Assembly (NCBI GenBank): GCA_018434325.1
Contig: JAHDPO010000007.1
Coordinates: 62,001-126,000 of the forward strand
Origin: Clostridia bacterium
GTDB taxonomy: Bacteria; Bacillota; Peptococcia; DRI-13; UBA5745
Length of the DNA: 64,000 bases
Direction of reading: 5' to 3'
Made by a program: the position numbers and the translations under genes. Positions 1 to 64,000 of the stretch are shown here, one piece after another (position 1 is the first letter of the stretch; each line of letters begins with the position of its first letter). A model generated the notes under the pieces. The model was not told where the DNA came from and ran no database searches. It worked only from the letters and a program-made list of their open reading frames with translations.

Positions 1-2
1 AG

Positions 3-617
3 CCCTATTACCTCAATATGATCGAGGAGCGCCTCGTCGCTATCCGCGAGGCCTGCGGCCCCGATCTGGATATCATCATTGAAAACCACTCCTTCCCCGA
101 TGCTCAGGGAGCGGTGCAGATCGGTCAGATGGCGGAAAAATACCGCATCATGTATTTTGAGGAGCCCAATACCCCCACCCCTTATATGCAAAAGTATATA
201 GCGGATAAGGTCAATATCCCCCAGGCCAGCGGCGAGCGCATCTACAGCCGTTGGCAGTATGCCCCCTACTTTGAGAATAAGTCCCTGCAAGTAATCCAGC
301 CGGACATCGGCAACTGCGGCGGCCTTACCGAGGCCAAAAAAATCTGCGACATGGCTTATACCTATGACGTAGGCGTTCAGGCTCACGTTTGTGCCACTCC
401 TTTATCCACATCGGTGGCCTTGCATTTGGAAGCCGTCATCCCCAACTTCGTCATTCATGAACATCATGTCAACAATCGCTGCGTATTCAATTATGGACTG
501 GCTAAGTACAACCCGCAGCCGGAACAAGGCTATATTGCCGTTCCCAACGAGCCGGGTATCGGCAACGAGATTACAGAACAGGCCTACCGTCAGGCCCAGG
601 TGGTAGTAATCCGCTAA
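3..617 (+). CDS. Mandelate racemase / enolase-superfamily sugar-acid dehydratase, C-terminal part
   Basis: The gene is cut by the left window edge; the frame is open from base 3 and ends at 617, so about 205 C-terminal residues are seen. The fragment is the TIM-barrel half of the enolase superfamily. Visible are an ENH motif at the first metal-ligand strand, FEEP (second metal ligand), a GER motif (third ligand), and an AHV motif carrying the likely general-base histidine, followed by a VALHLEA-like segment typical of D-galactonate-dehydratase-like members. Such enzymes dehydrate sugar acids to 2-keto-3-deoxy acids. It lies 80 bp upstream of a TRAP transporter on the same strand, so the two probably handle one sugar acid. 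The exact substrate cannot be told, and other members of the mandelate racemase subgroup remain possible. Confidence 0.85.
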   Translation, partial: PYYLNMIEERLVAIREACGPDLDIIIENHSFPDAQGAVQIGQMAEKYRIMYFEEPNTPTPYMQKYIADKVNIPQASGERIYSRWQYAPYFENKSLQVIQPDIGNCGGLTEAKKICDMAYTYDVGVQAHVCATPLSTSVALHLEAVIPNFVIHEHHVNNRCVFNYGLAKYNPQPEQGYIAVPNEPGIGNEITEQAYRQAQVVVIR

Positions 618-697
618 AAGCTCAGTCCTGTAATGGACATGGGATACAGGCTTAGGCGCCGGCCAATTCCAACAAAACAAAAAGGGGGAAATAATTT

Positions 698-1894
698 ATG
701 AAAAAAACGAAAAAGACCTTATCGGTTATCGCATTACTCCTTTGTATCCTTTTCCTGCTGACAGCCTGCGGCGGCGGCAGCGGCGGCGCACCGGCATCCT
801 CCGGCGGCAGCGGCAGCGGTGGCAGCGCCGGCAGCGGCGAAAAATCCAATGAAAAGATTGCCGACCTGACGGAATACGCTAAATCCCTGGGCACGCCCCT
901 GTCTGCGGAAGATGCCGCAATCTGGGCCAAGGTCGAGGAAACTTCCCAAAATCCCGATAAAGTAGTCTGGCGTCATGGCGCCGTTAACCGCTCTCTCGAG
1001 GAATTGCCTACACTGCGGGGCGACCGGCAGTTCATGATCGAAATGAAAAAACGTCTGGGTGACAAGGTAGAATTCCAGATCTTCTTCGGCGGTACTTTGG
1101 GCACCTCCGCCGATCAAATTTTGGGCGGCCTGCAAAACCGCAACTTTGAAAGCTATGCTTACAACGTGGGCGCTTTCGCGGAATACACCAAAGCCTTCAT
1201 GCCCTTGGACGTCATGTTCCTGATCCCCGACCTGGAAGCAGGCATCGCCGTCTGTGCCGGTGAGCCGGGCGAGATTATGCGTCAGAAATGCATTGAGGAT
1301 ACCGGCCTTAATGTGCTGACCATGGGCGCCATCGGCATGCGCCACATCACCAACAGTAAAAAACCTTTAGCTACTGTGGCCGATATGAAGGGTCTGAAAA
1401 TCCGCACCCAAAACAATCCTCTGCATATCATGGCCTTCCAGGCTCTGGGCTGCTCTCCTACCCCTATCGCCTATGCCGAGCTCTTTACCAGCTTGCAGCA
1501 AAAAGTGGTGGACGGCCAGGAAAATCCTATCTCCAATATGTTTGAGCAAAATTTCCGTGAAGTCCAAGGCTACCTGACCTTAAGCAATCACCTCTATACC
1601 GCCGCAGCCTTTGTTGTCAATGACGAATGGCTGAAGGAGCAAACCCCGGAATTCCAGAAAGCCGTAGCTGAAAGCGCAGCTATTGCTCAAGCCTATTCCG
1701 GCCCCGATCTGATCAGCAGTGAAGCCGCCATGCTGGAGTACATGGGTCAAACGATGGAAATCACTTCTCTGGAAGGACCGGCTTTTGAAGAGTTCAAAAA
1801 GATCTCCATGTCCACCTGGGATCAGGCCGCCGAAAGAATCGGCAAGGATTATTTTGAAAAGGTCAAAGCTTCCATCGAGAAAACCATCCAATAG
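698..1894 (+). CDS. dctP: TRAP transporter substrate-binding lipoprotein (DctP family)
   Basis: Periplasmic-type binding protein of a tripartite ATP-independent transporter, 398 aa. It starts with a lipoprotein signal: Lys-rich start, hydrophobic core and an LLTAC lipobox with Cys24 as the lipid anchor, then a Gly/Ser-rich flexible linker to about residue 50. The rest is a DctP fold; the conserved region around ADMKGLKIR and the segment with PTPIAYAELFTSLQQKVVDGQENP are the family hallmark. A GGGGGA ribosome binding site precedes the ATG. It is first of dctP-dctQ-dctM and follows an enolase-superfamily dehydratase, so a sugar acid or related carboxylate is the likely ligand (inference). Confidence 0.93.
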   Translation: MKKTKKTLSVIALLLCILFLLTACGGGSGGAPASSGGSGSGGSAGSGEKSNEKIADLTEYAKSLGTPLSAEDAAIWAKVEETSQNPDKVVWRHGAVNRSLEELPTLRGDRQFMIEMKKRLGDKVEFQIFFGGTLGTSADQILGGLQNRNFESYAYNVGAFAEYTKAFMPLDVMFLIPDLEAGIAVCAGEPGEIMRQKCIEDTGLNVLTMGAIGMRHITNSKKPLATVADMKGLKIRTQNNPLHIMAFQALGCSPTPIAYAELFTSLQQKVVDGQENPISNMFEQNFREVQGYLTLSNHLYTAAAFVVNDEWLKEQTPEFQKAVAESAAIAQAYSGPDLISSEAAMLEYMGQTMEITSLEGPAFEEFKKISMSTWDQAAERIGKDYFEKVKASIEKTIQ

Positions 1895-1955
1895 CTCCAA
1901 TAGCACAAACCATCCCGTATTGAATCATCTACAGCAAAAACAGAGCAGGCGGCCG

Positions 1956-2027
1956 GATACCGGCTATCCGATATAGGTTATAGGCTATGAACTATCGCCT
2001 ACCATCCGGCAGATACCGGCTATCCGA
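1956..2027 (+). repeat. Paired hairpin-forming repeats between dctP and dctQ
   Basis: The 16-base word GATACCGGCTATCCGA occurs at 1956-1971 and again at 2012-2027. Each copy can fold, because CGGATA/TATCCG-like arms surround CCGGC in the first copy and the second is nearly the same. The two lie in the 160-bp gap between dctP and dctQ in an otherwise tight operon. Hairpins at this place could protect the dctP message from 3' decay so that binding protein exceeds permease, as seen in other binding-protein operons (inference). Confidence 0.6.
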
Positions 2028-2054
2028 ACCGCCTGGTTTCGGAAGGGGATGACT

Positions 2055-2573
2055 ATGAAAAACAAGCTGATCAATGAATTTGAGATTTATCTGGGCGCCG
2101 TTTGCTCCGGCACCATGGTGACCATTCTCTTTGTACAAGTAATCGCCCGCTACGTCTTCAACAACGCTTTCTCTTGGGCCGAGGAGTTAGCCATCATCTT
2201 TTTTATCTTGTCCATCTACTTCGGCGCTACGGCGGCAGTCAGACGCAACCAGCATCTCCGTCTGGCCATTGTGCTGGACAGCCTGGGTCCCAAAAAACGT
2301 CTGATCCTGGAAATCATCGATAATGTGTTTTTCTCATTATTTAATATCATTATTCTCTGGGGTATTTTACCCATCATTCAGAAACTGAAGCTCAATGGTA
2401 CCAGTACTGCGGTAACCGATATCCCCAAATGGATAATCTATAGCTTTTTACCTGTTTTGTTCGTTTTAATGCTGGTTCGTCTCTATCAGGATAGCATAGA
2501 AAAATATAAAAAAATTAAAGAGCTGAATAATCAGCCCCAAGGCTCCGGCCAAGGCGGAAAGGGAGGTTTTTAA
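2055..2573 (+). CDS. dctQ: TRAP transporter small permease (DctQ family)
   Basis: Small membrane subunit of the TRAP transporter, 172 aa, with four predicted membrane segments. The block FSWAEELAIIFFI is the DctQ signature. I start at the ATG at 2055 because the one at 2049 touches the GGAAGGGG ribosome binding site, leaving no spacer, whereas 2055 has a 6-base spacer. The gene ends one base before dctM starts, so the two permease subunits are translationally coupled. The C-terminus is a short charged, Gly-rich tail. Confidence 0.92.
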   Translation: MKNKLINEFEIYLGAVCSGTMVTILFVQVIARYVFNNAFSWAEELAIIFFILSIYFGATAAVRRNQHLRLAIVLDSLGPKKRLILEIIDNVFFSLFNIIILWGILPIIQKLKLNGTSTAVTDIPKWIIYSFLPVLFVLMLVRLYQDSIEKYKKIKELNNQPQGSGQGGKGGF

Positions 2574-3860
2574 ATGGCAACAGCAGTACTATTTCTCGTA
2601 GCTTTTTTCCTGCTGGCCATCGGCGTGCCTGTAGGTATTTCCCTGGGCTTTGGCATGGTCGCCGTAGCTTTAGGCTTTCATACCACCAACCTGACCTTCC
2701 TGGCCCAATCCATGTATTCCGGATTTGAATCTCTGCCGTTGACGGCTATCCCTGCCTTCATGCTGGCGGGAGCCGTTATGGAAACCGGCGGCCTGTCCAA
2801 AAGACTGGTCAACGTGGCCAACAAGCTGGTGGGCAACACTACCGGCGGTTTAGGCACCGTCACCGTCATCGCCTGCATGTTTTTCGGAGCTATCTCCGGC
2901 TCCGGCCCGGCTACCGTGGCCGCCATCGGCACCATTATGATTCCTTATATGGTGAAGGCCGGCTACGACCGCACCTACGCTACCGGCTTATCGGCAGTGG
3001 CCGGCGGCTTGGGCATCATCGTGCCGCCCAGTATCCCCCTGGTCATTTACGGCGTCGCCACCAATACCTCCATCGGCGACCTTTTCCTGGCCGGCATCGG
3101 ACCCGCTTTTGTGGTAGGCGGCCTGTTGATCGTCACCAACTTCTTCTTATCCAGAAAAGCCGGCTATCTGGGCGACGGCAGTTCTTTCAGCACGAAGGAG
3201 CTATTTAAGGCCCTCTGGGATGCCAAATGGGCTCTGCTGATGCCCCTGATCATCCTGGGCGGCATCTACGGCGGTATCTTCACCCCCACCGAGGCCGCCG
3301 TAGTCTCCATCTTCTACGGCATTCTGGTCGGTATCTACGGCTATAAGGAGCTGACCTGGCCCCGGGTCTGGAAGATGCTGGTGGACAATACCTCCTTCGT
3401 CGGCGGCATCATGCTGACCTTCGCGCCGGCAGCGGCTCTCGGTGCAGTACTGGCTCTGCTGAAAGTTCCCAGAGATTTGACTAACCTGCTCTTCAGCATT
3501 TCCAGCAACAAAATCGTCGTCCTGCTGGTCGTCAACGTCTTCCTGGTCTTTGTGGGTATGCTGGTGGATACCACTTCGGCCAACATCATCTTCTCGCCCA
3601 TCCTGCTGGCGGCTCTTAAGCCTTACGGCGTAGATCCCATCCACTTCGGCCTGATGATGACCATCAACCTGGCCATCGGCTTCGTTACCCCGCCGGTAGC
3701 CGGCAACCTCTTTGTAGCCTCCGGCATGACCGGTATACCAATGGGAGCCATCGCCAAGAAAGCTATGCCTTTCATTATTGCGATGTTCCTGGCCCTGATG
3801 ATTGTCACTTATCTGCCCATCACTTCTTTAGGGCTATTACAACTTTTGGGCAGATATTAA
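2574..3860 (+). CDS. dctM: TRAP transporter large permease (DctM family)
   Basis: Large membrane subunit that moves the ligand using an ion gradient, 428 aa, the usual family length. It is hydrophobic throughout, with about 11-12 predicted membrane segments. Family features include the Gly-rich GAISGSGPATVAAIG stretch near residue 105, the IVPPSIPLVIYG motif near residue 150, and FVTPPVAGNLFVA near the C-terminus. It directly abuts dctQ and ends about 40 bp before a shared terminator, so the operon ends here. Confidence 0.95.
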   Translation: MATAVLFLVAFFLLAIGVPVGISLGFGMVAVALGFHTTNLTFLAQSMYSGFESLPLTAIPAFMLAGAVMETGGLSKRLVNVANKLVGNTTGGLGTVTVIACMFFGAISGSGPATVAAIGTIMIPYMVKAGYDRTYATGLSAVAGGLGIIVPPSIPLVIYGVATNTSIGDLFLAGIGPAFVVGGLLIVTNFFLSRKAGYLGDGSSFSTKELFKALWDAKWALLMPLIILGGIYGGIFTPTEAAVVSIFYGILVGIYGYKELTWPRVWKMLVDNTSFVGGIMLTFAPAAALGAVLALLKVPRDLTNLLFSISSNKIVVLLVVNVFLVFVGMLVDTTSANIIFSPILLAALKPYGVDPIHFGLMMTINLAIGFVTPPVAGNLFVASGMTGIPMGAIAKKAMPFIIAMFLALMIVTYLPITSLGLLQLLGRY

Positions 3861-3902
3861 AACCCCTTCCCTCAAATCGATAAAATAATTACTGCCCATT
3901 AA

Positions 3903-3956
3903 AAAACAGGGTGCGGTAAATCAGCTGACTAAAGCTCATTTACCACACCCTGTTTT
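3903..3956. terminator. Bidirectional terminator between dctM and dnaJ
   Basis: Inverted repeat with 19-base arms, 3903-3921 and 3938-3956, differing at one base that still allows a G-U pair. Each arm ends in a run of A or T, so it can stop transcription from dctM on the plus strand and from dnaJ on the minus strand. Confidence 0.9.
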
Positions 3957-3960
3957 GATA

Positions 3961-5115
3961 CTATTCTTTATCAAAGAGCCGCTCAAAAAAGTTTTTCTTG
4001 CCGTTTTTCCCTTGGGAGCGGTAGTTCTCCTCCCCGGAGCTTTTGGCGAAATCTTTGAGCAAATCCTTTTGCCGCTGGTCAAGCTTGGTGGGAGTCGCAA
4101 TGATCACCCGCACCAGCTGATCCCCCCGTCCGCTGCCTCTGAGCTGCGGTATTCCTTTGCCTTTCAGCCGCAGCAGCGTATGTGTCTGCACTCCCTCCGG
4201 CACCTTCAGCGTAGCTTTGCCATCCAGAGTATCCACCTGAATATCGGCGCCCAAAGCAGCTTGGGTAAAGGTAACGGGCATCTCCATATAGACGTCGTTG
4301 CCCCGCCGCTCAAAGAGCTTATGGGGGCGAACCCGGACAAAGATATACAGATCACCGGAAGGGCCGCCTCTGGCTCCAGCCTCACCTTCACCGGAAAGGC
4401 GGATACGGGAATCATTATCCACACCGGCCGGGATTTTGACCTTGAGGGTTTTGCGTTTGCGCACCCGGCCCTGGCCATTGCATTCCGGACAGGGCGTCTC
4501 AATGATCACCCCTTCGCCGCCGCAATCAGGACAAGGCCGCACCGACTGGAAAGTACCCAGAGGAGTTCTCTGCATCGTCTTTACCTGGCCGCTGCCGCCG
4601 CACTTTTCGCAGCGCTTCTTGGTGGTACCTTCCTTGGCCCCCGTTCCCTGACAACTGCTGCAGGATTCGGCCCGCACCACTTCCACATCCTTTTCGGCGC
4701 CAAAGGCCGCTTCCTCAAAGGAAAGCTCAATATCCTTGCGCATATCGGCGCCCCGCTGGGGCCCCTTAGGCCGGCCGCCTCCCATAGAACCGCCGTCGCC
4801 GCCAAAGAACATGTCGAAGATGTCGCCGAAGCCGCCGCCATCGCCAAAACCACCGAAGCCGCCGCCAAAACCGCCGGCGCCGGCCTGGCCGTCCACACCG
4901 GCATGGCCGAATTGATCGTAACGGGCCCGCTTGTCGGCGTCGCTGAGGATTTCGTAAGCCTCATTGATCTCCTTGAACTTATCCTCCGCCTCTTTATTGC
5001 CGGGATTCTTATCCGGGTGGTATTGCATGGCCAGCTTGCGGTATGCTTTTTTCAAATCGGCGTCCTGGGCGTTCTTTTGAACGCCCAGGACCTCATAATA
5101 ATCCCGTTTTGCCAT
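3961..5115 (-). CDS. dnaJ: Chaperone protein DnaJ (Hsp40)
   Basis: Cytoplasmic co-chaperone that delivers unfolded proteins to DnaK and stimulates its ATPase, 384 aa. Domains in order: J domain (about 4-68) with the essential HPD motif in YHPDK; a Gly/Phe-rich linker (about 75-115); a zinc domain with four CxxCxGxG repeats ([32 protein letters not shown]); then the C-terminal substrate-binding domains. It is the last gene of hrcA-grpE-dnaK-dnaJ. The GGAGG ribosome binding site at 5126-5130 lies inside the first copy of a long repeat that separates it from dnaK. Confidence 0.98.
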
Positions 5116-5121
5116 GATTAA

Positions 5122-5259
5122 AACGCCTCCGTAGAAAAATTTCGAGGGTCGAAATTTTTCTTCCCTCTGTGCGTTTCAACGAGGCGGCAGATATCCGCTC
5201 ACTGTCATACCTAAGCGGTACCCGCTGCCTGTTGAAGACGAGGCGTCAATCGCCTCGTT
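5122..5259. repeat. Tandem 138-bp repeat, copy 1 (dnaK-dnaJ spacer)
   Basis: First of two copies with a fixed offset of 165 bases and no gaps between them. Each copy contains several foldable parts: a 10-base palindrome pair (GAAAAATTTC / GAAATTTTTC), AGCGG-GTA-CCGCT in the middle, and GAGGC / GCCTC at the distal end. The proximal end supplies the dnaJ ribosome binding site. It has no coding potential. Confidence 0.85.
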
Positions 5260-5286
5260 CTAACGCCTCCGCGATTGCCACTTTAT

Positions 5287-5424
5287 AACGCCTCAGTAGA
5301 AAAATTTCGATTGTAGAAATTTTTCTTCCCTCTGTGCGTTTCAACGAGGCGACAGGTATCCGATCACCGTCTTACCTAAGCGGTACCCGCTGCCTGTTGA
5401 AGGCGAGGCATCAATCGCCTCGTT
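5287..5424. repeat. Tandem 138-bp repeat, copy 2 (overlaps dnaK stop)
   Basis: Second copy of the repeat at 5122-5259, separated by 27 bases that themselves contain another AACGCCTCC word. The end of this copy supplies two bases of the dnaK stop codon at 5423-5425. A few substitutions distinguish the copies (for example in the loop of the AAATTT hairpin), while the hairpin arms are kept. Confidence 0.85.
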
Positions 5425-7267
5425 ATTTATCGTCCTTCACTTCAAAGTCTGCATCCACTACCGTCTCATCACCGCCGGCATTGCTGCCGCCGTCAGCAGA
5501 ACCCTGCTGGTAATCGGCTTCGGCGCCTTGACCCTCAGCCTGCTGATACAGCTTGGCCGAAATGGCGTGGAGGGCGGTGGTCAGCTCTTCCGTCTTAGAC
5601 TTCATTGCCTCATAATCGTTGGCTTCAATAACCTTTTTCAGGGCAGCCGCAGCTTCTTCCACTTTAGCCTTTTCGTCGGCAGTAGCTTTATCGCCTACGT
5701 CTTTCAGCATTTTTTCGGACTGGTACACCAGGTTATCGGCATTATTTTTAATCTCGGCTTCTTCCTTGCGTTTCTTGTCCTCGGCGGCATTTTGCTCCGC
5801 TTCCTTGACCATCCGCTCGATCTCCTCGTCGGTGAGGCCGGTTCTGGCGTTGATGGTAACGGTCTGAGCCTTGCCGGTACCCATATCCTTAGCGGAAACG
5901 TGGACGATACCGTTGGCGTCGATGTCGAATTTCACTTCGATCTGAGGGATGCCTCGGGGAGCCGGAGCGATGCCGGACAGCTGGAAGCGGCCTAAAGTCT
6001 TATTGTAATTGGCCATTTCCCGCTCGCCCTGGAGTACATGGATGTCTACCGACGGCTGATTGTCGCTGGCCGTGGAGAAAATCTGGCTCTTGGAAGTAGG
6101 AATGGTGGTATTTTTGTCGATGAGCCGGGTGAAAACGCCGCCCAGGGTCTCAATGCCCAAGGACAAGGGAGTTACGTCCAGCAGCACCACGTCTTTGACG
6201 TCGCCGGCCAAAACACCGCCTTGAATAGCGGCGCCGATAGCCACGCACTCGTCGGGATTGATGCCTTTGAAGGGCTCTTTGCCCATCAGGTTCTTGATGG
6301 CTTCCTGCACCATGGGCACCCGGGTGGAACCGCCCACCAGCAACACCTTATGGATATCAGAGGCTTTCAGATCGGCATCCTTCAAGGCCTTTCTGGTGCA
6401 TTCCAGAGTCAGATCCACTAAGTCTCTGATCATATCCTCGAATTTAGCCCGGGACAGAGTCAGATCCATGTGCACAGGGCCCTCGGCGGTAGCGGTAATG
6501 AAGGGCAGGTTGATCTGGGTGGTCATCAGATTGGATAATTCGTGCTTGGCCTTTTCGGCAGCTTCTTTTAAGCGCTGTACAGCCATTTTGTCGTTTTTCA
6601 GGTCGACGCCGTTGGATTTCTTAAATTCGGCAATCATCCAGTCGATGATCCGCTGGTCGAAGTCGTCGCCGCCCAGACGGTTGTTGCCGTTGGTGGCCTT
6701 TACTTCGAAAACGCCGTCACCGATATCCAGGATGGATACGTCGAAGGTACCGCCGCCCAGGTCATAAACCAAGATGGTATGGTCGCCTTCTTTATCTACG
6801 CCGTAGGCTAAGGCAGCCGCCGTAGGCTCGTTGATGATCCGCAGCACTTCCATGCCGGCAATTTGGCCCGCATCTCTGGTGGCCTGGCGCTGGCTGTCCG
6901 TAAAGTAGGCCGGCACCGTAATTACCGCCTGAGTTACCGTCTCGCCTAAGTAAGCTTCGGCGTCGGTTTTTAATTTCTGCAGGATCATTGCGGAGATTTC
7001 CTGAGGGCTGTACGATTTATCCTCGATCTTCACCTTAAAATCGCTGCCCATCTCCCTTTTGATGGATTGGATAGTCCGGTCCGCATTGGTAATAGCCTGG
7101 CGTTTGGCCACCTGACCTACCAGCTTCTCGCCGGTTTTGGAAAAAGCCACTACGGAAGGCGTAGTCCTGGCTCCTTCAGAGTTGGGGATAACAACTGCTT
7201 CGCCGCCTTCCATGAAAGCAACGCATGAATTTGTGGTTCCTAAGTCAATACCGATAACTTTTGCCAT
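5423..7267 (-). CDS. dnaK: Molecular chaperone DnaK (Hsp70)
   Basis: Main cytoplasmic Hsp70, 614 aa. The N-terminal ATPase domain has [11 protein letters not shown] (phosphate loop 1), [10 protein letters not shown] (phosphate 2) and a GGSTRVP motif; the substrate domain and a helical lid rich in Glu/Lys/Ala follow; the tail ends in [11 protein letters not shown], typical for bacterial DnaK. A longer frame exists upstream, but ATG 7267 has a GGAGG site 8 bases away and begins the conserved [10 protein letters not shown] sequence. It lies about 110 bp after grpE in the HrcA-controlled operon. Confidence 0.99.
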
Positions 7268-7375
7268 ATGATTTTCCTCCTGTCTTCTGGTTGAAGTAAT
7301 TTTTATTCTCAATAGTTCGGGTCTGTTTTTTTATACCGTTTCTTCAGTGTTCTATTCCGGGCCCTATTCCAGGTT

Positions 7376-8002
7376 CTATTCCTTTTTGGCCACTTGGACC
7401 ATGGAAGGCCGCAGTACTTTATCTTTATACATATAGCCTTTCCGCAATACCATCACGATGCAATTATCCTGCTGGTCTCCCGTGCAGGCCACCGTCATCA
7501 CCGCTTCATGAACATTGGGATCAAATTCCTGAGCCAAAGCCGGTATCTCTTGCAAGCCCTCCTGACCAAGAATATCCAACAGCTGCTTTCCGATCATTAA
7601 AAAGCCTTCGGCTACGTTTTTCGCTTCTTGACCGGAGCTGCTTACAGCCAGGGCTGCCGCATCAAGACCGTCAACCACAGGCAGCAGCTTTTCGACAATG
7701 GTTTGGGAAGCATAACGGCTCCAGTCCTGCTTATCCCGGGAAGTCCGCTTGCGGAAATTATCAAAATCGGCGTTGAGCCGCAGCAGCTGATCCTTTAATT
7801 GTTCGATTTCCTGCTGAGCTTTGGCGGCGGCATCCGATTCCTCAAGAACTTCTCCGCTCACTGCCTCAGCCTCTCCAGCAACTGCCTCCGCTCCGTCCCG
7901 GCAGCCTGCGCTTGCTTCTTTAACTTCTTCTCCGGCTTCCCCAGCCGTCTTTATCTTTTTCTCCTGCTGATCTTTGGTGTGCTTTTTTGCGTTCAACTCC
8001 AT
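7376..8002 (-). CDS. grpE: Nucleotide exchange factor GrpE
   Basis: Releases ADP from DnaK; 208 aa. The N-terminal 60 residues are charged and low in complexity, then a long coiled coil (about 62-110), then the beta domain with the conserved AVMTV and VLRKGYMYKDKVLRPSMV segment. The ATG at 8002 is only one base from its GGAAGGAG site; a TTG two codons later has a better 7-base spacer, so the true start may be at 7996. It sits 24 bp downstream of hrcA. Confidence 0.96.
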   Translation of the reverse strand: MELNAKKHTKDQQEKKIKTAGEAGEEVKEASAGCRDGAEAVAGEAEAVSGEVLEESDAAAKAQQEIEQLKDQLLRLNADFDNFRKRTSRDKQDWSRYASQTIVEKLLPVVDGLDAAALAVSSSGQEAKNVAEGFLMIGKQLLDILGQEGLQEIPALAQEFDPNVHEAVMTVACTGDQQDNCIVMVLRKGYMYKDKVLRPSMVQVAKKE

Positions 8003-8026
8003 GCTCCTTCCGTAATATCATTGCGG

Positions 8027-9061
8027 CTATTTGTCTTTGAGCCCTTCGGATAAAAACTGGCTCATATAATCCAGCAAGCCGGCAGTCCTTGAATAATCCA
8101 TTCGCGTAGGCCCTAACAGCCCCACCCTGCCGATGACCCGGCCGCTGATCTGATAGGTGGCCGTCACCAGACTGCAGGCAGCCAGGTTTTCGTAATCATT
8201 TTCCGTGCCGATCTTAATAGAAATCGGCTGGCGCTCGCTGCTGCCCATTTTCAGCATCAGGTCTTCCATGATACGCTGCTCTTCCAGCAGGGAAAGCACC
8301 TGCTTAACCTTATCCACATCACGGAATTCCGGCTGGTTCAATATATTTAACGTACCGCTTAAGTAAAGCTTCCGCTCATACTCCACGGTCAGGGTGTCTT
8401 CAATGACCTCTAAAATCTCTTTGAGCAAATGAATTTGGCCGTCCCATTGCCTGCGGATGGCCTGCAAAGGGGTTTTGCGCCACTCTGCCACCGTGAGGCC
8501 GCAGACAGCCTGCCGCAGCATATCGCTGAGCTCGTTGATTTCCTCGTTGTTCAAAGGCTCAGGCAAATCAATAACTTGGTGCTCCACATGGCCGTTATCC
8601 AAAACTAAAATCAAGACCAGCTTTTTTTCGGCTACCGGCACCAGCTGGATGTGAGTCAGCACATTCTGGCTGAAAGCAGACAGTATCAACACGGCCGTAT
8701 AATTGCTGATTTGGGACAAAAGCCTGACGGCTCCCCGCACCAGGTCTTCCTTGACCTTAATCTGATCCTTCAGGTTGCTGCGGATATATTTCTTAATCTC
8801 GTCCGTAACCAGCTGCTTTTCCATCAGATAGTCCACATAATAACGATAGCCAATCTGGGAAGGAATCCGGCCGGCAGAGGTATGGGGCTGCTCAATAAGG
8901 CCCAGGTCCTCCAGATCCGCCATCTCATTGCGAATAGTAGCGGGGCTGACGCCCAGGTCATATTTTTTGGTAATCGTCCTGGAGCCTACCGGCTCGGCGG
9001 TGGCAATATAATCCAGTATGATTGCTTCCAAAACCTTTTTCTTTCGGTCTTCTAACTGCAA
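8027..9061 (-). CDS. hrcA: Heat-inducible transcription repressor HrcA
   Basis: Repressor of the dnaK operon, 344 aa. An N-terminal winged helix (about 1-70) contains VGSRTITKKYDLGVSPATIRNEMADLE, here cited only as the HrcA helix-turn-helix block; a GAF-like middle domain and a C-terminal dimer region with VGRVGLLGPTRMDY follow. The start codon is TTG at 9061, placed 9 bases after a strong AGGAGG site. The matching CIRCE operator lies 80 bp upstream, so the gene represses itself and grpE-dnaK-dnaJ; HrcA folding by GroEL is the known titration signal. Confidence 0.97.
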   Translation of the reverse strand: MQLEDRKKKVLEAIILDYIATAEPVGSRTITKKYDLGVSPATIRNEMADLEDLGLIEQPHTSAGRIPSQIGYRYYVDYLMEKQLVTDEIKKYIRSNLKDQIKVKEDLVRGAVRLLSQISNYTAVLILSAFSQNVLTHIQLVPVAEKKLVLILVLDNGHVEHQVIDLPEPLNNEEINELSDMLRQAVCGLTVAEWRKTPLQAIRRQWDGQIHLLKEILEVIEDTLTVEYERKLYLSGTLNILNQPEFRDVDKVKQVLSLLEEQRIMEDLMLKMGSSERQPISIKIGTENDYENLAACSLVTATYQISGRVIGRVGLLGPTRMDYSRTAGLLDYMSQFLSEGLKDK

Positions 9062-9142
9062 AACTCGCCACCTCCTTTCAGGAGCCTTCTTTAGCTTTTC
9101 CCAAAAATTAAACCATAATCATCACTCTTATTTTTAAAGCTG

Positions 9143-9169
9143 TTAGCACTCTATCATTTCGAGTGCTAA
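9143..9169 (-). promoter_or_regulatory. CIRCE operator (HrcA binding site)
   Basis: Perfect TTAGCACTC - 9 bases - GAGTGCTAA inverted repeat, the classic CIRCE element. It lies just downstream of the -10 box of the hrcA operon promoter. Confidence 0.98.
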
Positions 9170-9183
9170 ACCTTACAATGATA

Positions 9184-9212
9184 AATTTACCACTTAAAAA
9201 ATCCATTGTCAA
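9184..9212 (-). promoter_or_regulatory. Sigma-A promoter of the hrcA-grpE-dnaK-dnaJ operon
   Basis: On the minus strand, TTGACA (9212-9207), a 17-base spacer and TAAATT (9189-9184). The predicted start of transcription falls next to the CIRCE element, as expected for HrcA repression. Confidence 0.88.
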
Positions 9213-9461
9213 TAGGTTGTCGAAGAAAAGTCAGGGAAAGTCAAATTTTTTTCATTTTCGCTTTGCCAGCATGAGCAGTGCGCCAGGGCAACGGGCAGCG
9301 GGCCGTGCGATGCCGTGAGCAACGGGGGCGATGTCCGGAGCAGCGGTTAGCGTATCATTAGCTCTCGCTAACATCTAGCACAACCTCGTTTTTTGCACAC
9401 TTGGCCATAACCCGCGCCAGCTGGGCAGCACCGCCAATTGACCATTTCAGATGGCAGAGAC
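9213..9461. other. Non-coding stretch upstream of the heat-shock promoter
   Basis: About 250 bases with no convincing gene. A GC-rich patch near 9270-9350 contains several CGGGC/GCAACGGG words without a clear repeat unit. An open frame here lacks a ribosome binding site and any family resemblance. Confidence 0.5.
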
Positions 9462-9663
9462 GAGGCCACTGAAAAAGTTGCTCAAACCTCAGCCCAAATA
9501 TGCAAAATTGCAGGTTTAAAGTGTGTTGCTTATTCAAAATGCGGCCCATTCTCTTGCCGATGCACTAGATATAGTCAAATGCAGCCAAATACAGCCAAAT
9601 GCAGTCCCCAAAATGGTGTTCAGACACTTTAACTTGAAATTTTGCTCATTTTTCAGTGGCTTC
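9462..9663. mobile_element. MITE-like inverted-repeat element A (IS relic)
   Basis: The ends are GAGGCCACTGAAAAA (9462-9476) and its near-perfect inverse (9649-9663). Inside lies a second inverted pair: GCAAAATTGCAGGTTTAAAGTGT at 9502-9524 is cited by position, and its inverse is at 9624-9645. There is no transposase frame. A related inner pair occurs at 17025-17148. The outer ends resemble IS termini, so this is probably a deletion derivative of an insertion sequence. Confidence 0.6.
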
Positions 9664-9714
9664 GGCAGCGACTCCCCGCCTGCGCAAAATTCGGTGCTTC
9701 AATCAAGGCAAAGC

Positions 9715-11253
9715 TTACAATAAATATTCCTGCACCCAATAATTATAGGCCAACCAGCCCTCAATAGTTGGGCATAACCGCCCCCCCTCCTCCTGCAGCC
9801 AGCCGGCGGCCAGGTGTTTCTCCAGCACAGGGCCATAGGCTTGCCACAGGTCAAGACCCCAACGCTGCCGGAACTCACTTGGATCTATGCCTTGCTTCAA
9901 CCGAAAAGCCAGCATCAGCTCTTCTTGGCGGCCCAAAGTGGGTGTGATCTCTTCCCGCTCCGCCAGAGGCAACCGCCCCTGCTCTATAGCCGCCAAATAG
10001 CTTGCTAAATCCCCTGTATTGGTGTAGCGGAAGCCTCTGCCGCTTTGGTTCGTTGCCGCGCCAACGCCTGCGCCAACACCTGCGCTGGCTTCTATGCTGG
10101 CAGCCACCCCTACGCTTGCCCTTGTGCTTGTGCAGGTTCCAGCCTCCGGGGCAATCGTCTGGCTGCCGGCTCTCGTTGCCTCCGTTACCTCCGTTGCGTC
10201 CGTTGCCTCCGCTGCCGGCGCCGGCAGATAGCCGGCCGCCCCCGCGCCCAGGCCTAAATAATAGCCGTTGCGCCAATAAAGGCTATTATGGCGGCTTTCC
10301 TTGCCGGGCAAAGCGTAATTGCTGATTTCATAATGGCCGAAGCCCGCTGAAGTCAGCAGCTCATGGGCCAGCAAATATTGCTGCCGGCAGGTTTCTTCAT
10401 CAGCCACACAGAACTCGCCGGCGGCGGCCCGCCGGGACAATACTGTTTCCTCCTCTATATTCAGCTGATATAAAGAAATATGTTCCGGCGCAAAGGTTAG
10501 TGCCTGTTCCAGAGTTTGCCGCCAATGGGCCAAGGTTTGCCCTGGCAGACCATAGATTAAATCCAGGCTCATGTTGCGGAAGCCGGCTTGACGGCCCAGC
10601 TCCCAGGCCTGGCGAAAATCGGCGGCCCGGTGTCCCCGGCCCAGCCAGGCTAAATATTGGTCATCAAAGCTTTGGGCCCCTATAGACAGGCGGTTGCAGC
10701 CGGCTTTTTGCAGCAAAGCCAGCTTGCCTTCATTTAAAGTACCCGGGTTAGCTTCCACGGTAAACTCTCTAAATGTCTCTTCGGTAATAAAAAGTTCTTT
10801 TAATCCCCCGGTCTGCCCGGCGGCAGCCACTGCCGGCGTCGGCAATGCTGATGGTACTGACGGCGGCGGCGCCTCCGTTGGCGCCCCCAGCAGCCCAGCG
10901 AAAATTTCCGCCAGGATATCTTCAGCCAAATAAGTGGGTGTGCCGCCGCCGAAATAAATGGTGGACCAGTTTCCATTTTCCTGGCCGGTTTGCTCCCCCA
11001 GCAGCGCTTGTTGCCAAAGCCTTGGTTCAACAGCTGGCCTTTCCCCCGAGGCCCCCCTGCCACCGGCGCAGCTGCCCAGCCCCCGATTTTGCCGATAAAG
11101 CTGCCATTCCCGCAGCAGCCCCTGCTTATACCGCTCCTGCCAGCTGCGGTCCAGGCCGGCAGTGGAAGCAAAGCTGCAATAGTGGCAGCGGCTGAGACAA
11201 AAAGGGATATGGACGTATAAGCCCATACCCTGTTTTTTTACTGTTTCGCTCAT
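9715..11253 (-). CDS. hemW: Radical SAM protein HemW (heme chaperone / HemN-like)
   Basis: HemW family, 512 aa. The radical-SAM cluster motif CLSRCHYC (Cys19, Cys23, Cys26) sits in HIPFC..CHYC with no extra N-terminal extension, which favours HemW over true coproporphyrinogen dehydrogenase HemN. Conserved blocks IYFGGGTPTYL, EANPGT, LSIGAQSFDD, LIYGLPGQT and HYEISNYA are present. The protein is longer than the usual size of about 380: a Gly-rich insert lies near residues 55-95 and a Thr/Ala/Val/Gly-rich low-complexity insert lies near 345-410. It starts 40 bp after lepA ends, the usual Firmicute gene order. Confidence 0.93.
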   Translation of the reverse strand: MSETVKKQGMGLYVHIPFCLSRCHYCSFASTAGLDRSWQERYKQGLLREWQLYRQNRGLGSCAGGRGASGERPAVEPRLWQQALLGEQTGQENGNWSTIYFGGGTPTYLAEDILAEIFAGLLGAPTEAPPPSVPSALPTPAVAAAGQTGGLKELFITEETFREFTVEANPGTLNEGKLALLQKAGCNRLSIGAQSFDDQYLAWLGRGHRAADFRQAWELGRQAGFRNMSLDLIYGLPGQTLAHWRQTLEQALTFAPEHISLYQLNIEEETVLSRRAAAGEFCVADEETCRQQYLLAHELLTSAGFGHYEISNYALPGKESRHNSLYWRNGYYLGLGAGAAGYLPAPAAEATDATEVTEATRAGSQTIAPEAGTCTSTRASVGVAASIEASAGVGAGVGAATNQSGRGFRYTNTGDLASYLAAIEQGRLPLAEREEITPTLGRQEELMLAFRLKQGIDPSEFRQRWGLDLWQAYGPVLEKHLAAGWLQEEGGRLCPTIEGWLAYNYWVQEYLL

Positions 11254-11292
11254 TATGATTCCTCACCTGATCTTGCTTTGACCGGCAGCGGT

Positions 11293-13101
<1,809 letters not shown>

Positions 13102-13249
13102 TAAAATTCCTCCACGATCCTTATAAAGGGTCAGAGCATGGCTTTCGACAAACCTTCCAAAAATTTATTCTAACAGTGGGCCGGGCATTTGGCAAGAGAA
13201 ATACTCAGCGCTTTCGCAGCGCTTCCCAAGAAAGCGTGGTAAGAACATC

Positions 13250-14812
13250 TTAGCGCTTTCTTTTAAGCATTCTTCTGACCATATCGGTTTCTTCCATTTT
13301 CAACAGCAGGCTCAAGCCAAAGAAAATCAAACAGCCCACAGCCACGGCTCCTCCCACCTGGATGACCTGGCCGATTTTCGTCTGAATATCCACTACATAA
13401 AGCTCCAAAGCTTTGGCAGTACCCCAGACCGCCGCCCCCATAACCAAAGAGATGGCCACCGTTTTGACGAAGGAAGCGGCCAGACCTCTGCCGCCGATGG
13501 GACCGATCTTTTGGCGCACCACCACTAAGAGAGCCAGCAGATTGATAATGGCGGCAATGGAATAGGCCAAGGCCAGGCCGCCGGTACCCAAAGGGCCGAC
13601 CAAAAGGAAGTTCAATACAATCGTCAAGGCTATAGCGCTGGCCCCGATAGGCACCGGCGTCCAGGTGCTTTGCAGAGCATAAAATACCCGGTTCATCAGC
13701 AACACACCGCCTTGCGCAAATAAACCTATACAGAAAAAGGTCAGGGTATAAGCCGTCAGGGCTGTGCTTTCGGCGCTGAAGTTGCCTTGCTGGTAGAGCA
13801 GGCGAACCACCGGTTGGCTGAGGGCAGCCAGGCCGGCGGCGCAAGGCACTGTGATATAAAAGATGCTGCGCAGACCGAAGGAAAAAGATTTCTTAAATAA
13901 ATCCATCTCCCGGCGGGCTACCTGGCCGTTGAGGGTGGGGAAAATGGCCACCACCACAGTCACCGCAAAAATACTGATGGGCATTTGCATCAGCCGCTGA
14001 GCCCAGCGCACTGCCGATACCGAACCGCCCGGCAAAGAGGAGGAAATGTTTTGCTGTACAAAAAGGCCCAGCTGCGTCAAGGTATAGCTGAGCAGCACGG
14101 GAATCATCAGGTGAAAAACCCTCTGCACACCGGGATGCTGCCAATGGACGATGGGCTTATAGCGCAGGCCGATTTTGCGCAAGCTGGCCACCTGGATCAA
14201 AAACTGAGTTATTGCCCCGGCAACCACCCCTATGGAAAAGCCCATGATACCCAGCCGCCGACCTAAAATCACCCCAAAAACGATAATCATTACATTGTAC
14301 ATTACCGAGGCGACAGCAGGCCCTAAAAATTGCTGGTAAGAGTTAAGAATACCTATGCTGATACCGTTTAAGGCCATGAAAAAAGCCTGAATCAGCATGA
14401 TTCGCGTCATGGTAACGGTAAGGGCCAGGAATTCCGGTTCAAATCCCGGCACCAGCCAGTGGGACACGATATAAGGCGCCGCCAAACCGGCGATCCCGAT
14501 GCCGCAAAGCATCGCCGTCACGGTGATATTAAATACGGTGCTGGCTACCTCCCAGCCTTCCTCCTGCCGGTCCGTAGCAATATAGCTGGAGAATACGGGC
14601 ATAAAGGCCGCCGTCACCGTTCCGGCCGCCAGTAAATTATACAGGAAGTCCGGAATGGAAAAAGCCGCCTGATAGGCGTCGGTAATTCTTGTTTGGCCAT
14701 AATAAGCTGCAATGATGATATCCCGCAAGTAGCCCAGTATTCTGGACAATATGGTGGACATCATCAGCAAACCGGCAGCCTTTACCACCGTTGCTTTGCC
14801 CTTTGCCTCCAT
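13250..14812 (-). CDS. murJ: Lipid II flippase MurJ (MviN family)
   Basis: Integral membrane protein of 520 aa with about 14 predicted membrane segments, in the MOP superfamily. The N-terminal region with STILSRILGYLRDIIIAAYYG, cited here as the conserved MurJ start, and the central LGLFVQQNISS block fit the family. The usual role is flipping lipid-linked peptidoglycan precursor to the outer face. AGGAGG lies 5 bases before the ATG. It stands between spoIIP and lepA, an insertion relative to the Bacillus order. Confidence 0.95.
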   Translation of the reverse strand: MEAKGKATVVKAAGLLMMSTILSRILGYLRDIIIAAYYGQTRITDAYQAAFSIPDFLYNLLAAGTVTAAFMPVFSSYIATDRQEEGWEVASTVFNITVTAMLCGIGIAGLAAPYIVSHWLVPGFEPEFLALTVTMTRIMLIQAFFMALNGISIGILNSYQQFLGPAVASVMYNVMIIVFGVILGRRLGIMGFSIGVVAGAITQFLIQVASLRKIGLRYKPIVHWQHPGVQRVFHLMIPVLLSYTLTQLGLFVQQNISSSLPGGSVSAVRWAQRLMQMPISIFAVTVVVAIFPTLNGQVARREMDLFKKSFSFGLRSIFYITVPCAAGLAALSQPVVRLLYQQGNFSAESTALTAYTLTFFCIGLFAQGGVLLMNRVFYALQSTWTPVPIGASAIALTIVLNFLLVGPLGTGGLALAYSIAAIINLLALLVVVRQKIGPIGGRGLAASFVKTVAISLVMGAAVWGTAKALELYVVDIQTKIGQVIQVGGAVAVGCLIFFGLSLLLKMEETDMVRRMLKRKR

Positions 14813-14919
14813 GGTTCCTCCTGGAAAGTTCCAAATTTATGTTCATTCGGCCGTTACACTTAAACGTCCTCTCTTATTTTACTGGAACTTATCCACTTTG
14901 TCCATTACCCAGCGCTGAA

Positions 14920-15246
14920 TCAACTGCCTTCTCCGACTGCCTTGATCGCCGCCAGCAGGCTTCTGACTTTATCCTGAAAATCGCTCCACTCCTGATTGAT
15001 TCTGCCTTTCATATCATAACCGGTGGTTTCCTGAATGCGATGGCTGACCTGGGCCAAGCCGGCAAAAAGCAGAAGGACAAACAGAAAAAAGATAGCCAGC
15101 ATTCGCAAGAATCGGCTCCCTCGTTTTCTTCTTTCCTCTTTTCTTTGCAAGGTGCGGTCAAGACGGCAAGCTTGTCCAGTGGAACCGGAAACGGCCCTTT
15201 GGCCGCCTCCGGTCGCCGCGCCTTGAGCCTTACGGTTACCGGTCAT
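14920..15246 (-). CDS. Small single-pass membrane protein, unknown
   Basis: 108 aa. A basic N-terminal half (residues 30-45 rich in Arg/Lys) precedes one membrane segment (about 47-65, FLRMLAIFFLFVLLLFAGLA), followed by about 40 residues outside, giving an N-in topology. GGAGA lies 8 bases before ATG 15246. It starts 39 bp after spoIIP ends, so it is probably co-transcribed with that sporulation gene. I do not recognise the family. Confidence 0.6.
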   Translation of the reverse strand: MTGNRKAQGAATGGGQRAVSGSTGQACRLDRTLQRKEERRKRGSRFLRMLAIFFLFVLLLFAGLAQVSHRIQETTGYDMKGRINQEWSDFQDKVRSLLAAIKAVGEGS

Positions 15247-15284
15247 GGTTTATCTCTCCATATTTGCTATCGCTATTATTATTG

Positions 15285-16415
15285 CTATTGCTCTTCTTGC
15301 AAAACCTCCGCCAATACCCGGGCGAAAAGCTTAACGGAGTTGGACGCATCGTCCGCCGTATTCAAATCGCTGCCTACTTCCAGCAATATAGCATGGGGAT
15401 GCAGCTGCTGATTATAGCGGCGATCATTGGCTATCCGCAGGGGTTTCATTAAGCCGGGATAAAGCTCATCGGCTTTTTCCTGGATTTTGCGGGCAAAGGC
15501 TAAATTCGTTTTATAGCCCTCATGGGCGTCGCCCATCACCAAAAGCAGTTTGGCACACTCTACACCCTCTATTTTCACCAAAGTATCCTGCCGTTTATTC
15601 ATGCCGGCATCCCGGTGAAGATCGACGACTACTTCCATATTGGGGTATTTGGTTACGTATTGCTTTAGCAGGTGTTGAGAATTGATGTACGCCTTAGTGA
15701 AATCCGGTCTGTCGTTTACCGTTTCGGAGTGGGCCGTTTTAATGCCGAAATCCCCTTCCAGCGTCTGGGTCAGCATCCTGCCGGCGCTGACCACACCGCC
15801 GATGGTCTTTCTCTTCTCGTCGCCGGTATAAGCCTCGCTGTTGTGGGTATGGTAAATCAAAACCCTGGGATTGCCCTCGGGAATCAGCACTACGTTATCC
15901 ATGGGATATTCCGGCCAGCTATCCGCATAAGGATCCCGGTAAAGAGTATAATCCTCTTCCAAATCCGAGATTAAAAACGCCCCGGCACTGCCGCCGCCCG
16001 CCGGCGTTTTCGCAGGCAAAGGGGAAATTTGTTGGCCAAGGCCTTTCTTTCCCGCAGCAACACTGGTATAATTCAATACGTCGGTGGCTCTTCCCTGGTC
16101 AGGATTGCTCAGCAGCTCGGCGCCGTATTCTTTGCCCGGCAAAGCAGCCTCCAGCAGAAATTGGCGAACCGCCGCCCCCGGATTCTGAGGCCGGCCGGCC
16201 CAAATCAGCTCCGTACCCACCCAGGGTAAGCCCGGTATTTCCGCCGTCATTTGATTTGCTTCTTCATCGCCGGCCCCCAGAAGAGCCTTGCCTTCCCCCT
16301 GCAAGATATAACCTGTCCAAACGCAAGATAAGATAAACATAAAAAGAAAAACCATCAGGCTATAATGAAAACGGTGCTTGCGCATTTCAATTCGAGTGAA
16401 ATTTCTGGGCAGCAT
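15285..16415 (-). CDS. spoIIP: Stage II sporulation protein P (peptidoglycan hydrolase)
   Basis: Amidase/endopeptidase that works with SpoIID and SpoIIM to thin the septum and drive engulfment in the sporulating mother cell; 376 aa. One N-terminal membrane segment (about 19-38) anchors it. The catalytic domain has IYHTHNSEAY (zinc-type histidine region), VVDLHRDAG and ILLEVGSDLNT, all SpoIIP hallmarks. ATG 16415 follows AAGGAGG by 6 bases. This gene identifies the host as a spore former. Confidence 0.96.
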   Translation of the reverse strand: MLPRNFTRIEMRKHRFHYSLMVFLFMFILSCVWTGYILQGEGKALLGAGDEEANQMTAEIPGLPWVGTELIWAGRPQNPGAAVRQFLLEAALPGKEYGAELLSNPDQGRATDVLNYTSVAAGKKGLGQQISPLPAKTPAGGGSAGAFLISDLEEDYTLYRDPYADSWPEYPMDNVVLIPEGNPRVLIYHTHNSEAYTGDEKRKTIGGVVSAGRMLTQTLEGDFGIKTAHSETVNDRPDFTKAYINSQHLLKQYVTKYPNMEVVVDLHRDAGMNKRQDTLVKIEGVECAKLLLVMGDAHEGYKTNLAFARKIQEKADELYPGLMKPLRIANDRRYNQQLHPHAILLEVGSDLNTADDASNSVKLFARVLAEVLQEEQ

Positions 16416-16626
16416 ACCTTACCTCCTTATCTACCATAAACGGGTCTTCACCCTCTATTTATGGATACGCCGCCTTTTTTAATTTATTCCTGAAAATAAA
16501 TCACCTGTTCCGGAGCTGCCTAATCAGCAAAAAATTAATTAAAATAAACCTTGAAATATTGGGTTGATAGTGTTAACATTACTTTGTTAAGCTCTGTTTT
16601 TGAAACGAAGGAGGTGAGTTGAGAGC

Positions 16627-16890
16627 ATGGCCAATATTAAATCCGCAATGAAACGTACGCAGGTGATCCGCATTCGCGCTAAGCGGAACGCTGCTTACCG
16701 ATCCATGATGAAAACCGCTATCCGCCGTTTCGAAGGAGCCCTGAAAGCCGGCGATAAGGAAAAAGCCAAGGGTGAGCTGGTAAAGGCGATCAAGACGATT
16801 GACAAGATCGAAACAAAAGGCGTTATTCATAAGAACACCGCCAGCCGGAAAAAGTCCCGTTTAACCAAGGCTTTGAATAAAGCTTCTTAA
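16627..16890 (+). CDS. rpsT: 30S ribosomal protein S20
   Basis: 87 aa, the standard S20 size. It begins MANIKSAMKRTQV and is rich in Lys, Arg and Ala with the long helical hairpin typical of S20. AAGGAGGTGA lies 9 bases before the ATG. It is divergent from spoIIP, as in the classical holA-rpsT-gpr-spoIIP neighbourhood, but gpr is not here. Confidence 0.98.
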   Translation: MANIKSAMKRTQVIRIRAKRNAAYRSMMKTAIRRFEGALKAGDKEKAKGELVKAIKTIDKIETKGVIHKNTASRKKSRLTKALNKAS

Positions 16891-16931
16891 ATAAAAGCTT
16901 TCCGCATGAGAAAGCCTTTAAACCAGAAAGC

Positions 16932-16968
16932 AAGGTCATTTTGGAAAGTTCCAAAATGACCTTTTTCA
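16932..16968 (+). terminator. Terminator of rpsT
   Basis: 15-base perfect arms (16932-16946 and 16949-16963) with a very short loop, followed by a run of T. Confidence 0.92.
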
Positions 16969-17024
16969 TGTTATTGCGAAATGATAGGCGGAGGTAAAAC
17001 TCAACCGTAAACCTCGGAAAATGC

Positions 17025-17148
17025 GCAAAATTGCAAGTTTAAAGTGTCCTTGACATGGGGTACACATCATTTTTGACTGGTTTTGGCCTGAAAATGATTG
17101 AAAGCTCTATTTTTGGGGTTATGGAATACTTTAAACTTGCAATTTTGC
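17025..17148. mobile_element. MITE-like inverted-repeat element B
   Basis: A perfect 21-base inverted repeat, 17025-17045 and 17128-17148, encloses 82 bases. The arms are the same sequence family as the inner arms of the element at 9502-9645, but the centre is unrelated. It holds no gene. The rest of the 330-base gap between rpsT and the next gene contains only the rpsT terminator and a stem-loop at 17178-17222. Confidence 0.6.
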
Positions 17149-17177
17149 TCAAAAAATGATCTGAGCGAGGTTATGGC

Positions 17178-17222
17178 GATCCTGCCTTTAGGCGAAACGA
17201 CCGCAATTTTATCGGCAGGATC
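17178..17222. other. Stem-loop at the end of the PTS-RLP operon
   Basis: 9-base perfect arms GATCCTGCC (17178-17186) and GGCAGGATC (17214-17222) enclose 27 bases. The second arm overlaps the stop codon of the HAD gene. There is no T run on the minus strand, so it is at best a weak terminator or an mRNA 3' stabiliser. Confidence 0.45.
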
Positions 17223-17877
17223 AAAAAAGAGTCAGAATCTCCTCAGGCGTTGCCGCGATATAATCGGCGCCGGCAGCGCGCAGAGCGGCTGCATCATATC
17301 CGCCGCTCCATAAAACGCCAACGGCCATGGCTCCGGCATTCTTTGCCGTTTGCATATCGATGGGCGTATCTCCGATCAAGAGGCAGCTCTCGGGCAAAAC
17401 CCCAAGCCGGCCACAAAGCAGACGCAGCATGCCCGGATCAGGTTTCAGGGCAAAGCCCGGCCGGTGGCCCATACTGTGGGCAAAGATCTCCGCCGGAAAC
17501 ATCCCCTGGATAATTTTACGGTTTATCTCCTCCGGCTTATTGCTGAGAGCCGCCAAAACAATCCCCTTATCGCGGAGGCTATGCAGAAGCTGGGGCACGC
17601 CGGAAAAATGGCGGGTGTTTTTTAAGGGCTCTATAAGGTAGCGCCTGGACATTTCGGCCACAAATTCCTCCACCTCCAAGCCATGGGCCTGGCCTGCGGA
17701 TATCCGCAATACGCCCTCGGACATGCCATAAGCGCCCAAACCGAACAGGGGGCTGTACTCCTCAAAGGTGATCGCTGCCAATCCAAAGTGGAGCAGGGTT
17801 TCGTTCATCAATAAAAAAACAGCTTCTTTGGTGTCCACCAAGGTGCCGTCTACATCAAATATGGCTGCCCGAATCAT
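17221..17877 (-). CDS. HAD-family phosphatase, phosphoglycolate-phosphatase-like
   Basis: Haloacid-dehalogenase hydrolase, 218 aa. Motif I is FDVDGTLVDT (the two Asp are nucleophile and acid), motif II is ALSNK, motif III is a Lys in the ALKPDP segment, and motif IV is LIGDTPIDM. An alpha-helical cap lies between motifs I and II, as in phosphoglycolate phosphatase and beta-phosphoglucomutase relatives. It is the last gene of the PTS-RLP operon, 12 bp after ptsI. Inference: it removes phosphate from a product or by-product of the pathway; 2-phosphoglycolate is a natural guess next to a RuBisCO relative but is unproven. Confidence 0.88.
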   Translation of the reverse strand: MIRAAIFDVDGTLVDTKEAVFLLMNETLLHFGLAAITFEEYSPLFGLGAYGMSEGVLRISAGQAHGLEVEEFVAEMSRRYLIEPLKNTRHFSGVPQLLHSLRDKGIVLAALSNKPEEINRKIIQGMFPAEIFAHSMGHRPGFALKPDPGMLRLLCGRLGVLPESCLLIGDTPIDMQTAKNAGAMAVGVLWSGGYDAAALRAAGADYIAATPEEILTLF

Positions 17878-17889
17878 ATGTACACCCTT

Positions 17890-19599
17890 TCAATAATATC
17901 CTTTGAGCAGCTCCGTGACCTGGGCAGCCTCGCCTAGCTCCAGGGCCTCCCGGGCAAGCTGCTTGGCTTGGGCATAATCAAGATTACGGATGGTTTTTTT
18001 CACAGTCAGGAGAGAGCTGGCGCTCATGGAAAATTCATCAAGACCCATGCCGATCAAAAGGGGCGCGTACTTTTCCTCCCCCGCCATTTCGCCGCACATG
18101 CCGGTCCACTTTCCCGCCCTGTGGGATACGTCGATCACGTGCTTGATAAGCCGCAGCACCGCCGGATGCAAAGGCTTATAAAAGTCGCTCATCTTTTCGT
18201 TTAAACGGTCCACGGCCAGCGTGTACTGGACAAGATCGTTTGAGCCTATGGAAAAGAAGTCCACATCCTCCACAAAATGCTCGGCCACAATGGCCGCCGC
18301 CGGGATTTCGATCATGATCCCCTTTTCAATATGCTTATTATAAGGGATCCCTTGGCTGTCCAGTTCCGCCATGGCCTCAAAAAGAGCCTGATTCGCTGCT
18401 TTAAGCTCCCATTTGGCGGCAATCATGGGGTACATGATACGGGCTTTCCCGTAACAGCTGGCCCGCAGGATGGCCCGCAGCTGGGATTTGAAAATATGGG
18501 GATGCTGAAGGCAAAGGCGAATGGCCCGCATACCCAAAAACGGGTTCATTTCCGGTTCAATTTGCAAATAAGGAAGGCTTTTATCGCCGCCAATATCCAG
18601 GGTGCGGATGATTACCGCCCGGGAGCCCATGGCTTCAAGAGCTTTCCGATAAGCAAGATACTGCTCCTCTTCATCCGGCAGCGTAGCTCTGTTCATATAT
18701 AAAAACTCTGTCCGAAAAAGGCCCACGCCTTCCGCTCCGTACCTGAGCCCGCTGGCGCAGTCCTCGGCGGAGCCAATATTCACAGCCAGCTCCACTCTCC
18801 TGCCGCCGTCTTTGGTGACTGCGGGAAGATCAACGAGCTGCTGCATTACGTTTTGTGATTCAATATATTCCAGCCGCTTCTGCTCGTAGGTCCGAAGCTG
18901 TTCTTCGCCGGGATTCACAATCACAATGCCTGCCGTGCCGTCCACGATTAAAAGATCACCGTTTTTCGCCGTTTGGGCAATATCTTTTATGCCCAGTACT
19001 GCCGGAATTTCCAGGGAGCGGGCCATAATCGCCGTGTGGGAGGTTCTGCCTCCCAGTTCGGTGACAATAGCCTTTACTTTTTCTTTATCCATGTGAGCGG
19101 TATCCGAAGGGGTCAAATCTCTGGCAATGACGATGCAATCTTCCGCCATTCCGGCGCATCTGTCTCCCTCTTCTCCGGAAAGGCAGCGCAAAAGACGGCT
19201 CGATACGTCGCGAAAATCGCCGGCCCGTTCCTTCAGGTATTCGTCTTCCATCTGATCAAACAGACTGCAATAGCCGTCCATGGTTTTTTTCACAGCACAC
19301 TCGGCTTTACTGCAATCGGACAAAATCAGGCTTTTCGCGTCCTTGTGCAAGGTTTCATCCTGCAGGATGGAAATGTGGGCGTCAAAAATCGCCGCATGCT
19401 TGGCATTCAATTCCCGCAAGGCTTTTTCCTTAACTCCCTGTATTTCTGAAATAGCCTTGTGAATGGCCTCATCCAGACGGAAAATCTCCTGCTGCAAATT
19501 TTCCGCCTTGGCCGTTAAATTTTCCAAATAGTTGGTTTCAGCCAGCACATAGGCGCGTCCGATGGCAATACCCCGGGACGCTGCAATTCCCGTTTTCAT
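17890..19599 (-). CDS. ptsI: PTS Enzyme I (phosphoenolpyruvate-protein phosphotransferase)
   Basis: Starts the PTS relay by moving phosphate from PEP to HPr; 569 aa, normal length. The phosphohistidine motif GGRTSHTAIMARS is near residue 190; the PEP-binding barrel has GLFRTEFLYM, IRTLDIGGDK, and MCGEMAG. GGGGAGGAG precedes the ATG. It lies 40 bp after the HPr gene inside the RLP operon rather than at a separate housekeeping ptsHI site, so it looks dedicated to this system; whether another ptsHI exists elsewhere cannot be seen. Confidence 0.97.
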   Translation of the reverse strand: MKTGIAASRGIAIGRAYVLAETNYLENLTAKAENLQQEIFRLDEAIHKAISEIQGVKEKALRELNAKHAAIFDAHISILQDETLHKDAKSLILSDCSKAECAVKKTMDGYCSLFDQMEDEYLKERAGDFRDVSSRLLRCLSGEEGDRCAGMAEDCIVIARDLTPSDTAHMDKEKVKAIVTELGGRTSHTAIMARSLEIPAVLGIKDIAQTAKNGDLLIVDGTAGIVIVNPGEEQLRTYEQKRLEYIESQNVMQQLVDLPAVTKDGGRRVELAVNIGSAEDCASGLRYGAEGVGLFRTEFLYMNRATLPDEEEQYLAYRKALEAMGSRAVIIRTLDIGGDKSLPYLQIEPEMNPFLGMRAIRLCLQHPHIFKSQLRAILRASCYGKARIMYPMIAAKWELKAANQALFEAMAELDSQGIPYNKHIEKGIMIEIPAAAIVAEHFVEDVDFFSIGSNDLVQYTLAVDRLNEKMSDFYKPLHPAVLRLIKHVIDVSHRAGKWTGMCGEMAGEEKYAPLLIGMGLDEFSMSASSLLTVKKTIRNLDYAQAKQLAREALELGEAAQVTELLKGYY

Positions 19600-19639
19600 A
19601 GGCTCCTCCCCAAATAGTTTGAACTCTGTTTAATTCGGC

Positions 19640-19900
19640 TTAATCTTGCAAGCTTTCCAAAAATTCCGCTGCTTTTGTTATGGCTTCTTCTTCGTCACTG
19701 CCTTCCGCCTGCAAGATAAAGGAGGCTCCGCTGCCGATACCGCCGGTAAGCAAGGATACGATACTTTTTGCGTCGATCTCCTTATCCTTATAAAGGATCA
19801 ATAGACGGGATTGAAAACCGTTGGCGAATTTTACGAAAGCAGTTGCCGGCCGGGCATGCAGGCCGGTCTGATTTTGAATGACTATCTCTTTTTTTAACAT
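19640..19900 (-). CDS. ptsH: PTS phosphocarrier protein HPr
   Basis: 86 aa. The active-site His15 lies in QTGLHARPA. Ser46 in AKSIVSLL is present, so regulation by HPr kinase is possible, as in other Firmicutes. The strong AGGAGG site lies before the ATG. It stands between the sigma-54 activator and ptsI. Some residues differ from housekeeping HPr (for example LLTGGIGSGASF instead of the common LMSLGVKQG-like segment), consistent with a specialised copy. Confidence 0.95.
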   Translation of the reverse strand: MLKKEIVIQNQTGLHARPATAFVKFANGFQSRLLILYKDKEIDAKSIVSLLTGGIGSGASFILQAEGSDEEEAITKAAEFLESLQD

Positions 19901-19958
19901 AGGGGATCTCCTCCTAATTGCAGCATGATATCATACAGCTCCCTGGGCGTCTTTGCCG

Positions 19959-22808
19959 CTAAAAGCGGCGGCGAAACCCCTTGCCGGCGCCCAGGCTATA
20001 AATCTGCTTAATAATCGCTTCACAGGGATTTTTCAGGGCAAGAAACAGGACAATGTTGCAATAGAATCCTTTTTCCCAAAGAATTGGCCGGGAAAGAGTC
20101 GCTACAGCAACGGCTGAGCGCAGGGTGTGCTCCGGGTAAGTGTGGGCAAGAGCGATGCCCTTGGTAAATCCGGTATTGCCCTGAGCCTCCCGCTGCATAA
20201 TTCCCTCCAGGTAGGAATCCGCTACAAAGCCTTCTTTGGCCATAGCCTCCGCCACATGGCGGATGAGGGCAGTCTTAGAACGTATTTCCAGCTGCGGAAA
20301 AAACAGCCGAGGCTGTAAAAGACTATCTATTCCCTGAATAGCCGGCGCCAGGGGCTCCAAATATTGAAAATGCAGCCGCACAAGAGCCCGAATCTCCGAA
20401 AGGCCTTGCTGGTCCATGGCTTTTCGCATAGAGATATAAAGAATATCCTTTATTCCCGGATCAACGGTTCCAATCATGGCGATAATTTGCTTTTTACGGC
20501 GCATTTCGCTGATCTGCTCCAAATAATTATCCGTCATCACCCCCAGGGGAATGATTTCCGTCTTATGCTCGGCAAGGAGGGGGACATTCTGCTCTAAAAT
20601 TTGTTTGATCTCCATGGCAGCGCCTTTGCCGGTCATACATAGGATAACGATAGCCTTCGGCAAATCTTTTTTTATAGAATAGACGGTATAGGGGCTTTCT
20701 TTGCCCACACTTTCATACAGCTCCGTAAGACTCAGATTCTGATGAGCCGCTTTGAAAGCGGCATCCAACACCATGGCTGTATGCACCTTGGCAATGGATT
20801 TTGTGGGGATTCCGGTTTCTTTCTGTATGACGTCGCCAAGGGTAACCGTCGCCCCCATATCGGCCAAAAGCAGTATGCCCTTTCCCTCGTGAGAGGCCTT
20901 GGCCATGGCGATGGTTTGCGATACATAGGCGGTGTTTTTTTCTTCCAGGTTGATACAGATATGGCGGACGAAATCAATCTCCAAAAGCCGGTTGGCCACT
21001 TCAGCCATCTCGCGGCCCACATAGCCGTGAGTGACCACAAAAACCTGCACACAACTTTTCGTTGGGGGGTATGCCTGGTTTTGGGCAAGATAAAGAGCGA
21101 TATAAGCGGCTTCCTCGTCGGGGAAGCCACAAGCCAGCTTTTGCTCCGCCAGGGCCAGCATTTTCCGGGCAAGTGCAAATTCTTTAGGATAGTTCGCCTT
21201 AATCTGTTCAAGCCGGGGATTCATGATGGGTTTTTTCTGGCGCAGGCGCTCATAGCTTTGGTGAAAATGAATGGAGAGGTAATAAGCGATATCCTCATTC
21301 AAAGGACCCGTCTCCTCTGCCGCCAGCGCCTCCATCTCCTGCAGGGTCTCCAGCAGCGAGGGCCCTACTATTGCACCGATACCCAGCCGCTCCGAACCGG
21401 AACTGATCTGGTTCAAGTTGCGCAGAGTGCGTTTTAAGCGGCTTTCCAGCTCGTCTCCCACGATTTTTTGGGTTTCATAGCCGGAAACCCCTTCCTGCTC
21501 CAGTTGGCGATGACGTTCTTCAATGAATTTATAAATCCCGTCAGGCATGAGGAAGGTATCGCTCTCATCAAAAACCCATACCTGGGCCTCGTCAGGCAAT
21601 ACCCGGATGCCCTTGTCGAGATAGGGAACGAGAGCCTTTTCCGAATATTTGCGGCGTAAAAGGCCCTCCTTGACATTCTCCGAAAAATCCAGCAGCGTAA
21701 CGGCCAGCAGCTTATCCCGATTGTCCAGATGCCGGATATAGGCCCTGGCGCAGGATACCTGAATATCAGATAAAAGCTGGCCGATGTTTCCGTAGCAATC
21801 GTAGGCTAGAAGGGCGCAAATCACCTCAGAGCTGACATTAATTCCCGCCCCGATACGCACCGCTTCCTGCAGAAAAAAGCTTTTAATCAGCTCGTAACGC
21901 TCCTGGATACTGCGGTGGCGCAGAGGCGGTATTTCAATAATCATGGGAATACGCCGGGTAAAAGGCAAGGTCAGGCTTGAGCCGATTTCCTCCGTGGTGG
22001 CCCCGATGATCATTATCTGAATATCCCGCTCTTTTCCCGTTTCACCAAGGCGGCGGTATTTACCTTTGTCAATAATGGTGAACAGGATTTCCTGGCCTTC
22101 CGGAGGCAGGCGATGGATTTCGTCAAGAAACAGAATGCCACCGTCGGCTTTTTCCACCAGCCCCGTTTTATCTGCATCCGCGCCCGTAAAAGAACCTTTT
22201 ATATGACCGAAGAGCTGAGAAACCAGCAGCTGAGGGTTGTTATAGTAATCGGCGCAGTTGAAGCGAACAAATTTGCCTTTATCCACCCCTCGCTTTTCAT
22301 GAGCGATCTGAAACATGATCTCGGCAAGAACGGTTTTGCCGGTACCCGTCTCCCCCAAAATCAGTGTGTGCAGACCCCGGGGCGGATAGCAAACGGCTGC
22401 CTCTGCTTTTTTCAGGATGGGCTGCATGCTGCCTGTTTTGCCCACCAGCCGCTCAAGGGGAGAAGCAGGAAGCTTGGGCGCTTCCGGCGGCTCCCACCGC
22501 GCCTGAGGCAGCTCTCTGCGATAAGCGGATACGGTGTATTTGGAAATATCGTAACCCTCCTCCTGCAAAAGCCGGGTCAGCTCCCGATCCGATAAAAGAG
22601 GATCTTTCTGCAAGAGGCGCTGCAAGTCTTCCTGCAGATAAGGTTTGCGTCTTTCGGAATAAGAGGGGATTCCGGTTTTTTGGCGCAGCCGCACAACCAC
22701 CTGCCTGGACAGACGAAGCTCATTGGCCAACTGGTCATCCGTTAAAGGGGTCTTCTTACTTTCCGAAGCGATCAGCTTCACCAGCAGCGTTTCCCATTTG
22801 ACGCCCAT
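19959..22808 (-). CDS. LevR-type sigma-54 activator with PTS-responsive domains
   Basis: 949 aa. Domains by sequence: N-terminal helix-turn-helix region (about 1-100); AAA+ sigma-54 activator domain with Walker A GETGTGKT (152-159), GSFTGA (205-210, a GAFTGA variant that contacts sigma-54) and Walker B LFLDE (226-230); a PTS regulation domain (about 460-560); an EIIA-Man-like domain with VTHGYVGREMA (about 580-700); an EIIB-like segment with ILCMTGKGAAM (about 715-800); and a C-terminal mannitol/fructose-type EIIA-like domain with GIALAHTYPEH. The start at 22808 has GGAGG 7 bases away. It lies downstream of EIIC in the operon it presumably controls from the -24/-12 promoter at 27553-27568. 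PTS phosphorylation of its histidines would report substrate flux (family knowledge). Confidence 0.92.
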   Translation of the reverse strand: MGVKWETLLVKLIASESKKTPLTDDQLANELRLSRQVVVRLRQKTGIPSYSERRKPYLQEDLQRLLQKDPLLSDRELTRLLQEEGYDISKYTVSAYRRELPQARWEPPEAPKLPASPLERLVGKTGSMQPILKKAEAAVCYPPRGLHTLILGETGTGKTVLAEIMFQIAHEKRGVDKGKFVRFNCADYYNNPQLLVSQLFGHIKGSFTGADADKTGLVEKADGGILFLDEIHRLPPEGQEILFTIIDKGKYRRLGETGKERDIQIMIIGATTEEIGSSLTLPFTRRIPMIIEIPPLRHRSIQERYELIKSFFLQEAVRIGAGINVSSEVICALLAYDCYGNIGQLLSDIQVSCARAYIRHLDNRDKLLAVTLLDFSENVKEGLLRRKYSEKALVPYLDKGIRVLPDEAQVWVFDESDTFLMPDGIYKFIEERHRQLEQEGVSGYETQKIVGDELESRLKRTLRNLNQISSGSERLGIGAIVGPSLLETLQEMEALAAEETGPLNEDIAYYLSIHFHQSYERLRQKKPIMNPRLEQIKANYPKEFALARKMLALAEQKLACGFPDEEAAYIALYLAQNQAYPPTKSCVQVFVVTHGYVGREMAEVANRLLEIDFVRHICINLEEKNTAYVSQTIAMAKASHEGKGILLLADMGATVTLGDVIQKETGIPTKSIAKVHTAMVLDAAFKAAHQNLSLTELYESVGKESPYTVYSIKKDLPKAIVILCMTGKGAAMEIKQILEQNVPLLAEHKTEIIPLGVMTDNYLEQISEMRRKKQIIAMIGTVDPGIKDILYISMRKAMDQQGLSEIRALVRLHFQYLEPLAPAIQGIDSLLQPRLFFPQLEIRSKTALIRHVAEAMAKEGFVADSYLEGIMQREAQGNTGFTKGIALAHTYPEHTLRSAVAVATLSRPILWEKGFYCNIVLFLALKNPCEAIIKQIYSLGAGKGFRRRF

Positions 22809-22869
22809 CCGGTCCCCTCCTTTCCTTAACATTTCTATCTTGTCAAAATATTATGCCCTTGCCAGGTCA

Positions 22870-24174
22870 TTACCATGCGTACTTTGCCAGGCCAAGGAGC
22901 TTACCCACATAGCCTATAAGGGTAACGACCACCGCCTGGTCGGCGTCACAGGCGATCTGGGCCCATTCCAGCTCCGGCACAATCATGGGGAAATACAATG
23001 CGCGAACAATGGTGGTCAGAAAGCCGTACAAAGCCGCACAGATAATCGCCGCCCGGCGTCCGCCGAATTTATTGGCATAAATAGCAGTAATGCCGCCGCC
23101 AAAGAAGTTCTCTACGTTTACCATCATAATGGGGACAGGAAGATTCATCTGCATGAGAACCACCATGCCCAAAGCGGAAAAAATAGTGGACGTAATAAAG
23201 CCGATGATCAGAGAGGTGTTGCCATATTGGAAAAAAACGGGGCCGTCAAAAGCGGGGATAGCGCCGGATACCAGCCGGGTGGAAATACCCTGGAAAGCCG
23301 GCGTGATCTCGGCAAGGAAGCTGCGGATACCATAAAGCAGAACCATATAGCTTCCGGAAAAGAGTAAGCCTTGGAACAGAGCAAACAATATCCAGTTTTG
23401 GCCGCCGGAGATCGTCTCCATATAGGCCTGGCCGTTAAACAGCGCCAGGATGAGATACATACCCATCATGGTGAGAGACAGGGTAACAACGATCTCCTTC
23501 AAAAACGACAGCCGGTCCGGAACTTCTATATCCTCCATATTTTTTTCCGGGTTGCCGATTTTGGGAGCAATGACAGAAGCAATCAGAGCAAAGAAACTGG
23601 CGCCGTGGCCCAAGGCCATAGGAAGACCTCCGGTAAGCTTGGCGGTATATGGCTGCAAAATATAAGGAAACACAGCCTGGTAAATGCCCAGAATAATACC
23701 GCCGATAATGATGGGCGCCGCTCCGGTCAAGCCGAGATAATTCATTACGCAAGCGGCGATGAACTGGGCCATGAAAAAGGACCAGTGGCCGGTCAGGTAA
23801 ATCATTTTGATCTTGGTAAAGCGAGCGATCAGAATATTTACCACATAACCGATCAGCAGCATATAGCCGGCCATGGCCCCGGTCTCAGCCGCCGAGAAAT
23901 TCACCGGCACACGGATAGCGTTTTCAAGACCCTGACCGCCGGTAATCAGGTTGGCAAACATGTTCGTAAACACACCAACAGCTGCCTGTACGGAATTTAA
24001 GCCTAAAGTGAAGATAGTAACGCCGATATAGGTTTTAATGACACCGGAAACGATTTTCTCCACCGGCTTTTTCAACAATACCAGGCCGACCAGAGAAATG
24101 AGGGACATGACGATTTCCGTTTTAGTCAGAATCTGGCTTACAATGATATTGCCAACTATTTGTAAGATTTCCAT
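22870..24174 (-). CDS. PTS EIIC membrane permease, ascorbate type (UlaA/SgaT-like)
   Basis: 434 aa with about 10-11 membrane segments. It begins MEILQIVG, and the blocks GVIKTYIG, YLTGHWSFF, FLAEITPAFQGISTRLVSGA and AIYANKFGGRRAA match the layout of the ascorbate/SgaT EIIC family. I start at 24174 because GGAGG lies 8 bases upstream; the longer frame has no site. It would form the membrane channel that receives phosphate from the separate EIIB and EIIA upstream. Substrate may be a sugar acid, lactone or related polyol; ascorbate itself is doubtful because no UlaG lactonase or UlaD decarboxylase gene is nearby. Confidence 0.9.
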   Translation of the reverse strand: MEILQIVGNIIVSQILTKTEIVMSLISLVGLVLLKKPVEKIVSGVIKTYIGVTIFTLGLNSVQAAVGVFTNMFANLITGGQGLENAIRVPVNFSAAETGAMAGYMLLIGYVVNILIARFTKIKMIYLTGHWSFFMAQFIAACVMNYLGLTGAAPIIIGGIILGIYQAVFPYILQPYTAKLTGGLPMALGHGASFFALIASVIAPKIGNPEKNMEDIEVPDRLSFLKEIVVTLSLTMMGMYLILALFNGQAYMETISGGQNWILFALFQGLLFSGSYMVLLYGIRSFLAEITPAFQGISTRLVSGAIPAFDGPVFFQYGNTSLIIGFITSTIFSALGMVVLMQMNLPVPIMMVNVENFFGGGITAIYANKFGGRRAAIICAALYGFLTTIVRALYFPMIVPELEWAQIACDADQAVVVTLIGYVGKLLGLAKYAW

Positions 24175-24264
24175 GTTCTTTCCCTCCATTATAATGTAAC
24201 TTACGAGGATGAACAATCGCCGGGCGCCGGGCGCCTTCGGCACAGAGCACGGTAAGACGCAGGA

Positions 24265-24549
24265 TCAGATGATCCCGGCTTCTTGCAGTTTTTGAGCCAT
24301 CTCCTCTTTGCTGCTGAAGTTTTTGATACAAAGAACCGGTATTTTGCCATTAAACTGCTCTTTCAACCCGTCATAAAAAGCTGTGGAGGTAATAATCAGA
24401 TTGACATCTCCCGGCACCGTGCCCGAATCGTAGCAATCGACATTGGCATTGATTTTTTGCTCATCCAGGACGTTGGTAGCAAGCATTTTCAGCAGAAGGG
24501 AACTGCCCATTCCGCAGCCGCATACGCAGCCAATATTCAGTCTCGCCAT
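24265..24549 (-). CDS. PTS EIIB, ascorbate type (UlaB-like)
   Basis: 94 aa. The phospho-accepting loop is VCGCGMGSS near the N-terminus; by alignment with UlaB (CGNGQGSS) Cys10 is the phosphocysteine. The Rossmann-like EIIB fold length fits. It lies 29 bp after EIIA and 90 bp before EIIC. It takes phosphate from EIIA and gives it to the sugar as it enters through EIIC. Confidence 0.92.
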   Translation of the reverse strand: MARLNIGCVCGCGMGSSLLLKMLATNVLDEQKINANVDCYDSGTVPGDVNLIITSTAFYDGLKEQFNGKIPVLCIKNFSSKEEMAQKLQEAGII

Positions 24550-24578
24550 TTGTCTCCCTCACTTTCATTAAAATAACA

Positions 24579-25022
24579 TCAGATAAGCAGGCGGTATATC
24601 TCCTCCGGGGTTATAGCGGCCAGTATCTTTTCTGCCTTCTCCTTTTGGCTGATCAGGCCCACCACATCGCCAAGGCATTCCAGGTGCTCCCCCTTCTCGC
24701 TGGAAGCCAGGGCCACAACGATTGATACGGGATCATTATCCTCGTGCCCAAAATGCACGGGAGGCGTCAGCGTAATTAAACTTATCCCTGTTTTCAAGGC
24801 CCCATCCTCCGGTCGGGCGTGGGCCAGAGCAAATCCCGGCAAAATGACGATATAGGGGCCGAACTCCTCCACATAGCCAATCATTTTACCAATGAAAGCT
24901 TCTTCAACAATTTCTTCTTTGACGAGAAGCCGGCCGGCTTCCCTTACTGCGCTTTTCCAGTCCGGACAGGCAAGGTTGCAGGCAATGGCATCCTTTGACA
25001 AAAAGTTTGCAATATTGGACAT
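24579..25022 (-). CDS. PTS EIIA, ascorbate type (UlaC-like)
   Basis: 147 aa, PTS_EIIA type 2 fold. The phosphohistidine is His68 in GFALAHARPEDG, matching APGLAMPHGRPEEG of UlaC; EEFGPYIVILPG and HEDNDPVSIVVALAS are further shared blocks. GGAGG is 4 bases before ATG. Together with EIIB and EIIC downstream it makes a complete Enzyme II. Confidence 0.93.
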   Translation of the reverse strand: MSNIANFLSKDAIACNLACPDWKSAVREAGRLLVKEEIVEEAFIGKMIGYVEEFGPYIVILPGFALAHARPEDGALKTGISLITLTPPVHFGHEDNDPVSIVVALASSEKGEHLECLGDVVGLISQKEKAEKILAAITPEEIYRLLI

Positions 25023-25097
25023 GGGTCCTCCTTCTTTGCGGATAGTTCGCCGGGCCCCTTTGCTGTGACTATCCGGATTATACCTTCTTTTTTATTC

Positions 25098-26141
25098 TCA
25101 GGGAATAAGAATAACCTTCAAAACCTGACCTTTTTCCGCCAGCTCCACAGCCTCGTTAATTTGCTCCAGAGGCATTTCGGCAATATAGGCATCCGTATCA
25201 AAGGCCTTCTTTGCAAGAAGCTCCATGATCTGGGAGAAATGCCTTTTGCAGGAGCCCATTGTGCCGAATACCGCCATTTGCTTATAGTGGATCAGGCCGT
25301 GGTCCATAGCCAGCATTTTATCCTTTTCGTTCAGCCCTCCAAAGAGAATGATCCGACCGCCAAAGCAGGCAAGCTCCGGAGAAATGGACTGCAGATGAGG
25401 TACGGAGCAAGCAATAACCACAATATCCGCTCCCCGGCCGCCGGTATACTCCAGCACCTTTTCCTTCAGATCTTCTTTGGAGCTGTCGATCAGATATTCG
25501 GGGCCGGAGGCCTTGGCGGCAAGCTCAAGTCTCAGGGCGGATATATCAGCCAATATACAGGTGACGCCTTTGGCCCGCAGAAGATCAACATGCATCGCCC
25601 CGATAGGGCCTGCCCCTACGACAACGGCCGTCTCGCCTGCCCGGATAGTGATCAGCTCATGAGAATTCAAAACGTCGGTAAAGGGCTCCACCAAAGCGGC
25701 TTCCGCATAACTTACATTCTCCGGTATCGGCACTATCGGCCCCCGCTCCACCATTTCTTTTTTCAAAGCGATATATTCGGCATAGCCTCCCTGATAATCC
25801 GGGTCATGTTGGCCCAAGCTGTGGTAAATCGCATTTTCACAGAGGTTGTCGATGCCTTTTTGGCAGTTGGGACAATGGCCGCAGGAAATAACGGAACCGA
25901 TAGCAATTCTGTCACCCACCGCAAACAAATAAGTATCTGATTCAATCACGTCGCCGGTTACCTCATGGCCCAACAGCACAGGATAGCGGAAATGGCTGCT
26001 GCCGTTTCTGATCTTGCGGATGTCGGAGCCACAGAGACCGCAGGCCTTCACTTTCATCAGAAGTCCGCCGGCGGGACAGGCGGGAGTTGCTACTTCCCTG
26101 ACGTGAAGCTGGTTTACCCCATCCAACATAGCAGCTTTCAT
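25098..26141 (-). CDS. Zinc-dependent medium-chain dehydrogenase
   Basis: 347 aa, MDR superfamily. Catalytic zinc region CGLCGSD and GHEVTGDV; structural zinc cysteines in CGHCPNCQKGIDNLC; nucleotide-binding GAGPIGAMH near residue 175 followed by an acidic residue (LADIS) that favours NAD over NADP. It is closest in layout to sorbitol, threonine or L-threonate-type secondary-alcohol dehydrogenases. It lies 16 bp after the RLP gene. Inference: it oxidises a secondary hydroxyl of the imported sugar phosphate to the keto compound acted on by the RLP. Confidence 0.92.
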   Translation of the reverse strand: MKAAMLDGVNQLHVREVATPACPAGGLLMKVKACGLCGSDIRKIRNGSSHFRYPVLLGHEVTGDVIESDTYLFAVGDRIAIGSVISCGHCPNCQKGIDNLCENAIYHSLGQHDPDYQGGYAEYIALKKEMVERGPIVPIPENVSYAEAALVEPFTDVLNSHELITIRAGETAVVVGAGPIGAMHVDLLRAKGVTCILADISALRLELAAKASGPEYLIDSSKEDLKEKVLEYTGGRGADIVVIACSVPHLQSISPELACFGGRIILFGGLNEKDKMLAMDHGLIHYKQMAVFGTMGSCKRHFSQIMELLAKKAFDTDAYIAEMPLEQINEAVELAEKGQVLKVILIP

Positions 26142-26157
26142 AGAATCCTTCCTTTCG

Positions 26158-27489
26158 TCAGATGAGATAGTTTTTCTTGATATTTTCTTCCCCTACGACG
26201 CCCCATTTATCGATAGCCACCTGGAGCTCTTTATGAGTCTTGGCATACTCCCGAAGAGGAATACCTTTTTTTGCCGCATCAATAGCCTGACGAAGGGCTT
26301 TGGCCCCGGCTGTAGGCCCTTCCGGGAAACCATGCACTGCGGCGCCGGCGCCCATGATGCAATCGTCGCCCACCAAGTCCATCATATAGGGGATGTTGCC
26401 GGCAATGGTGCCGCCGCCCCACAAGGTGAAAATCGGCTTAATATCGTAAAATTTGCCGGTACCGGTGATCATCGCCTTAATGGACACATGCTGCAACTGG
26501 TCAAATTTTCCGATGGGATGGGGAATGACCTGAATATCCGCACCGCAAAGGCGGGTCAGTTTGTTGATGACCGTCGTGCTGATTCCCTGGTAAGGAGAGG
26601 AATAAGCTGTGCCCGTAAAGCAAGGATGGGAAAGGATGGGTACGTTGACGTCAGGGTCCTCTGCCAACATCCGCAAGGCGGCAAGGCCGTTTGCCCAGCC
26701 GTCGATCATGATGGCATTGGCGCCGGCCCTGATGGCCTTCATGGCGTTGTCTTTCAAGCGGCTTATCTCATCGGTGATGTTGCAGGTATAAAGGGTTTTT
26801 TCGCCCTTCACCTTTTCCGCCCGGTAGGCTGCCTCCATATTTTTGGAAACCCTTTCTTCAATGGTATTGAACTTGCGGTCGCCGGCAATCAGCTCATCAT
26901 CTTTGATGAAGTCCACGCCGCCGACAGCAGCTTTATAGAAGAGGTCGGCGCCAACATCAGGAGTATAGCCGGTACAGGGTTTAATCATATTGTTGAGCAG
27001 CGGACGGTCATAAACTCCCAGAATATTGCGAATACCTTCAATCCCGAACTTGGGGCCTTTAAAAGTCCGGACAAAGCTTTCCGGGAAATCGATGTCCAGG
27101 CATTTCATGTTGGGCAGCGCGCTGATGTTGCCCATGATGGAACCCAGCAAAAGAGGGATATCGTCGTCAAAGTTGACGGCAGGATAGCCGATGCGCAGGA
27201 TATAATAGCGCAGACCATTATCCGGGATCACCCGCAGATCGGTGGCGTTCACGTAATCCGGAACCTCATAGACGCCAAATACCTTGCCGGCATATAGCCT
27301 CCTCATTTCATCGGTTTCGCAGGATACATCGGTCCAGGAGCCGGTGGTCTGCTCAATGGCAATGCTTGCGGCCTTGACGATGGGGTCTTCGTGTTTTTCC
27401 GCACCCACAAGATATGTGGCTACCAGATATTCATTGAGATTTACGCCTTCTACCATAGGGTTCAATACGGTGCTGTAGAATTTATTCAT
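26158..27489 (-). CDS. RuBisCO-like protein (form IV, RLP)
   Basis: 443 aa, homologous to the RuBisCO large subunit. Aligned by motif: E46 and W52 (spinach E60, W66), N121 (N123), K170 (K175), K196/D198/E199 in GGVDFIKDDE (carbamylated K201 and metal ligands D203, E204), H288 (H294). Lost or changed: K177 is Cys172, R295 is Pro289, and the loop-6 GKLEG motif with K334 is not conserved in position. So the magnesium/enolisation site is kept but the protein should not fix CO2 on ribulose bisphosphate. The start at 27489 follows AGGAGG; the longer frame has no site. It is the first gene after a sigma-54 promoter and leads a PTS operon. Known RLPs act as enolases, isomerases or (trans)decarboxylases on sugar phosphates; this one has no assigned reaction. 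Confidence 0.95.
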   Translation of the reverse strand: MNKFYSTVLNPMVEGVNLNEYLVATYLVGAEKHEDPIVKAASIAIEQTTGSWTDVSCETDEMRRLYAGKVFGVYEVPDYVNATDLRVIPDNGLRYYILRIGYPAVNFDDDIPLLLGSIMGNISALPNMKCLDIDFPESFVRTFKGPKFGIEGIRNILGVYDRPLLNNMIKPCTGYTPDVGADLFYKAAVGGVDFIKDDELIAGDRKFNTIEERVSKNMEAAYRAEKVKGEKTLYTCNITDEISRLKDNAMKAIRAGANAIMIDGWANGLAALRMLAEDPDVNVPILSHPCFTGTAYSSPYQGISTTVINKLTRLCGADIQVIPHPIGKFDQLQHVSIKAMITGTGKFYDIKPIFTLWGGGTIAGNIPYMMDLVGDDCIMGAGAAVHGFPEGPTAGAKALRQAIDAAKKGIPLREYAKTHKELQVAIDKWGVVGEENIKKNYLI

Positions 27490-27552
27490 GCCTTCATTCC
27501 TCCTTCTCAGTCTCAGTGGCGACAGCTGAACCGCTTTCACCTTATATTGAGA

Positions 27553-27568
27553 AGCAAAAGACATGCCA
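27553..27568 (-). promoter_or_regulatory. Sigma-54 (-24/-12) promoter of the PTS-RLP operon
   Basis: On the minus strand TGGCATGTCTTTTGCT matches the TGGCAC-N5-TTGCW consensus at all but one position, with exact spacing between GG (-24) and GC (-12). Predicted transcription start is near 27542, leaving a leader of about 53 bases before the RLP ATG. The operon encodes its own sigma-54 activator. Confidence 0.85.
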
Positions 27569-27623
27569 TCCTGTGGAAGGAAGTGTTATCCCCTGATCGA
27601 TTATGCTGATTCCAAAGGTAATT

Positions 27624-27645
27624 TTTCAATAAAATAATTTTGAAA
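27624..27645. promoter_or_regulatory. Candidate upstream activator site
   Basis: Dyad TTTCAA (27624-27629) - 10 bases - TTGAAA (27640-27645) in AT-rich DNA about 70-90 bases upstream of the -24 box, a normal place for an enhancer of a sigma-54 activator. A short dyad in AT-rich DNA can arise by chance. The rest of the 424-base gap holds the two promoters and no gene. Confidence 0.35.
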
Positions 27646-27825
27646 TGTTATAATGCATAAATTTTATCAGTCATTGCCGGAACTTTTTATTCCAGTTTTA
27701 CGGTTTTTCCTCTGTTTACGGCGGGCGGAAGTAAAAGTTCAGCCAGGCAAAGCGGACCAGCGAAAAAGCTCACAAAAATCTTGAGTCATAACAAATCATT
27801 ATGCCTTTTGGTATAGAATACGTTA

Positions 27826-27855
27826 GTTGTTATTCCTTGCCAAACCTTTTATAAT
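27826..27855 (+). promoter_or_regulatory. Sigma-A promoter of the PLP dehydratase gene
   Basis: TTGTTA (27826-27831), an 18-base spacer, and a perfect TATAAT (27850-27855), about 60 bases before the start codon. Confidence 0.65.
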
Positions 27856-27913
27856 TTTATAAATATAGTGATGGCCTGACTGATGTGTACCAACGAGATG
27901 AGGAGGTCGAATT

Positions 27914-28903
27914 TTGGAGAAGACAATTTTGACACTGCAGGATGTGCAGGAAGCCGCAGACCGAATCCGCCCCTATATTCGCCGCACGCCTTTGCTGCGG
28001 CAAGAAAACATGGACAAGACATTGGGGTGCGAAGTTTTCCTGAAGGCTGAAATGCTCCAGTACACCGGCGCCTTCAAGCTGCGGGGAGCTCTCAACAAAA
28101 TCTTATCTCTGAGTCCGGAGGAGCTTAAAAAAGGGATTATCTGCACCTCTTCCGGCAACCACGCTCAAGCTTGCGCCTATGTGGGCCGTATGCTTGGGAT
28201 ACCGGTAACCGTGATTGTGCCGGAGGACTGTCCCAAAATTAAGATTGAAAATACGCAAGCCATGGGGGCACGGGTGGTTCTGTGGGAGCGACTCTTTGCC
28301 GCACGCTGGAAAAAGGTCAATCAGGAAGCCGCAGAAAACGGCTACAGCATTATCAGCTCCTTTGACGATCCTCTGGTAATGGCGGGCCAGGGTACTGTGG
28401 CTCTGGAAATCCTGGAAGATTATCCGGATATCGACACCCTGCTGGTGCCGGCCAGCGGCGGGGGGCTTCTATCCGGAATTGCCACAGCGGTGAAGGAGCT
28501 GGGCAAGGAAATCAGGATTATTGGGGTGCAGGCAGCCGCCAGCGCCGCTTACTACTTCAGCCACCAGGCCGGCCACCCGGTTGTGGTGGAAAGCAGGCCC
28601 TCCATCGCAGACGCCTTGGAATGCAGCCGTATCGGCGAAAGAAACTATCCCATCATAGAGAAATATGTCGATGACTTTGCAATCGTAGAGGAAGAAGCCA
28701 TTAAAGAGGCGGTCAAGTTGGTGGCGCGCAATGCGAAGCTGATAGCGGAGCCTTCAGCCTGTGTGGGTGTGGCGGCTTTGCTTTCTCAAAAGATAGCGCT
28801 GCGTCCCGGAGAAAAAGTCTGCGCCGTCCTGTCCGGGGGCAATTGGAGTCTGGATATGTTAGGAAAATTATATAATAATGAGCTGCCTGAGGCCCTCCAC
28901 TAA
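27914..28903 (+). CDS. PLP-dependent threonine/serine dehydratase-like protein
   Basis: 329 aa, fold type II. The PLP lysine is in TGAFKLRGA, the Asn loop is SSGNHAQACA, the phosphate-binding Gly loop is PASGGGLLSG, and a Ser/Gly motif occurs at VLSGGNWS. It lacks the C-terminal ACT domain of biosynthetic IlvA, so it is a catabolic threonine dehydratase, serine racemase or hydroxy-aspartate ammonia-lyase type. The start is TTG at 27914, seven bases after AGGAGG. It is divergent from the RLP operon and shares its 424-base control region, so a link to that pathway is possible but not shown. Confidence 0.88.
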   Translation: MEKTILTLQDVQEAADRIRPYIRRTPLLRQENMDKTLGCEVFLKAEMLQYTGAFKLRGALNKILSLSPEELKKGIICTSSGNHAQACAYVGRMLGIPVTVIVPEDCPKIKIENTQAMGARVVLWERLFAARWKKVNQEAAENGYSIISSFDDPLVMAGQGTVALEILEDYPDIDTLLVPASGGGLLSGIATAVKELGKEIRIIGVQAAASAAYYFSHQAGHPVVVESRPSIADALECSRIGERNYPIIEKYVDDFAIVEEEAIKEAVKLVARNAKLIAEPSACVGVAALLSQKIALRPGEKVCAVLSGGNWSLDMLGKLYNNELPEALH

Positions 28904-28973
28904 GCCTGCGGGGTACCGGTCACTGCAATGGCCGGAATCAAAAAGTCAAAAAAGCCAATTAAAAGGTCATCAA

Positions 28974-29010
28974 AAAGCCCTTGAATACGTCGAAGGTTTT
29001 CAAGGGCTTT
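28974..29010. terminator. Terminator between the dehydratase gene and wecB
   Basis: 12-base perfect arms AAAGCCCTTGAA (28974-28985) and TTCAAGGGCTTT (28999-29010). The minus-strand side has a run of five T; the plus side has a weaker T-rich tail. It serves two convergent genes. Confidence 0.88.
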
Positions 29011-29033
29011 CGCTTTGTTGAACCGGCAAGGCG

Positions 29034-30137
29034 CTACAGCACCTCAGCCAATATATCGGCAATACGGCGGGAAGCACAGCCGTCGCCGAAAGGATTTTTG
29101 CCGCTGATCATCTTATGGTAGAGCTGCGGATCTTTCAGCAGCCGGGAAACAGACTGATAGATTTGTTCCTCATCCGTGCCGACCATTTCGATGATGCCTG
29201 CCTCCACCCCTTCCGGCCTTTCCGTGGTGCCCCGCATCAGCAGCACCGGTTTTTTGACGGCGCTGGCCTCCTCCTGGAGACCGCCGGAGTCGGTGAGGAT
29301 GATCTGACAGCGGCTCATGAAGTTGTGAAAATCAAAGACGTCTAAAGGCTCAATCAAATGAATGCGCTGATGGCCCTGAAGATACTGATCGGCCACTTGC
29401 CGCACTTTAGGATTTTTATGGATGGGATATATCACCTTGACTTCGGGATGATCCTCCACAATCCGCCGGATAGCGGCAAACATCCTGGCCATGGGCTGGC
29501 CCTGGTTTTCCCGGCGGTGGGCGGTGACCAGGATCAATGAAGAATCCCTGGCCCAGTCCAACTCTTCATGCCGGTAATCCTGGCGCAGGGTGCTTTTAAT
29601 AGCGTCAAGCACGGTATTGCCTGTGACGAACACCCGACTGGGGTCCGTCTTTTCACTGATGAGATTTCGAGCCGACCATTCCGTAGGGGCAAAATGGTAG
29701 CTGGCCAAAATGCCTGCGGCATGGCGGTTAAACTCTTCGGGATAAGGCGACTGCATATCGTAAGTACGCAAGCCCGCTTCCACGTGGCCTACGGGAATCT
29801 GCTGATAGAAAGCGGCCAAAGCGGCGGCAAAGGTAGTGGTGGTATCGCCATGAACCAGCAGGATATCCGGCTTTTCCTGAGCCAGCACAGGCCCCAGTTT
29901 ATTTAATACGGCTACGGTGATATCGGATAGAGTCTGTTCGTCCTTCATCACGGCCAGATCATAATCCGGCTTGATCTGAAAGTAATCCAGCACCGGCATC
30001 AGCATATGAGCATGCTGGCCGGAAACGCAAACCACCACCTCAAACTCAGCCTGCCGCTTTTGACACTCCAGAATTAGAGGGCACATTTTAATGGCTTCCG
30101 GGCGGGTGCCAAAAACCAACATAATTTTTTTACGCAT
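29034..30137 (-). CDS. wecB: UDP-N-acetylglucosamine 2-epimerase (non-hydrolysing)
   Basis: Converts UDP-GlcNAc to UDP-ManNAc for wall polymer or surface glycan synthesis; 367 aa. Family blocks: FGTRPEAIKMCPL near the N-terminus, HVEAGLRT, NTVLDAI, TAHRRENQG and LTDSGGLQEEA. The ATG overlaps the stop of the upstream flavodiiron gene by one base, so the two are translationally coupled although no metabolic tie is obvious. Confidence 0.96.
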   Translation of the reverse strand: MRKKIMLVFGTRPEAIKMCPLILECQKRQAEFEVVVCVSGQHAHMLMPVLDYFQIKPDYDLAVMKDEQTLSDITVAVLNKLGPVLAQEKPDILLVHGDTTTTFAAALAAFYQQIPVGHVEAGLRTYDMQSPYPEEFNRHAAGILASYHFAPTEWSARNLISEKTDPSRVFVTGNTVLDAIKSTLRQDYRHEELDWARDSSLILVTAHRRENQGQPMARMFAAIRRIVEDHPEVKVIYPIHKNPKVRQVADQYLQGHQRIHLIEPLDVFDFHNFMSRCQIILTDSGGLQEEASAVKKPVLLMRGTTERPEGVEAGIIEMVGTDEEQIYQSVSRLLKDPQLYHKMISGKNPFGDGCASRRIADILAEVL

Positions 30138-31321
30138 TATTTTAAGCCTTCGGCAAATTGCTGACCGAATTCTTCCAGCCTCGCAATATCTTCCGGCCGC
30201 GGCAGATGAACCTGCTTAAGTGGACCGCCGGCAATCTTTACGCCTGCTTCTTCCAAGCGGGCCTGCAAAATAGCGGGACCTTCGCCGCTCCAGCCGTAAG
30301 AGCCAAAAGCGGCTCCCTGTTTGCCGGTGAGCTTCAAATGTTTAACGCCCTCCATAACGGCGGCCATGGCATGAGAAATACCGTTATTAATCGTGGGAGA
30401 ACCTGCCAAAATACCGGCAGAACGGAAAACATCCGTCAGAACGTGAGTCTCATCAGTACGGGCGGCATTGACTACTTTTGCCGTCATGCCGGTTTTCTCA
30501 ACGCCTCTGGCCAAAGCCTCAGCCATGACTCTCGTTTCCTGCCACATGGTATCGTAGACGATCAATACCTGATCTTCCTTGTAGCTCAAGGACCATTCTT
30601 CATATTTGTCGATAATCTGCATAGGATTTTCCCGCCAGATAATGCCGTGGCTGGGGCAGATCATCTCCACAGGCAGGCCCAGACCCCTGAACTGATCGAT
30701 TTTGGCCTTGACCATTTTGGCGTAAGGGGAAACGATATTGGCGTAATATTTGATGCACTCCTGCCACAGCAAGCACTGATCCACCTCATCGTTAAACATC
30801 TTGCCCGTCACGTAATGCTGGCCGAAAGCGTCATTCGGCAGCAGCGTAGCCATGCCGTTAATATAGGTGAACATGCTGTCAGGCCAATGGAGCATGGGCG
30901 CCTCAATAAACAGCAGCTCATAACCGCCGATATCCAGCTTGTCGCCGGTCTTGACGATGGTGCAGTTCCATTCCCTGTGATACTGGCTTTCTAAGAATTG
31001 TTTGGCTTTGGCGGTGCAATATACCGGCAGGTCCGGCAGTTTTTCCAGCAAGGCCACCATGGCGCCGCTGTGATCCGTCTCCGTATGCTGGCAGATCAGG
31101 CAGTCGATGTTGGCCAGACCTACGCTGCTTTCTAAATGGGCAATATACTCATCTTTAAAAGGACCCCAGCAGGTGTCTACCAGCACCGTCTTTTTCTCGC
31201 CTTTAATCAAGTAAGAATTATAAGTAGAGCCGTTTTCCGTGGTGAACTCGTCGCCATGGAATTTTTTTAATTCCCAGTCCTTGATACCTACCCAATACAG
31301 GTTTTCTCTGATTTTGATCAT
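30137..31321 (-). CDS. Flavodiiron protein (FprA-type oxygen / NO reductase)
   Basis: 394 aa. The N-terminal metallo-beta-lactamase domain holds the diiron site: HTETDH, then His in MLHWPD, Asp in LPNDAFG, and His in CPSHGIIW. The C-terminal flavodoxin domain binds FMN (VYDTMWQETRVMAEAL, GSPTINNG, FGSYGWSGEG). It reduces O2 to water, or NO to N2O, in anaerobes. I use ATG 31321, preceded by GGAGG. No rubredoxin domain is fused, so an external electron donor is needed. Confidence 0.95.
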   Translation of the reverse strand: MIKIRENLYWVGIKDWELKKFHGDEFTTENGSTYNSYLIKGEKKTVLVDTCWGPFKDEYIAHLESSVGLANIDCLICQHTETDHSGAMVALLEKLPDLPVYCTAKAKQFLESQYHREWNCTIVKTGDKLDIGGYELLFIEAPMLHWPDSMFTYINGMATLLPNDAFGQHYVTGKMFNDEVDQCLLWQECIKYYANIVSPYAKMVKAKIDQFRGLGLPVEMICPSHGIIWRENPMQIIDKYEEWSLSYKEDQVLIVYDTMWQETRVMAEALARGVEKTGMTAKVVNAARTDETHVLTDVFRSAGILAGSPTINNGISHAMAAVMEGVKHLKLTGKQGAAFGSYGWSGEGPAILQARLEEAGVKIAGGPLKQVHLPRPEDIARLEEFGQQFAEGLK

Positions 31322-31373
31322 TCTTATACCTCCAACGTCATCTGCTATCACTAAAGCGACGACATTTATTTAT

Positions 31374-31388
31374 TAGTAATCATTTTCA
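31374..31388 (-). promoter_or_regulatory. Possible Fur/PerR-like box upstream of the flavodiiron gene
   Basis: Minus strand TGAAAAT-G-ATTACTA resembles the 7-1-7 Fur/PerR box at about 11 of 14 positions. It lies 53 bases before the start codon. The match is partial and the region is AT-rich. Confidence 0.3.
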
Positions 31389-31440
31389 CATAGTAAAGTA
31401 TATGCTCTATTGACTTTCCCGTCAAGGCGTCAGTCCGGCT

Positions 31441-32616
31441 CTAGGAGGCCAGGGCAATAACCAGATCCTCCAGCACTTGGGCAGGAGGTGCACTGCTCTT
31501 CATGGCTAAATCTTTATTTAAGAATACATCCATGGCTTTTTCCAGCTCTGCAAAGGAGTATTGTTTGCTTTGGGAAGCTGTCTTGTCCGCCACAAAAGGC
31601 GGCAGGCCCAAAACCTGGGCAATCTGTCCCTTGGCCATTCCTGCCTGAAGGCAGGCCTTAGCGCGGAAAATCAGCCGGAACTGCCGCAGCATCATCGCAA
31701 ATACGGCATATGGCGATTGACCGCTGGCCAAAAGCAAACGCAATTCCTGCAAGGCTTGAGGCCTCCGCCGTTGACCCAAAGCGTCAACCATCCGAAAAAT
31801 GTTGGCCTCCAAGCTTGGCGTCAATACAGCCTTCAGCATATCCGGCATGATCTTCGTCTCTGTACCGGCGTAGGCAATGACCTTCTCCAACTCCTGCAGG
31901 CAAAACCTTAAGCCTCCAGGCTGCCGGGCAATCTGCTCCAACAGACTTTGGTGACATTCCTTGCCCGTCTCCTGCAATGCCTTCTGCAGATAAGGCAGGA
32001 TTTCCATAGGCGAAAGAGCCGCCGCTTCCACCAGGCCTTCCAGTTTGGCAATTTCGGTCACCAGCTTATTGCGCCGGTCGGGCTTGCCCTGGCCGCAGCG
32101 CAATACCAGACAAGTGGAAGGTGAGGGCTGGGCCAAATAAGATAAAAGGACCGGCTGGGCTCCGGCAGCGGAACTGTTGGCCGCCTTTTTTTTGCCCGGC
32201 GCCTTGCCCGACGCTAAGGCTTCCTCCGCAGAGCCGGCGCCGCCATCCTGCGAGTCCCCTTCGCTATCCTGGTCCCCCGGATCAGCTTTGCCTTTATCCT
32301 GCTCTTTGCCACAGGGAATAAAAGCCGGCTCTTCGATGAGCACCAGCTTGCGATCTGCCCAAAAAGGCAGCTGACAGGCTAAATCCACAACCTGAGCCTG
32401 GGTCATGTTTCTGCCGTCTTCCCGGTTGGTATTGAAAGCGTCGGCTTCGCCTCTCAGCCAGGCCTTTTTTAATTCGTCAAGAAATCTATCCTGCAGGTAA
32501 GTCTCCTCACCGTACAGCAAATAAACCGGCTGAATTTGACCGGTTTTTATTTGCCGCAATGCGGCGTCATAGCCTATAGGCCCTTTTACTCCGCCTTTTC
32601 CTGTCTTCTCCGCCAT
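31441..32616 (-). CDS. holA: DNA polymerase III subunit delta
   Basis: Clamp-loader subunit, 391 aa. The N-terminal AAA-like fold contains YLLYGEETYLQDRF, and the C-terminal domain has the conserved FRLIFRAKACLQAG and the SKQYSFAELEKAM region. Residues about 103-152 are a low-complexity Gly/Asp/Ser/Lys/Ala insert between strands of the first domain, which is not typical. It lies 11 bp after trxA and has no strong ribosome binding site, so coupling to trxA is likely. In Firmicutes holA normally sits beside comEC and rpsT; here both are displaced. Confidence 0.92.
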   Translation of the reverse strand: MAEKTGKGGVKGPIGYDAALRQIKTGQIQPVYLLYGEETYLQDRFLDELKKAWLRGEADAFNTNREDGRNMTQAQVVDLACQLPFWADRKLVLIEEPAFIPCGKEQDKGKADPGDQDSEGDSQDGGAGSAEEALASGKAPGKKKAANSSAAGAQPVLLSYLAQPSPSTCLVLRCGQGKPDRRNKLVTEIAKLEGLVEAAALSPMEILPYLQKALQETGKECHQSLLEQIARQPGGLRFCLQELEKVIAYAGTETKIMPDMLKAVLTPSLEANIFRMVDALGQRRRPQALQELRLLLASGQSPYAVFAMMLRQFRLIFRAKACLQAGMAKGQIAQVLGLPPFVADKTASQSKQYSFAELEKAMDVFLNKDLAMKSSAPPAQVLEDLVIALAS

Positions 32617-32627
32617 GGCTTATCTAT

Positions 32628-32942
32628 TTACATTTCCAGCAGCTTAATGATCTCTTCTTTAGGCCTTACGCCTACGGAAGAAGCGGCAACTTTGCCTTCC
32701 TTAAGCACCACCAGAGTAGGAATGCTCATAACGCCATATTCCCGGGCCAGCTCCGGCTCTTCATCTACATTGACTTTGCCGATTTTGACTTTGCCGGCTA
32801 ATTCATTGGCGATTTCATCCACTAAAGGCGACAGCATCCGGCAAGGGCCGCACCATTCGGCCCAAAAATCCACCAAAACCGGCTCATTGGCCTTTAATGC
32901 CTCTGCTTCAAAATTTTTACCATTTAATTTAATAATGGACAT
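32628..32942 (-). CDS. trxA: Thioredoxin
   Basis: 104 aa, full-length thioredoxin with the active-site WCGPC in DFWAEWCGPCRM, the cis-proline in SIPTLVV and the terminal GVRPKEEI helix. Strong AGGAGG precedes the ATG. It reduces cytoplasmic disulfides with thioredoxin reductase, which is not in the window. Confidence 0.97.
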   Translation of the reverse strand: MSIIKLNGKNFEAEALKANEPVLVDFWAEWCGPCRMLSPLVDEIANELAGKVKIGKVNVDEEPELAREYGVMSIPTLVVLKEGKVAASSVGVRPKEEIIKLLEM

Positions 32943-33058
32943 GTCGATTACCTCCTATCTTTTGACGGTATCCGACCAATACCGACTTAAAGCCATTTGG
33001 GGCTATTATACCATTAATATCCTTGCACTTAAACAATAAAATTATACGATATTCACTA

Positions 33059-33625
33059 TCAAATCGGCCATACATAACGATCAAAATCATCATTTTTCTT
33101 TCCTGAAATCCGCCAGATCGCTTTTGCGGTTTTACGCGGCAGGTTAATTTGTCCGTTCTTCGCCATGTTAATGATATCAACAATTCGCAGACAATTAATG
33201 TCGTCGTCCATGCCTGTATTGAGTTGTGAATCAATGATAGGCTGCAAATTGCACTCATCCGTAGCAAATATTGGGATGCTTTTAACCTTCGCATATGCCA
33301 ATGAGCAGGTCTCACCCTTGTTCTTACCAGGCTTTCGAGGGTCTATCATCACAGCCGCTAATCGATTATAGATCATGTCGTATATACTTCTTTCCTGCGG
33401 GCCAAGCTCCGTTTCATTCACTACGGAAACCTTACCCTGTGACACCAAATCTGCCAATTGCTTGTGTGCACTCATTGGTATCATAACTTCACCAAACGCG
33501 TGAGAATGCATGTAAATCTTCTTCGCTATCAGAGGAAGAGCTTCCAGGAGAAAGTGGTACTTCTCACTACTGCCGAGCTTAATGCACAAATCGGCATCTA
33601 TAATCATTTGTTCCAGCACATTCAT
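33059..33625 (-). CDS. PIN-like nuclease (putative toxin)
   Basis: 188 aa. The N-terminus MIIDADLCIKLG and the later GETCSLAYAKVKSIPIFATDE supply the spaced acidic residues of a PIN-like RNase site (Asp10/Asp12, a Glu after Gly, then Asp). Its start overlaps the end of the ImmA gene by 4 bases, so it is the third gene of a tight XRE-ImmA-PIN unit. AT-richer codon use than its neighbours suggests transfer. Toxin function is inferred from fold and context only. Confidence 0.65.
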   Translation of the reverse strand: MNVLEQMIIDADLCIKLGSSEKYHFLLEALPLIAKKIYMHSHAFGEVMIPMSAHKQLADLVSQGKVSVVNETELGPQERSIYDMIYNRLAAVMIDPRKPGKNKGETCSLAYAKVKSIPIFATDECNLQPIIDSQLNTGMDDDINCLRIVDIINMAKNGQINLPRKTAKAIWRISGKKNDDFDRYVWPI

Positions 33626-34479
33626 TCCTCCATAATGGCATCAAGTTCATCATCGCTTGGAGGAACAAAACTTTGTGGCACTGTGATGCCGACGTCGCTT
33701 GGTTCCAGGTTGCTCATTGAAAGTAAATATTGTAGCTTCTCGTAAGAGATTCTTTTCTTCTCGTATATATCCACAGCCAGTTCCACTAGGTTATCTATGG
33801 CTATTTTCTCATCGGCTTCAGGAATCGTAAAAGAATATCTCTTGCGTAATTGCTCTATGCTATTTTCGGTTTTGGCCAGATACTTTTCGCACTCATCCTG
33901 TTTTATAGCTTCAATCTCACATAAGCGCTTCACCATTGTCTTATATGGTACCGTAAATAGTGCGGTGAGTTGAAGAATATCTTTCACACCAACCTTATGC
34001 GGTCTTATCGAATAGCTGCGCATCTCCTGACGAAGCATTTCTTCATCGACCAAAAACTCTGCTGCAAAGCGGTTTGCCATCAGCTCCGAGATATCCAATT
34101 GCACGCCATGCTCATCGGTTTCCCCAAGGATTGATGCGGGTATTGCTTCCGCCTTTACATCATACCAGATATGATAGAGTTCATGTGCTGCAGCAAACAC
34201 TTGCGCGTCAACCGGAATAGAAGTGTTGATTGCGACAAACGGCTTCCCAGTGTGACCACTACTATCCGTACCCAACATATACGTTATACCCCAGGGTCCT
34301 TCCCTACCTAATGGGTAATAGATCACACGCGCATATAGACTCAATATAGAAAAAACCTGAGTCCCGATTATCGCCTGTGTCTTTCTGCATTCGCCCAATT
34401 TTGCGCGTGCAAGCCGTTGAACAAGTTCTATCTCACCGCTGGGAAGCCGGACAATTTGTTTTGTTTTACTCATCGGCAA
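33622..34479 (-). CDS. ImmA/IrrE-family metallopeptidase
   Basis: 285 aa. Zinc protease motif HELYHIWY near residue 98 with the third ligand Glu in ELMANRFAAEFL, the standard ImmA/IrrE (COG2856) pattern. A C-terminal region of about 110 residues follows the protease domain. It overlaps the upstream XRE gene by 14 bases and the downstream PIN gene by 4. Proteins of this family cleave the adjacent XRE repressor in ICEBs1 and in Deinococcus (family knowledge). Confidence 0.88.
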   Translation of the reverse strand: MPMSKTKQIVRLPSGEIELVQRLARAKLGECRKTQAIIGTQVFSILSLYARVIYYPLGREGPWGITYMLGTDSSGHTGKPFVAINTSIPVDAQVFAAAHELYHIWYDVKAEAIPASILGETDEHGVQLDISELMANRFAAEFLVDEEMLRQEMRSYSIRPHKVGVKDILQLTALFTVPYKTMVKRLCEIEAIKQDECEKYLAKTENSIEQLRKRYSFTIPEADEKIAIDNLVELAVDIYEKKRISYEKLQYLLSMSNLEPSDVGITVPQSFVPPSDDELDAIMEE

Positions 34480-34813
34480 GTTCCTCTAACAAATGAATCT
34501 GATCAATTGCATTTCTGAGAAGCTCAACTTTTGCGCGAATTTCATCCGCTTTAATCATCCCCATAAAAGCAAGACCCGGTTCACAATTGACGGTGTTGCT
34601 TTCGGCGGTAAGCAGCGAGTCTGTGGTGCTGCCAAGAATGAATGCAATCTGTGAAAGCTCCTTCACATTGATGGCTTTTCTCCCCTTGATAATTTTACTC
34701 ATAACCTGTTTTGAAATACCAAGCTTATCGGCAAGGTTCTGCTGTGTCATCCCGCGTTGCGTCATCACATTAGAAATGTTTTTGCCAACCTGTATAAAAT
34801 TCATGGCATACAT
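34466..34813 (-). CDS. XRE-family transcriptional regulator
   Basis: 115 aa. The N-terminal helix-turn-helix (about 12-65) has MTQQNLADKLGISKQVMSKI; the C-terminal half is charged and helical. GGAGG lies 8 bases before ATG 34813. As first gene of the XRE-ImmA-PIN unit it likely represses its own promoter and neutralises the unit until ImmA acts (inference). Confidence 0.9.
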   Translation of the reverse strand: MYAMNFIQVGKNISNVMTQRGMTQQNLADKLGISKQVMSKIIKGRKAINVKELSQIAFILGSTTDSLLTAESNTVNCEPGLAFMGMIKADEIRAKVELLRNAIDQIHLLEELADE

Positions 34814-34856
34814 TGATTATTCCTCCCTTCGCAATTGCTCTTCCATTTCTAATTAT

Positions 34857-34886
34857 ATTGTATGCGAAGTTCAGCAAATTAGTCAA
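34857..34886 (-). promoter_or_regulatory. Promoter of the XRE-ImmA-PIN unit
   Basis: Minus strand TTGACT (34886-34881), 18 bases, TACAAT (34862-34857). Just upstream (34890-34930) several TCAAT/ATTGA half-words occur in AT-rich DNA and could be repressor half sites. A separate small palindrome GACCAT/ATGGTC at 34927-34946 follows the comEC stop. Confidence 0.7.
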
Positions 34887-34950
34887 CATTTTATTGACTT
34901 ATTTAAATATCAATTAATATTTCATTGACCATTCCCAATTATGGTCAGAG

Positions 34951-37728
34951 CTAACGGTAACTGCTCACCCGTAGTTTTTCACCCCTTGTACTCACTTTGA
35001 CAGCCCCTTTAGCCATGGTTAGATACGTTAAACAGCCCTTATCCCGCAGCCGCTCCAGGGTATCGGGATGGGGATGGCCGTAAACATTTTTGCTGTCGCA
35101 GGAAATGACGGCGACTTTCGGCTTCACTTTATCCAGGAAAGTCTGGCTTGTACTGCCCCGCGCTCCATGATGGGCTACTTTCAAAACGCTGACCTTTTTC
35201 CATCGGGCAGCCAACTCCTCTTCTGTCTGGCTGCCTATGTCTCCCGTCAATAACAGCGAGAATTTTTTGTAACGCAGCTCCAATACCAAAGAATCCTCAT
35301 TCACATTGAATCGGCTCAAGCTTTGATGCGGGCTCAAGCAGCGCAGCTCCACTTTGCCGTCTTTGATCATCTGCCCTTGGGATAGATAAACCACTTCCAC
35401 CCGCTTTCTTTCGGCAATGGCAAGGAGAACCCGGCCGGCTTCCTCAGCCGCTGCCTGAGGCGGCAGAACCAAGGTGCCAACAGGCCAGCGCTCCAGAACC
35501 TCCCTTAATCCTGATATATGGTCCTCATCTGTGTGGCTGACCAGCAAAAAATCCAGCTTATTGATACCCTGGCTGCGTAAAAAGGGCTCCAGCCGGTAGG
35601 CCGCCAATTCTTTGACACTGCTGCTGCCGCCATCGACCAGCCAAACACTACCCGAGGGCATCATCAATACGATGCCGTCTCCTTGGCCTACGTCCAGAAA
35701 ATGCATAACCAAGGCTTTGGGTAAAAATAGCCAGAGGGCCAGGCTTAATAGCACCACGGCTGCGCAGACGGGACGCCGCCATTGCCACAACACCCAGGGC
35801 CAATCCGGCTTAGCCGGCAAGGGTTGGAACCCGGCGGGAAAATCTTTGCCGCCCTGCTCCCGGCCCGCCGCATCATTCTGCCGATTTTCAGCGTTTTCCC
35901 GCTTGCTTCCCCGCTCGTTTTCCCTCTGGTCCGCCTGACTCTGCTTTATTTTGAACTGTTTTTCCTTGATCTGCTTTTGCTTTTCCAGCCGCCATTCTTG
36001 CCAATGTTGCCAGTCCCGCTGCCGGCATTTTTGCTTTCTTCTCTGATAAAGCCATTGGGTAATGGCCGCCTCCTTAACTGCCAAACCGGGCAAAAGCCAT
36101 AACATCAGCGCCCATAAAATATAGGCGGGCCATGGCATTGCTTTTATATTTACGGCTGCAAAGGGCAAAGCCGTCCAGAGATTGGCGGAGCGGTCAAGCA
36201 AGAGGGCCAGAAAGCCGGGCGCCTGCCAAAACAGCCGGGCCGCCAAGGAGCTGCCAAAGCCGGCCACAGCCGCAAGACCCGATAAAAGCAGAAGCGGCGG
36301 CATCAAAACTACGGCCCAGGCGTTGATCAGGAAGCCCAGCGGCTGCAGTTGGTAAAACCAGAAGGCCTGGGCCGGCATAGCCGCCAACTGAGCTGCCAAG
36401 GGAATAGCCAGCCAGCCCGGCAAATTCTTTTGCAGCCAAGGGCCCAAATGAGTCAGGCCCCAAGTAACGCCAAAGGATAGCTGGAAACCGGCGTTAAAAA
36501 GGCTTTGAGGCCTTAGCCAAAGCATGACTAATGCCGCAGCCGCCAGGGCATTGGCCGTTTTGCCCCGGCGGCCTAACACCGCCGCTCCCTGCATCATGAC
36601 GGCCATTAGGAAGGTACGCCACATCGATAAGGGGAAGCCGGTGAGGCTAAGATAAAAAAATAGCAGCATTAAGGCGAAGATCCGGCTCAACAGCTTTCGC
36701 CGCTTCAAAGGCCCCAACCGCTCTGCATGAAGAGCCAAACCCAGCAAAATACCGCCATGGGTGCCGGAAACGGCAAACAGATGGGCGATGCCGGCTTGCC
36801 GGTAAGTATTTTGATCTTCCCAAGCCATAAAGGATTGATCGCCGAGAAAACAGCCGGCGACTATGGCTCCTGCCTTCTGGCCGAGATGTTTTTCTATCTG
36901 ATTTTTAAAATAATAGCGGAAGGATGACAGCAGCCGCTGAAAGGCAGAAGGCTCTTTGGTCAAAGTGACTTGTTGATCCGGAGCTTGCCCCCGGCAATAG
37001 ATACCCTTGGTCTGCAAGTAGCTATCGTAATCGAATTGGCCGGGGTTCCCCGGCGCCTCCGTCTTCTTTAATTCCGCAGTGAAAGCAATATGGGCTCCCC
37101 TCAAGCTCTGACGGCCAAAGGCCAGCGCCTTTGCCTCCTCTGCCGGACCTTTAGCAAACCTGACCGTCAGCAAAAAGCGTTTTTGCCTTTGCCATAGTTT
37201 CTGATTCTGCTGCTCTTGGCTTTGCCGTTGCTCTTGGCTATGCTGCGGCAGTAAAGCCGGCTTCACCCCGGAGTTTTCATCTTTCGTCTCGCCGCCATGA
37301 TCCGTTAGCCGTAAAATCAACTGAAAGCCCGGTCCTTGGTAAGTAGTGGCTTCCAAAGCTTTGCACTCCTCAATGATCCCTTTGCCGGACAGGGGCAAGC
37401 CCTCAGGCAGAGCTGCAGCTCCCCGGGGCCAGGCTGCCGCTCCTTGCTGCAAGAAGCCCAGGCAAAACCAAAGGAGCATAAATAATCTCCCCAGCCAAAG
37501 GCTTAGCTTTTTAACTTCTTCCGCCTGCATGGCCAGGTTTTGCTGCCGCTTGCCGGCACTGAGGGTAAAGCGGTGAAAATAAGTCAAACAGACTGCCAAC
37601 TGTAAGAAGGCAGCCGCCAGGGGCGGAAGGCAGTAGCTTGCAAGGCCAGCGGCGGCAATGCCCGCCACAAAAGCGGCCGTCCATAAAGGCAGAGCCGGTT
37701 CCGGCAAAAAGTCTTTTAGGAACAGCAT
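34951..37728 (-). CDS. comEC: DNA internalisation channel ComEC/Rec2
   Basis: 925 aa. N-terminal membrane region with an OB-like loop domain, a central competence core of about 8 membrane segments (GAIVAGCFLGDQ, AHLFAVSGTHGGILLG), and a C-terminal metallo-beta-lactamase domain (MHFLDVGQGDGIVLM, LVSHTDEDHISGL, KVAHHGARGSTSQ). A Lys/Gln/Glu-rich insert of about 60 residues (near 590-655) sits between the membrane core and the nuclease-like domain. It carries DNA through the membrane during transformation. It overlaps comEA by 13 bases. Confidence 0.94.
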   Translation of the reverse strand: MLFLKDFLPEPALPLWTAAFVAGIAAAGLASYCLPPLAAAFLQLAVCLTYFHRFTLSAGKRQQNLAMQAEEVKKLSLWLGRLFMLLWFCLGFLQQGAAAWPRGAAALPEGLPLSGKGIIEECKALEATTYQGPGFQLILRLTDHGGETKDENSGVKPALLPQHSQEQRQSQEQQNQKLWQRQKRFLLTVRFAKGPAEEAKALAFGRQSLRGAHIAFTAELKKTEAPGNPGQFDYDSYLQTKGIYCRGQAPDQQVTLTKEPSAFQRLLSSFRYYFKNQIEKHLGQKAGAIVAGCFLGDQSFMAWEDQNTYRQAGIAHLFAVSGTHGGILLGLALHAERLGPLKRRKLLSRIFALMLLFFYLSLTGFPLSMWRTFLMAVMMQGAAVLGRRGKTANALAAAALVMLWLRPQSLFNAGFQLSFGVTWGLTHLGPWLQKNLPGWLAIPLAAQLAAMPAQAFWFYQLQPLGFLINAWAVVLMPPLLLLSGLAAVAGFGSSLAARLFWQAPGFLALLLDRSANLWTALPFAAVNIKAMPWPAYILWALMLWLLPGLAVKEAAITQWLYQRRKQKCRQRDWQHWQEWRLEKQKQIKEKQFKIKQSQADQRENERGSKRENAENRQNDAAGREQGGKDFPAGFQPLPAKPDWPWVLWQWRRPVCAAVVLLSLALWLFLPKALVMHFLDVGQGDGIVLMMPSGSVWLVDGGSSSVKELAAYRLEPFLRSQGINKLDFLLVSHTDEDHISGLREVLERWPVGTLVLPPQAAAEEAGRVLLAIAERKRVEVVYLSQGQMIKDGKVELRCLSPHQSLSRFNVNEDSLVLELRYKKFSLLLTGDIGSQTEEELAARWKKVSVLKVAHHGARGSTSQTFLDKVKPKVAVISCDSKNVYGHPHPDTLERLRDKGCLTYLTMAKGAVKVSTRGEKLRVSSYR

Positions 37729-38672
37729 ACCAAGTCCCGCAATTCCTCCATTTTGGCCTGCCCAATACCCTTGACTTTCAGCAAATCTTCCACTGTGCGA
37801 AAGCCGCCTTTCTCTTCACGATACTGGATGATGCGCCGGGAATAGGCGGGGCCTATGCCCGGAAGAGTTTCCAGCTCCGCTGCCGCCGCTTTATTAATAT
37901 TGATTTTTCCCTTTGCTCCGGTCTGGCTTTGGCCGCTTTCCTGCCATAAATCCAGATTATCATCAGCTCTCACAATCAAAGCGCCATCTTCCCAGGAGGA
38001 AGGCTTACCGATGACCGGCACCCGAATCTGCATACCATCTTCCAAAGGCAAGGCCAGATTGATCCTGCCTAAATCGGCATCTTTCTCCGGCAACGCCAGC
38101 ATCACGGCATCGTAAATCCTGTTGCCTGGCGGCAAAAAATACAGGCCGGGAGCAGCCACCTTGCCCACTACATGGACAGCCATATCTCCTTCCCTTTTGG
38201 CTGGGAGATCTGATTGCTCCCCTGCTCCGGGCGGGACCAAGCCAGTCCCTTCATTCGGGCCAGAAGCTTCAGCCGCTTCAGACGGACCAGCCAGGTCAAA
38301 ACCCATACCTGAACCAGCCGCCGGCAAAGCTGCTGCAGAAGCTCCTGAGTAATCTGCCCCTAAAGCTCCCCCAGCCTCTCCGGTTCGATCATTTGCCACC
38401 GTCCCTTCTGATTGCCGTGCTTTGCCGGTCATAGCCGCCCCGGCCACTGCCTCACCGCCGCGACCTGCCGCCTCTGCTCCGGCTGGACCGCCACTCAGCC
38501 CATCAGCCAGCTCTTCCCCAGCCGCCGCCAGTACTATGGCGCCGCCTTTTCTCTGCCCCTGATACCATAAACCGGCCCAAAATCCTACCAATAATAAAAT
38601 CGTCATGCCCGTCAAGCCTATCCGTTGCAACTGATTCATTCCTGGCACCGCCTTTCCGCCGCCTTTGCGCAT
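37716..38672 (-). CDS. comEA: Competence protein ComEA (DNA receptor)
   Basis: 318 aa, longer than most ComEA. One N-terminal membrane segment (about 17-35), a Gly/Ala/Ser-rich linker of roughly 115 residues (about 45-160), a SLBB domain with VVGKVAAPGLYFLPPGNR, and a C-terminal helix-hairpin-helix DNA-binding pair (INKAAAAELETLPGIGPAYSRRI and a second GIG). ATG 38672 nearly touches its GGAGGAGG site; ATG 38639 (MNQLQRIG) is the alternative. It binds incoming DNA outside the cell and hands it to ComEC. Confidence 0.92.
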   Translation of the reverse strand: MRKGGGKAVPGMNQLQRIGLTGMTILLLVGFWAGLWYQGQRKGGAIVLAAAGEELADGLSGGPAGAEAAGRGGEAVAGAAMTGKARQSEGTVANDRTGEAGGALGADYSGASAAALPAAGSGMGFDLAGPSEAAEASGPNEGTGLVPPGAGEQSDLPAKREGDMAVHVVGKVAAPGLYFLPPGNRIYDAVMLALPEKDADLGRINLALPLEDGMQIRVPVIGKPSSWEDGALIVRADDNLDLWQESGQSQTGAKGKININKAAAAELETLPGIGPAYSRRIIQYREEKGGFRTVEDLLKVKGIGQAKMEELRDLVCCS

Positions 38673-38782
38673 CCTCCTCCATCTCTGCTATATCTATTTC
38701 TGGATCAAAAGATCTTTTCCTTCAAATATTTTCCATAAAATAAATTATTTTACATATGCTGGCTTTTTTATCTGCAATTAAT

Positions 38783-38816
38783 AAAAAAATCGCCAGATTT
38801 CGACTCTCCGGCGACC
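38783..38816 (-). terminator. Terminator after the CGGC pseudogene
   Basis: Minus strand stem TCGCCGGA / TCTGGCGA with one G-U pair, followed by seven T. It ends the arsR-ABC-CGGC transcription unit. Confidence 0.85.
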
Positions 38817-38819
38817 AGA

Positions 38820-39099
38820 TTAGGATAGATTCTTCGATTGTGTGTGACTTAGAGGGTATCCAATAGGATTTCCCCTTTGTATGCAGGTGCAAATACAATC
38901 GTATACGCGCCACGCTTCCCAAGTTCTTTTGCCCGAAGCACAGCCTTCTTTCCCGCCCCCCACAGGAAACAAAACCGGTGATGTTGATTTCTTCTTCAAC
39001 ACCCTCAAATGCGCCTTTCTTTTCCCGTATCATCTTAAAATCGGTACTGCCGGGACAGTAATCTTCGGTCTGCATACATCTGATAATTCCTATATTCAT
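38820..39099 (-). pseudogene. CGGC-domain protein, broken by two frameshifts
   Basis: The frame from 39099 reads MNIGIIRCMQTEDYCPGSTDF and then ITGFVSCGG. The expected next residues appear in another frame as AGKKAVLRAKELGKRGAYTIVF (38960-38890), and the following CIQRGNPIGYPLSHTQS in the third frame, ending at 38820. Together they rebuild the usual CGGC-domain order, so there are at least two frameshifts. The last Cys of the CGGC motif is lost at the first break. Members are small Cys-rich proteins thought to handle metals. It follows the ABC exporter genes. Confidence 0.8.
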
Positions 39100-39113
39100 T
39101 ATTTATCCTTCGT

Positions 39114-39845
39114 TTACAAAATCCATTTGCGGTTGATGTTATATCGGCAAATCATAAATAGGAATACCGCAAAAGTCAAAAGTATAGGAATACATAACAA
39201 TGGCGACAAAATATTTGTTTGTGCGATTGCGCCGTTCAGAATGTCCGTACCATAGGTGAGCGGCAGCGCATAGGACAGCGGCCTGAAAAACACAGGCAAA
39301 TCCAAAATCGGAATAAACAGGCCGCAAAGAAACAGCATCGGAAAGCGGAAGAAGTTTGAAAATGTCTGCGCCTCAAAGACTTCTTTTGCGGAAACTGCAA
39401 TCAGCAGGCCGAGCAAGGTTGAGGTTACGGCGATTAAACTTACAGCCAGCAGCACGACACCCCAATTTACTCCGGCTAAGTCTACGAAAAACGCCGCAAC
39501 CACGGCGGGAACAAAAGCATTGAAAATCCCGAACAAAATAGCCCCTGTAATTTTCGCCAGTACCATTGTATTCAGGCTGATGGGAGCCAGCAAAAGGCGC
39601 TCAAAGGAACGTCCTTTGCGCTCAAAAGTGATAGTAACGGCGAGCATAGATGTTGTTCCAAACAGTACGCTCATTGACATTAGGCCCGGCAAGAACTCTA
39701 TGATATTCAAGCTGCCGGAGCGAACAAACTGCATCAGCGTCCATGACAAAGGGAAAATAATGCCCCAACTGATATTAGGCGGTTTTAGATAGTAATTTTG
39801 AATATCCTTTTTCAAAATACTCCAAAAGGCAATCCAGCTTTTCAT
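39114..39845 (-). CDS. ABC-2 type transporter permease
   Basis: 243 aa with six predicted membrane segments. The ABC-2 signature region TFERKGRSFERLLLAPIS is near residue 75, and GLFIPILDLPVFFRPLSYALPLTYG is near the C-terminus. It overlaps the ATPase gene by 4 bases, so the pair forms one exporter. The substrate is unknown; drugs, peptides or metal-bound ligands are possible. Confidence 0.92.
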   Translation of the reverse strand: MKSWIAFWSILKKDIQNYYLKPPNISWGIIFPLSWTLMQFVRSGSLNIIEFLPGLMSMSVLFGTTSMLAVTITFERKGRSFERLLLAPISLNTMVLAKITGAILFGIFNAFVPAVVAAFFVDLAGVNWGVVLLAVSLIAVTSTLLGLLIAVSAKEVFEAQTFSNFFRFPMLFLCGLFIPILDLPVFFRPLSYALPLTYGTDILNGAIAQTNILSPLLCIPILLTFAVFLFMICRYNINRKWIL

Positions 39846-40813
39846 TTGCTCATGCCCCCTTTTTCCTTTTCTTTTTTCAGCTTTGCCGCTTCAATTCCCG
39901 TCACTTTTACAAATACGTCCTCCAGCGTGGGGCGTAACTCCTTTGCCTCGTAAACGGAAATCCTTCTTTCGTCAAAATACTGTATTACAGGGAGCAGGGG
40001 TATCCGCTTTAGGGATACCAATATGAGCGAATTGTTTTGGCCTGTGTTGACATTACACCCCTCAAAATGCGCCTGTAAATCAGCGGCATATTTCACGATA
40101 TTTTCTTCTGCCGCAAGCTGTATCCTATAACCGTGGGATATGCTTTCCATTAATTCAGGTACGCTCCCCATAGCTACGATTTTACCGGATACGATGAAGG
40201 CGATACGGTCACAAATGCGCTCCGCGTCCTCAATGTAATGCGTAGTGATAAACACCGTCGTGCCTTGATTTTTCAAGTCAACAATCAATTCCCGTATTTG
40301 TCGTGCGCTTTCCACATCAATGCCCGTTGTCGGCTCGTCAAGAAATAAGATTTGCGGCGAGTGAATAATACCTGCCGCAATCGTTAGCTTGCGGCGCATA
40401 CCTTTTGAGTACGCTTTGAATGGACGCTTACCCGCTTCGGTTAGATGAAACTGCTCTAAAAGCCGTTTGGCCTTTGGCTCCCGCTCCTCTTTCTTCATAC
40501 CATACAGGGAAGCGCAAAAACAGAGGTTATCAAAACCATCCATTTCATCATATAGATTGCTTTCATCCGGCACAATTCCCATGATGGATTGTGCCTTTTT
40601 GGTCTGTTTTCTCACATCAATTCCGTTAATTATTATGGTGCCGTCTGTCGGCCTCGATAGCCCAATCATCATATTGATAGTTGATGTTTTACCGGCGCCG
40701 TTAGGCCCTAAAAAACCAAATATCTCACCCGGGCGAATGGAAAAATCTACGCCGTTTACTGCGGCAAAGTCTCCATAAATTTTTTTAAGATTTGTGACAT
40801 TCACAATGTCCAT
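39842..40813 (-). CDS. ABC transporter ATP-binding protein
   Basis: 323 aa. Walker A GPNGAGKT, Q-loop and the signature YSKGMRRKLTIA, Walker B ILFLDEPTTGID, and H-loop FITTHYIEDAE. The C-terminal extension of about 90 residues is common in drug/antibiotic exporter ATPases (DrrA type). ATG 40813 begins the conserved MDIVNVTNLKK; the gene overlaps arsR by 29 bases. A longer upstream frame is not supported. Confidence 0.94.
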   Translation of the reverse strand: MDIVNVTNLKKIYGDFAAVNGVDFSIRPGEIFGFLGPNGAGKTSTINMMIGLSRPTDGTIIINGIDVRKQTKKAQSIMGIVPDESNLYDEMDGFDNLCFCASLYGMKKEEREPKAKRLLEQFHLTEAGKRPFKAYSKGMRRKLTIAAGIIHSPQILFLDEPTTGIDVESARQIRELIVDLKNQGTTVFITTHYIEDAERICDRIAFIVSGKIVAMGSVPELMESISHGYRIQLAAEENIVKYAADLQAHFEGCNVNTGQNNSLILVSLKRIPLLPVIQYFDERRISVYEAKELRPTLEDVFVKVTGIEAAKLKKEKEKGGMSK

Positions 40814-41225
40814 TCTTCTCGCACCCCTTTTCTTCTGATTTTGGCCCATGACAGAAAAGCTGTACTTCTTCGGGACATTCTTCCTGTACTTGGTGAGCAC
40901 GGCAATTCTTCCGGCTACTTTGTGCGCAATTTTCGTTTTCCGGGTTGCAAGCCGCTCTCTGTATTTCAGCAAATTCCTTGAAATATGCTGAAAGTTTGAG
41001 CAATTCTTCTCGGTTGACATCATAATGCATAAAATACCCGCGCTTTTCACCAACAAGCAATCCCGCTTCGCGCAATACCTTTAGATGTTGGGAAATCGCC
41101 GCTTCTGTCAGTTCCAAACGGCGGGCCAATGCTTTCACGCAGTAGTTGTGTTGCAGTAAAAGCTTTACGATTTTTAGCCTTGTATCGTCCGATATTGCTT
41201 TCAAAACCAGTGTTTCATTACCCAT
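40785..41225 (-). CDS. ArsR/SmtB-family regulator with Cys-rich tail
   Basis: 146 aa. Winged helix with ALARRLELTEAAISQHLKVLREAGLL (about 32-57). The C-terminal 60 residues hold eight Cys and several His (for example KGCEKNGHCECHKS), suggesting metal or thiol sensing. I use ATG 41225, with AAGGAG upstream. It heads the operon with the ABC exporter and the CGGC pseudogene. Two matching dyads overlap its promoter, so it most likely represses its own operon until inducer binds. Confidence 0.9.
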   Translation of the reverse strand: MGNETLVLKAISDDTRLKIVKLLLQHNYCVKALARRLELTEAAISQHLKVLREAGLLVGEKRGYFMHYDVNREELLKLSAYFKEFAEIQRAACNPENENCAQSSRKNCRAHQVQEECPEEVQLFCHGPKSEEKGCEKNGHCECHKS

Positions 41226-41241
41226 AGCAACGCTCCTTCTC

Positions 41242-41259
41242 ATTAAGTCTCCGCTTAAT
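41242..41259. promoter_or_regulatory. ArsR operator 1
   Basis: ATTAAG-TCTCCG-CTTAAT dyad just downstream of the -10 box, between promoter and start codon. It is the same word as operator 2. Confidence 0.8.
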
Positions 41260-41263
41260 TAAA

Positions 41264-41292
41264 AGGATAGCAAATACTTCCTATTAAGTCAA
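41264..41292 (-). promoter_or_regulatory. Promoter of the arsR-ABC operon
   Basis: Minus strand TTGACT (41292-41287), 17 bases, TATCCT (41269-41264). The -35 box lies inside operator 2. Confidence 0.8.
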
Positions 41293-41300
41293 CGCTTAAT
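41283..41300. promoter_or_regulatory. ArsR operator 2
   Basis: ATTAAG-TCAACG-CTTAAT dyad covering the -35 box. Its centre is 41 bases from operator 1, about four helical turns. Confidence 0.8.
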
Positions 41301-41303
41301 TAA

Positions 41304-41728
41304 TCAAACGTGTGGCCTTCTGTAAAGTACCTGTCCACTGAACAGCTTGCGGTACACCACCTGCCCCTTTGAAGATGAAGTGTCCACAATATAGCCATCC
41401 CCGGCATAAATACCGACATGGGTAATGTTCATAAAGCGTCCGTTGGGGTCATGAGAGAAAAACACAAGGTCGCCCGGCACAAGGGCATTTGGGGATATGG
41501 TCAGGCCGTTATCCACACAGTATTTTCCCTGTGCTGCCGCTGTCCGGGGGATGGATACGCCCCACCTGCGCATAGCACCATTGGGCAAGTTAGCTGCAAT
41601 CGGTGTAGCTGCCCTGTCCGGCTTTCGGCGGCTGTACGGGTCACCCAGTCGGGAAAGGACAGCCTAACGATTTCCGCGCCCAATTCGCCAACGGACAGGT
41701 CGTTATACAGGTTTTGAAGCTGTTTCAT
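41304..41728 (-). pseudogene. NlpC/P60 cell-wall peptidase remnant (conjugative-element type)
   Basis: Pieces of one protein lie in different frames: NLYNDLSVGELGAEIVRLS from 41728, RLGDPYSRRK, then AGQGSYTDCS followed by a stop, then LAQWCYAQVG, then an intact VSIPRTAAAQGKYC to the end at 41304 including THVGIYAGDGYIVD. The order matches the NlpC/P60 domain of lysozyme-like proteins in Tn916-type elements. A stop directly after the catalytic Cys and at least three frameshifts show that it is dead. It is probably a scar of an integrated element. Confidence 0.8.
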
Positions 41729-41830
41729 GGATGATGCTGTTCGTGTCCCAAAATACGGCTTTAATCAGGTCGATGCGGGTTGTGGTGCAATCCGCTCATA
41801 TAGATATAGCGGCTACTATCAGAAAGCAAA

Positions 41831-41871
41831 AAAATCCCGAAAGTCCGCATCCTGCGAATTTCCGGGATTTT
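41831..41871 (-). terminator. Terminator of the serine dehydratase gene
   Basis: Arms AAAATCCCGAAAGTCCGC (41831-41848) and GCGAATTTCCGGGATTTT (41854-41871) pair with minor mismatch, and the minus strand ends in seven T. Confidence 0.88.
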
Positions 41872-41948
41872 AATTTCTTCCAGCTTCGTCAACTTTGCCA
41901 ACATCGCCAACTTCTCCGGCCTCGCACCCCCGCCGATTACCGCACACC

Positions 41949-43565
41949 TCAAAGTGTGCAGCCGAACATCCGGCAGGTGATTTCTTTGGCGGTGGCTGTG
42001 GCCGCTATGCCTCCCATAGCCGTTTCCTTCAATGCCGCCGGCAACTGGCAGCCTACTTTATACATAGCCTGGATCACCTCGTCGGCGGGGATGATGCTGT
42101 CCATGCCGGCCAAGGCTAAATCGGCGCTGATCAAAGCATTAACAGCCTGAGAGGCATTTCTTTGAGCACAGGGCATTTGAACAAGGCCGGCCACCGGATC
42201 ACATACCAGACCCATAGCATTGATCAGGGCCAGGCTGCAAGCCTCAGCCGCCGCAGCCGGGGCGCCTCCCGCCATCTGTACTGCCGCCGCCGCTGCCATA
42301 GCCGCAGCAGAACCGCACTCTGCCTGGCAGCCGCCTTCCGCTCCGGCTACCGTGGCATTGCAGGTGATAACGGCGCCAATACCGGCGGCCGTGAGCAAAC
42401 CTTCAAGGATTTGCCGGCGGCTCAGTTGATATTTTTCTCCTAAAGAAATCAATACCGCAGGCAAAATGCCGCAGGAACCGGCGGTAGGCGCGGCGCAAAT
42501 CCTGCCCATAGCTGCATTGACCTCGCTACCGGACAAGGCTCTGGCCATTACCTTATTAATAAAGCCGCCGCTGATCCCTTCTCCTTGAGCAGCATAAGTA
42601 TTTTGCTGATGGGACAGACCTCCGATCAGGCTGTCCTTTATTGTGAAAGAGGCGTTTGCCGCCCGGCTGGCCGACTGAAGCATTACCTCATAATGCTGAT
42701 CCAGCCTCTTGAAAATATTTGTTTCATCAAGGCCTGTCAACTCTATTTCATTTTGCAGGACCACAGACCACAAAGGCAGCTTTGCGGTGGAAGCCGCTTG
42801 CAGCAGATCGGCTATATTGCTATAGCCGGCCTTGCCGGCCCCTTCCTCCTCGCGAACCGGGCTGCCGGCAGCAGAAGCCGCAGTATCCGTCCCATCTTCA
42901 GATAAAGGATTGACGGCCTGGGCGCTAATCACACCTTCGGCCTGATTGACGGCCGCTACCACCTCCGGCAGCAGGGGACTGTCGGTCTCAATAATGCAGC
43001 AGGCAATGCCGCCCTTGGCTTTGCGGGAAACTTTCATAATGCCTATATTAATATTGTTTTCCGCTAAGACATGAGTAATGTTGCTAATGACGCCCTTTTT
43101 GTCATATTGGCGGATTACCAGCGTGGAGGATTGGGCCGTAAACTCCGTCTCAAAGCCGTTAATCGAACAGATCAGGATACCGCCGCCGCCGGTGGAAGAA
43201 CCAATGATCTCCGCGAAAGCCTCGTCCTGATCATAAAACGTGATCACCACGCTGTTTTCATGGTGGCCTTCCAAATCCGCCTCATAAAAGTCGTAGGCGA
43301 TACCGTCTGCTTCTGCCAGAGCAAAAGACTGGGACAAACGCTCATCATCTTCTTTAAAACCAAGGGCGCCGGCCACCAGTGCTTTATCGGTGCCGTGGCC
43401 TTTATACGTCTTGGCGAAAGAACCGTAGAGGCCGAAGGAAACCCGGGAAAAAGCCTTGCCGGCAATCAGCCGGGCAATCCGGGCCAAACGGTTGGCGCCG
43501 GCGGTATGAGAACTGGAAGGCCCCACCATGATAGGCCCTATAACGTCAAAAATACTGATATTCAT
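41949..43565 (-). CDS. L-serine dehydratase, fused beta-ACT-alpha form
   Basis: 538 aa Fe-S enzyme turning L-serine into pyruvate and ammonia. The beta domain (1-150) has GPIMVGPSSSHTAGANR; an ACT domain follows (about 150-220, DKKGVISNITHVLAENNINI); then a low-complexity linker; then the alpha domain (about 260-538) with cluster cysteines in CAAPTAGSCG, GGCQAECGSA and CDPVAGLVQMPC. In most Firmicutes beta and alpha are separate genes (sdaAB, sdaAA), so this is a fusion. ATG 43565 has AAGGA upstream; the 5' frame extension is not supported. Confidence 0.94.
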   Translation of the reverse strand: MNISIFDVIGPIMVGPSSSHTAGANRLARIARLIAGKAFSRVSFGLYGSFAKTYKGHGTDKALVAGALGFKEDDERLSQSFALAEADGIAYDFYEADLEGHHENSVVITFYDQDEAFAEIIGSSTGGGGILICSINGFETEFTAQSSTLVIRQYDKKGVISNITHVLAENNINIGIMKVSRKAKGGIACCIIETDSPLLPEVVAAVNQAEGVISAQAVNPLSEDGTDTAASAAGSPVREEEGAGKAGYSNIADLLQAASTAKLPLWSVVLQNEIELTGLDETNIFKRLDQHYEVMLQSASRAANASFTIKDSLIGGLSHQQNTYAAQGEGISGGFINKVMARALSGSEVNAAMGRICAAPTAGSCGILPAVLISLGEKYQLSRRQILEGLLTAAGIGAVITCNATVAGAEGGCQAECGSAAAMAAAAAVQMAGGAPAAAAEACSLALINAMGLVCDPVAGLVQMPCAQRNASQAVNALISADLALAGMDSIIPADEVIQAMYKVGCQLPAALKETAMGGIAATATAKEITCRMFGCTL

Positions 43566-43633
43566 TGGGTTCCTTCTTTCTTGAGCTATTATGGTTTTCT
43601 GCAATTAAGCCAAAGCCTTCGTACCCGTCGATA

Positions 43634-44113
43634 TCAGCGGCCTCGAGCAGCCCTTCTGGCTAAAATAATATAAACAATGTTCGTGCCCAAAAGTAAAACA
43701 AAGACCAGCGGTAAAAACCAGGCCCCCAGCGGCATGGCCCGGGATGTGGCTACCATCAGATAGCCGAACATGGCCAAAACATACAGCTTGGTCAGGCAGA
43801 GCATATCTTTTATCAGAGGCAATACGCGCAAGCTGTTTTCCGGCGTAATCCTCACCGGCACATTCCAGGCGGCGGGAAAAAGGCTGGCCACGGTCAGCAC
43901 GATATAAAGCATCACATCGACAACAATTAGTATAATCAATGAACTCTTGCCTCCCCAGGCGTCGGCCGCCCCGGCGGCATTATAATGGGTGGGTAGAGTA
44001 TCCGGCATAAACCGCCAGTTCACCGCCAAATAAATCAGCGAACCTAAAAACACCAAAAGGCAAAGCCCTTCTATTATTTTATGGAAGAGGGTAAAAGGCA
44101 GTTTGATTCTCAT
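43634..44113 (-). CDS. DUF1648 membrane protein
   Basis: 159 aa with four predicted membrane segments. Residues 35-55 (MPDTLPTHYNAAGAADAWGGK) form the DUF1648 motif seen in SdpI-like and permease-like proteins. AAGGAGG lies before the ATG. It is 68 bp upstream of the serine dehydratase gene on the same strand. Its function is unknown. Confidence 0.85.
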   Translation of the reverse strand: MRIKLPFTLFHKIIEGLCLLVFLGSLIYLAVNWRFMPDTLPTHYNAAGAADAWGGKSSLIILIVVDVMLYIVLTVASLFPAAWNVPVRITPENSLRVLPLIKDMLCLTKLYVLAMFGYLMVATSRAMPLGAWFLPLVFVLLLGTNIVYIILARRAARGR

Positions 44114-44324
44114 TGCTTCCTCCTTATTGCAATCAGTTTTCCCGCTTATTTACTATGATTATAACTTAACGGACTAACTTTGCGCTATAGATTTATTATG
44201 GCCTAATGGGGGAACAATTGTTATAATCTGTTTACCGGCTGCCTATTGCGGAGTCGTTGCAAGTATTGTATAAAACAATGGCAACAGGAGAATCTGCCGA
44301 AGGAGAAATCAATAAAATCCGTCC

Positions 44325-45680
44325 ATGATAAAAGATAACCAATTGACTAATCAGCAAAACCTTTCCGAAGGCCCCATTGGGAAAAGCCTGGTCCTGTTTG
44401 CTTTACCGCTGCTTGGCAGCAGCTTGATCCAGCAGCTTTACGGTACCCTTTCCCTCATTTTTGTGGGCCATATTCTTGGCAAGGCGGCGTCTGCCGCCGT
44501 AGGAGCCAGCAGTCTGCTGGTCTCTTGTATGGTGGGCTTTTTTACGGGGATGAGCGTTGGCTCCGGCATCGTCGCCGCCAGGTATTTTGGCGCCGGCAAC
44601 GTATCCTCCCTCAAAAACGCTATTCAAACGGCAATGATCATCAGCCTGGCCGGCGGGGCTGTTTTGTCGGTTTTAGGCTATCTGCTGACGCCCCTTCTTT
44701 TGACCTGGATGAATACCCCTGCCGACATCTTTAACCAGGCTGGCGACTACCTTCGTTTTTATTTTTTCAGCCTGGTCTCCCTGGTCAGCTACAACATGGG
44801 CGCCGGTATTTTACGGTCTCTGGGCAATTCCCAAGCGCCGATGGTCTACCAACTCATCGGCGGTTTGAGCAATATAGCCACCAACATCATCTTCATCCAG
44901 CTTTTGGGCTGGGGTCTAAAAGGGGCGGCAATTGCCATTTTTTTCTCCCAGACCCTGGCAGCCTTTTTGGTTTTATGGCATCTCACCAAGCTGGACAGCG
45001 CCTATACGCTGAGCTTCCGGAAAATACATATCGATACGGCAATACTCAAAAAGATATTGTCCATAGGTATACCGGCAGGAATCCAGGCTATGGTCATTAC
45101 CTTATCCAATCTGATTGTGCAATACCACATCAATGGTTTGGGCGTGGATAGTATTGCAGCTTTCACCGCCTATTTCAAGGTGGAGCTGTTCATCTATTTG
45201 CCTATCCTGGCCTTCGGCCAGGCCGCCACCACTTTTACCAGCATGAACATCGGCGCGGGCAAAATAAGCCGGGTGCGGCAAGGCTTCAAAACCGGCCTTT
45301 TCCTCAGCATATGTACAACCCTGGGCCTCAGCCTCATCACATTGCTGCTTTCGGCCAAAGCCTTCGCCTTATTCTCCAACGACGCCGATGTGATTTCTAT
45401 TGGCCGGCGCCTGGGCTTCATCACTTTCCCTTTCTATTTCTTCTACGCCATCCTGGAGGTGCTGGGCTCCACCATTCGAGGCGCGGGGAAAGCCTTACCT
45501 CCAATGATCATCATTTTGCTGAATCTTTGCCTGCTGCGGACGGCTCTGCTTTATCTGGTGATGCATTTTTATCCATCCACTGCAGGCGTCGCCGCCGTTT
45601 TTCCTGTCAGCTGGGCCGGAGCCGCCCTCTGCCTTGGAGTGTACTACCGGAAAGGCCAATGGCAGCCCTCTGCCGATTGA
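44325..45680 (+). CDS. MATE-family efflux transporter
   Basis: 451 aa with 12 predicted membrane segments in two similar halves, typical of multidrug and toxin extrusion pumps. The N-terminal ALPLLGSSLIQQLYG and the second half's ISIGIPAGIQAMVITLSNLIV fit the DinF/NorM-like family. ATG 44325 has only a distant AAGGAG (about 19 bases), and an in-frame stop lies just upstream, so the start is either this ATG or the TTG at codon 7. No partner genes are seen. Confidence 0.9.
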   Translation: MIKDNQLTNQQNLSEGPIGKSLVLFALPLLGSSLIQQLYGTLSLIFVGHILGKAASAAVGASSLLVSCMVGFFTGMSVGSGIVAARYFGAGNVSSLKNAIQTAMIISLAGGAVLSVLGYLLTPLLLTWMNTPADIFNQAGDYLRFYFFSLVSLVSYNMGAGILRSLGNSQAPMVYQLIGGLSNIATNIIFIQLLGWGLKGAAIAIFFSQTLAAFLVLWHLTKLDSAYTLSFRKIHIDTAILKKILSIGIPAGIQAMVITLSNLIVQYHINGLGVDSIAAFTAYFKVELFIYLPILAFGQAATTFTSMNIGAGKISRVRQGFKTGLFLSICTTLGLSLITLLLSAKAFALFSNDADVISIGRRLGFITFPFYFFYAILEVLGSTIRGAGKALPPMIIILLNLCLLRTALLYLVMHFYPSTAGVAAVFPVSWAGAALCLGVYYRKGQWQPSAD

Positions 45681-45714
45681 CAGGGATTTCTAGATGTGAC
45701 AAAAGACGCCAAAG

Positions 45715-45977
45715 GAGGCTGTCTCAAATTTGGTTTTTGGCTTGAAAGAGCAATTTGAGCAGCCTTTTTTTGGATCATTGATAAAGATAATGGGCTGCTC
45801 TTGTGGAGGATTTGAGACCCGATTTAACCTAGAAAGGAAACACGGATGTTGTTTTTACAACAAAATGGGGGTGTAAAATCTGCAATTTTGAACAAAAAGG
45901 AATGCGCCTTAACCGTGCGGCTTTGAACATAGGTCTGGCCCTGGACTATATGGGCTTATCAAAATGAGACAGCTCTT
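45715..45977. mobile_element. Insertion-sequence relic with short inverted ends
   Basis: The ends share GCTGTCTCA (45718-45726) and its inverse (45965-45973). Just inside the right end a frame reads ALNIGLALDYMGLSK and stops at 45965-45967 within the inverted repeat, as transposase genes often do; the rest of the frame is not intact. The word GCAATTTTG-CAAAAA inside resembles part of elements A and B. An internal GAGCAGCC/GGGCTGCTC pair may fold. This explains the whole 304-base gap. Confidence 0.55.
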
Positions 45978-45984
45978 TTCTTCT

Positions 45985-46488
45985 TCATTTCAAAAAATCC
46001 CCGGCGGCCTGCAAACAGCTGCGCACTTCATATCCCTTGTAATGCATCAATTTTAATTTAAAATCCAGCAATTCCGGCGGCACGCCCATCTCCGAGGCTA
46101 CACAAAATAAATCGCCGCCGGCTTTTAGCTTTTCCCAAACCTCGCCGTCCTCCAATAAAAACTCGGCAGCAAATAAATTAGCTTCATACTCGCTGCTACA
46201 TTGCAGAGAAAAGAGTTGTTTTTCCTGGAAAGTATGGCCTTTAGCCAGTTTTTGATGGTAGAGATAATGGCCCATTTCGTGACAAATGAGGAGGGGCCGC
46301 AATTCCTCCGGCAATGAAGAATTTAAACAAATCACAGCCACCCGGGATTGAAAAAAGATATAGGCCTTCAGGCTGCCCAGGGCGTCTTCCCTTAAAGAAA
46401 CGTCAAAATAAGCCGCTAATCCCCGAGGGTCCCGGCTGCCTAATTCTTTTATCAATTTCCCGGCATCTTTGATGATCCTGGCAATCAA
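45985..46488 (-). CDS. ImmA/IrrE-family metallopeptidase
   Basis: 167 aa. Zinc motif HEMGHYLYH and third ligand Glu in EYEANLFAAEFLL. It is shorter than the copy at 33622-34479 and consists mostly of the protease domain. The start overlaps the XRE gene stop by 4 bases. Inference: it cleaves the neighbouring XRE repressor on a stress signal. Confidence 0.9.
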   Translation of the reverse strand: MIARIIKDAGKLIKELGSRDPRGLAAYFDVSLREDALGSLKAYIFFQSRVAVICLNSSLPEELRPLLICHEMGHYLYHQKLAKGHTFQEKQLFSLQCSSEYEANLFAAEFLLEDGEVWEKLKAGGDLFCVASEMGVPPELLDFKLKLMHYKGYEVRSCLQAAGDFLK

Positions 46489-46952
46489 AAGGGCTTCATC
46501 TCTTTCGGGCCGAATTTCTCCCGGGCCTTATTTTTAGCGGCAAAATAAGCCTGGGTGATAGACTGGAAAAAGGCGTCCTTATCCTCTTCCGACAGCTCGC
46601 CGCCGGCAAACATCATCCCTGCCTCTTCCAGCAGCCGGACTGCCTCCTGGCGGCCTTTGCTGCCGTAGGCTTCGCCGGCAGCAGACAGAAAATCGCCGGC
46701 CTCTTCCTGGCGGGAAGGCTTTTCTTTCTGCTGCTTATCTGCCGGCAGGGGAATGGCGTCATCCACAAGATAATCGGCAGTAACGCCAAAAGTAGCGGCA
46801 ATCCCTCGCAGTACTCCCTGGCCTTTGGGATATCTGGCATTAGCCTCATAATTATGGATGGAGCGCTCCGTCACTCCCAAGCGGCGGGCCAGTTCCGCCT
46901 GAGACATACCGGCTTCCTGCCTTAAAGACCGCAATTTCTCTCCAAAGCTCAT
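46485..46952 (-). CDS. XRE-family repressor
   Basis: 155 aa. Helix-turn-helix AELARRLGVTERSIHNYEANARYPK within residues 16-45, with a VTADYLVDD segment ending the DNA-binding domain and a Glu/Ala-rich C-terminal region. ATG 46952 follows AAAGGAGGGAG; the longer frame runs into the divergent promoter. It is transcribed away from the polymerase gene, with a dyad lying across the promoter between them. Confidence 0.92.
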   Translation of the reverse strand: MSFGEKLRSLRQEAGMSQAELARRLGVTERSIHNYEANARYPKGQGVLRGIAATFGVTADYLVDDAIPLPADKQQKEKPSRQEEAGDFLSAAGEAYGSKGRQEAVRLLEEAGMMFAGGELSEEDKDAFFQSITQAYFAAKNKAREKFGPKEMKPF

Positions 46953-46987
46953 CCCTTCTCCCTCCTTTAACCTGAACAAACGCTTCA

Positions 46988-47015
46988 GTTTTCCAGAAAT
47001 ATCTTTCCGGAAAAC
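46988..47015. promoter_or_regulatory. Dyad between XRE gene and Y-family polymerase (candidate operator)
   Basis: GTTTTCC (46988-46994) - 14 bases - GGAAAAC (47009-47015) directly upstream of the polymerase -35 box, positioned for repression by the XRE protein. Confidence 0.5.
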
Positions 47016-47016
47016 A

Positions 47017-47044
47017 TTGACTTTCTTTCTAAATTGAGTATGAT
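47017..47044 (+). promoter_or_regulatory. Promoter of the Y-family polymerase gene
   Basis: TTGACT (47017-47022), 16 bases, TATGAT (47039-47044), about 90 bases before the start codon. Confidence 0.75.
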
Positions 47045-47132
47045 AAAGGTGAACGATATTTCTGCATTTCATTATATAGAGGAATTTACGTTCCGTCAAT
47101 ATATCACACTATACATTCAGAGGCGATCACTG

Positions 47133-48374
47133 ATGGAAACGGACAAAATCATTTTACATTGCGATCTGAATAATTTTTATGCTACGGCAGCCTGCCGGGA
47201 GCATCCGGAGCTTAAAGGCCTGCCTCTCGTGGTTTGCGGCAATCCCGCCCACCGCCACGGCATTGTTCTGGCCAAAAGCGAAGAAGCGAAAAAGTACGGC
47301 GTCAAGACCGGCGATGTCCTTTGGCAGGCGCAGCAAAAATGCCCCGGCCTGGTGACGGTACCGCCGGACTTCCCCCAGTATACAAAGCTCTCTAAGGAAA
47401 TTCAGGAGCTTTACAGGACGTTTACCGACCAGGTAGAGCCCTTCGGTATCGACGAATGCTGGTTAGACGTTACCGGCAGCCGTCACCTTTTCGGCAGCGG
47501 CCAGGATATTGCCGACCGGCTGCGGCAGTTGGTCAAGGATCAAGGTCTCACCATATCCGTAGGAGTCAGCTTTAATAAAATTTTTGCCAAGCTGGGCAGC
47601 GATCTTAAAAAGCCCGACGGCACTACCTTAATCACCAGGGATAATTACCGCTCTCTGCTGTGGCCCTTACCGGTAAACGACATGATGATGGTGGGCCGCT
47701 CCACCAAAGGCACTTTGGATCGTTACGGCATTTATACTATCGGCCAGCTGGCTCAGGCCTCCCCCGTTATGCTGGAAACACTCTTCGGCATTAACGGCCG
47801 TAAGCTTTGGGAGTATGCCAATGGCGAGGATCAACGCCCCGTGCTTTCTTTCGAAACTATAGCCGAGGCCAAAAGCGTGGGCCAGGGCATCACCTGCACC
47901 CGGGATTTACAAACTGAAAAAGAGGCCTTGCAAATCCTCCATTTTCTGGCCCAACGGGTAGCCCGCCGCCTCAGGGAAGGCCGTTTTTTAGCTCAATCCC
48001 TCTCCTTGATTATGCGCAGCCCCGATCTCTCCTTTCGCTCTTTTCAATGCCCCCTGAAGCCGGCGGGCCGCTCCGCCCAGCTCCTTGTGGATGAGGCTTC
48101 GGCTCTCCTCCGCAAGCACCACGACTGGCAAACGCCTATCCGGGCTTTAAGCCTGCAGGCCGGCAGCCTGATCCATGACGACACGCCTTTGCAGCAGTGC
48201 TTGTGGGGCGGCGAGAACCGGCGCCAGCAGGAGGAAAAACTGGAAGCCGTTACCGACCAGCTGCGGCAGCGCTTTGGAGCCGACAGTATTTTTAGAGCCA
48301 GCTTGCTGCTGGATATGGCTGTGCCAGAGATTTACCAGGGCGATTTCGGCGTAATGCCCGGCTCCAGGGTTTAG
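47133..48374 (+). CDS. Y-family DNA polymerase (Pol IV / ImpB-MucB type)
   Basis: 413 aa lesion-bypass polymerase. Catalytic acidic residues: Asp in HCDLNNFYA and Asp-Glu in FGIDECWLD. The SVGVSFNKIFAKLGSDLKKP block is the finger/palm signature, and the little-finger domain follows residue 240. ATG 47133 begins METDKIILHCD. No beta-clamp binding tail of QLxLF type is obvious. It is divergent from the XRE/ImmA pair. Confidence 0.93.
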   Translation: METDKIILHCDLNNFYATAACREHPELKGLPLVVCGNPAHRHGIVLAKSEEAKKYGVKTGDVLWQAQQKCPGLVTVPPDFPQYTKLSKEIQELYRTFTDQVEPFGIDECWLDVTGSRHLFGSGQDIADRLRQLVKDQGLTISVGVSFNKIFAKLGSDLKKPDGTTLITRDNYRSLLWPLPVNDMMMVGRSTKGTLDRYGIYTIGQLAQASPVMLETLFGINGRKLWEYANGEDQRPVLSFETIAEAKSVGQGITCTRDLQTEKEALQILHFLAQRVARRLREGRFLAQSLSLIMRSPDLSFRSFQCPLKPAGRSAQLLVDEASALLRKHHDWQTPIRALSLQAGSLIHDDTPLQQCLWGGENRRQQEEKLEAVTDQLRQRFGADSIFRASLLLDMAVPEIYQGDFGVMPGSRV

Positions 48375-48468
48375 GGCGATGGAGTTTAGTGCGGCGCCTC
48401 CGTGAAACAAATCATCCATTTTGCTTTATCCATCAAGGTTGACTTTCCCAATAGTCTAAAACTTCATC

Positions 48469-50313
48469 TCATCCCACATTGTAGCGCTTAATCCAATCAT
48501 TTATTTGCAGCAGATAGGCGATCATCTGAGGACCTGCCATAAGCTGCCCAAACCATGGTTTTCCGTAATCCTTCGGGGCCGCAAGAAAGGCTTCCGCTTT
48601 GCGCCTATCTACAAAGCTGTTTACCGGAGCATCCCGGTCTTTTAAAACCTGTTGCAGCCTCCGGGCAAGGAGATTTTCGTATTCCGGATTGTAGGTTTTC
48701 GGATAAGGACTTTTTTTGCGAAAAAGCAGTTCTTCCGGCAGCAGATTGCTGCAAGCCTCCCGAAGCAGCGCTTTTTCCATACCCTTTTGGTATTTCATGC
48801 TCCAGGGAACGTTATAAAGATATTCTACAATCCGATGATCGGCAAAGGGGACCCGGGCCTCAAGCCCGCAAGCCATGCTTGCCCTATCCATACGATCCAG
48901 AAGCGTCTGCATGAACCAGCGTATATTGAGATACGTGATTTTGCGCCTGGGACCTTCCTCCGGGCTTTCGCCACCGAGATAGGGCACCATTTGTAAAGAC
49001 TCCTCATAGCGCTGTCTCACATAGCCTTCCAAATCAAGGGCAGCGACCAGTTCATCCCGCAGCAAAACGGTTCGGGCAGACAAGTCCCGGGACCAGGGAA
49101 AACCCTCCGTATTTAAAAGCTCCTCACGATAAAACCAGGGATATCCTCCGAAGATTTCATCGGCACATTCACCTGTCAGCGCCACTTTGTTGTGTTTTTT
49201 GACAAGAGAGCAAAAATACATCAGCGATGCATCGACGTCGGTCATCCCCGGCAGATCTTTGGCATACAAAGCTGCGGGCAGCATATCCACCAGTTTGGTC
49301 TCGTCGCATTCCAAATAAGTATGATGCAGAGGATAAACGTTCAATACCTTATCCACATAAGGCCGGTCCCGGCTGGGCTGAAATTTATTAGCCTGAAAAT
49401 ACCTGTCATTGCCGGCAAAATCAAAGGAGAAGGTATTAAGCATTGTGCTTTGCGCCTGTAAAAAATTTGACGCAACTGCCGTAACAATACTGGAATCGAT
49501 GCCGCCGGACAAAAAGCTGCACACCGGCACATCGGAGACCATCTGCCGGGTAATGGCGTCCCGCACCAGATAGGACACCTTATCGACGGTTTCCCGGTAG
49601 CCATCGGTATGGGGCACGGCCTTTAGACTCCAGTAGGTATGCTCCCGAAAGCCTTCCCTTGAAAATATCGCCAGGTGGCCAGGTTTTATCTCATTTATAC
49701 CTTTAAACACACCGCAGCCGGCAGTTCTGGCCGGACCCAGGCCAAAGATCTCCCTAAAGCTGTCCATATCAGCCTGGGGCTTTATTTGAGGATGACAAAA
49801 CAGGGCCTTGATCTCGGAGCCAAACACAAGCAGGCCATTCTTTATTGTATAGAACAGCGGCTTGACACCAACCCGGTCCCGGTAGAGAAGCAGCCTGTTT
49901 TCTCTGCCATCCCAAATGGCAAAAGCAAAAATACCATTAAGCTTCGACACGAAATCAAGACCATACTCGATATAGGCATAAAGAATCACCTCGGTATCGC
50001 TGGCGGTTTCAAAAGAGTATCCTCTTTGTTTCAGCTGAGGCATAAGCTCATCTGTATTATAGATCTCCCCGTTATAAACAATCCCATAATCGGCCCCTTT
50101 TACCTGCCGCAGCATGGGCTGCCGGCCGCCTGACAGATCCCGGATCGAGAGTCTGGTGTGGGAGAGGCCAACATTTTTGTCCAGATATTCTCCGGTTTGA
50201 TCGCTGCCCCGATGAGCAATTGCTTTTCTCATCGCAATCAGCACCTTGGCCCACCTGTCCTTTTCATAGGTAAAGTCCCCTTGAAAATCACAAAAGCCTG
50301 CAATACCGCACAT
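48469..50313 (-). CDS. asnB: Asparagine synthetase, glutamine-hydrolysing
   Basis: 614 aa. Cys2 of MCGIAGF is the glutaminase nucleophile, with RGSDQTGEY and NGEIYN nearby. The synthetase domain has the PP-loop SFLSGGIDSSIV and LTGECADEIFGGYPW. ATG 50313 must be the start because Cys2 has to be exposed. AGAGGTG precedes it. A terminator-like hairpin lies only 19 bases before the start codon, within the leader. Confidence 0.96.
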   Translation of the reverse strand: MCGIAGFCDFQGDFTYEKDRWAKVLIAMRKAIAHRGSDQTGEYLDKNVGLSHTRLSIRDLSGGRQPMLRQVKGADYGIVYNGEIYNTDELMPQLKQRGYSFETASDTEVILYAYIEYGLDFVSKLNGIFAFAIWDGRENRLLLYRDRVGVKPLFYTIKNGLLVFGSEIKALFCHPQIKPQADMDSFREIFGLGPARTAGCGVFKGINEIKPGHLAIFSREGFREHTYWSLKAVPHTDGYRETVDKVSYLVRDAITRQMVSDVPVCSFLSGGIDSSIVTAVASNFLQAQSTMLNTFSFDFAGNDRYFQANKFQPSRDRPYVDKVLNVYPLHHTYLECDETKLVDMLPAALYAKDLPGMTDVDASLMYFCSLVKKHNKVALTGECADEIFGGYPWFYREELLNTEGFPWSRDLSARTVLLRDELVAALDLEGYVRQRYEESLQMVPYLGGESPEEGPRRKITYLNIRWFMQTLLDRMDRASMACGLEARVPFADHRIVEYLYNVPWSMKYQKGMEKALLREACSNLLPEELLFRKKSPYPKTYNPEYENLLARRLQQVLKDRDAPVNSFVDRRKAEAFLAAPKDYGKPWFGQLMAGPQMIAYLLQINDWIKRYNVG

Positions 50314-50331
50314 GTTGACACCTCTATTCTC

Positions 50332-50372
50332 AAAAATAAAAGGCGCCGCCCCAAAAAGGGGCAAGCGCCTTT
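50332..50372 (-). promoter_or_regulatory. Hairpin and T run in the asnB leader (possible attenuator)
   Basis: Minus strand AAAGGCGC-TT-GCCCC / GGGGC-GG-CGCC stem (50372-50339) ending in TTTTATTTTT. It stands between an upstream terminator and the asnB ribosome binding site, so it may limit read-through into asnB. Confidence 0.55.
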
Positions 50373-50434
50373 GCTTACACGCCATATTTTATTCCAGCTC
50401 TTTCTATTTGGTAACCAGAATTTTCCGTTGATAA

Positions 50435-50470
50435 AAAAACAGGCAAGCCCATACAACCGGGCCTGCCCAC
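50435..50470 (-). terminator. Terminator of the small membrane protein gene
   Basis: Minus strand GGGCAGGCCC / GGGCTTGCCT stem with a loop of 8 bases, followed by seven T. Confidence 0.85.
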
Positions 50471-50494
50471 TTTTGCCTTCAGCCAAAACCAAAA

Positions 50495-50749
50495 CTACTC
50501 CTGTTCTTCTTCTGCCCTTCTTTTTTCGGCTGACTCCTCGCGGATATGCTGAAAAAAACCGGTCATCAAAGGAACATAAGTCATGACAAAAAGCAGTGTT
50601 GCACAATTTCTGGCTTTTCTCCTGAAAGGCAAAGCCACCGATAAGCCGGTCAGCATACCTAAAGACATCAGGCAGCCTTTTAACAAAGCCAAATCACAGA
50701 CGCCCATTTTCTTGATATACCGATCGGCGCATTGCAGATAGCATTTCAT
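50495..50749 (-). CDS. Small membrane protein (often annotated phosphate-ABC-permease-like)
   Basis: 84 aa. It begins MKCYLQCADRYIKKMG, with two hydrophobic stretches (about 20-42 and 48-66) and a charged tail. It resembles short Firmicute proteins that databases call permease of phosphate ABC transporter, a name that is not supported by its size. GGAGG lies before ATG 50749. It is an independent unit with its own terminator. Confidence 0.7.
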   Translation of the reverse strand: MKCYLQCADRYIKKMGVCDLALLKGCLMSLGMLTGLSVALPFRRKARNCATLLFVMTYVPLMTGFFQHIREESAEKRRAEEEQE

Positions 50750-51103
50750 TGGTATCGTCCTCCTTTTGCAGGTCTTATTGGCCAAGGAATTCTGCAGGAT
50801 TTAGTATAACAAATATCCCGATTACCATACACTAAAGCAAAAACAGCGGCTTCTTATTCTCTGCCGCAAAAATAAAGATCAATGGAGTTCTGGAGAAACT
50901 TTATATACTCTTTTATTGGCATGCTCGGCAAAATTATATTTATCTTTACAGTACCTGTAACATGTTATACTATTGATTAAAACGGTATCTGATATGTTCT
51001 GAACTGACTCACAACGGCACAAAATGGGAATCTGTCACCAAGCAGCAGGGAAAGTCAGGCATAGCGGAATACCACCTGATAGAATCTTTTTGCGGAAGGA
51101 GGT
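50750..51103. other. Gap upstream of the AraC-like gene
   Basis: About 350 AT-rich bases without a gene. TAACATGTTA (50958-50967) is a perfect palindrome overlapping a possible -10 box TATACT (50966-50971); the best -35 (TTTACA) is only 15 bases away, which is short. This could be a site for autoregulation. Confidence 0.35.
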
Positions 51104-51109
51104 TTGAAG

Positions 51110-51985
51110 ATGGATTGGATTACGGGGATACAGCGTTCCCTTGATTACACGGAGGCGCATTTGACCGAGGAAATCGATTATGAGGCGGTGGCGAAGCAGG
51201 CCTATTCGTCAGCCTTTCATTTCCAGCGGATGTTCAGTATGCTCTGCGGATTTTCTCTGGGCGACTATATCCGTATGCGCCGTTTGACGCTGGCGGCCGA
51301 GGATTTGATGCGTACCGGCGATAAGGTCATCGACATCGCGCTAAAGTACGGCTACGATACCCCCGAGAGCTTCTCCCGCGCCTTCCTGCGATTTCACGGT
51401 ATTACCCCAACGGAAGCGCGCCGGGGAGGTACAATCAAATCTTTTTTCAGACTGTCCGTAAAATTGATTTTATCAGGAGGCAGCACTATGGACTACAGAA
51501 TCGAGAAAAAAGACGCGTTCAGGATCATTTGTAAGAAAAAGCAAATCACAAAGCCCCAGGGGGATACCGCTACAGAGGATATCTCAGCATTCTGGAACGA
51601 GTGCGGCAAGGACGGTACAATCGAGGGCATTTGCAAGTATGCCCGCTTTGACAATCTGGGCGGCGTACTGGGCGTCTGTTTCTCCGGGGAGATGGCGGAT
51701 TCCGGTTTTCCTTACGGCATCGGCGCGGAGTACAATGGCACACCGCTTCGCGGAGAAGCACTGGAGATTGTGGAGATTCCTGCATACACTTATGCGGTAT
51801 TTCAGTGCAAGGGCAAGATGCCCGACGCCTTCAAAAAGACCTATCAGCAGATTTGCACGGAGTTCTTTCCCCAGAGCAACTACGAATACGGCAGCGGCGC
51901 TGAGCTTGAAGTCTACCCTTCGGCGGATGTGTCCAATCCGGACTATACCTGTGAAATCTGGATTGCGGTAAACGAGAAAAAATAA
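51110..51985 (+). CDS. AraC-family regulator with GyrI-like effector domain
   Basis: 291 aa. Two AraC helix-turn-helix motifs lie in residues about 8-105 (EIDYEAVAKQAYSSAFHFQRMF and GITPTEARR). A GyrI/SbmC-like small-molecule-binding domain follows (about 125-291, YRIEKKDAFRIICKKKQI and the EVYPSADVSNPDYTCEIWIAV end). ATG 51110 has GGAAGGAGG 7 bases upstream. Such proteins sense drugs or amphipathic compounds. It is convergent with the CDF gene; no target is clear. Confidence 0.92.
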   Translation: MDWITGIQRSLDYTEAHLTEEIDYEAVAKQAYSSAFHFQRMFSMLCGFSLGDYIRMRRLTLAAEDLMRTGDKVIDIALKYGYDTPESFSRAFLRFHGITPTEARRGGTIKSFFRLSVKLILSGGSTMDYRIEKKDAFRIICKKKQITKPQGDTATEDISAFWNECGKDGTIEGICKYARFDNLGGVLGVCFSGEMADSGFPYGIGAEYNGTPLRGEALEIVEIPAYTYAVFQCKGKMPDAFKKTYQQICTEFFPQSNYEYGSGAELEVYPSADVSNPDYTCEIWIAVNEKK

Positions 51986-52000
51986 GAAAACAAACGATTT

Positions 52001-52033
52001 GTGGGCTGGGCAGCGATCCGCTGCCCAGCCCAC
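52001..52033. terminator. Strong hairpin between AraC-like and CDF genes
   Basis: 15-base perfect arms (52001-52015 and 52019-52033) with a 3-base loop between two convergent genes. There is no clear T run, but the position fits a shared terminator. Confidence 0.6.
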
Positions 52034-52071
52034 ATTCCTTGTCCGAATAAAATATCCGATAACGTGCCGTT

Positions 52072-52974
52072 TCAGACGCCGTCCTCAAAGGTACATATTT
52101 CATCCGGCGTCTCAAATTCAATTGTGGCGTGCTGAATCCCCTCTTCTTTCAGAACGTCGCGGATTTTGTTTTTCAGTTCAATCAAATCAGGCGCAGACAC
52201 AGCCTCCGTCAAAACGATATGGACGGTGAGCACTTTGTACTCCTCGTCTAACGACCAGATGTGCAGGTCATGTATATTGCGAACTTGGCCGATTTCCTCC
52301 AATTCTTCCACGATATGAGCCCGGTCAAGGTCCGCCGGAATCCCTTGCATGAGAATCGGAAGCACCTGCTTGATGTTTTTGACCACGTTCAACAAGACGA
52401 AGCAGGCGATGGCAATAGAAAGAATAGGGTCGATGATGGTAAGCCCGGTGACCTGCATAAGGATGGAGCCAATCAAAACCGCCACCCAGCCCAAAACATC
52501 CTCCAGCAAATGCAAAGAGACAACCCTTTCGTTGATGGAACTCGCCTTGCGGGTGCGCAGTACAGCGACGCCATTAACGATGATGCCCAGCACCGCAAGG
52601 GCGAACATCCCCGCCGGATTGGTTTCCTGCGGGGCGAAAAGGCGGGGAACCGCCTGTAAAAGAATATAGATGCTCCCTACCACCAAGACAACTGAATTGA
52701 TGATTGCCCCCAAAAGGGAGAAGCGTTTGTAGCCATAGGTGTATTGCGTTGTCTTGCCTTTTTGGGACAGTCTTTGAAAATACCAGGCAAGTCCAAGGGA
52801 TACGCTGTCGCCAAAGTCATGGACGGCGTCGGAAATGATGGCGATGCTGTTAGTAAAGATGCCTCCCACCAGTTCGATAAGCGTGAAGGACAGATTCAGA
52901 AAAAATGCAACGCCGATATTTCCGGCGCCGTCATGGGAGTGGTTGTGTCCATGATGATGGTGATTGTGGGCCAT
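52072..52974 (-). CDS. Cation diffusion facilitator (Zn/Co/Cd exporter)
   Basis: 300 aa. A His-rich N-terminus (MAHNHHHHGHNHSHDG) is followed by six membrane segments, with the metal-site pattern DAVHDFGDS in segment 2 and a matching His/Asp pair in segment 5, then a cytoplasmic C-terminal domain with HDLHIWSLDEE. It is CzcD-like and exports divalent metals by proton exchange. Confidence 0.94.
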   Translation of the reverse strand: MAHNHHHHGHNHSHDGAGNIGVAFFLNLSFTLIELVGGIFTNSIAIISDAVHDFGDSVSLGLAWYFQRLSQKGKTTQYTYGYKRFSLLGAIINSVVLVVGSIYILLQAVPRLFAPQETNPAGMFALAVLGIIVNGVAVLRTRKASSINERVVSLHLLEDVLGWVAVLIGSILMQVTGLTIIDPILSIAIACFVLLNVVKNIKQVLPILMQGIPADLDRAHIVEELEEIGQVRNIHDLHIWSLDEEYKVLTVHIVLTEAVSAPDLIELKNKIRDVLKEEGIQHATIEFETPDEICTFEDGV

Positions 52975-53023
52975 AGAGACGCTTCCCTCTTTGTCATATT
53001 GTGAGGCTTAATCCCGCAGGGAT

Positions 53024-54100
53024 TTAAGCCGGCGGGATATGGCGGATATGCTGATTTAATGTATTTTCCGCAAGCTCAGTATATTGCTTGCTTATATCAA
53101 TCCCTATTCCGCGCCGGTTTAGTTTAACAGCCGCATTTACCGTACTTCCGGTTCCGGAAAAAGGGTCCAGCACTATGCCGTCAACAGGACAGGTTGCCAT
53201 TATTGGCGTTTGCAATAATTCTTCCGGAAATACCGCGCAATGGACGTCTGTTCTCCATTTGTCCTCCGGAACTATACGCCAGATATTTGATGGGATAAAA
53301 CCTTTGGCACGCATTTTAATAATATAGTAGCCTTTATCCGCTAATTCTTTGGCTCTGCCGCTGATTTTCGTATTCCCGCTGTGATAACTGCGCTGAGCTC
53401 CTCGGATGGTCATCCGGAAATCAACGATTTCCCCGTTTCTCATTTCTTCCAAGGTTTCGTTTAAGGCTGACCGGGCGCCTGCTTTTTCCTCTGCCGTTAA
53501 AAACGTTGTTTCCTCAAGCTTTTTGAAATAAGTTTTGCCGGAGACTCCCGTTGCCGAAGTCAGTTGTCCATTTAATTCGTAGGGTTTTTTATCCGGAATA
53601 ATTCTTATGGCGTCTGTGTCAAAGTAATACCCTTTGGCTGATTTAACGAAATGAAAAACATGTTCATAGATATCCCGAAACCTGTCCTTGGCACTTTGGG
53701 TGCCTTTCATCTGATCCCAGATTATATCGCTTCTCAATATCCAGCCTCTGTCCTGCATGGCTATGGCAACCCGCCAGGGCATACCCATTAAGTTCTTCTT
53801 GTAAAACTTATCGCCAAGATTCAGCCAAAAAGAACCCGCCGGCTTTAAAACTCTATGGACTTCATCAATAATCAGCATTAAATTATCAATATACTCTTGC
53901 GGCTGATTTTCCGAACCTAATATATGATTTAATTCGCCTTCATAATCCTGATAAATTCTCTGCTGCCAATAGGGAGGTGAAGTAATGACACAGTCAATCG
54001 AATTGCTTGGAATCGATTTCAATATTTCCTTACTGTCTCCCGTGGCGAATCCGAATCGCTCCCCGCCGTCAATTACTCTATTAAACATTAAGCGACCCAT
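53024..54100 (-). CDS. DNA methyltransferase, beta class (modification partner of NotI-like enzyme)
   Basis: 358 aa. Catalytic motif IV is TSPPYWQQ (residues 40-47), and the AdoMet motif I is LDPFSGTGSTVNAAV near residue 318, so the order IV-then-I marks the beta class. SPPY is typical of N4-cytosine enzymes. ATG 54100 with AAGGAAAGG upstream is preferred to the TTG at 54121. It overlaps the nuclease gene by 20 bases, which ties the two together. Confidence 0.93.
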   Translation of the reverse strand: MGRLMFNRVIDGGERFGFATGDSKEILKSIPSNSIDCVITSPPYWQQRIYQDYEGELNHILGSENQPQEYIDNLMLIIDEVHRVLKPAGSFWLNLGDKFYKKNLMGMPWRVAIAMQDRGWILRSDIIWDQMKGTQSAKDRFRDIYEHVFHFVKSAKGYYFDTDAIRIIPDKKPYELNGQLTSATGVSGKTYFKKLEETTFLTAEEKAGARSALNETLEEMRNGEIVDFRMTIRGAQRSYHSGNTKISGRAKELADKGYYIIKMRAKGFIPSNIWRIVPEDKWRTDVHCAVFPEELLQTPIMATCPVDGIVLDPFSGTGSTVNAAVKLNRRGIGIDISKQYTELAENTLNQHIRHIPPA

Positions 54101-54938
54101 CGCCCTTTCCTTTAGCTTCAATATTTTTTATAAAATCTGCAGCAGCCAAATAGTTTTCTTTATTAGCTCCGCCTAATATTTTATTAATACCGTCGAGGTC
54201 CGTACTTTTCCATCGATCGGGCTTCAGCTGAAATCTACTGTCTGTATCATTCCATTCTAATTTAAATGTAACAAAGTGAATATCGTCATCCATACTGCTG
54301 CGTAAATCAGCTGTGTCAACAGCGCTTTCTAAGTAAGACAAGGCTACATCTTGAATAACGAACACAATCTTTTTATTCCAGTGATTAATGATTTTGCCCT
54401 TTTTATAGACTTGCTGCATCATGGTTTTCATAAATTCATTGGCCCAATTTAAACCAAAGGTATAATTTCGTGAATATTCGCCATCCTGCAGCAAATCCCG
54501 TACATAAGGGTATGGCGAACCTGTTGTGCCATTGGCCTGAAACTCAACGCATAAAAAATCCATTACGTCCGTTCCGGTTTCATCTGTCTTGGCCGCGACA
54601 AAGTCAACGTTGCCGCCGACCCCTATATTGACTTCTTTAATCCAACTGACGTTTTCCCAATCCGGGAAGAACTTTTCCCGGATTGTATCAAATACAATAT
54701 CCTCTAAAAATCTATTGGGGCAAATGATAACAGGAACACTTTCCGACAAAAATGAGCCTTGGTACCCAACCGTACATATTCCGACCTTTATTTTAGGTTC
54801 GCTTTTTCTTGGCTTATTGCACTCTCTTTTTATGTAAGGGCAATATTGTTTATCTCTATCCACGATGGCGGTTTCGGAGCAGTCATTGTAAACATGCCCG
54901 AATACCTCGATTGGATATTTTCCGATAGCAGGTTTCAT
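54081..54938 (-). CDS. NotI-family type II restriction endonuclease
   Basis: 285 aa. The NotI layout is recognisable: FGHVY near the start, an iron-binding Cys set (Cys33 CPY, Cys40, Cys55 GICTVG, Cys73 ICPNR), then the nuclease core GGNVDFVAAK (Asp112) and CVEFQANG (Glu132, Gln134). R.NotI cuts GCGGCCGC, but the specificity here cannot be read from sequence. It is upstream of and overlapping the methyltransferase. Slightly AT-rich composition suggests transfer. Confidence 0.85.
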   Translation of the reverse strand: MKPAIGKYPIEVFGHVYNDCSETAIVDRDKQYCPYIKRECNKPRKSEPKIKVGICTVGYQGSFLSESVPVIICPNRFLEDIVFDTIREKFFPDWENVSWIKEVNIGVGGNVDFVAAKTDETGTDVMDFLCVEFQANGTTGSPYPYVRDLLQDGEYSRNYTFGLNWANEFMKTMMQQVYKKGKIINHWNKKIVFVIQDVALSYLESAVDTADLRSSMDDDIHFVTFKLEWNDTDSRFQLKPDRWKSTDLDGINKILGGANKENYLAAADFIKNIEAKGKGDGSLNV

Positions 54939-55002
54939 TATTTAATACTCCTTTAATTATAATCAGCGCCTGGCTGATGAGCAAGCTTTACCTATGATAA
55001 AA

Positions 55003-55038
55003 GAGTGCTGCCCTCCATTTCTGAAAGACAGCAGCCCA
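55003..55038 (-). terminator. Possible terminator after leuS
   Basis: Minus strand TGCTGTC / GGCAGCA stem (one G-U pair) with a 14-base loop, followed by CTCTTTTATC. A second small hairpin (GCCTG/CAGGC) lies at 55060-55077. Neither is strong. Confidence 0.45.
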
Positions 55039-55080
55039 AAGCCTTCTTATTATTTCATTGCCTGCTTGACAGGCAACCCC

Positions 55081-57567
55081 TTATTTTACAACGATATTGA
55101 CCAGCTTGCCGGGAACGCTGATCACTTTGACCACGGTTTTGTCGCCGATGGCTTCTTTCGCTCGCTCCATGGCCAAAATGGTTTCCTGAACCTCGCTTTG
55201 CTCCATGGTGGCCGGCACCGTCAGGCGGCCTCTGACCTTGCCGTTGACCTGGAAGACCACTTCGATCTCCTCTTTGGCTAAAGCCGCCTCGTCATAGACG
55301 GGCCAAGCCTCGGTATGGACGCTCTGCTCACCGCCCAACTCCTGCCAAAGCTCCTCGGCAATATGAGGGGCAAAAGGCGCCACCAGGCGGACCAGCTGCT
55401 CCAAACACTCCCGCATCACGCCGGGGTCCATCTCACCCTTATCCTTGTACTGATACAAGGCGTTGACCAGCTCCATGACGGCGCTGACGGCAGTGTTGAA
55501 ATTGAAGCGATTCTCCACATCCTCCGTGACTTTTTTGATGGTACTGTGGAGCACCCGCAAAATGTCTTTTTCCGCTTTCGGCAAAAGGGCAACCTCAGCC
55601 CTGGGCGCCGCCGACTTCAAAGCCGGGCATTCCTGCAAAGAAAGGGCAACGATTCGCCACAATCTGCTGAGGAAACGATAGGCTCCTTCCACGCCCTGCT
55701 CGCTCCACTCCAAATCCCGATCCGGCGGGGCAGCAAACAAAATGAAAAGACGGGCGGTATCGGCGCCGTATTTTTTGATGATTTCTTCCGGGCTTACCGT
55801 ATTGCCCTTTGATTTAGACATCTTCGAGCCGTTCATCAGCACCATGCCTTGGGTCAACAGGTTTTGGAAAGGCTCGTCACAGCCCACCAGTCCCATATCC
55901 CGCAAAGCCTTGACGAAAAAGCGGGCATACATCAAATGGAGGATAGCATGCTCCACGCCGCCGATGTACTGATCTACGTTCATCCAATAATCGGTTTTGC
56001 TGCGGCTGAAAGCCTGCTGATCATTTTGGGGATCGGTATACCGCAGAAAATACCAGGAGGAGCAAACGAAGGTATCCATAGTATCCGTTTCCCGCCGGGC
56101 CTTGCCGCCGCATTTGGGGCAGGTGGTCTCATGGAAGGAAGGATAGTGATTCAGCGGTGATTCTCCTGTAGGACGAAACTCCACATTCAGCGGCAATTCC
56201 ACCGGCAGCTGATCCTCAGGCACCGGCTGGGGGCCGCATTCGGGACAATAGACGATGGGAATGGGGGCGCCCCAGTAGCGCTGGCGGGAAATCAGCCAGT
56301 CCCGCAGGCGGAAATTGATCTGCCGCTCGCCCAGGCCTTTTTGTTCCAGCCAGTCTACGATTTGCCTTTTGCCTTCTTGGTTGGTCAGTCCGTCGAACTG
56401 GCCGGAATTATCCATAAAGCCTTCATCCACATAGGCTTCTCTCAAGGTCTCCACATACAAATTATCTCCTGCCGGCTGAATGACCAGCTTCATGGGCAGG
56501 CGATATTTTTTGGCAAAAATAAAGTCTCTTTCGTCATGGGCCGGCACGCCCATAACGGCGCCGGTGCCGTAATCCAGCAGCACGTAATTGCCTACCCACA
56601 GGGGCACTTTCTCTCCCGTGGCAGGATTGATCACATGGCCGCCGGTGAAGACCCCTTCTTTCTCCACTTCGGTAGAGGTGCGGTCCACATCCGTCAGCTT
56701 TTGAACCTTGCGGACAAACTCCCGGACCGGTTCTTCATAAGAAGTGCCGGCAATGACTTTCTCCACCAAAGGGTGCTCGGCGGCCAGCACCATGTAGGTA
56801 ACGCCAAAGATAGTGTCCGGCCGGGTGGTGTACACCGGCACCCGGTCGCCGGTCTCCGCTACTTCAAAAATCAGCTGAGCCCCTTCGCTTCTGCCGATCC
56901 AGTTGCTTTGCATGATCTTGACTTTTTCCGGCCAGCCCGGCAGATCCTCCAAGCTATCTAAAAGCTCTTGAGCGTAAGCCGTCGTTTTAAAATACCATTG
57001 ATCCAGAGCCTTCTTCTCTACGGTGGAGCTGCAGCGCTCGCAAGCGCCGTCCACTACCTGCTCATTAGCCAGTACGGTGGCGCAATCGGGGCACCAGTTG
57101 ACATAGCCCAGCTTTTTATAAGCCAGTCCCTTTTTATAAAACTGCAAAAACAGCCACTGGGTCCAGCGGTAATAATCCGGCAGGCAGGTAGCCACCTCCC
57201 GGTCCCAATCGTAGCTGATACCCATGCTTTTTAATTGACGCCGCATATTGGCGATATTATCCAAGGTCCAATCCGCCGGAGGAGTACCGTTTTTGATGGC
57301 AGCATTTTCTGCCGGCAGGCCGAAAGAATCCCAGCCCATGGGATGAAGGACATTGTAGCCCCGCATCATTTTGAACCTGGCCAATACGTCGCCGATCGAA
57401 TAATTCCGGACGTGACCCATATGCAAGTGGCCCGAAGGATAAGGGAACATCTCCAGGCAATAATATTTAGGCTTGTCCTGATCCTCTGAAACCTTGTAAG
57501 CCTTCGTCTCCTGCCAACGGGCTTGCCACTTTGTCTCCAGCTTCTCATGCTGATATCGTTCTTCCAC
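55081..57567 (-). CDS. leuS: Leucyl-tRNA synthetase
   Basis: 828 aa, standard size. HIGH-type motif HMGH in [20 protein letters not shown] in [12 protein letters not shown], the editing domain in the middle with [14 protein letters not shown], and a zinc-type CPDC/CERC pair near residue 165. The start is GTG at 57567 after GGAG. No T-box leader is seen upstream. Confidence 0.99.
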
Positions 57568-57785
57568 GGAAACACTCCTCCATATTTCAACCGTTATCGT
57601 ATAACAATAATATAATTATGTACTGATACCGGGCCAATAATGCCTCATTATACTCCACTTCCAGCCCTTGAGTCAAATCATTTGCAGGCAAGCTGTTTTT
57701 CATATATAATGAAGCGAGAGGCTTTCCTCCTTAGAGGGGATTCACCTGAATTTTGCTACAAACTACTTAGGGAGCATTGTACTTG

Positions 57786-59252
57786 ATGACTATGCACGAA
57801 CAAGGCCTGCAAGAAGGGCCCCGCCGTCAAAAGTTAAAAAGAAGAGCCGGCTCCAGAGGCCGCCGCCGTTTGGCAAAATATTTTCGTTTGCTTATTTTAA
57901 TGTTTTCTTTATTTCTTTGCACTTTTATCATATCCTCACTGCTTTCCGGCAATGCCCACCGGTTAGGCCAGGTTTTCCGCAATATCGCTACCCCCGGCGT
58001 TCCGAAATTAACCATCCAGGACGCTCAATACTTGCATAAAGTCAGCCCCCTGAGCCGCAAAAGCGCTCAAGCCCTTTGCGACCATTTAAGCACCAATTGC
58101 CAGGAAAACCAAGGCATCGTGGCTCTGAATACCGGCAGCAGCGCCGGGCTGCAAAATCAAAGCTCTATACAGAAATTTCTCAGCAAGATCAATTATAACC
58201 CTGAGACTTTGCAGATCAAGCAGGCTTTAAGCCAAAAAGTGGAGTTTGCCACACCTCCTTCCAGTATGAATGTCCTGATGTTTTTCAATGACCAAACCAT
58301 TACCGCAGAATCTCTGGAAAGCATTAATCGGTTTTCGCCGGAAAGCGACGGCACCTGTTATGTGGTAGTGGAAGCCGTCTGGAAGGCGGCGAAAAGCTGG
58401 CAGCAGGATCGCAGCGGCGTATATTGTTTTGCCATCAAGTTTGACCGGCCGGCTGTCTTCTCTTTAAATACCGAGTCCATCGACCCCGGAGAACTGCTGG
58501 TCTTTTATGCCGAATACCTTTGCCCCGGCGAAGCCGTAGCCGTTCAAAGCAATTTGCCCCTTAATCTGCAATTTGCCTCCTACGGGTCAAAGCAGATGAT
58601 CTCTTTGGCGCCCATCAGCTACGATATCCGCCCGGGAGTTTACAGCACCACCCTTACGGCCGGCGAAACCAGCCAAACCTTCGACATTACCGTTAAGGAT
58701 AAAGAATTTGCCGTCCAATACGTCACCATGGATCCTCAGGTGCTGGCCGAAACCCGCACGGAAGAAACCAACAAAGAATTCCAGGAAAAAATCACGCCGA
58801 TTTTATCGGAGCAGCTGCCGCAGTTGCTTTGGCAAGGTAAAGCCTCCCTGCCGGTGCCGGAAGGCAAGGTTCTTACCCTCTTTGGTTCCCGCCGCTACGT
58901 AAACGACGACGCCAATTCTTACCGCCACTCCGGTTTGGACCTTGCAGCCCCCATCGGCACAGAGGTCAAAGCCGTTAATGACGGCAAGGTTCTTTTTGCG
59001 GAGTTTTTAGCTTATACCGGCAATACAATTATTATCGAGCATGGCCTGGGCCTGAAAAGCTGGTATTACCATATGGATGAGCTCAGCGTCAATGTGGGTG
59101 ATACCGTCAAAAAAGACGACGTCATCGGCCGCTCCGGCCAGACCGGCTTTGCGGCAGAGCCCCATCTTCACTTGAACCTTTCCGTGGGCGATACCTATAT
59201 CAATCCTGTAACCGCCTTTAATTCTCCTTTGTTTGCAGACCCCTTGCCCTGA
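57786..59252 (+). CDS. Membrane-anchored M23 peptidase
   Basis: 488 aa. A basic N-terminus and one membrane segment (about 35-58) are followed by a long non-catalytic extracellular region, then a C-terminal LytM/M23 domain with zinc ligands His and Asp in YRHSGLDLAAP and His-x-His in PHLHLNL. It hydrolyses peptidoglycan cross-links or recruits such hydrolases. The start is ATG 57786 (GGAG 11 bases away) or TTG 57783 (8 bases); both keep the membrane anchor. Confidence 0.92.
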   Translation: MTMHEQGLQEGPRRQKLKRRAGSRGRRRLAKYFRLLILMFSLFLCTFIISSLLSGNAHRLGQVFRNIATPGVPKLTIQDAQYLHKVSPLSRKSAQALCDHLSTNCQENQGIVALNTGSSAGLQNQSSIQKFLSKINYNPETLQIKQALSQKVEFATPPSSMNVLMFFNDQTITAESLESINRFSPESDGTCYVVVEAVWKAAKSWQQDRSGVYCFAIKFDRPAVFSLNTESIDPGELLVFYAEYLCPGEAVAVQSNLPLNLQFASYGSKQMISLAPISYDIRPGVYSTTLTAGETSQTFDITVKDKEFAVQYVTMDPQVLAETRTEETNKEFQEKITPILSEQLPQLLWQGKASLPVPEGKVLTLFGSRRYVNDDANSYRHSGLDLAAPIGTEVKAVNDGKVLFAEFLAYTGNTIIIEHGLGLKSWYYHMDELSVNVGDTVKKDDVIGRSGQTGFAAEPHLHLNLSVGDTYINPVTAFNSPLFADPLP

Positions 59253-59300
59253 CTAAGGCCCCATTCTAATCCGGCCTAGTTCAACCCCAGGAGTGAATCC

Positions 59301-60833
59301 ATGCTTAGCCGAATCAAAAGAATCTTATTTTCCCGGGCCTTCTTTTTTGGCTCCTTACTCTTGCTGCAGATCATCCTCATTTCCTTTCTATTTCTGACTC
59401 TAAGCCAGCAGGGGGCCACTATTTACGCTACCTTGACGGTGCTCAGTGCTTTTGTGGTTCTCTGGCTGTTTAGCGGCGACTTAAGCCCTTCTTACAAGAT
59501 GATTTGGGGCCTTTTGATTTTTATCTTTCCTCTTTTGGGCTGCTTCTATTTTCTCCTGTGGAACAGGATCAAAATGCCCCGGCGTCTGCAGCGCTCATTC
59601 CTCAGAATCTATCAGCAGACCCATGACATCAATCCCCAATCGCCGCAGGTCATGGACGAATTAAAGCTTCTTTGCCCCCACCTATCCTGCCAGGCTCAGC
59701 AATTGCTCAATACCTCCCAGGCTCCCGTCCATTATTGTTACAATCCGCGGTATTTCTCTTTAGGCGAGCTTTGGTTCGAAGACATGATGGCTCAGCTGGC
59801 CAAGGCTGAGAGCTATATTTTTATGGAGTTTTTTATTATCGGACCCGGTCAGGTCATGGATCGGCTTCTCGACCTCCTGGAAGCCAAGGTCAAGGAGGGC
59901 GTGGAAGTCAAATTCCTTTACGACGATATCGGCAGTATATTTATTGTACCTCCCGGTTATCTCCATTCCATCCGCAGCCGGGGCATCGACGCCCGTCTTT
60001 TTAACCCCATTACGCCTTTTCTCGACGGCTTCATCAACAGCCGCGACCACCGCAAAATCGTCGTCATCGATGGCCGTGTGGCTTATACCGGCGGCTGCAA
60101 CCTGGCTGATGAGTATGTCAATGCCAAGGTCCGCTTCGGCCATTGGAAAGACACCATGGTTCGTCTGGAAGGCCCCGGCGTTTGGAGCCTGACCCTGCTT
60201 TTTCTTCAAGGCTGGGATTTCACAACGGACAGCAGGCCGGATTACCTTTCCTATAAAAGGGATTTCCCCTTGTCCCGCGAAGCCAAATCCGGCTACGTTC
60301 AGCCCTTCGGCTCCAATCCCATGGTGAAGGGCAGCGCCCAAAACGCCTATATGCAGATCATCAGCCGGGCTACCAGATACGTCTATATTACTACCCCTTA
60401 TCTGATCCTGGATGAAGAATTGAAAGAAGCTCTTTGCCTGGCTGCCGTTTCCGGCGTAGACGTGCGGATCATCACTCCCGCCATTCCTGACAAAAAAACA
60501 GTCTTCATGCTGACTCAATCCTACTATCCGCCTTTGGTTCAGGCCGGCGTCAAGATTTACGAATACACTCCTGGTTTCATCCATGCTAAAATGTTTGTCA
60601 GCGACGACCTGGTAGCGGTAGTCGGCACCGCCAACCTGGATTTCCGCAGCCTCTACCTGCATTTTGAATGCTGCGCCGAATTCTATGGCAGCACCGTTGT
60701 TCGCGAGGTAAAGGAAGACTTTTTAAATACCCAGGCGGTCTCCCACCTGATTACCTCCCAGGATCTGCATGCCGTTTCCGGCTGCAAACGTCTGGCCCAG
60801 GCTATTCTGCGCTTGCTGGCGCCCCTGTTTTAA
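59301..60833 (+). CDS. cls: Cardiolipin synthase
   Basis: 510 aa, phospholipase D family. Two N-terminal membrane segments (about 12-32 and 40-60) are followed by two HKD motifs: HRKIVVIDG and HAKMFVSDD. The second Lys region is followed by VGTANLDFRS. It joins two phosphatidylglycerol molecules at the membrane. AGGAG precedes the ATG. It lies 48 bp after the M23 gene and is probably co-transcribed with it. Confidence 0.96.
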   Translation: MLSRIKRILFSRAFFFGSLLLLQIILISFLFLTLSQQGATIYATLTVLSAFVVLWLFSGDLSPSYKMIWGLLIFIFPLLGCFYFLLWNRIKMPRRLQRSFLRIYQQTHDINPQSPQVMDELKLLCPHLSCQAQQLLNTSQAPVHYCYNPRYFSLGELWFEDMMAQLAKAESYIFMEFFIIGPGQVMDRLLDLLEAKVKEGVEVKFLYDDIGSIFIVPPGYLHSIRSRGIDARLFNPITPFLDGFINSRDHRKIVVIDGRVAYTGGCNLADEYVNAKVRFGHWKDTMVRLEGPGVWSLTLLFLQGWDFTTDSRPDYLSYKRDFPLSREAKSGYVQPFGSNPMVKGSAQNAYMQIISRATRYVYITTPYLILDEELKEALCLAAVSGVDVRIITPAIPDKKTVFMLTQSYYPPLVQAGVKIYEYTPGFIHAKMFVSDDLVAVVGTANLDFRSLYLHFECCAEFYGSTVVREVKEDFLNTQAVSHLITSQDLHAVSGCKRLAQAILRLLAPLF

Positions 60834-60935
60834 CTCCACCAAACCCCACCCCCGCAGATCAGCAGCAGAGCAGCGGCGATGTGACCATCTCCTTCCGTCT
60901 CAGTTATTAACTCTCACTTCTCCTTCATTATGTCT

Positions 60936-60949
60936 ACATGTATACATGT
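60936..60949. promoter_or_regulatory. 14-base perfect palindrome upstream of the hydratase gene
   Basis: ACATGTATACATGT, a perfect dyad about 116 bases before the hydratase start and just upstream of a possible promoter TTGTTT (60969-60974) - 17 - TATCAT (60992-60997). It could be an operator for an unidentified regulator. Confidence 0.45.
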
Positions 60950-61064
60950 TTTTAATTTGCTTTTCCTGTTGTTTGATGAATCACGCAGTGTTATCATGGA
61001 AGCATCCCACCGCTGCTCTGTGCAAATGGCAGCGTAAATTTTAGGAAAATAAGGAGCTTTCGCT

Positions 61065-63383
61065 ATGATTACTCTCGTCGCAAACGGAGCCTGGCTTTTG
61101 CCTGACGGCTGTTTGGTTCACAACGACGCCGCCGGCATCAGCCTTTTGGAAAAGTCAGGTCTGACTGCCGATCAGGAAGCAGGCAAAAAAAAGACCATAG
61201 CTTACGATATATTGCAAGCCCATAACACCGCTGAAAAACCGGATCAGTTGAAAATCAAGTTTGACGCCATGGCCAGCCATGACATCACCTTCGTGGGCAT
61301 TATTCAGACGGCCAGGGCCTCGGGTATGACCGCTTTTCCCTTGCCCTATGTGCTGACCAATTGCCATAATACCCTCTGCGCCGTAGGCGGCACCATTAAT
61401 GAAGATGATCACCTCTTCGGCCTTTCCGCCGCCAAAAAGTACGGCGGCATTTATGTTCCTCCCCATCTGGCGGTGATTCACCAATACATGCGGGAGCAGA
61501 TGGCAGCTTGCGGTTCCATGATCCTGGGTTCCGACAGCCATACCCGCTATGGCGCTTTAGGCACCATGGCCATCGGCGAAGGCGGCGGCGAGCTGGCCAA
61601 GCAGCTTCTGCAAAAAACCTATGATGTAGCTTACCCCAAAGTAGTGGCCGTAGAGCTTATCGGCCGGCCCCGGCAAGGAGTGGGCCCTCAGGACGTGGCT
61701 TTGGCCATCATTGGCGCTACCTTTAATAATGGCTTCCTGAAAAACAAGATCGTTGAATTTATAGGCGAAGGCATCAACCATTTGGATATGGATTTCCGCA
61801 ACGGCATCGACGTTATGACCACGGAGACCACTTGCTTATCCTCCATCTGGCGCACCGACGAAGCCGTCAGGGAGTATCTGGCCCTCCATGGCCGGCCCGA
61901 GGCTTACCGCCGTTTATCTCCCGCTGCCGGCGCTTATTACGACAGCCTGATCCGCCTTGATCTGTCTAAGGTAGAGCCGATGATCGCTCTGCCCATGCAC
62001 CCCAGCAATGTTTATACGATTAAAACGCTCCAGGAAAACCTTGAAGATATCCTGACCAAAACGGAAAAAGATGCCCGGGATTTAATCGATAATCCCAGAA
62101 TTACCTTTTCCCTGCGGGACAAAATCGTCGGCGGCCGGCTCCAGGTGGATCAAGGTGTTATTGCCGGCTGTGCCGGCGGCACTTATACCAATATCAGCGA
62201 AGCGGCCCGCATCATCGGCAAAGGCCCTACAGGCCAGGGCGCCTACAGCCTCAGCGTTTACCCCTCCAGCCAGCCGGTAATGCTGGCGCTCACCAAAAAC
62301 GGCGATCTCACTTCTTTGATGAGTGCCGGGGCCATTATCCGCAGCGCTTTCTGCGGCCCCTGCTTCGGCGCCGGCGATGTACCGGCCAATAACAGTCTTT
62401 CCATTCGCCACACCACCAGAAACTTTCCCAGCCGGGAAGGCTCAAAGCCGGCTAACGGCCAAATTGCCTCGGTGGCCCTGATGGACGCCCGCTCCATTGC
62501 CGCCACTTCCCTGAATCAAGGCCGGCTTACCGCGGCCACCGAGCTGGAATATGACGCCGCCATTCCCCCTTATACTTATGACAGCGCTCCTTATGACAGC
62601 CGAGTCTACCAGGGCTTTGGCAAGCCCCAGCCTGAGGAAGCTCTGCGGCTGGGCCCCGGCATCACCGACTGGCCCGCCATGCCGGCGCTACCTCAGCATG
62701 CCCTGATCTCCATCGTTTCGTTCATCAATGATCCGGTGACTACCACCGATGAGCTGATCCCCTCCGGCGAAACCTCTTCCTTCCGTTCCAATCCTTTGGG
62801 CCTGGCGGAGTTTACCTTATCCCGTAAGGATCCGGATTATGTGGGCAAGGCCAAAGCCGTTCAGGCTCTGGAAGAAGCCCGCGGGGCGCTGACGGGAGAG
62901 GCCGGCACTGCCGCTGCTGCGCAAGTAACAGCCGAAGCAAAAGAGCTGGAGGATCTGCTTGATTTAGTGCGGAAAGTGCCGGGCTTCGGCGAGACAGCCT
63001 GGCAGGAGCTGGCCATCAGCTCCGCCATCTACGCCAAGAAACCGGGCGACGGCTCCGCCAGAGAGCAGGCCGCCAGCTGCCAGCGGGTTTTGGGGGCCGG
63101 CGCCAATATCGCCGCCGAATACGCCACCAAACGCTACCGTTCCAACCTGCTCAATTGGGGCATGCTGCCTTTCCTCTATGAAGGCCAGCCGCCTTTCAGC
63201 AAAGGGGATAGCCTTTTCTTCCCCAATATCCGGGAGGCTGTGGCAGGGGATACTTCCGCCATCGAAGGCTGGCTCCTGGGGGAAACACCTCAAAGGCTCA
63301 TCTTCTCTATCGCTCCGTTAACCAAGGATGAAGCAGCCATTTTACAGGCCGGCTCTTTGATCAACTACAACCGGCAAGGATAG
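61065..63383 (+). CDS. Aconitase-family hydratase (YbhJ-like)
   Basis: 772 aa. Iron-sulfur-cluster Cys sites of the aconitase superfamily: TNCHNTL, GCAGGT (about residue 370) and FCGPCFGAGD; the substrate region GSDSHTRYGALG is also kept. The swivel domain is at the C-terminus, with a Glu/Ala-rich insert near 600-630. It resembles the E. coli YbhJ group, whose substrate is unknown. AAGGAG lies before the ATG. No other cycle gene is adjacent, so it is not called aconitase. Confidence 0.85.
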   Translation: MITLVANGAWLLPDGCLVHNDAAGISLLEKSGLTADQEAGKKKTIAYDILQAHNTAEKPDQLKIKFDAMASHDITFVGIIQTARASGMTAFPLPYVLTNCHNTLCAVGGTINEDDHLFGLSAAKKYGGIYVPPHLAVIHQYMREQMAACGSMILGSDSHTRYGALGTMAIGEGGGELAKQLLQKTYDVAYPKVVAVELIGRPRQGVGPQDVALAIIGATFNNGFLKNKIVEFIGEGINHLDMDFRNGIDVMTTETTCLSSIWRTDEAVREYLALHGRPEAYRRLSPAAGAYYDSLIRLDLSKVEPMIALPMHPSNVYTIKTLQENLEDILTKTEKDARDLIDNPRITFSLRDKIVGGRLQVDQGVIAGCAGGTYTNISEAARIIGKGPTGQGAYSLSVYPSSQPVMLALTKNGDLTSLMSAGAIIRSAFCGPCFGAGDVPANNSLSIRHTTRNFPSREGSKPANGQIASVALMDARSIAATSLNQGRLTAATELEYDAAIPPYTYDSAPYDSRVYQGFGKPQPEEALRLGPGITDWPAMPALPQHALISIVSFINDPVTTTDELIPSGETSSFRSNPLGLAEFTLSRKDPDYVGKAKAVQALEEARGALTGEAGTAAAAQVTAEAKELEDLLDLVRKVPGFGETAWQELAISSAIYAKKPGDGSAREQAASCQRVLGAGANIAAEYATKRYRSNLLNWGMLPFLYEGQPPFSKGDSLFFPNIREAVAGDTSAIEGWLLGETPQRLIFSIAPLTKDEAAILQAGSLINYNRQG

Positions 63384-63428
63384 CCTTCTTCCGAATATCA
63401 AGAATACGCAAATCTGCATACTACAGAG

Positions 63429-63470
63429 GCTAAAGAAAAAGCGGCTCTTGCAAGCTGCTTTTTCTTTAGC
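63429..63470 (+). terminator. Terminator of the hydratase gene
   Basis: 18-base arms with one mismatch (63429-63446 and 63453-63470) that carry A and T runs, about 45 bases after the stop codon. Confidence 0.85.
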
Positions 63471-63564
63471 CTGTATTTGCTAACATACCACGGCAGAGCA
63501 CCGTCCGGGCGCGGGAACAGCATTGCCACCGTCCTGCGAAAAATGTCTAATTTTGTAAACATTT

Positions 63565-63593
63565 TTGACTAGAACAAAATTTTCCTATATAAT
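63565..63593 (+). promoter_or_regulatory. Sigma-A promoter of the sugar-binding lipoprotein gene
   Basis: TTGACT (63565-63570), a 17-base spacer and a perfect TATAAT (63588-63593), 58 bases before the start codon. Confidence 0.88.
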
Positions 63594-63651
63594 AAGTGCA
63601 GATTTTTATATTTAAACGATTTGCAGAATGACTATAGAAAGAGGTTGTCCG

Positions 63652-64000
63652 ATGATGAAACGAGCCCCTTTGTTTGGCCTTGCTTTTCTGCTGTTATGCG
63701 CCGGCCTGGCGGCCTGTTCTCCCTTTAGCAGCTCCGCCTCCCTTCCCCAGCTGAATCGAAAAGAGCCTGTGATTCTGGAAGTGTGGCATTATTATAACGG
63801 TCCCCAGAAAGCTGCCTTCGACGAGCTGGTAACCGCCTTTAACGAATCCGTCGGCCTGGAAGAAGGCATTGTTGTCCAGGGCTATGGTCAGGGCAATGTC
63901 ACCGACCTGATCAATGCCGTCATTGACGCCGCCAATAAAAAGGTGGGTGCGGGCAAGGTGCCGGATATTTTTGCCGCCTATGCGGATACCGCCTATGCCG
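63652..64000 (+). CDS. Extracellular solute-binding lipoprotein (sugar ABC type), N-terminal part
   Basis: The gene runs off the right edge; about 116 residues are seen. It has a lipoprotein signal with LAAC lipobox (Cys22), then VILEVWHYYNGPQKAAFDELV, the opening strand of family-1 solute-binding proteins for sugars. ATG 63652 has GAGG 7 bases upstream. Permease genes would be expected beyond the window. The substrate is unknown. Confidence 0.85.
   Translation, partial: MMKRAPLFGLAFLLLCAGLAACSPFSSSASLPQLNRKEPVILEVWHYYNGPQKAAFDELVTAFNESVGLEEGIVVQGYGQGNVTDLINAVIDAANKKVGAGKVPDIFAAYADTAYA

Follow-up and report, generated by a model that had tools for sequence, protein, structure and literature searches.

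Nine closely spaced genes on the minus strand (17221–27489) of the 64,000-nucleotide stretch of DNA analysed here (the window) bring a RuBisCO-like protein (RLP) together with a complete phosphotransferase system (PTS), and a second RLP-PTS operon is found on contig 42 of the same genome, which is that of an anaerobic bacterium. The nine genes probably make up a self-contained catabolic operon, in which a sugar-like compound would be imported and phosphorylated by the PTS, oxidised by a zinc dehydrogenase and turned into an enediolate by the RLP. The PTS and the RuBisCO superfamily are joined here in a pairing that is absent from the literature searched (subscription papers being thinly covered in it), and the statement of an earlier sequence-only reading that no PTS-fed RLP is known agrees with that literature.

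Gene run and sigma-54 promoter match

The RLP gene comes first (26158–27489, 443 aa; RuBisCO_large at 162 bits, cut-off 30), followed by a zinc-dependent medium-chain dehydrogenase with ADH_N and ADH_zinc_N domains (25098–26141, 347 aa), whose NCBIfam matches (among them IolM at 155 of 450 bits and threonine 3-dehydrogenase) are all below cut-off. The EII subunits of the PTS are an EIIA of the fructose/mannitol/ascorbate type (24579–25022, 147 aa; PTS_EIIA_2), an EIIB with the phosphocysteine motif CGCGMGSS (24265–24549, 94 aa; PTS_IIB) and an EIIC of the GAT superfamily (22870–24243; EIIC-GAT at 279 bits, cut-off 24), which is nearest the ascorbate (UlaA) type and probably starts at an ATG about 50–70 nt inside the ORF. 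Then come a LevR/DagR-type sigma-54 activator (19959–22832, 957 aa), HPr with His15 and Ser46 present (19640–19900, 86 aa), Enzyme I (17890–19599, 569 aa; 673 bits, cut-off 342) and a HAD phosphatase (17221–17877, 218 aa), which is phosphoglycolate-phosphatase-like, at 107 of 180 bits below the cut-off of that model. The intergenic gaps, in ascending coordinates, are 12, 40, 58, 37, 21, 29, 75 and 16 nt. Place, strand and families, including the leading position of the RLP, had been read from the letters alone, and all of them hold, the families under profile scores. The longest ORF of the RLP starts at 27564, and an AGGAGG ribosome-binding site favours the ATG at 27489, the start that had been chosen before. 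With Enzyme I, HPr, EIIA, EIIB and EIIC all in the run the phosphorelay is complete, and its phosphorylation residues (His15 of HPr, the Cys of EIIB and the His motifs of EIIA and Enzyme I) are seen in the translations.

A sigma-54 (−24/−12) promoter-like element, TGGCATGTCTTTTGCT, is located on the minus strand at 27553–27568, 64 nt upstream of the RLP start codon, in the form TGGCAT-N5-TTGCT; the sequence-only reading did not contain it. Since the 64-kb window has 29 matches to the sigma-54 pattern where chance would give 40, only a near-exact match counts, and this element alone has fewer than two mismatches. It agrees at 16 of 17 positions with the published Clostridiales consensus TTGGCATNNNNNTTGCT (PMC6615313, a text on LevR and sigma-54 that mentions neither RuBisCO nor ribulose). 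An rpoN gene is present in the genome. The strict pattern TGGCAY-N5-TTGCW occurs at 12 sites in 297 kb (the window and 13 loci), several of them directly before PTS genes, compared with a mean of 0.45 and a largest value of 3 in 20 shuffles. Such a site is found within 9 kb of the RLP in 7/13 PTS loci of the survey below versus 7/115 others (9 sites in 217 kb versus 7 in 1.75 Mb), and the 6/13 PTS loci that have no strict site within this distance count against the model.

The activator has the composition of the LevR type, that is, a sigma-54 AAA+ domain (Sigma54_activat) with a GAFTGA-type loop (GSFTGA in this operon, GAFTGA in that of contig 42), a PRD and EII domains (EIIA-man and EIIA-2); DagR itself is ruled out at 424 of 1400 bits. 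In LevR-controlled PTS operons of Firmicutes (e.g., levDEFG), the PTS genes likewise depend on a sigma-54 activator that combines PRD and EII domains, whereas the window operon also has an RLP and its own Enzyme I and HPr; to our knowledge, no LevR-controlled PTS operon contains an RLP. As for the claim that the genes form one unit, the compact run and the single sigma-54 promoter match at its head speak for it, and co-transcription would be the step beyond these observations. Over 16000–29000 there is no Rfam match at the gathering threshold, and sigma-70 and terminator scans are no better than shuffles.

Recurrence of the RLP-PTS pairing

In the genome, a search that covered EII families other than the mannose/sorbose type found Enzyme I, HPr and the GAT-type EIIC in two copies each, and every copy is within one of the two RLP operons. 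Each complete PTS set carries its own RLP, dehydrogenase and sigma-54 activator, and these proteins are 34–49% identical between the operons. A further sugar-import PTS behind the single PF02378 match on contig 10 was considered and rejected: the ORF after this match reads as an EAL-domain protein, and the match looks like a signalling protein.

Among 398 genomes, a GAT-type EIIC is found no more than 10 kb from 8/49 RLP places, where 0.11 would be expected at an assumed mean genome size of 3 Mb and with EIIC counts that are lower bounds (at most four candidates scored per genome); seven of the eight belong to the window's own order and so are not independent. The association of RLP and EIIC cannot be explained by chance. 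In the locus survey, an EIIC stands near 13/128 RLPs, many of the loci being cut by contig ends and related loci not being independent in the neighbour counts. L018, L020 and L025 were dropped from the counts as duplicates of L039, L040 and L082, and L022, with Enzyme I, two HPr, LevR and ADH, was counted as non-PTS, its contig ending before any EIIC. The neighbour labels come from HMMs built from few members each: "FucA" also catches MtnB, "TktN" and "TktC" also catch pyruvate dehydrogenase E1 subunits, and "NAGDsir" also takes in lipoamide dehydrogenases and GlpB-like proteins; "TIMpep" and "UPF0261" are provisional names. On the RLP tree, a quick tree with flagged long branches that include the contig-42 RLP, the PTS label needs at least 8 changes, which may be gains or losses.

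The pairing extends beyond this operon: the contig-42 operon shares it, and it recurs in other bacteria. Its expected conservation in related genomes applies to the general pairing and fails for the exact pair: around the six nearest RLPs (57–63% identical, from the best 80 of 554 relatives) the stretches examined contain no import-PTS gene, which counts against the model, and five of the six have a glycerol-type kinase nearby. In four other genomes of the same genus, an RLP is present only in G023, 44% identical and accompanied by a galactitol-like PTS, the three genomes without an RLP being 80–85% complete. An FGGY kinase is near 1/13 PTS-linked RLPs versus 42/115 RLPs without a PTS (Fisher p 0.059); PTS and kinase thus look interchangeable next to RLPs, in a sequence of phosphorylation, oxidation and RLP reaction, which fits the earlier proposal of a PTS in place of a separate kinase.

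The dehydrogenase assigned to the pathway in the sequence-only reading also has counterparts elsewhere: an ADH, D-2-hydroxyacid or GlpA-type dehydrogenase, all from families that are common, is found in 11/13 PTS loci versus 14/115 others. L106, without any counted dehydrogenase, and L026, with only an SDR, count against the model. Directly after EIIC, the slot holds an ADH in L019, L020 and L043 and a D-2-hydroxyacid dehydrogenase family gene in L021, L023 and L025 (the family being confirmed in two of these). L043, from Propionispira raffinosivorans DSM 20765, unites EIIABC, ADH and RLP. In one PTS-RLP locus, GlpA and GlpC both score above curated cut-offs, and an ORF of GlpB size lies next to them. 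Transketolase-type genes show no significant excess near PTS-linked RLPs (3/13 versus 9/115, p 0.11).

Active site and predicted reaction of the RLP

The RLP belongs to form IV of the RuBisCO superfamily, with both RuBisCO large-chain Pfam domains and the KDDE metal-binding motif. In RuBisCO numbering, the alignment retains E60, N123, K175, K201, D203, E204, H294 and K334, while K177 is changed to C, R295 to P, H327 to V and S379 to G; the loss of R295 and H327 fits a substrate with one phosphate. True RuBisCO (forms I–III) is excluded by lost catalytic and phosphate-binding residues and a type III score of 256 of 497 bits, and OiaX by a score of 161 of 700 bits, under the NF042437 cut-off. 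Lys at the RuBisCO-N123 position, reportedly found by Imker in 2007 to act as the catalytic base of MtnW, is confined among 93 aligned sequences to annotated MtnW and 16 Paenibacillus loci. E (60) and N (123), with R at 334, are likewise seen in an RLP that has mtnK, mtnA and transketolase as neighbours, and for this reason the retained E60, N123 and K334 cannot tell an isomerase from a decarboxylase. The AlphaFold model (11 sequences, mean pLDDT 78.9) aligns to 50 listed entries (MtnW, other RLPs and RuBisCO) at Z 36.5–41.4, and the best matches, MtnW and a Chlorobium RLP, are tied (VIA-align Z ~41). Because pLDDT is below 50 at residues 51–53, 291–301 and the loop-6 region 325–329, no docking argument is drawn from the model.

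In the proposed pathway, the LevR-type activator and sigma-54 would switch the operon on, and Enzyme I, HPr and EIIA/B/C would import a sugar-like compound and phosphorylate its terminal CH2OH. The zinc dehydrogenase would convert a secondary alcohol into a ketone, plausibly next to the phosphate, giving R-CO-CH2-OPO3, the pattern that the known substrates of RuBisCO and RLPs share. The RLP, using a carbamylated lysine and Mg2+, would form the enediolate, and the HAD enzyme may strip phosphate from a product. The RLP would most likely enolise a keto-sugar monophosphate; of the possible net reactions, we rank an isomerisation that shifts the carbonyl first and decarboxylation of a keto-acid phosphate second. 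The genes and their order, the promoter match, the recurrence and the active-site residues are observed; co-transcription, reaction order, substrate and net reaction are the parts of the model that we infer.

Possible, though rather doubtful, is a variant in which a sugar acid enters through the PTS and is oxidised by the dehydrogenase to a 3-keto-acid phosphate, which the RLP then decarboxylates or cleaves hydrolytically at a C–C bond, for which 3-oxo-isoapionate 4-phosphate is a precedent. The carboxylate-handling K334, E60 and N123, the nearness of the window EIIC to the ascorbate type, the D-2-hydroxyacid dehydrogenase family genes noted above, enolase in two PTS-RLP loci and the phosphoglycolate-phosphatase-like enzyme of the operon would all suit it. 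The distance from OiaX, which has G at 123 and keeps R295, speaks against it, as do the four sibling EIICs tested, whose best match is the galactitol (polyol) model (below cut-off), and the glycerol-3-phosphate enzymes beside related RLPs, which suggest polyols. OiaX and the D-apionate RLPs resemble the proposed system in that their operons, too, serve the catabolism of sugar-derived compounds and supply the RLP with a phosphorylated keto compound; however, the locus of OiaX and one related to it carry a four-carbon acid sugar kinase with ABC or TRAP import, where the window operon has a PTS, and the active-site letters of OiaX are different. Against the models of the L-ascorbate (Ula) PTS, to whose types the window EIIC and EIIA are nearest, all three window subunits score below cut-off (EIIC 358/380, EIIA 101/187 and EIIB 25/138 bits), and UlaG, UlaD, UlaE and UlaF are missing from the nine genes.

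It is improbable that the PTS serves general sugar uptake and has nothing but a promoter in common with the RLP and the dehydrogenase: the operon does hold one of only two Enzyme I/HPr gene pairs found in the genome, yet both PTS sets keep their own RLP, dehydrogenase and activator at such divergence, and the RLP-EIIC pairing is far above chance. Scarcely credible is an MtnW (the form IV RLP 2,3-diketo-5-methylthiopentyl-1-phosphate enolase) beside a general PTS operon by accident, for although MtnW is the best known family by score and among the tied structural matches, shares the fold, KDDE motif, His294 equivalent and lost second-phosphate site, and an MtnA homologue exists elsewhere in the genome (a search for MtnK, run without a positive control, found nothing), the RLP is below both MtnW cut-offs (327/409 and 291/514 bits), has Asn/Glu/Lys where MtnW has Lys/Gly/Ser at the N123/E60/K334 positions, lacks the methionine-salvage neighbours of MtnW, with no mtn gene in the operon, and belongs to a PTS link that recurs on several RLP-tree branches.

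Significance for the RLP family

The model of PTS import, oxidation and enolisation can be extended to a wider view, for and against which we see equal weight: RLPs would be an exchangeable core that recurs in anaerobic sugar catabolism, and the parts around it, a PTS or FGGY/glycerol-type kinase for phosphorylation and a dehydrogenase of the zinc, D-2-hydroxyacid or GlpA type for oxidation, would have replaced one another many times; the window RLP, with most RuBisCO catalytic residues retained, would carry out a reaction so far assigned to no RLP, on a PTS-derived keto-sugar monophosphate. Several natural exchanges of kinase and PTS, in either direction, would then have taken place around a conserved enzyme. 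The RLP group spans archaea, Chloroflexota, Bacillota, Thermodesulfobacteriota and others (RLP tree, best 80 of 554 relatives), and the RLPs characterised so far are no more than a handful (PMC10176493). The pairing of RLP and PTS points to an undescribed route of sugar breakdown. Since the genome context narrows the RLP substrate to compounds that a PTS can phosphorylate and the linked dehydrogenase can oxidise, the function of a large RLP group becomes testable with one operon.

The RLP–PTS operon and its predicted sigma-54 control

The sequence-only reading of a nine-gene PTS operon with a RuBisCO-like protein (RLP) was confirmed by the gene calls, Pfam and NCBIfam: at 17221-27489 on the minus strand, with intergenic gaps of 12-75 nt, lie the genes of the RLP, a zinc dehydrogenase, EIIA, EIIB, EIIC, a sigma-54 activator, HPr, Enzyme I and a HAD phosphatase. 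The phosphorylation sites are legible in the translations: His15 and Ser46 of HPr, CGCGMGSS of EIIB, and a histidine motif in both EIIA and Enzyme I. In its architecture the activator is of the LevR/DagR kind, combining an AAA+ domain, which has a GSFTGA loop, with a PRD and with EIIA-man and EIIA-2 domains; the nearest type of the EIIC is ascorbate. A PLP enzyme gene of the threonine/serine dehydratase type (27914-28903, plus strand), divergent from the operon across a common upstream region, does not obviously belong to the RLP–PTS pathway. As the first reading had held, no PTS-fed RLP was met in the searched portions of the literature on RuBisCO-like proteins with PTS terms. Related work on RLPs and sigma-54, in the text available, includes PMC6302742, PMC7325909 (an actinobacterial RLP without assigned function), PMC10176493, PMC7895386 and PMC6615313.

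On the coding strand a sigma-54 promoter-like element, TGGCATGTCTTTTGCT, precedes the RLP start by 64 nt and agrees at 16 of 17 positions with the Clostridiales consensus TTGGCATNNNNNTTGCT as it stands in the available text of PMC6615313. No other site in the 64 kb scanned has fewer than two mismatches; at up to two mismatches the window holds 29 matches, no excess over chance (mean 40). The rpoN gene is present in the genome. In 297 kb, made up of the window and 13 loci, there are 12 copies of the strict form TGGCAY-N5-TTGCW, where 20 shuffles gave 0.45 on average; of the 12, several lie directly upstream of EIIA or Enzyme I genes, one is upstream of the Cof gene heading a run on contig 42, and at least three are elsewhere. 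A strict site lies within 9 kb of the RLP at 7 of 13 PTS loci (those with an EIIC near the RLP) versus 7 of 115 others, that is to say, 9 sites in 217 kb versus 7 in 1.75 Mb.

Recurrence of the pairing and its history in the window's lineage

In the window's class, RLPs were found at E <= 1e-20 in 9 of 46 genomes, at 11 places, nine of which carry Enzyme I and HPr, including L022, a locus ending before any EIIC; locus L026 has EIIC as its only PTS gene, plus an FGGY kinase and an SDR, and L018, on an 8.9-kb contig, is without a PTS gene. Among 398 genomes of the phylum, 45 hold an RLP at E <= 1e-40 and at least 79 an EIIC-GAT, and an EIIC is found within 10 kb at 8 of 49 RLP places versus 0.11 expected, as computed from at least 137 EIIC places and an assumed mean genome of 3 Mb. 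Seven of the eight come from the window's own order, and the eighth from genome G144. On an RLP tree of 128 loci and 5 reference proteins, an EIIC lies within 9 kb at 13 loci, and the PTS label changes at least eight times, by gain or loss. Hosts named among the best 80 of 554 relatives are Propionispira raffinosivorans, Caproicibacter fermentans, a Solobacterium MAG and two further MAGs. The general pairing is strengthened well beyond the original observation; the window's pairing is not unique, as other RLP loci carry a PTS.

Conservation in relatives stands for the general pairing and fails for the exact one. The six RLPs nearest to the window's (57–63% identity, among the best 80 of 554 relatives) belong to Clostridium thailandense, C. 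drakei, Amazonia massiliensis, Curtanaerobium, Eubacterium sp. An11 and a Lachnospiraceae MAG, and the stretches examined around them, some of which end near the RLP, gave no match to Enzyme I, HPr, EII or LevR. All six loci have a SorC/DeoR-type regulator gene, and five a GlpK-type kinase; in C. drakei a glycerol kinase over its cut-offs adjoins a GlpA-like oxidase under its own, and in C. thailandense DhaK and DhaL lie near the RLP, plus a gene read as DhaM, a kinase that draws its phosphoryl groups from the PTS. The four sibling EIICs tested were nearest the galactitol type, under its cut-off. Since the nearest RLPs have no PTS match in those stretches and the window's EIIC differs in type from the siblings tested, the exact pair, which is lineage-specific, seems to have originated on a separate branch.

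The genome itself (3.83 Mb, 70 contigs) contains, by family search, two genes each for RLP, EIIC-GAT, Enzyme I and HPr, one set in the window and the other on contig 42 (L017, locus 20000-39999). The latter operon encodes a Cof-type HAD phosphatase, 2-oxoacid dehydrogenase-like E1 alpha, E1 beta, E3 and E2, an ADH, EIIB, EIIA, an EIIC closest to the galactitol type, RLP, LevR, HPr, Enzyme I and GAPDH, with sigma-54-like sites upstream of the Cof gene and near the E1-alpha gene start. The two operons do not stem from a recent duplication, as their RLP, ADH, LevR, HPr and Enzyme I share only 34–49% identity and blastp at 1e-4 matched none of the EII subunits. A further PF02378 match, on contig 10, is an EIIC-like membrane ORF (L157, 7667-9747) directly upstream of an ORF interpreted as encoding an EAL-domain protein; it is probably a sensor, not a sugar importer, and the pair is possibly a PTS-like c-di-GMP sensor.

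Sequence and sub-families of the RLP

The window RLP has both RuBisCO domains in Pfam. In an alignment with three annotated plasmid-borne proteins, a form I RuBisCO, MtnW and OiaX, and in spinach-type numbering, it retains E60, W66, N123, K175, K201, D203, E204, H294, K334, G381 and G403, with T65 replaced by Ser, G404 by Ala, K177 by C, R295 by P, H327 by V and S379 by G. At positions 60, 123 and 334, MtnW has G, K and S and OiaX has D, G and K, whereas the window RLP has E, N and K; these residues and scores below both cut-offs set it apart from MtnW and OiaX. The AlphaFold model (mean pLDDT 78.9) is matched over its length by RLPs and RuBisCO, MtnW and the Chlorobium RLP sharing first place.

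A second sub-family (L084, L085, L087-L090, L092-L094, L106, L109) is without equivalents of E60 and K334. Triosephosphate-isomerase-like and RpiB-like genes occur together at nine loci of this sub-family and its relatives (L106 at 9995-15305, L085, L092, L109, L129, L131, L135, L139, L145), the families being verified for L106 and for the RpiB of L109. By analogy, this gene set is reminiscent of the handling of erythrulose phosphate, which hints at polyols as substrates in that branch. Eleven RLPs of one clade (L116-L125, L127; 48–51% identical to the window's) share a conserved cluster with two companions, presumably UPF0261 and TIM-barrel proteins; the model matched by a relative of the former is named 'hypothetical protein', and a relative of the latter gave no family match. 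At L115, on a Shinella plasmid, the RLP adjoins mtnK, mtnA and a split transketolase, and groups on the tree with Bacillota RLPs, several also adjoining transketolase-like genes. FGGY kinases lie near RLPs of the same broad group in archaea (L041, L042, L057, L060, L061, L065, L073, L074, L076, L078) and Chloroflexota (L038, L045, L046, L049, L050), and the RLP runs of archaeal L060 and Syntrophaceae L066 hold a class III aminotransferase-like gene.

Proposed reaction and apparently exchangeable partners of the RLP

Reported RLP reactions include proton abstraction, isomerisation, decarboxylation and oxygenation (PMC10176493, in the text available). With R295 and H327 lost, a monophosphate substrate would fit the window RLP. 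For the proposed PTS-fed pathway, an isomerase, which would shift the carbonyl of a keto-polyol phosphate, is ranked slightly above a decarboxylase. EIICs nearest a polyol type and GlpA-type partner enzymes argue for the isomerase, as do thiamine-type enzymes (transketolase, PDH E1) adjoining three PTS-linked RLPs, although their enrichment is not significant. Decarboxylation of a keto-aldonate phosphate is favoured by the retained K334, E60 and N123, the ascorbate-like window EIIC and D-2-hydroxyacid dehydrogenases at three loci.

The proposal that the PTS replaces a separate kinase agrees with the finding of FGGY kinases near 1 of 13 RLPs with a PTS versus 42 of 115 without (p 0.059; counts not independent of kinship). 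An ADH, D-2-hydroxyacid dehydrogenase or GlpA-type oxidase accompanies 11 of 13 PTS-linked RLPs versus 14 of 115 others (p 1e-7, with the same dependence on kinship). At L126 of G144 (4631-16438), Enzyme I, EIIA, EIIB, EIIC, HPr, RLP, GlpA, a GlpB-sized ORF, GlpC and enolase form one run, GlpA and GlpC being over curated cut-offs, GlpA narrowly in one model; PTS, RLP and a predicted anaerobic glycerol-3-phosphate dehydrogenase would thus stand together. Glycerol-3-phosphate dehydrogenases oxidise the carbon adjoining CH2-OPO3, and R-CO-CH2-OPO3 is common to the known RuBisCO and RLP substrates. With kinase or PTS and dehydrogenase partners apparently interchangeable, the substrate is read as phosphorylated and oxidised; that is to say, the RLP would need both steps to be carried out by whichever enzymes are available.

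Follow-up and report, generated by a model that had tools for sequence, protein, structure and literature searches.

In bacteria, the textbook example of action at a distance is sigma-54-dependent transcription, and most of the enhancer-binding proteins (EBPs) that drive it act from remote sites. The closest described relatives of the system analyzed here are LevR and CelR of Bacillus, Clostridium and Listeria, which are PTS-controlled sigma-54 activators (PMC3162934, PMC10864463). The locus studied here shares with them a sigma-54 promoter, the control of a PTS operon, and an activator that carries an N-terminal DNA-binding domain, an AAA+ domain with a GAFTGA/GSFTGA motif, a PRD and an EIIA-man domain. 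It differs in that the N-terminal domain of the activator and of its relatives is of the RpoN type and by profile unrelated to that of classical LevR, in that a C-terminal EIIA_2 is present and the second PRD absent, and in the sequence box next to the promoter, classical loci carrying TGATACACT instead.

We read the locus as a sigma-54 promoter served by an operon-encoded activator with an RpoN-related DNA-binding domain, which likely acts at a candidate box abutting the promoter and is switched by PTS phosphorylation, for an operon devoted to a sugar-like compound. We give this reading a probability of about two in three.

The operon and its PTS relay

On the minus strand of the window (the whole 64 kb stretch of DNA that was analyzed), eight genes follow one another with short gaps in the order rlp, zinc-dependent dehydrogenase, EIIA, EIIB, EIIC-GAT, activator, HPr and EI, and are presumably transcribed as one unit. 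Terminator-like sites within the operon were below shuffle level and were disregarded.

26158 to 27489, minus strand: rlp, RuBisCO-like protein (RLP), below every NCBIfam cut-off
25098 to 26141, minus strand: zinc-dependent medium-chain dehydrogenase
24579 to 25022, minus strand: PTS EIIA, ascorbate/mannitol type, PF00359
24265 to 24549, minus strand: PTS EIIB, PF02302
22870 to 24243, minus strand: PTS EIIC (EIIC-GAT, PF03611); an internal ATG is probably the true start
19959 to 22832, minus strand: sigma-54 activator gene; the ATG at 22808 may be the start
19640 to 19900, minus strand: HPr, with His15 and Ser46 present
17890 to 19599, minus strand: PTS enzyme I (EI)
G000:C42:24472-26442, in the paralogous operon of the same genome: EI and HPr genes

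The operon offers a defined setting for a family of RuBisCO-like proteins. The rlp product keeps the IKP and KDDE motifs, and its best NCBIfam match is of the MtnW type; identification as MtnW (2,3-diketo-5-methylthiopentyl-1-phosphate enolase) was rejected, the scores being 327 and 291 bits against NCBIfam cut-offs of 409 and 514. The association of an RLP with PTS and zinc-dependent dehydrogenase genes recurs in other loci. RLP, an activator of the branch defined below, EI and HPr occur together at seven further loci (the paralogous operon on C42, one locus from the same family and five from the same order), and C42 and L041, the loci scanned for other genes, also contain EIIA, EIIC-GAT and the zinc-dependent dehydrogenase. 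The paralogous operon (L035, G000:C42:20001-40000) thus comprises an RLP, a sigma-54-type activator, EI, HPr, EIIA, EIIB, EIIC-GAT and a zinc-dependent dehydrogenase; it is preceded by genes for the E1, E2 and E3 components of a 2-oxoacid dehydrogenase and has two exact -24/-12 sites (18538, 19585). At another locus (L017, G109:C23), an RLP relative contains one in-frame TGA within the match.

Two EI and two HPr genes were found in the genome, all of them in the window operon and its C42 paralogue. A third EI match is partial and lies in a frame of 900 amino acids, and no housekeeping PTS relay separate from the two RLP-activator operons was seen in the genome. Since the sole EI and HPr genes reside in these operons, the phosphate relay that would control the activator is encoded by the very operons under its control. 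A preliminary description of this DNA had proposed a closed circuit in which PTS flux controls the activator and the activator controls the PTS; as both EI genes and both HPr genes lie in these operons, the autoregulatory circuit would be tighter than was first claimed. Encoding the relay in the controlled operons also creates a start-up problem.

The sigma-54 promoter

Four sequence elements upstream of rlp have to be considered.

27553 to 27568, minus strand: sigma-54 promoter TGGCATGTCTTTTGCT, predicted transcription start at about 27542
27574 to 27586, minus strand: candidate activator box ACACTTCCTTCCA of the form ACA-N7-CCA, separated by 5 nt from the TGGC downstream and spanning about -44 to -32
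27600 to 27629, minus strand: sigma-70-like TTGAAA-18-CATAAT, 10 of 12 positions matching, frequency not above shuffles
27624 to 27645, no strand assigned: TTTCAA-N10-TTGAAA dyad TTTCAATAAAATAATTTTGAAA, its left arm being the -35-like hexamer

The -24/-12 box TGGCATGTCTTTTGCT, read from 27568 to 27553, has an exact GG-to-GC spacing of twelve bases and one mismatch against TGGCAC-N5-TTGCW, and it agrees with the Clostridiales sigma-54 consensus TTGGCATNNNNNTTGCT (PMC6615313) at all specified bases except the first T. No other place in the window matches with fewer than two mismatches. Matches with two mismatches number 29, against 40 in shuffles, so that looser matches carry no weight and were discarded. 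The whole genome (3.83 Mb, 98% complete) contains 28 exact matches to TGGCAYN5TTGCW and two to the reversed control pattern; many of the exact sites have an EBP gene within about 1.5 kb, and the same genome contains a complete rpoN (G000:C21) in which AID, CBD and DBD were all found. The rlp ATG, at 27489 with an AGGAGG ribosome site in front, lies 63 nt downstream of the box, from which the start of transcription is predicted at about 27542. The near-perfect sigma-54 box previously noticed before rlp is hence confirmed, at the level of sequence, as a genuine sigma-54 promoter motif.

Alternatively, the main promoter of the operon might be the sigma-70-like one at 27600-27629, the sigma-54 site being minor or dead, since the TTGAAA-18-CATAAT sequence points in the right direction and ranks near the top of the sigma-70-like sites in 10.6 kb of scanned sequence. 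We consider this very improbable: shuffled sequence contains such sites at least as often, whereas the sigma-54 site is near-consensus and accompanied by the box of its activator branch, and sigma-54 sites adjoin nearly all related activators. The sigma-70-like site is a candidate basal promoter.

The activator

The operon-encoded activator had been described as LevR-type with a GSFTGA motif. An AAA+ domain (PF00158, 140.7 bits) is indeed present and contains GSFTGA, the variant of Bacillus LevR, at residues 213-218 (about 22179-22196). It forms part of a chain consisting of a sigma-54-type DNA-binding domain, AAA+, PRD, EIIA-man, an EIIB-like Cys and a C-terminal EIIA_2, which thus includes PTS-phosphorylatable domains. 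In the PRD (PF00874) and EIIA-man (PF03610) region, H522 does not vary among 23 relatives and H602 is conserved in at least 90% of them; C732-x-T-G is conserved at the EIIB-Gat position, where a Pfam match to EIIB-Gat is absent. There is one PRD stretch in the window activator, EIIA_2 taking the place of a second, C-terminal PRD. The LevR-type assignment therefore holds for the AAA+ domain with GSFTGA, the PRD and EIIA-man; it does not extend to the DNA-binding domain, and identity with classical LevR/CelR was rejected because the second PRD is absent and the N-terminal domain is not shared. Membership in the DagR family (NCBIfam NF047795) was likewise rejected, at 424 bits far under the family cut-off of 1400 bits; the AAA+ and PTS domains align with DagR, and the match leaves out the DNA-binding domain. 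At the 3′ end of the gene (window 19905-19990), the last 20 or so codons appear out of frame compared with relatives, and the similarity continues in another frame, which is perhaps an assembly error or else a real change; His897 of the EIIA domain precedes the apparent frame change.

The DNA-binding domain requires separate discussion.

22506 to 22799, minus strand: tandem HTH DNA-binding domain, activator residues 12-109, the first repeat matching PF04552/RpoN box

The activator N-terminus scores 36.0 bits against PF04552 (Sigma54_DBD), for which the curated cut-off is 22.8, in a match spanning profile positions 107-160 only, that is, the last third with the RpoN-box region. Its best relatives by sequence in the PDB are RpoN domains, and it has in common with RpoN an ED/SEN..P.(T/S)D motif, an arginine in the recognition helix and a GIPSxxERR tail. 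After the first HTH, a second unit resembles the first (profile comparison P 1.2e-4, probability 55%, over 27 columns), and an AlphaFold2 model of the domain contains two HTHs with a mean pLDDT of 89.5. In a Foldseek search the model matched best the RpoN domain in complex with the -24 element, and over about 54 residues it can be superposed at 0.7-1.2 Å on sigma-54 from cryo-EM complexes. However, the HTH fold is common and the VIA-align Z-scores of 7-8 are reached by many unrelated HTHs, so that the structural matches were rejected as proof of homology and the argument for it rests on sequence. The activator thus apparently begins with a sigma-54-type DNA-binding domain made of tandem HTHs. 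It resembles the sigma-54 RpoN domain (PF04552; 2o8k) in its sequence motifs and in the predicted HTH fold of the first repeat, and differs from it in having a second HTH and a shorter loop before the recognition helix of the first repeat; unlike sigma-54, the activator has no core-binding or activator-interacting domain. AraC-type proteins, too, carry two HTHs per chain and are able to read half-sites one helical turn apart, but the structural resemblance to them is loose and a sequence relation is absent. No activator with a sigma-54-type DNA-binding domain was found described in a literature search, the coverage of which excluded the approximately 50 PRD activators of Nie et al. 2016.

A branch of activators with RpoN-like N-termini

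When LevR-like activators that had been fetched were scored with an HMM of the N-terminal domain, about 45 gave 74-157 bits and the classical ones all less than 8.5. These roughly 45 Bacillota proteins form a branch distinct from classical LevR, with members in Thermoanaerobacter, Fervidicola, Clostridium, Hungatella, Brevibacillus, Pelosinus, Propionispora, Pectinatus and others. They were found by alignment-based search of genome contigs; the activator alone as query gave no match. In an even sample of the phylum, 32 of 398 genomes had a match to the N-terminal domain. Among 23 members scanned, PF04552 matched in 18, and PRD, EIIA-man and PTS_EIIA_2 were present in all, the last being C-terminal where located. 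Nearly every branch locus has an exact -24/-12 site, which precedes either the activator gene or the PTS gene that comes after it. In a genome of the same family (L042), two open frames beside an RLP gene (8868-9698 and 9701-11812) together make up the homologous activator, and in a Clostridiales MAG (L078), a complete rpoN (1595-3037) directly precedes and overlaps the gene for a sigma-54-type activator (3018-5987).

The box abutting the promoter

Upstream of the -24 element, the window reads TAACACTTCCTTCCACAGGA immediately followed by TGGCAT, and within it the ACA-N7-CCA sequence is a copy of a pattern, ACA-N8-CA, that proved the most enriched in the branch when all gapped 3+2 and 3+3 patterns were enumerated. 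ACA-N8-CA, with its end 5-8 nt upstream of TGGC, is present at 14 of 47 branch sites, but at none of 47 classical LevR sites and none of 25 other sites from the same genome. It occurs in nine activator clusters of less than 55% identity, a count that includes the window and in which loci with two activators were counted once. Branch sites fetched later had it in 8 of 26 cases, compared with 0/72 control sites (Fisher p 1e-5) and with 0.8% in shuffles; since all eight came from one activator cluster already in the discovery set, they represent repetition more than independence. With a PWM trained without the window, the window box scores 8.3 bits, above all 47 classical sites (best 6.0), and reaches p=0.002 when the bases upstream of its own -24 element are shuffled. 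Close relatives show TAACATTTACAACCACTAGT (L046) and GGACATAATCTGCCACAACT (L042, with an imperfect -12), each before TGGCAT. The window copy is among the weaker ones of the branch. The box as such is fuzzy, and roughly two thirds of the branch sites lack it, both C42 promoters among them, which implies either that operators vary or that many of the sites belong to other activators.

The ACA and CCA half-sites lie ten bases, or one helical turn, apart, a spacing that would suit tandem HTHs, and the inner half-site would read TGG, the core of the -24 element, on the other strand. The box is a probable binding site of the activator, and the ACA-N8-CA motif could then help to find the targets of this branch of PTS-linked regulators, which is widespread and apparently undescribed. 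A more far-reaching idea is that the branch took over the DNA-reading domain of sigma-54 and reads an inverted TGG-like half-site, CCA-N5/6-TGG, adjoining -24, so that activator and sigma factor would recognize adjacent elements related as mirror images and looping would not be needed. This is possible but rather doubtful; if true, an activator touching the promoter through a sigma-54-derived domain would be a natural test of the need for looping and would show a route by which activator specificity can evolve from a sigma factor. Proximity to -24 alone is not new, since at classical LevR loci the TGATACACT boxes lie 4-5 nt before TGGC. Boxes like TGATACACT, seen for example at L088, L111, L115, L119 and L123 and in part as inverted or repeated copies, are probably CelR-type operators.

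That the box abuts -24 at nearly fixed spacing, together with the sigma-54 type of the activator's DNA-binding domain, could also mean that it is an extended contact of sigma-54 or RNA polymerase, or a site at which the activator blocks rather than activates. Its absence from 72 control sigma-54 sites, 25 of them in the same genome, speaks against a general contact of sigma-54, though not against repression; overall we hold this explanation to be quite unlikely.

The upstream dyad

Remote action being the rule for EBPs, the activator might still work from a distant enhancer, with the abutting box irrelevant or belonging to another protein. The preliminary description had suggested the TTTCAA-N10-TTGAAA dyad as a possible enhancer; it exists exactly where it was placed, and the C42 operon has a wider TTTCAA/TTGAAA inverted repeat in front of one of its promoters. 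Yet the 345-base region contains two inverted repeats of this size where 1.7 are expected, and the left arm of the dyad overlaps the -35-like hexamer, so that its role as an enhancer is not supported. The dyad recurred with the same arm spacing in none of the other 36 promoters listed, nor was any repeat common to relatives seen at -80 to -150. Action from a distant enhancer, be it the dyad or another site, appears unlikely, and the promoter-abutting box fits the comparative data better than the dyad.

Proposed mechanism

With the activator at the abutting box, the operon would serve the PTS uptake and breakdown of a sugar-like compound. Phospho-control would act on the PRD, EIIA and EIIB domains of the activator; its direction is presumed by analogy with LevR/CelR (PMC10864463). 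When substrate is missing, phosphate from PEP would pass through the EI and HPr of the operon and reach both the transport domains and the activator's inhibitory sites. When substrate is present, uptake would drain EIIA and EIIB, and the activator would lose its inhibitory phosphates. The activator could then bind the candidate ACA-N7-CCA box beside -24, and its AAA+ ring would open the sigma-54 complex from this abutting position, so that transport, breakdown, activator and relay would rise together. The first copies of the activator may be supplied by the weak sigma-70-like promoter just upstream.
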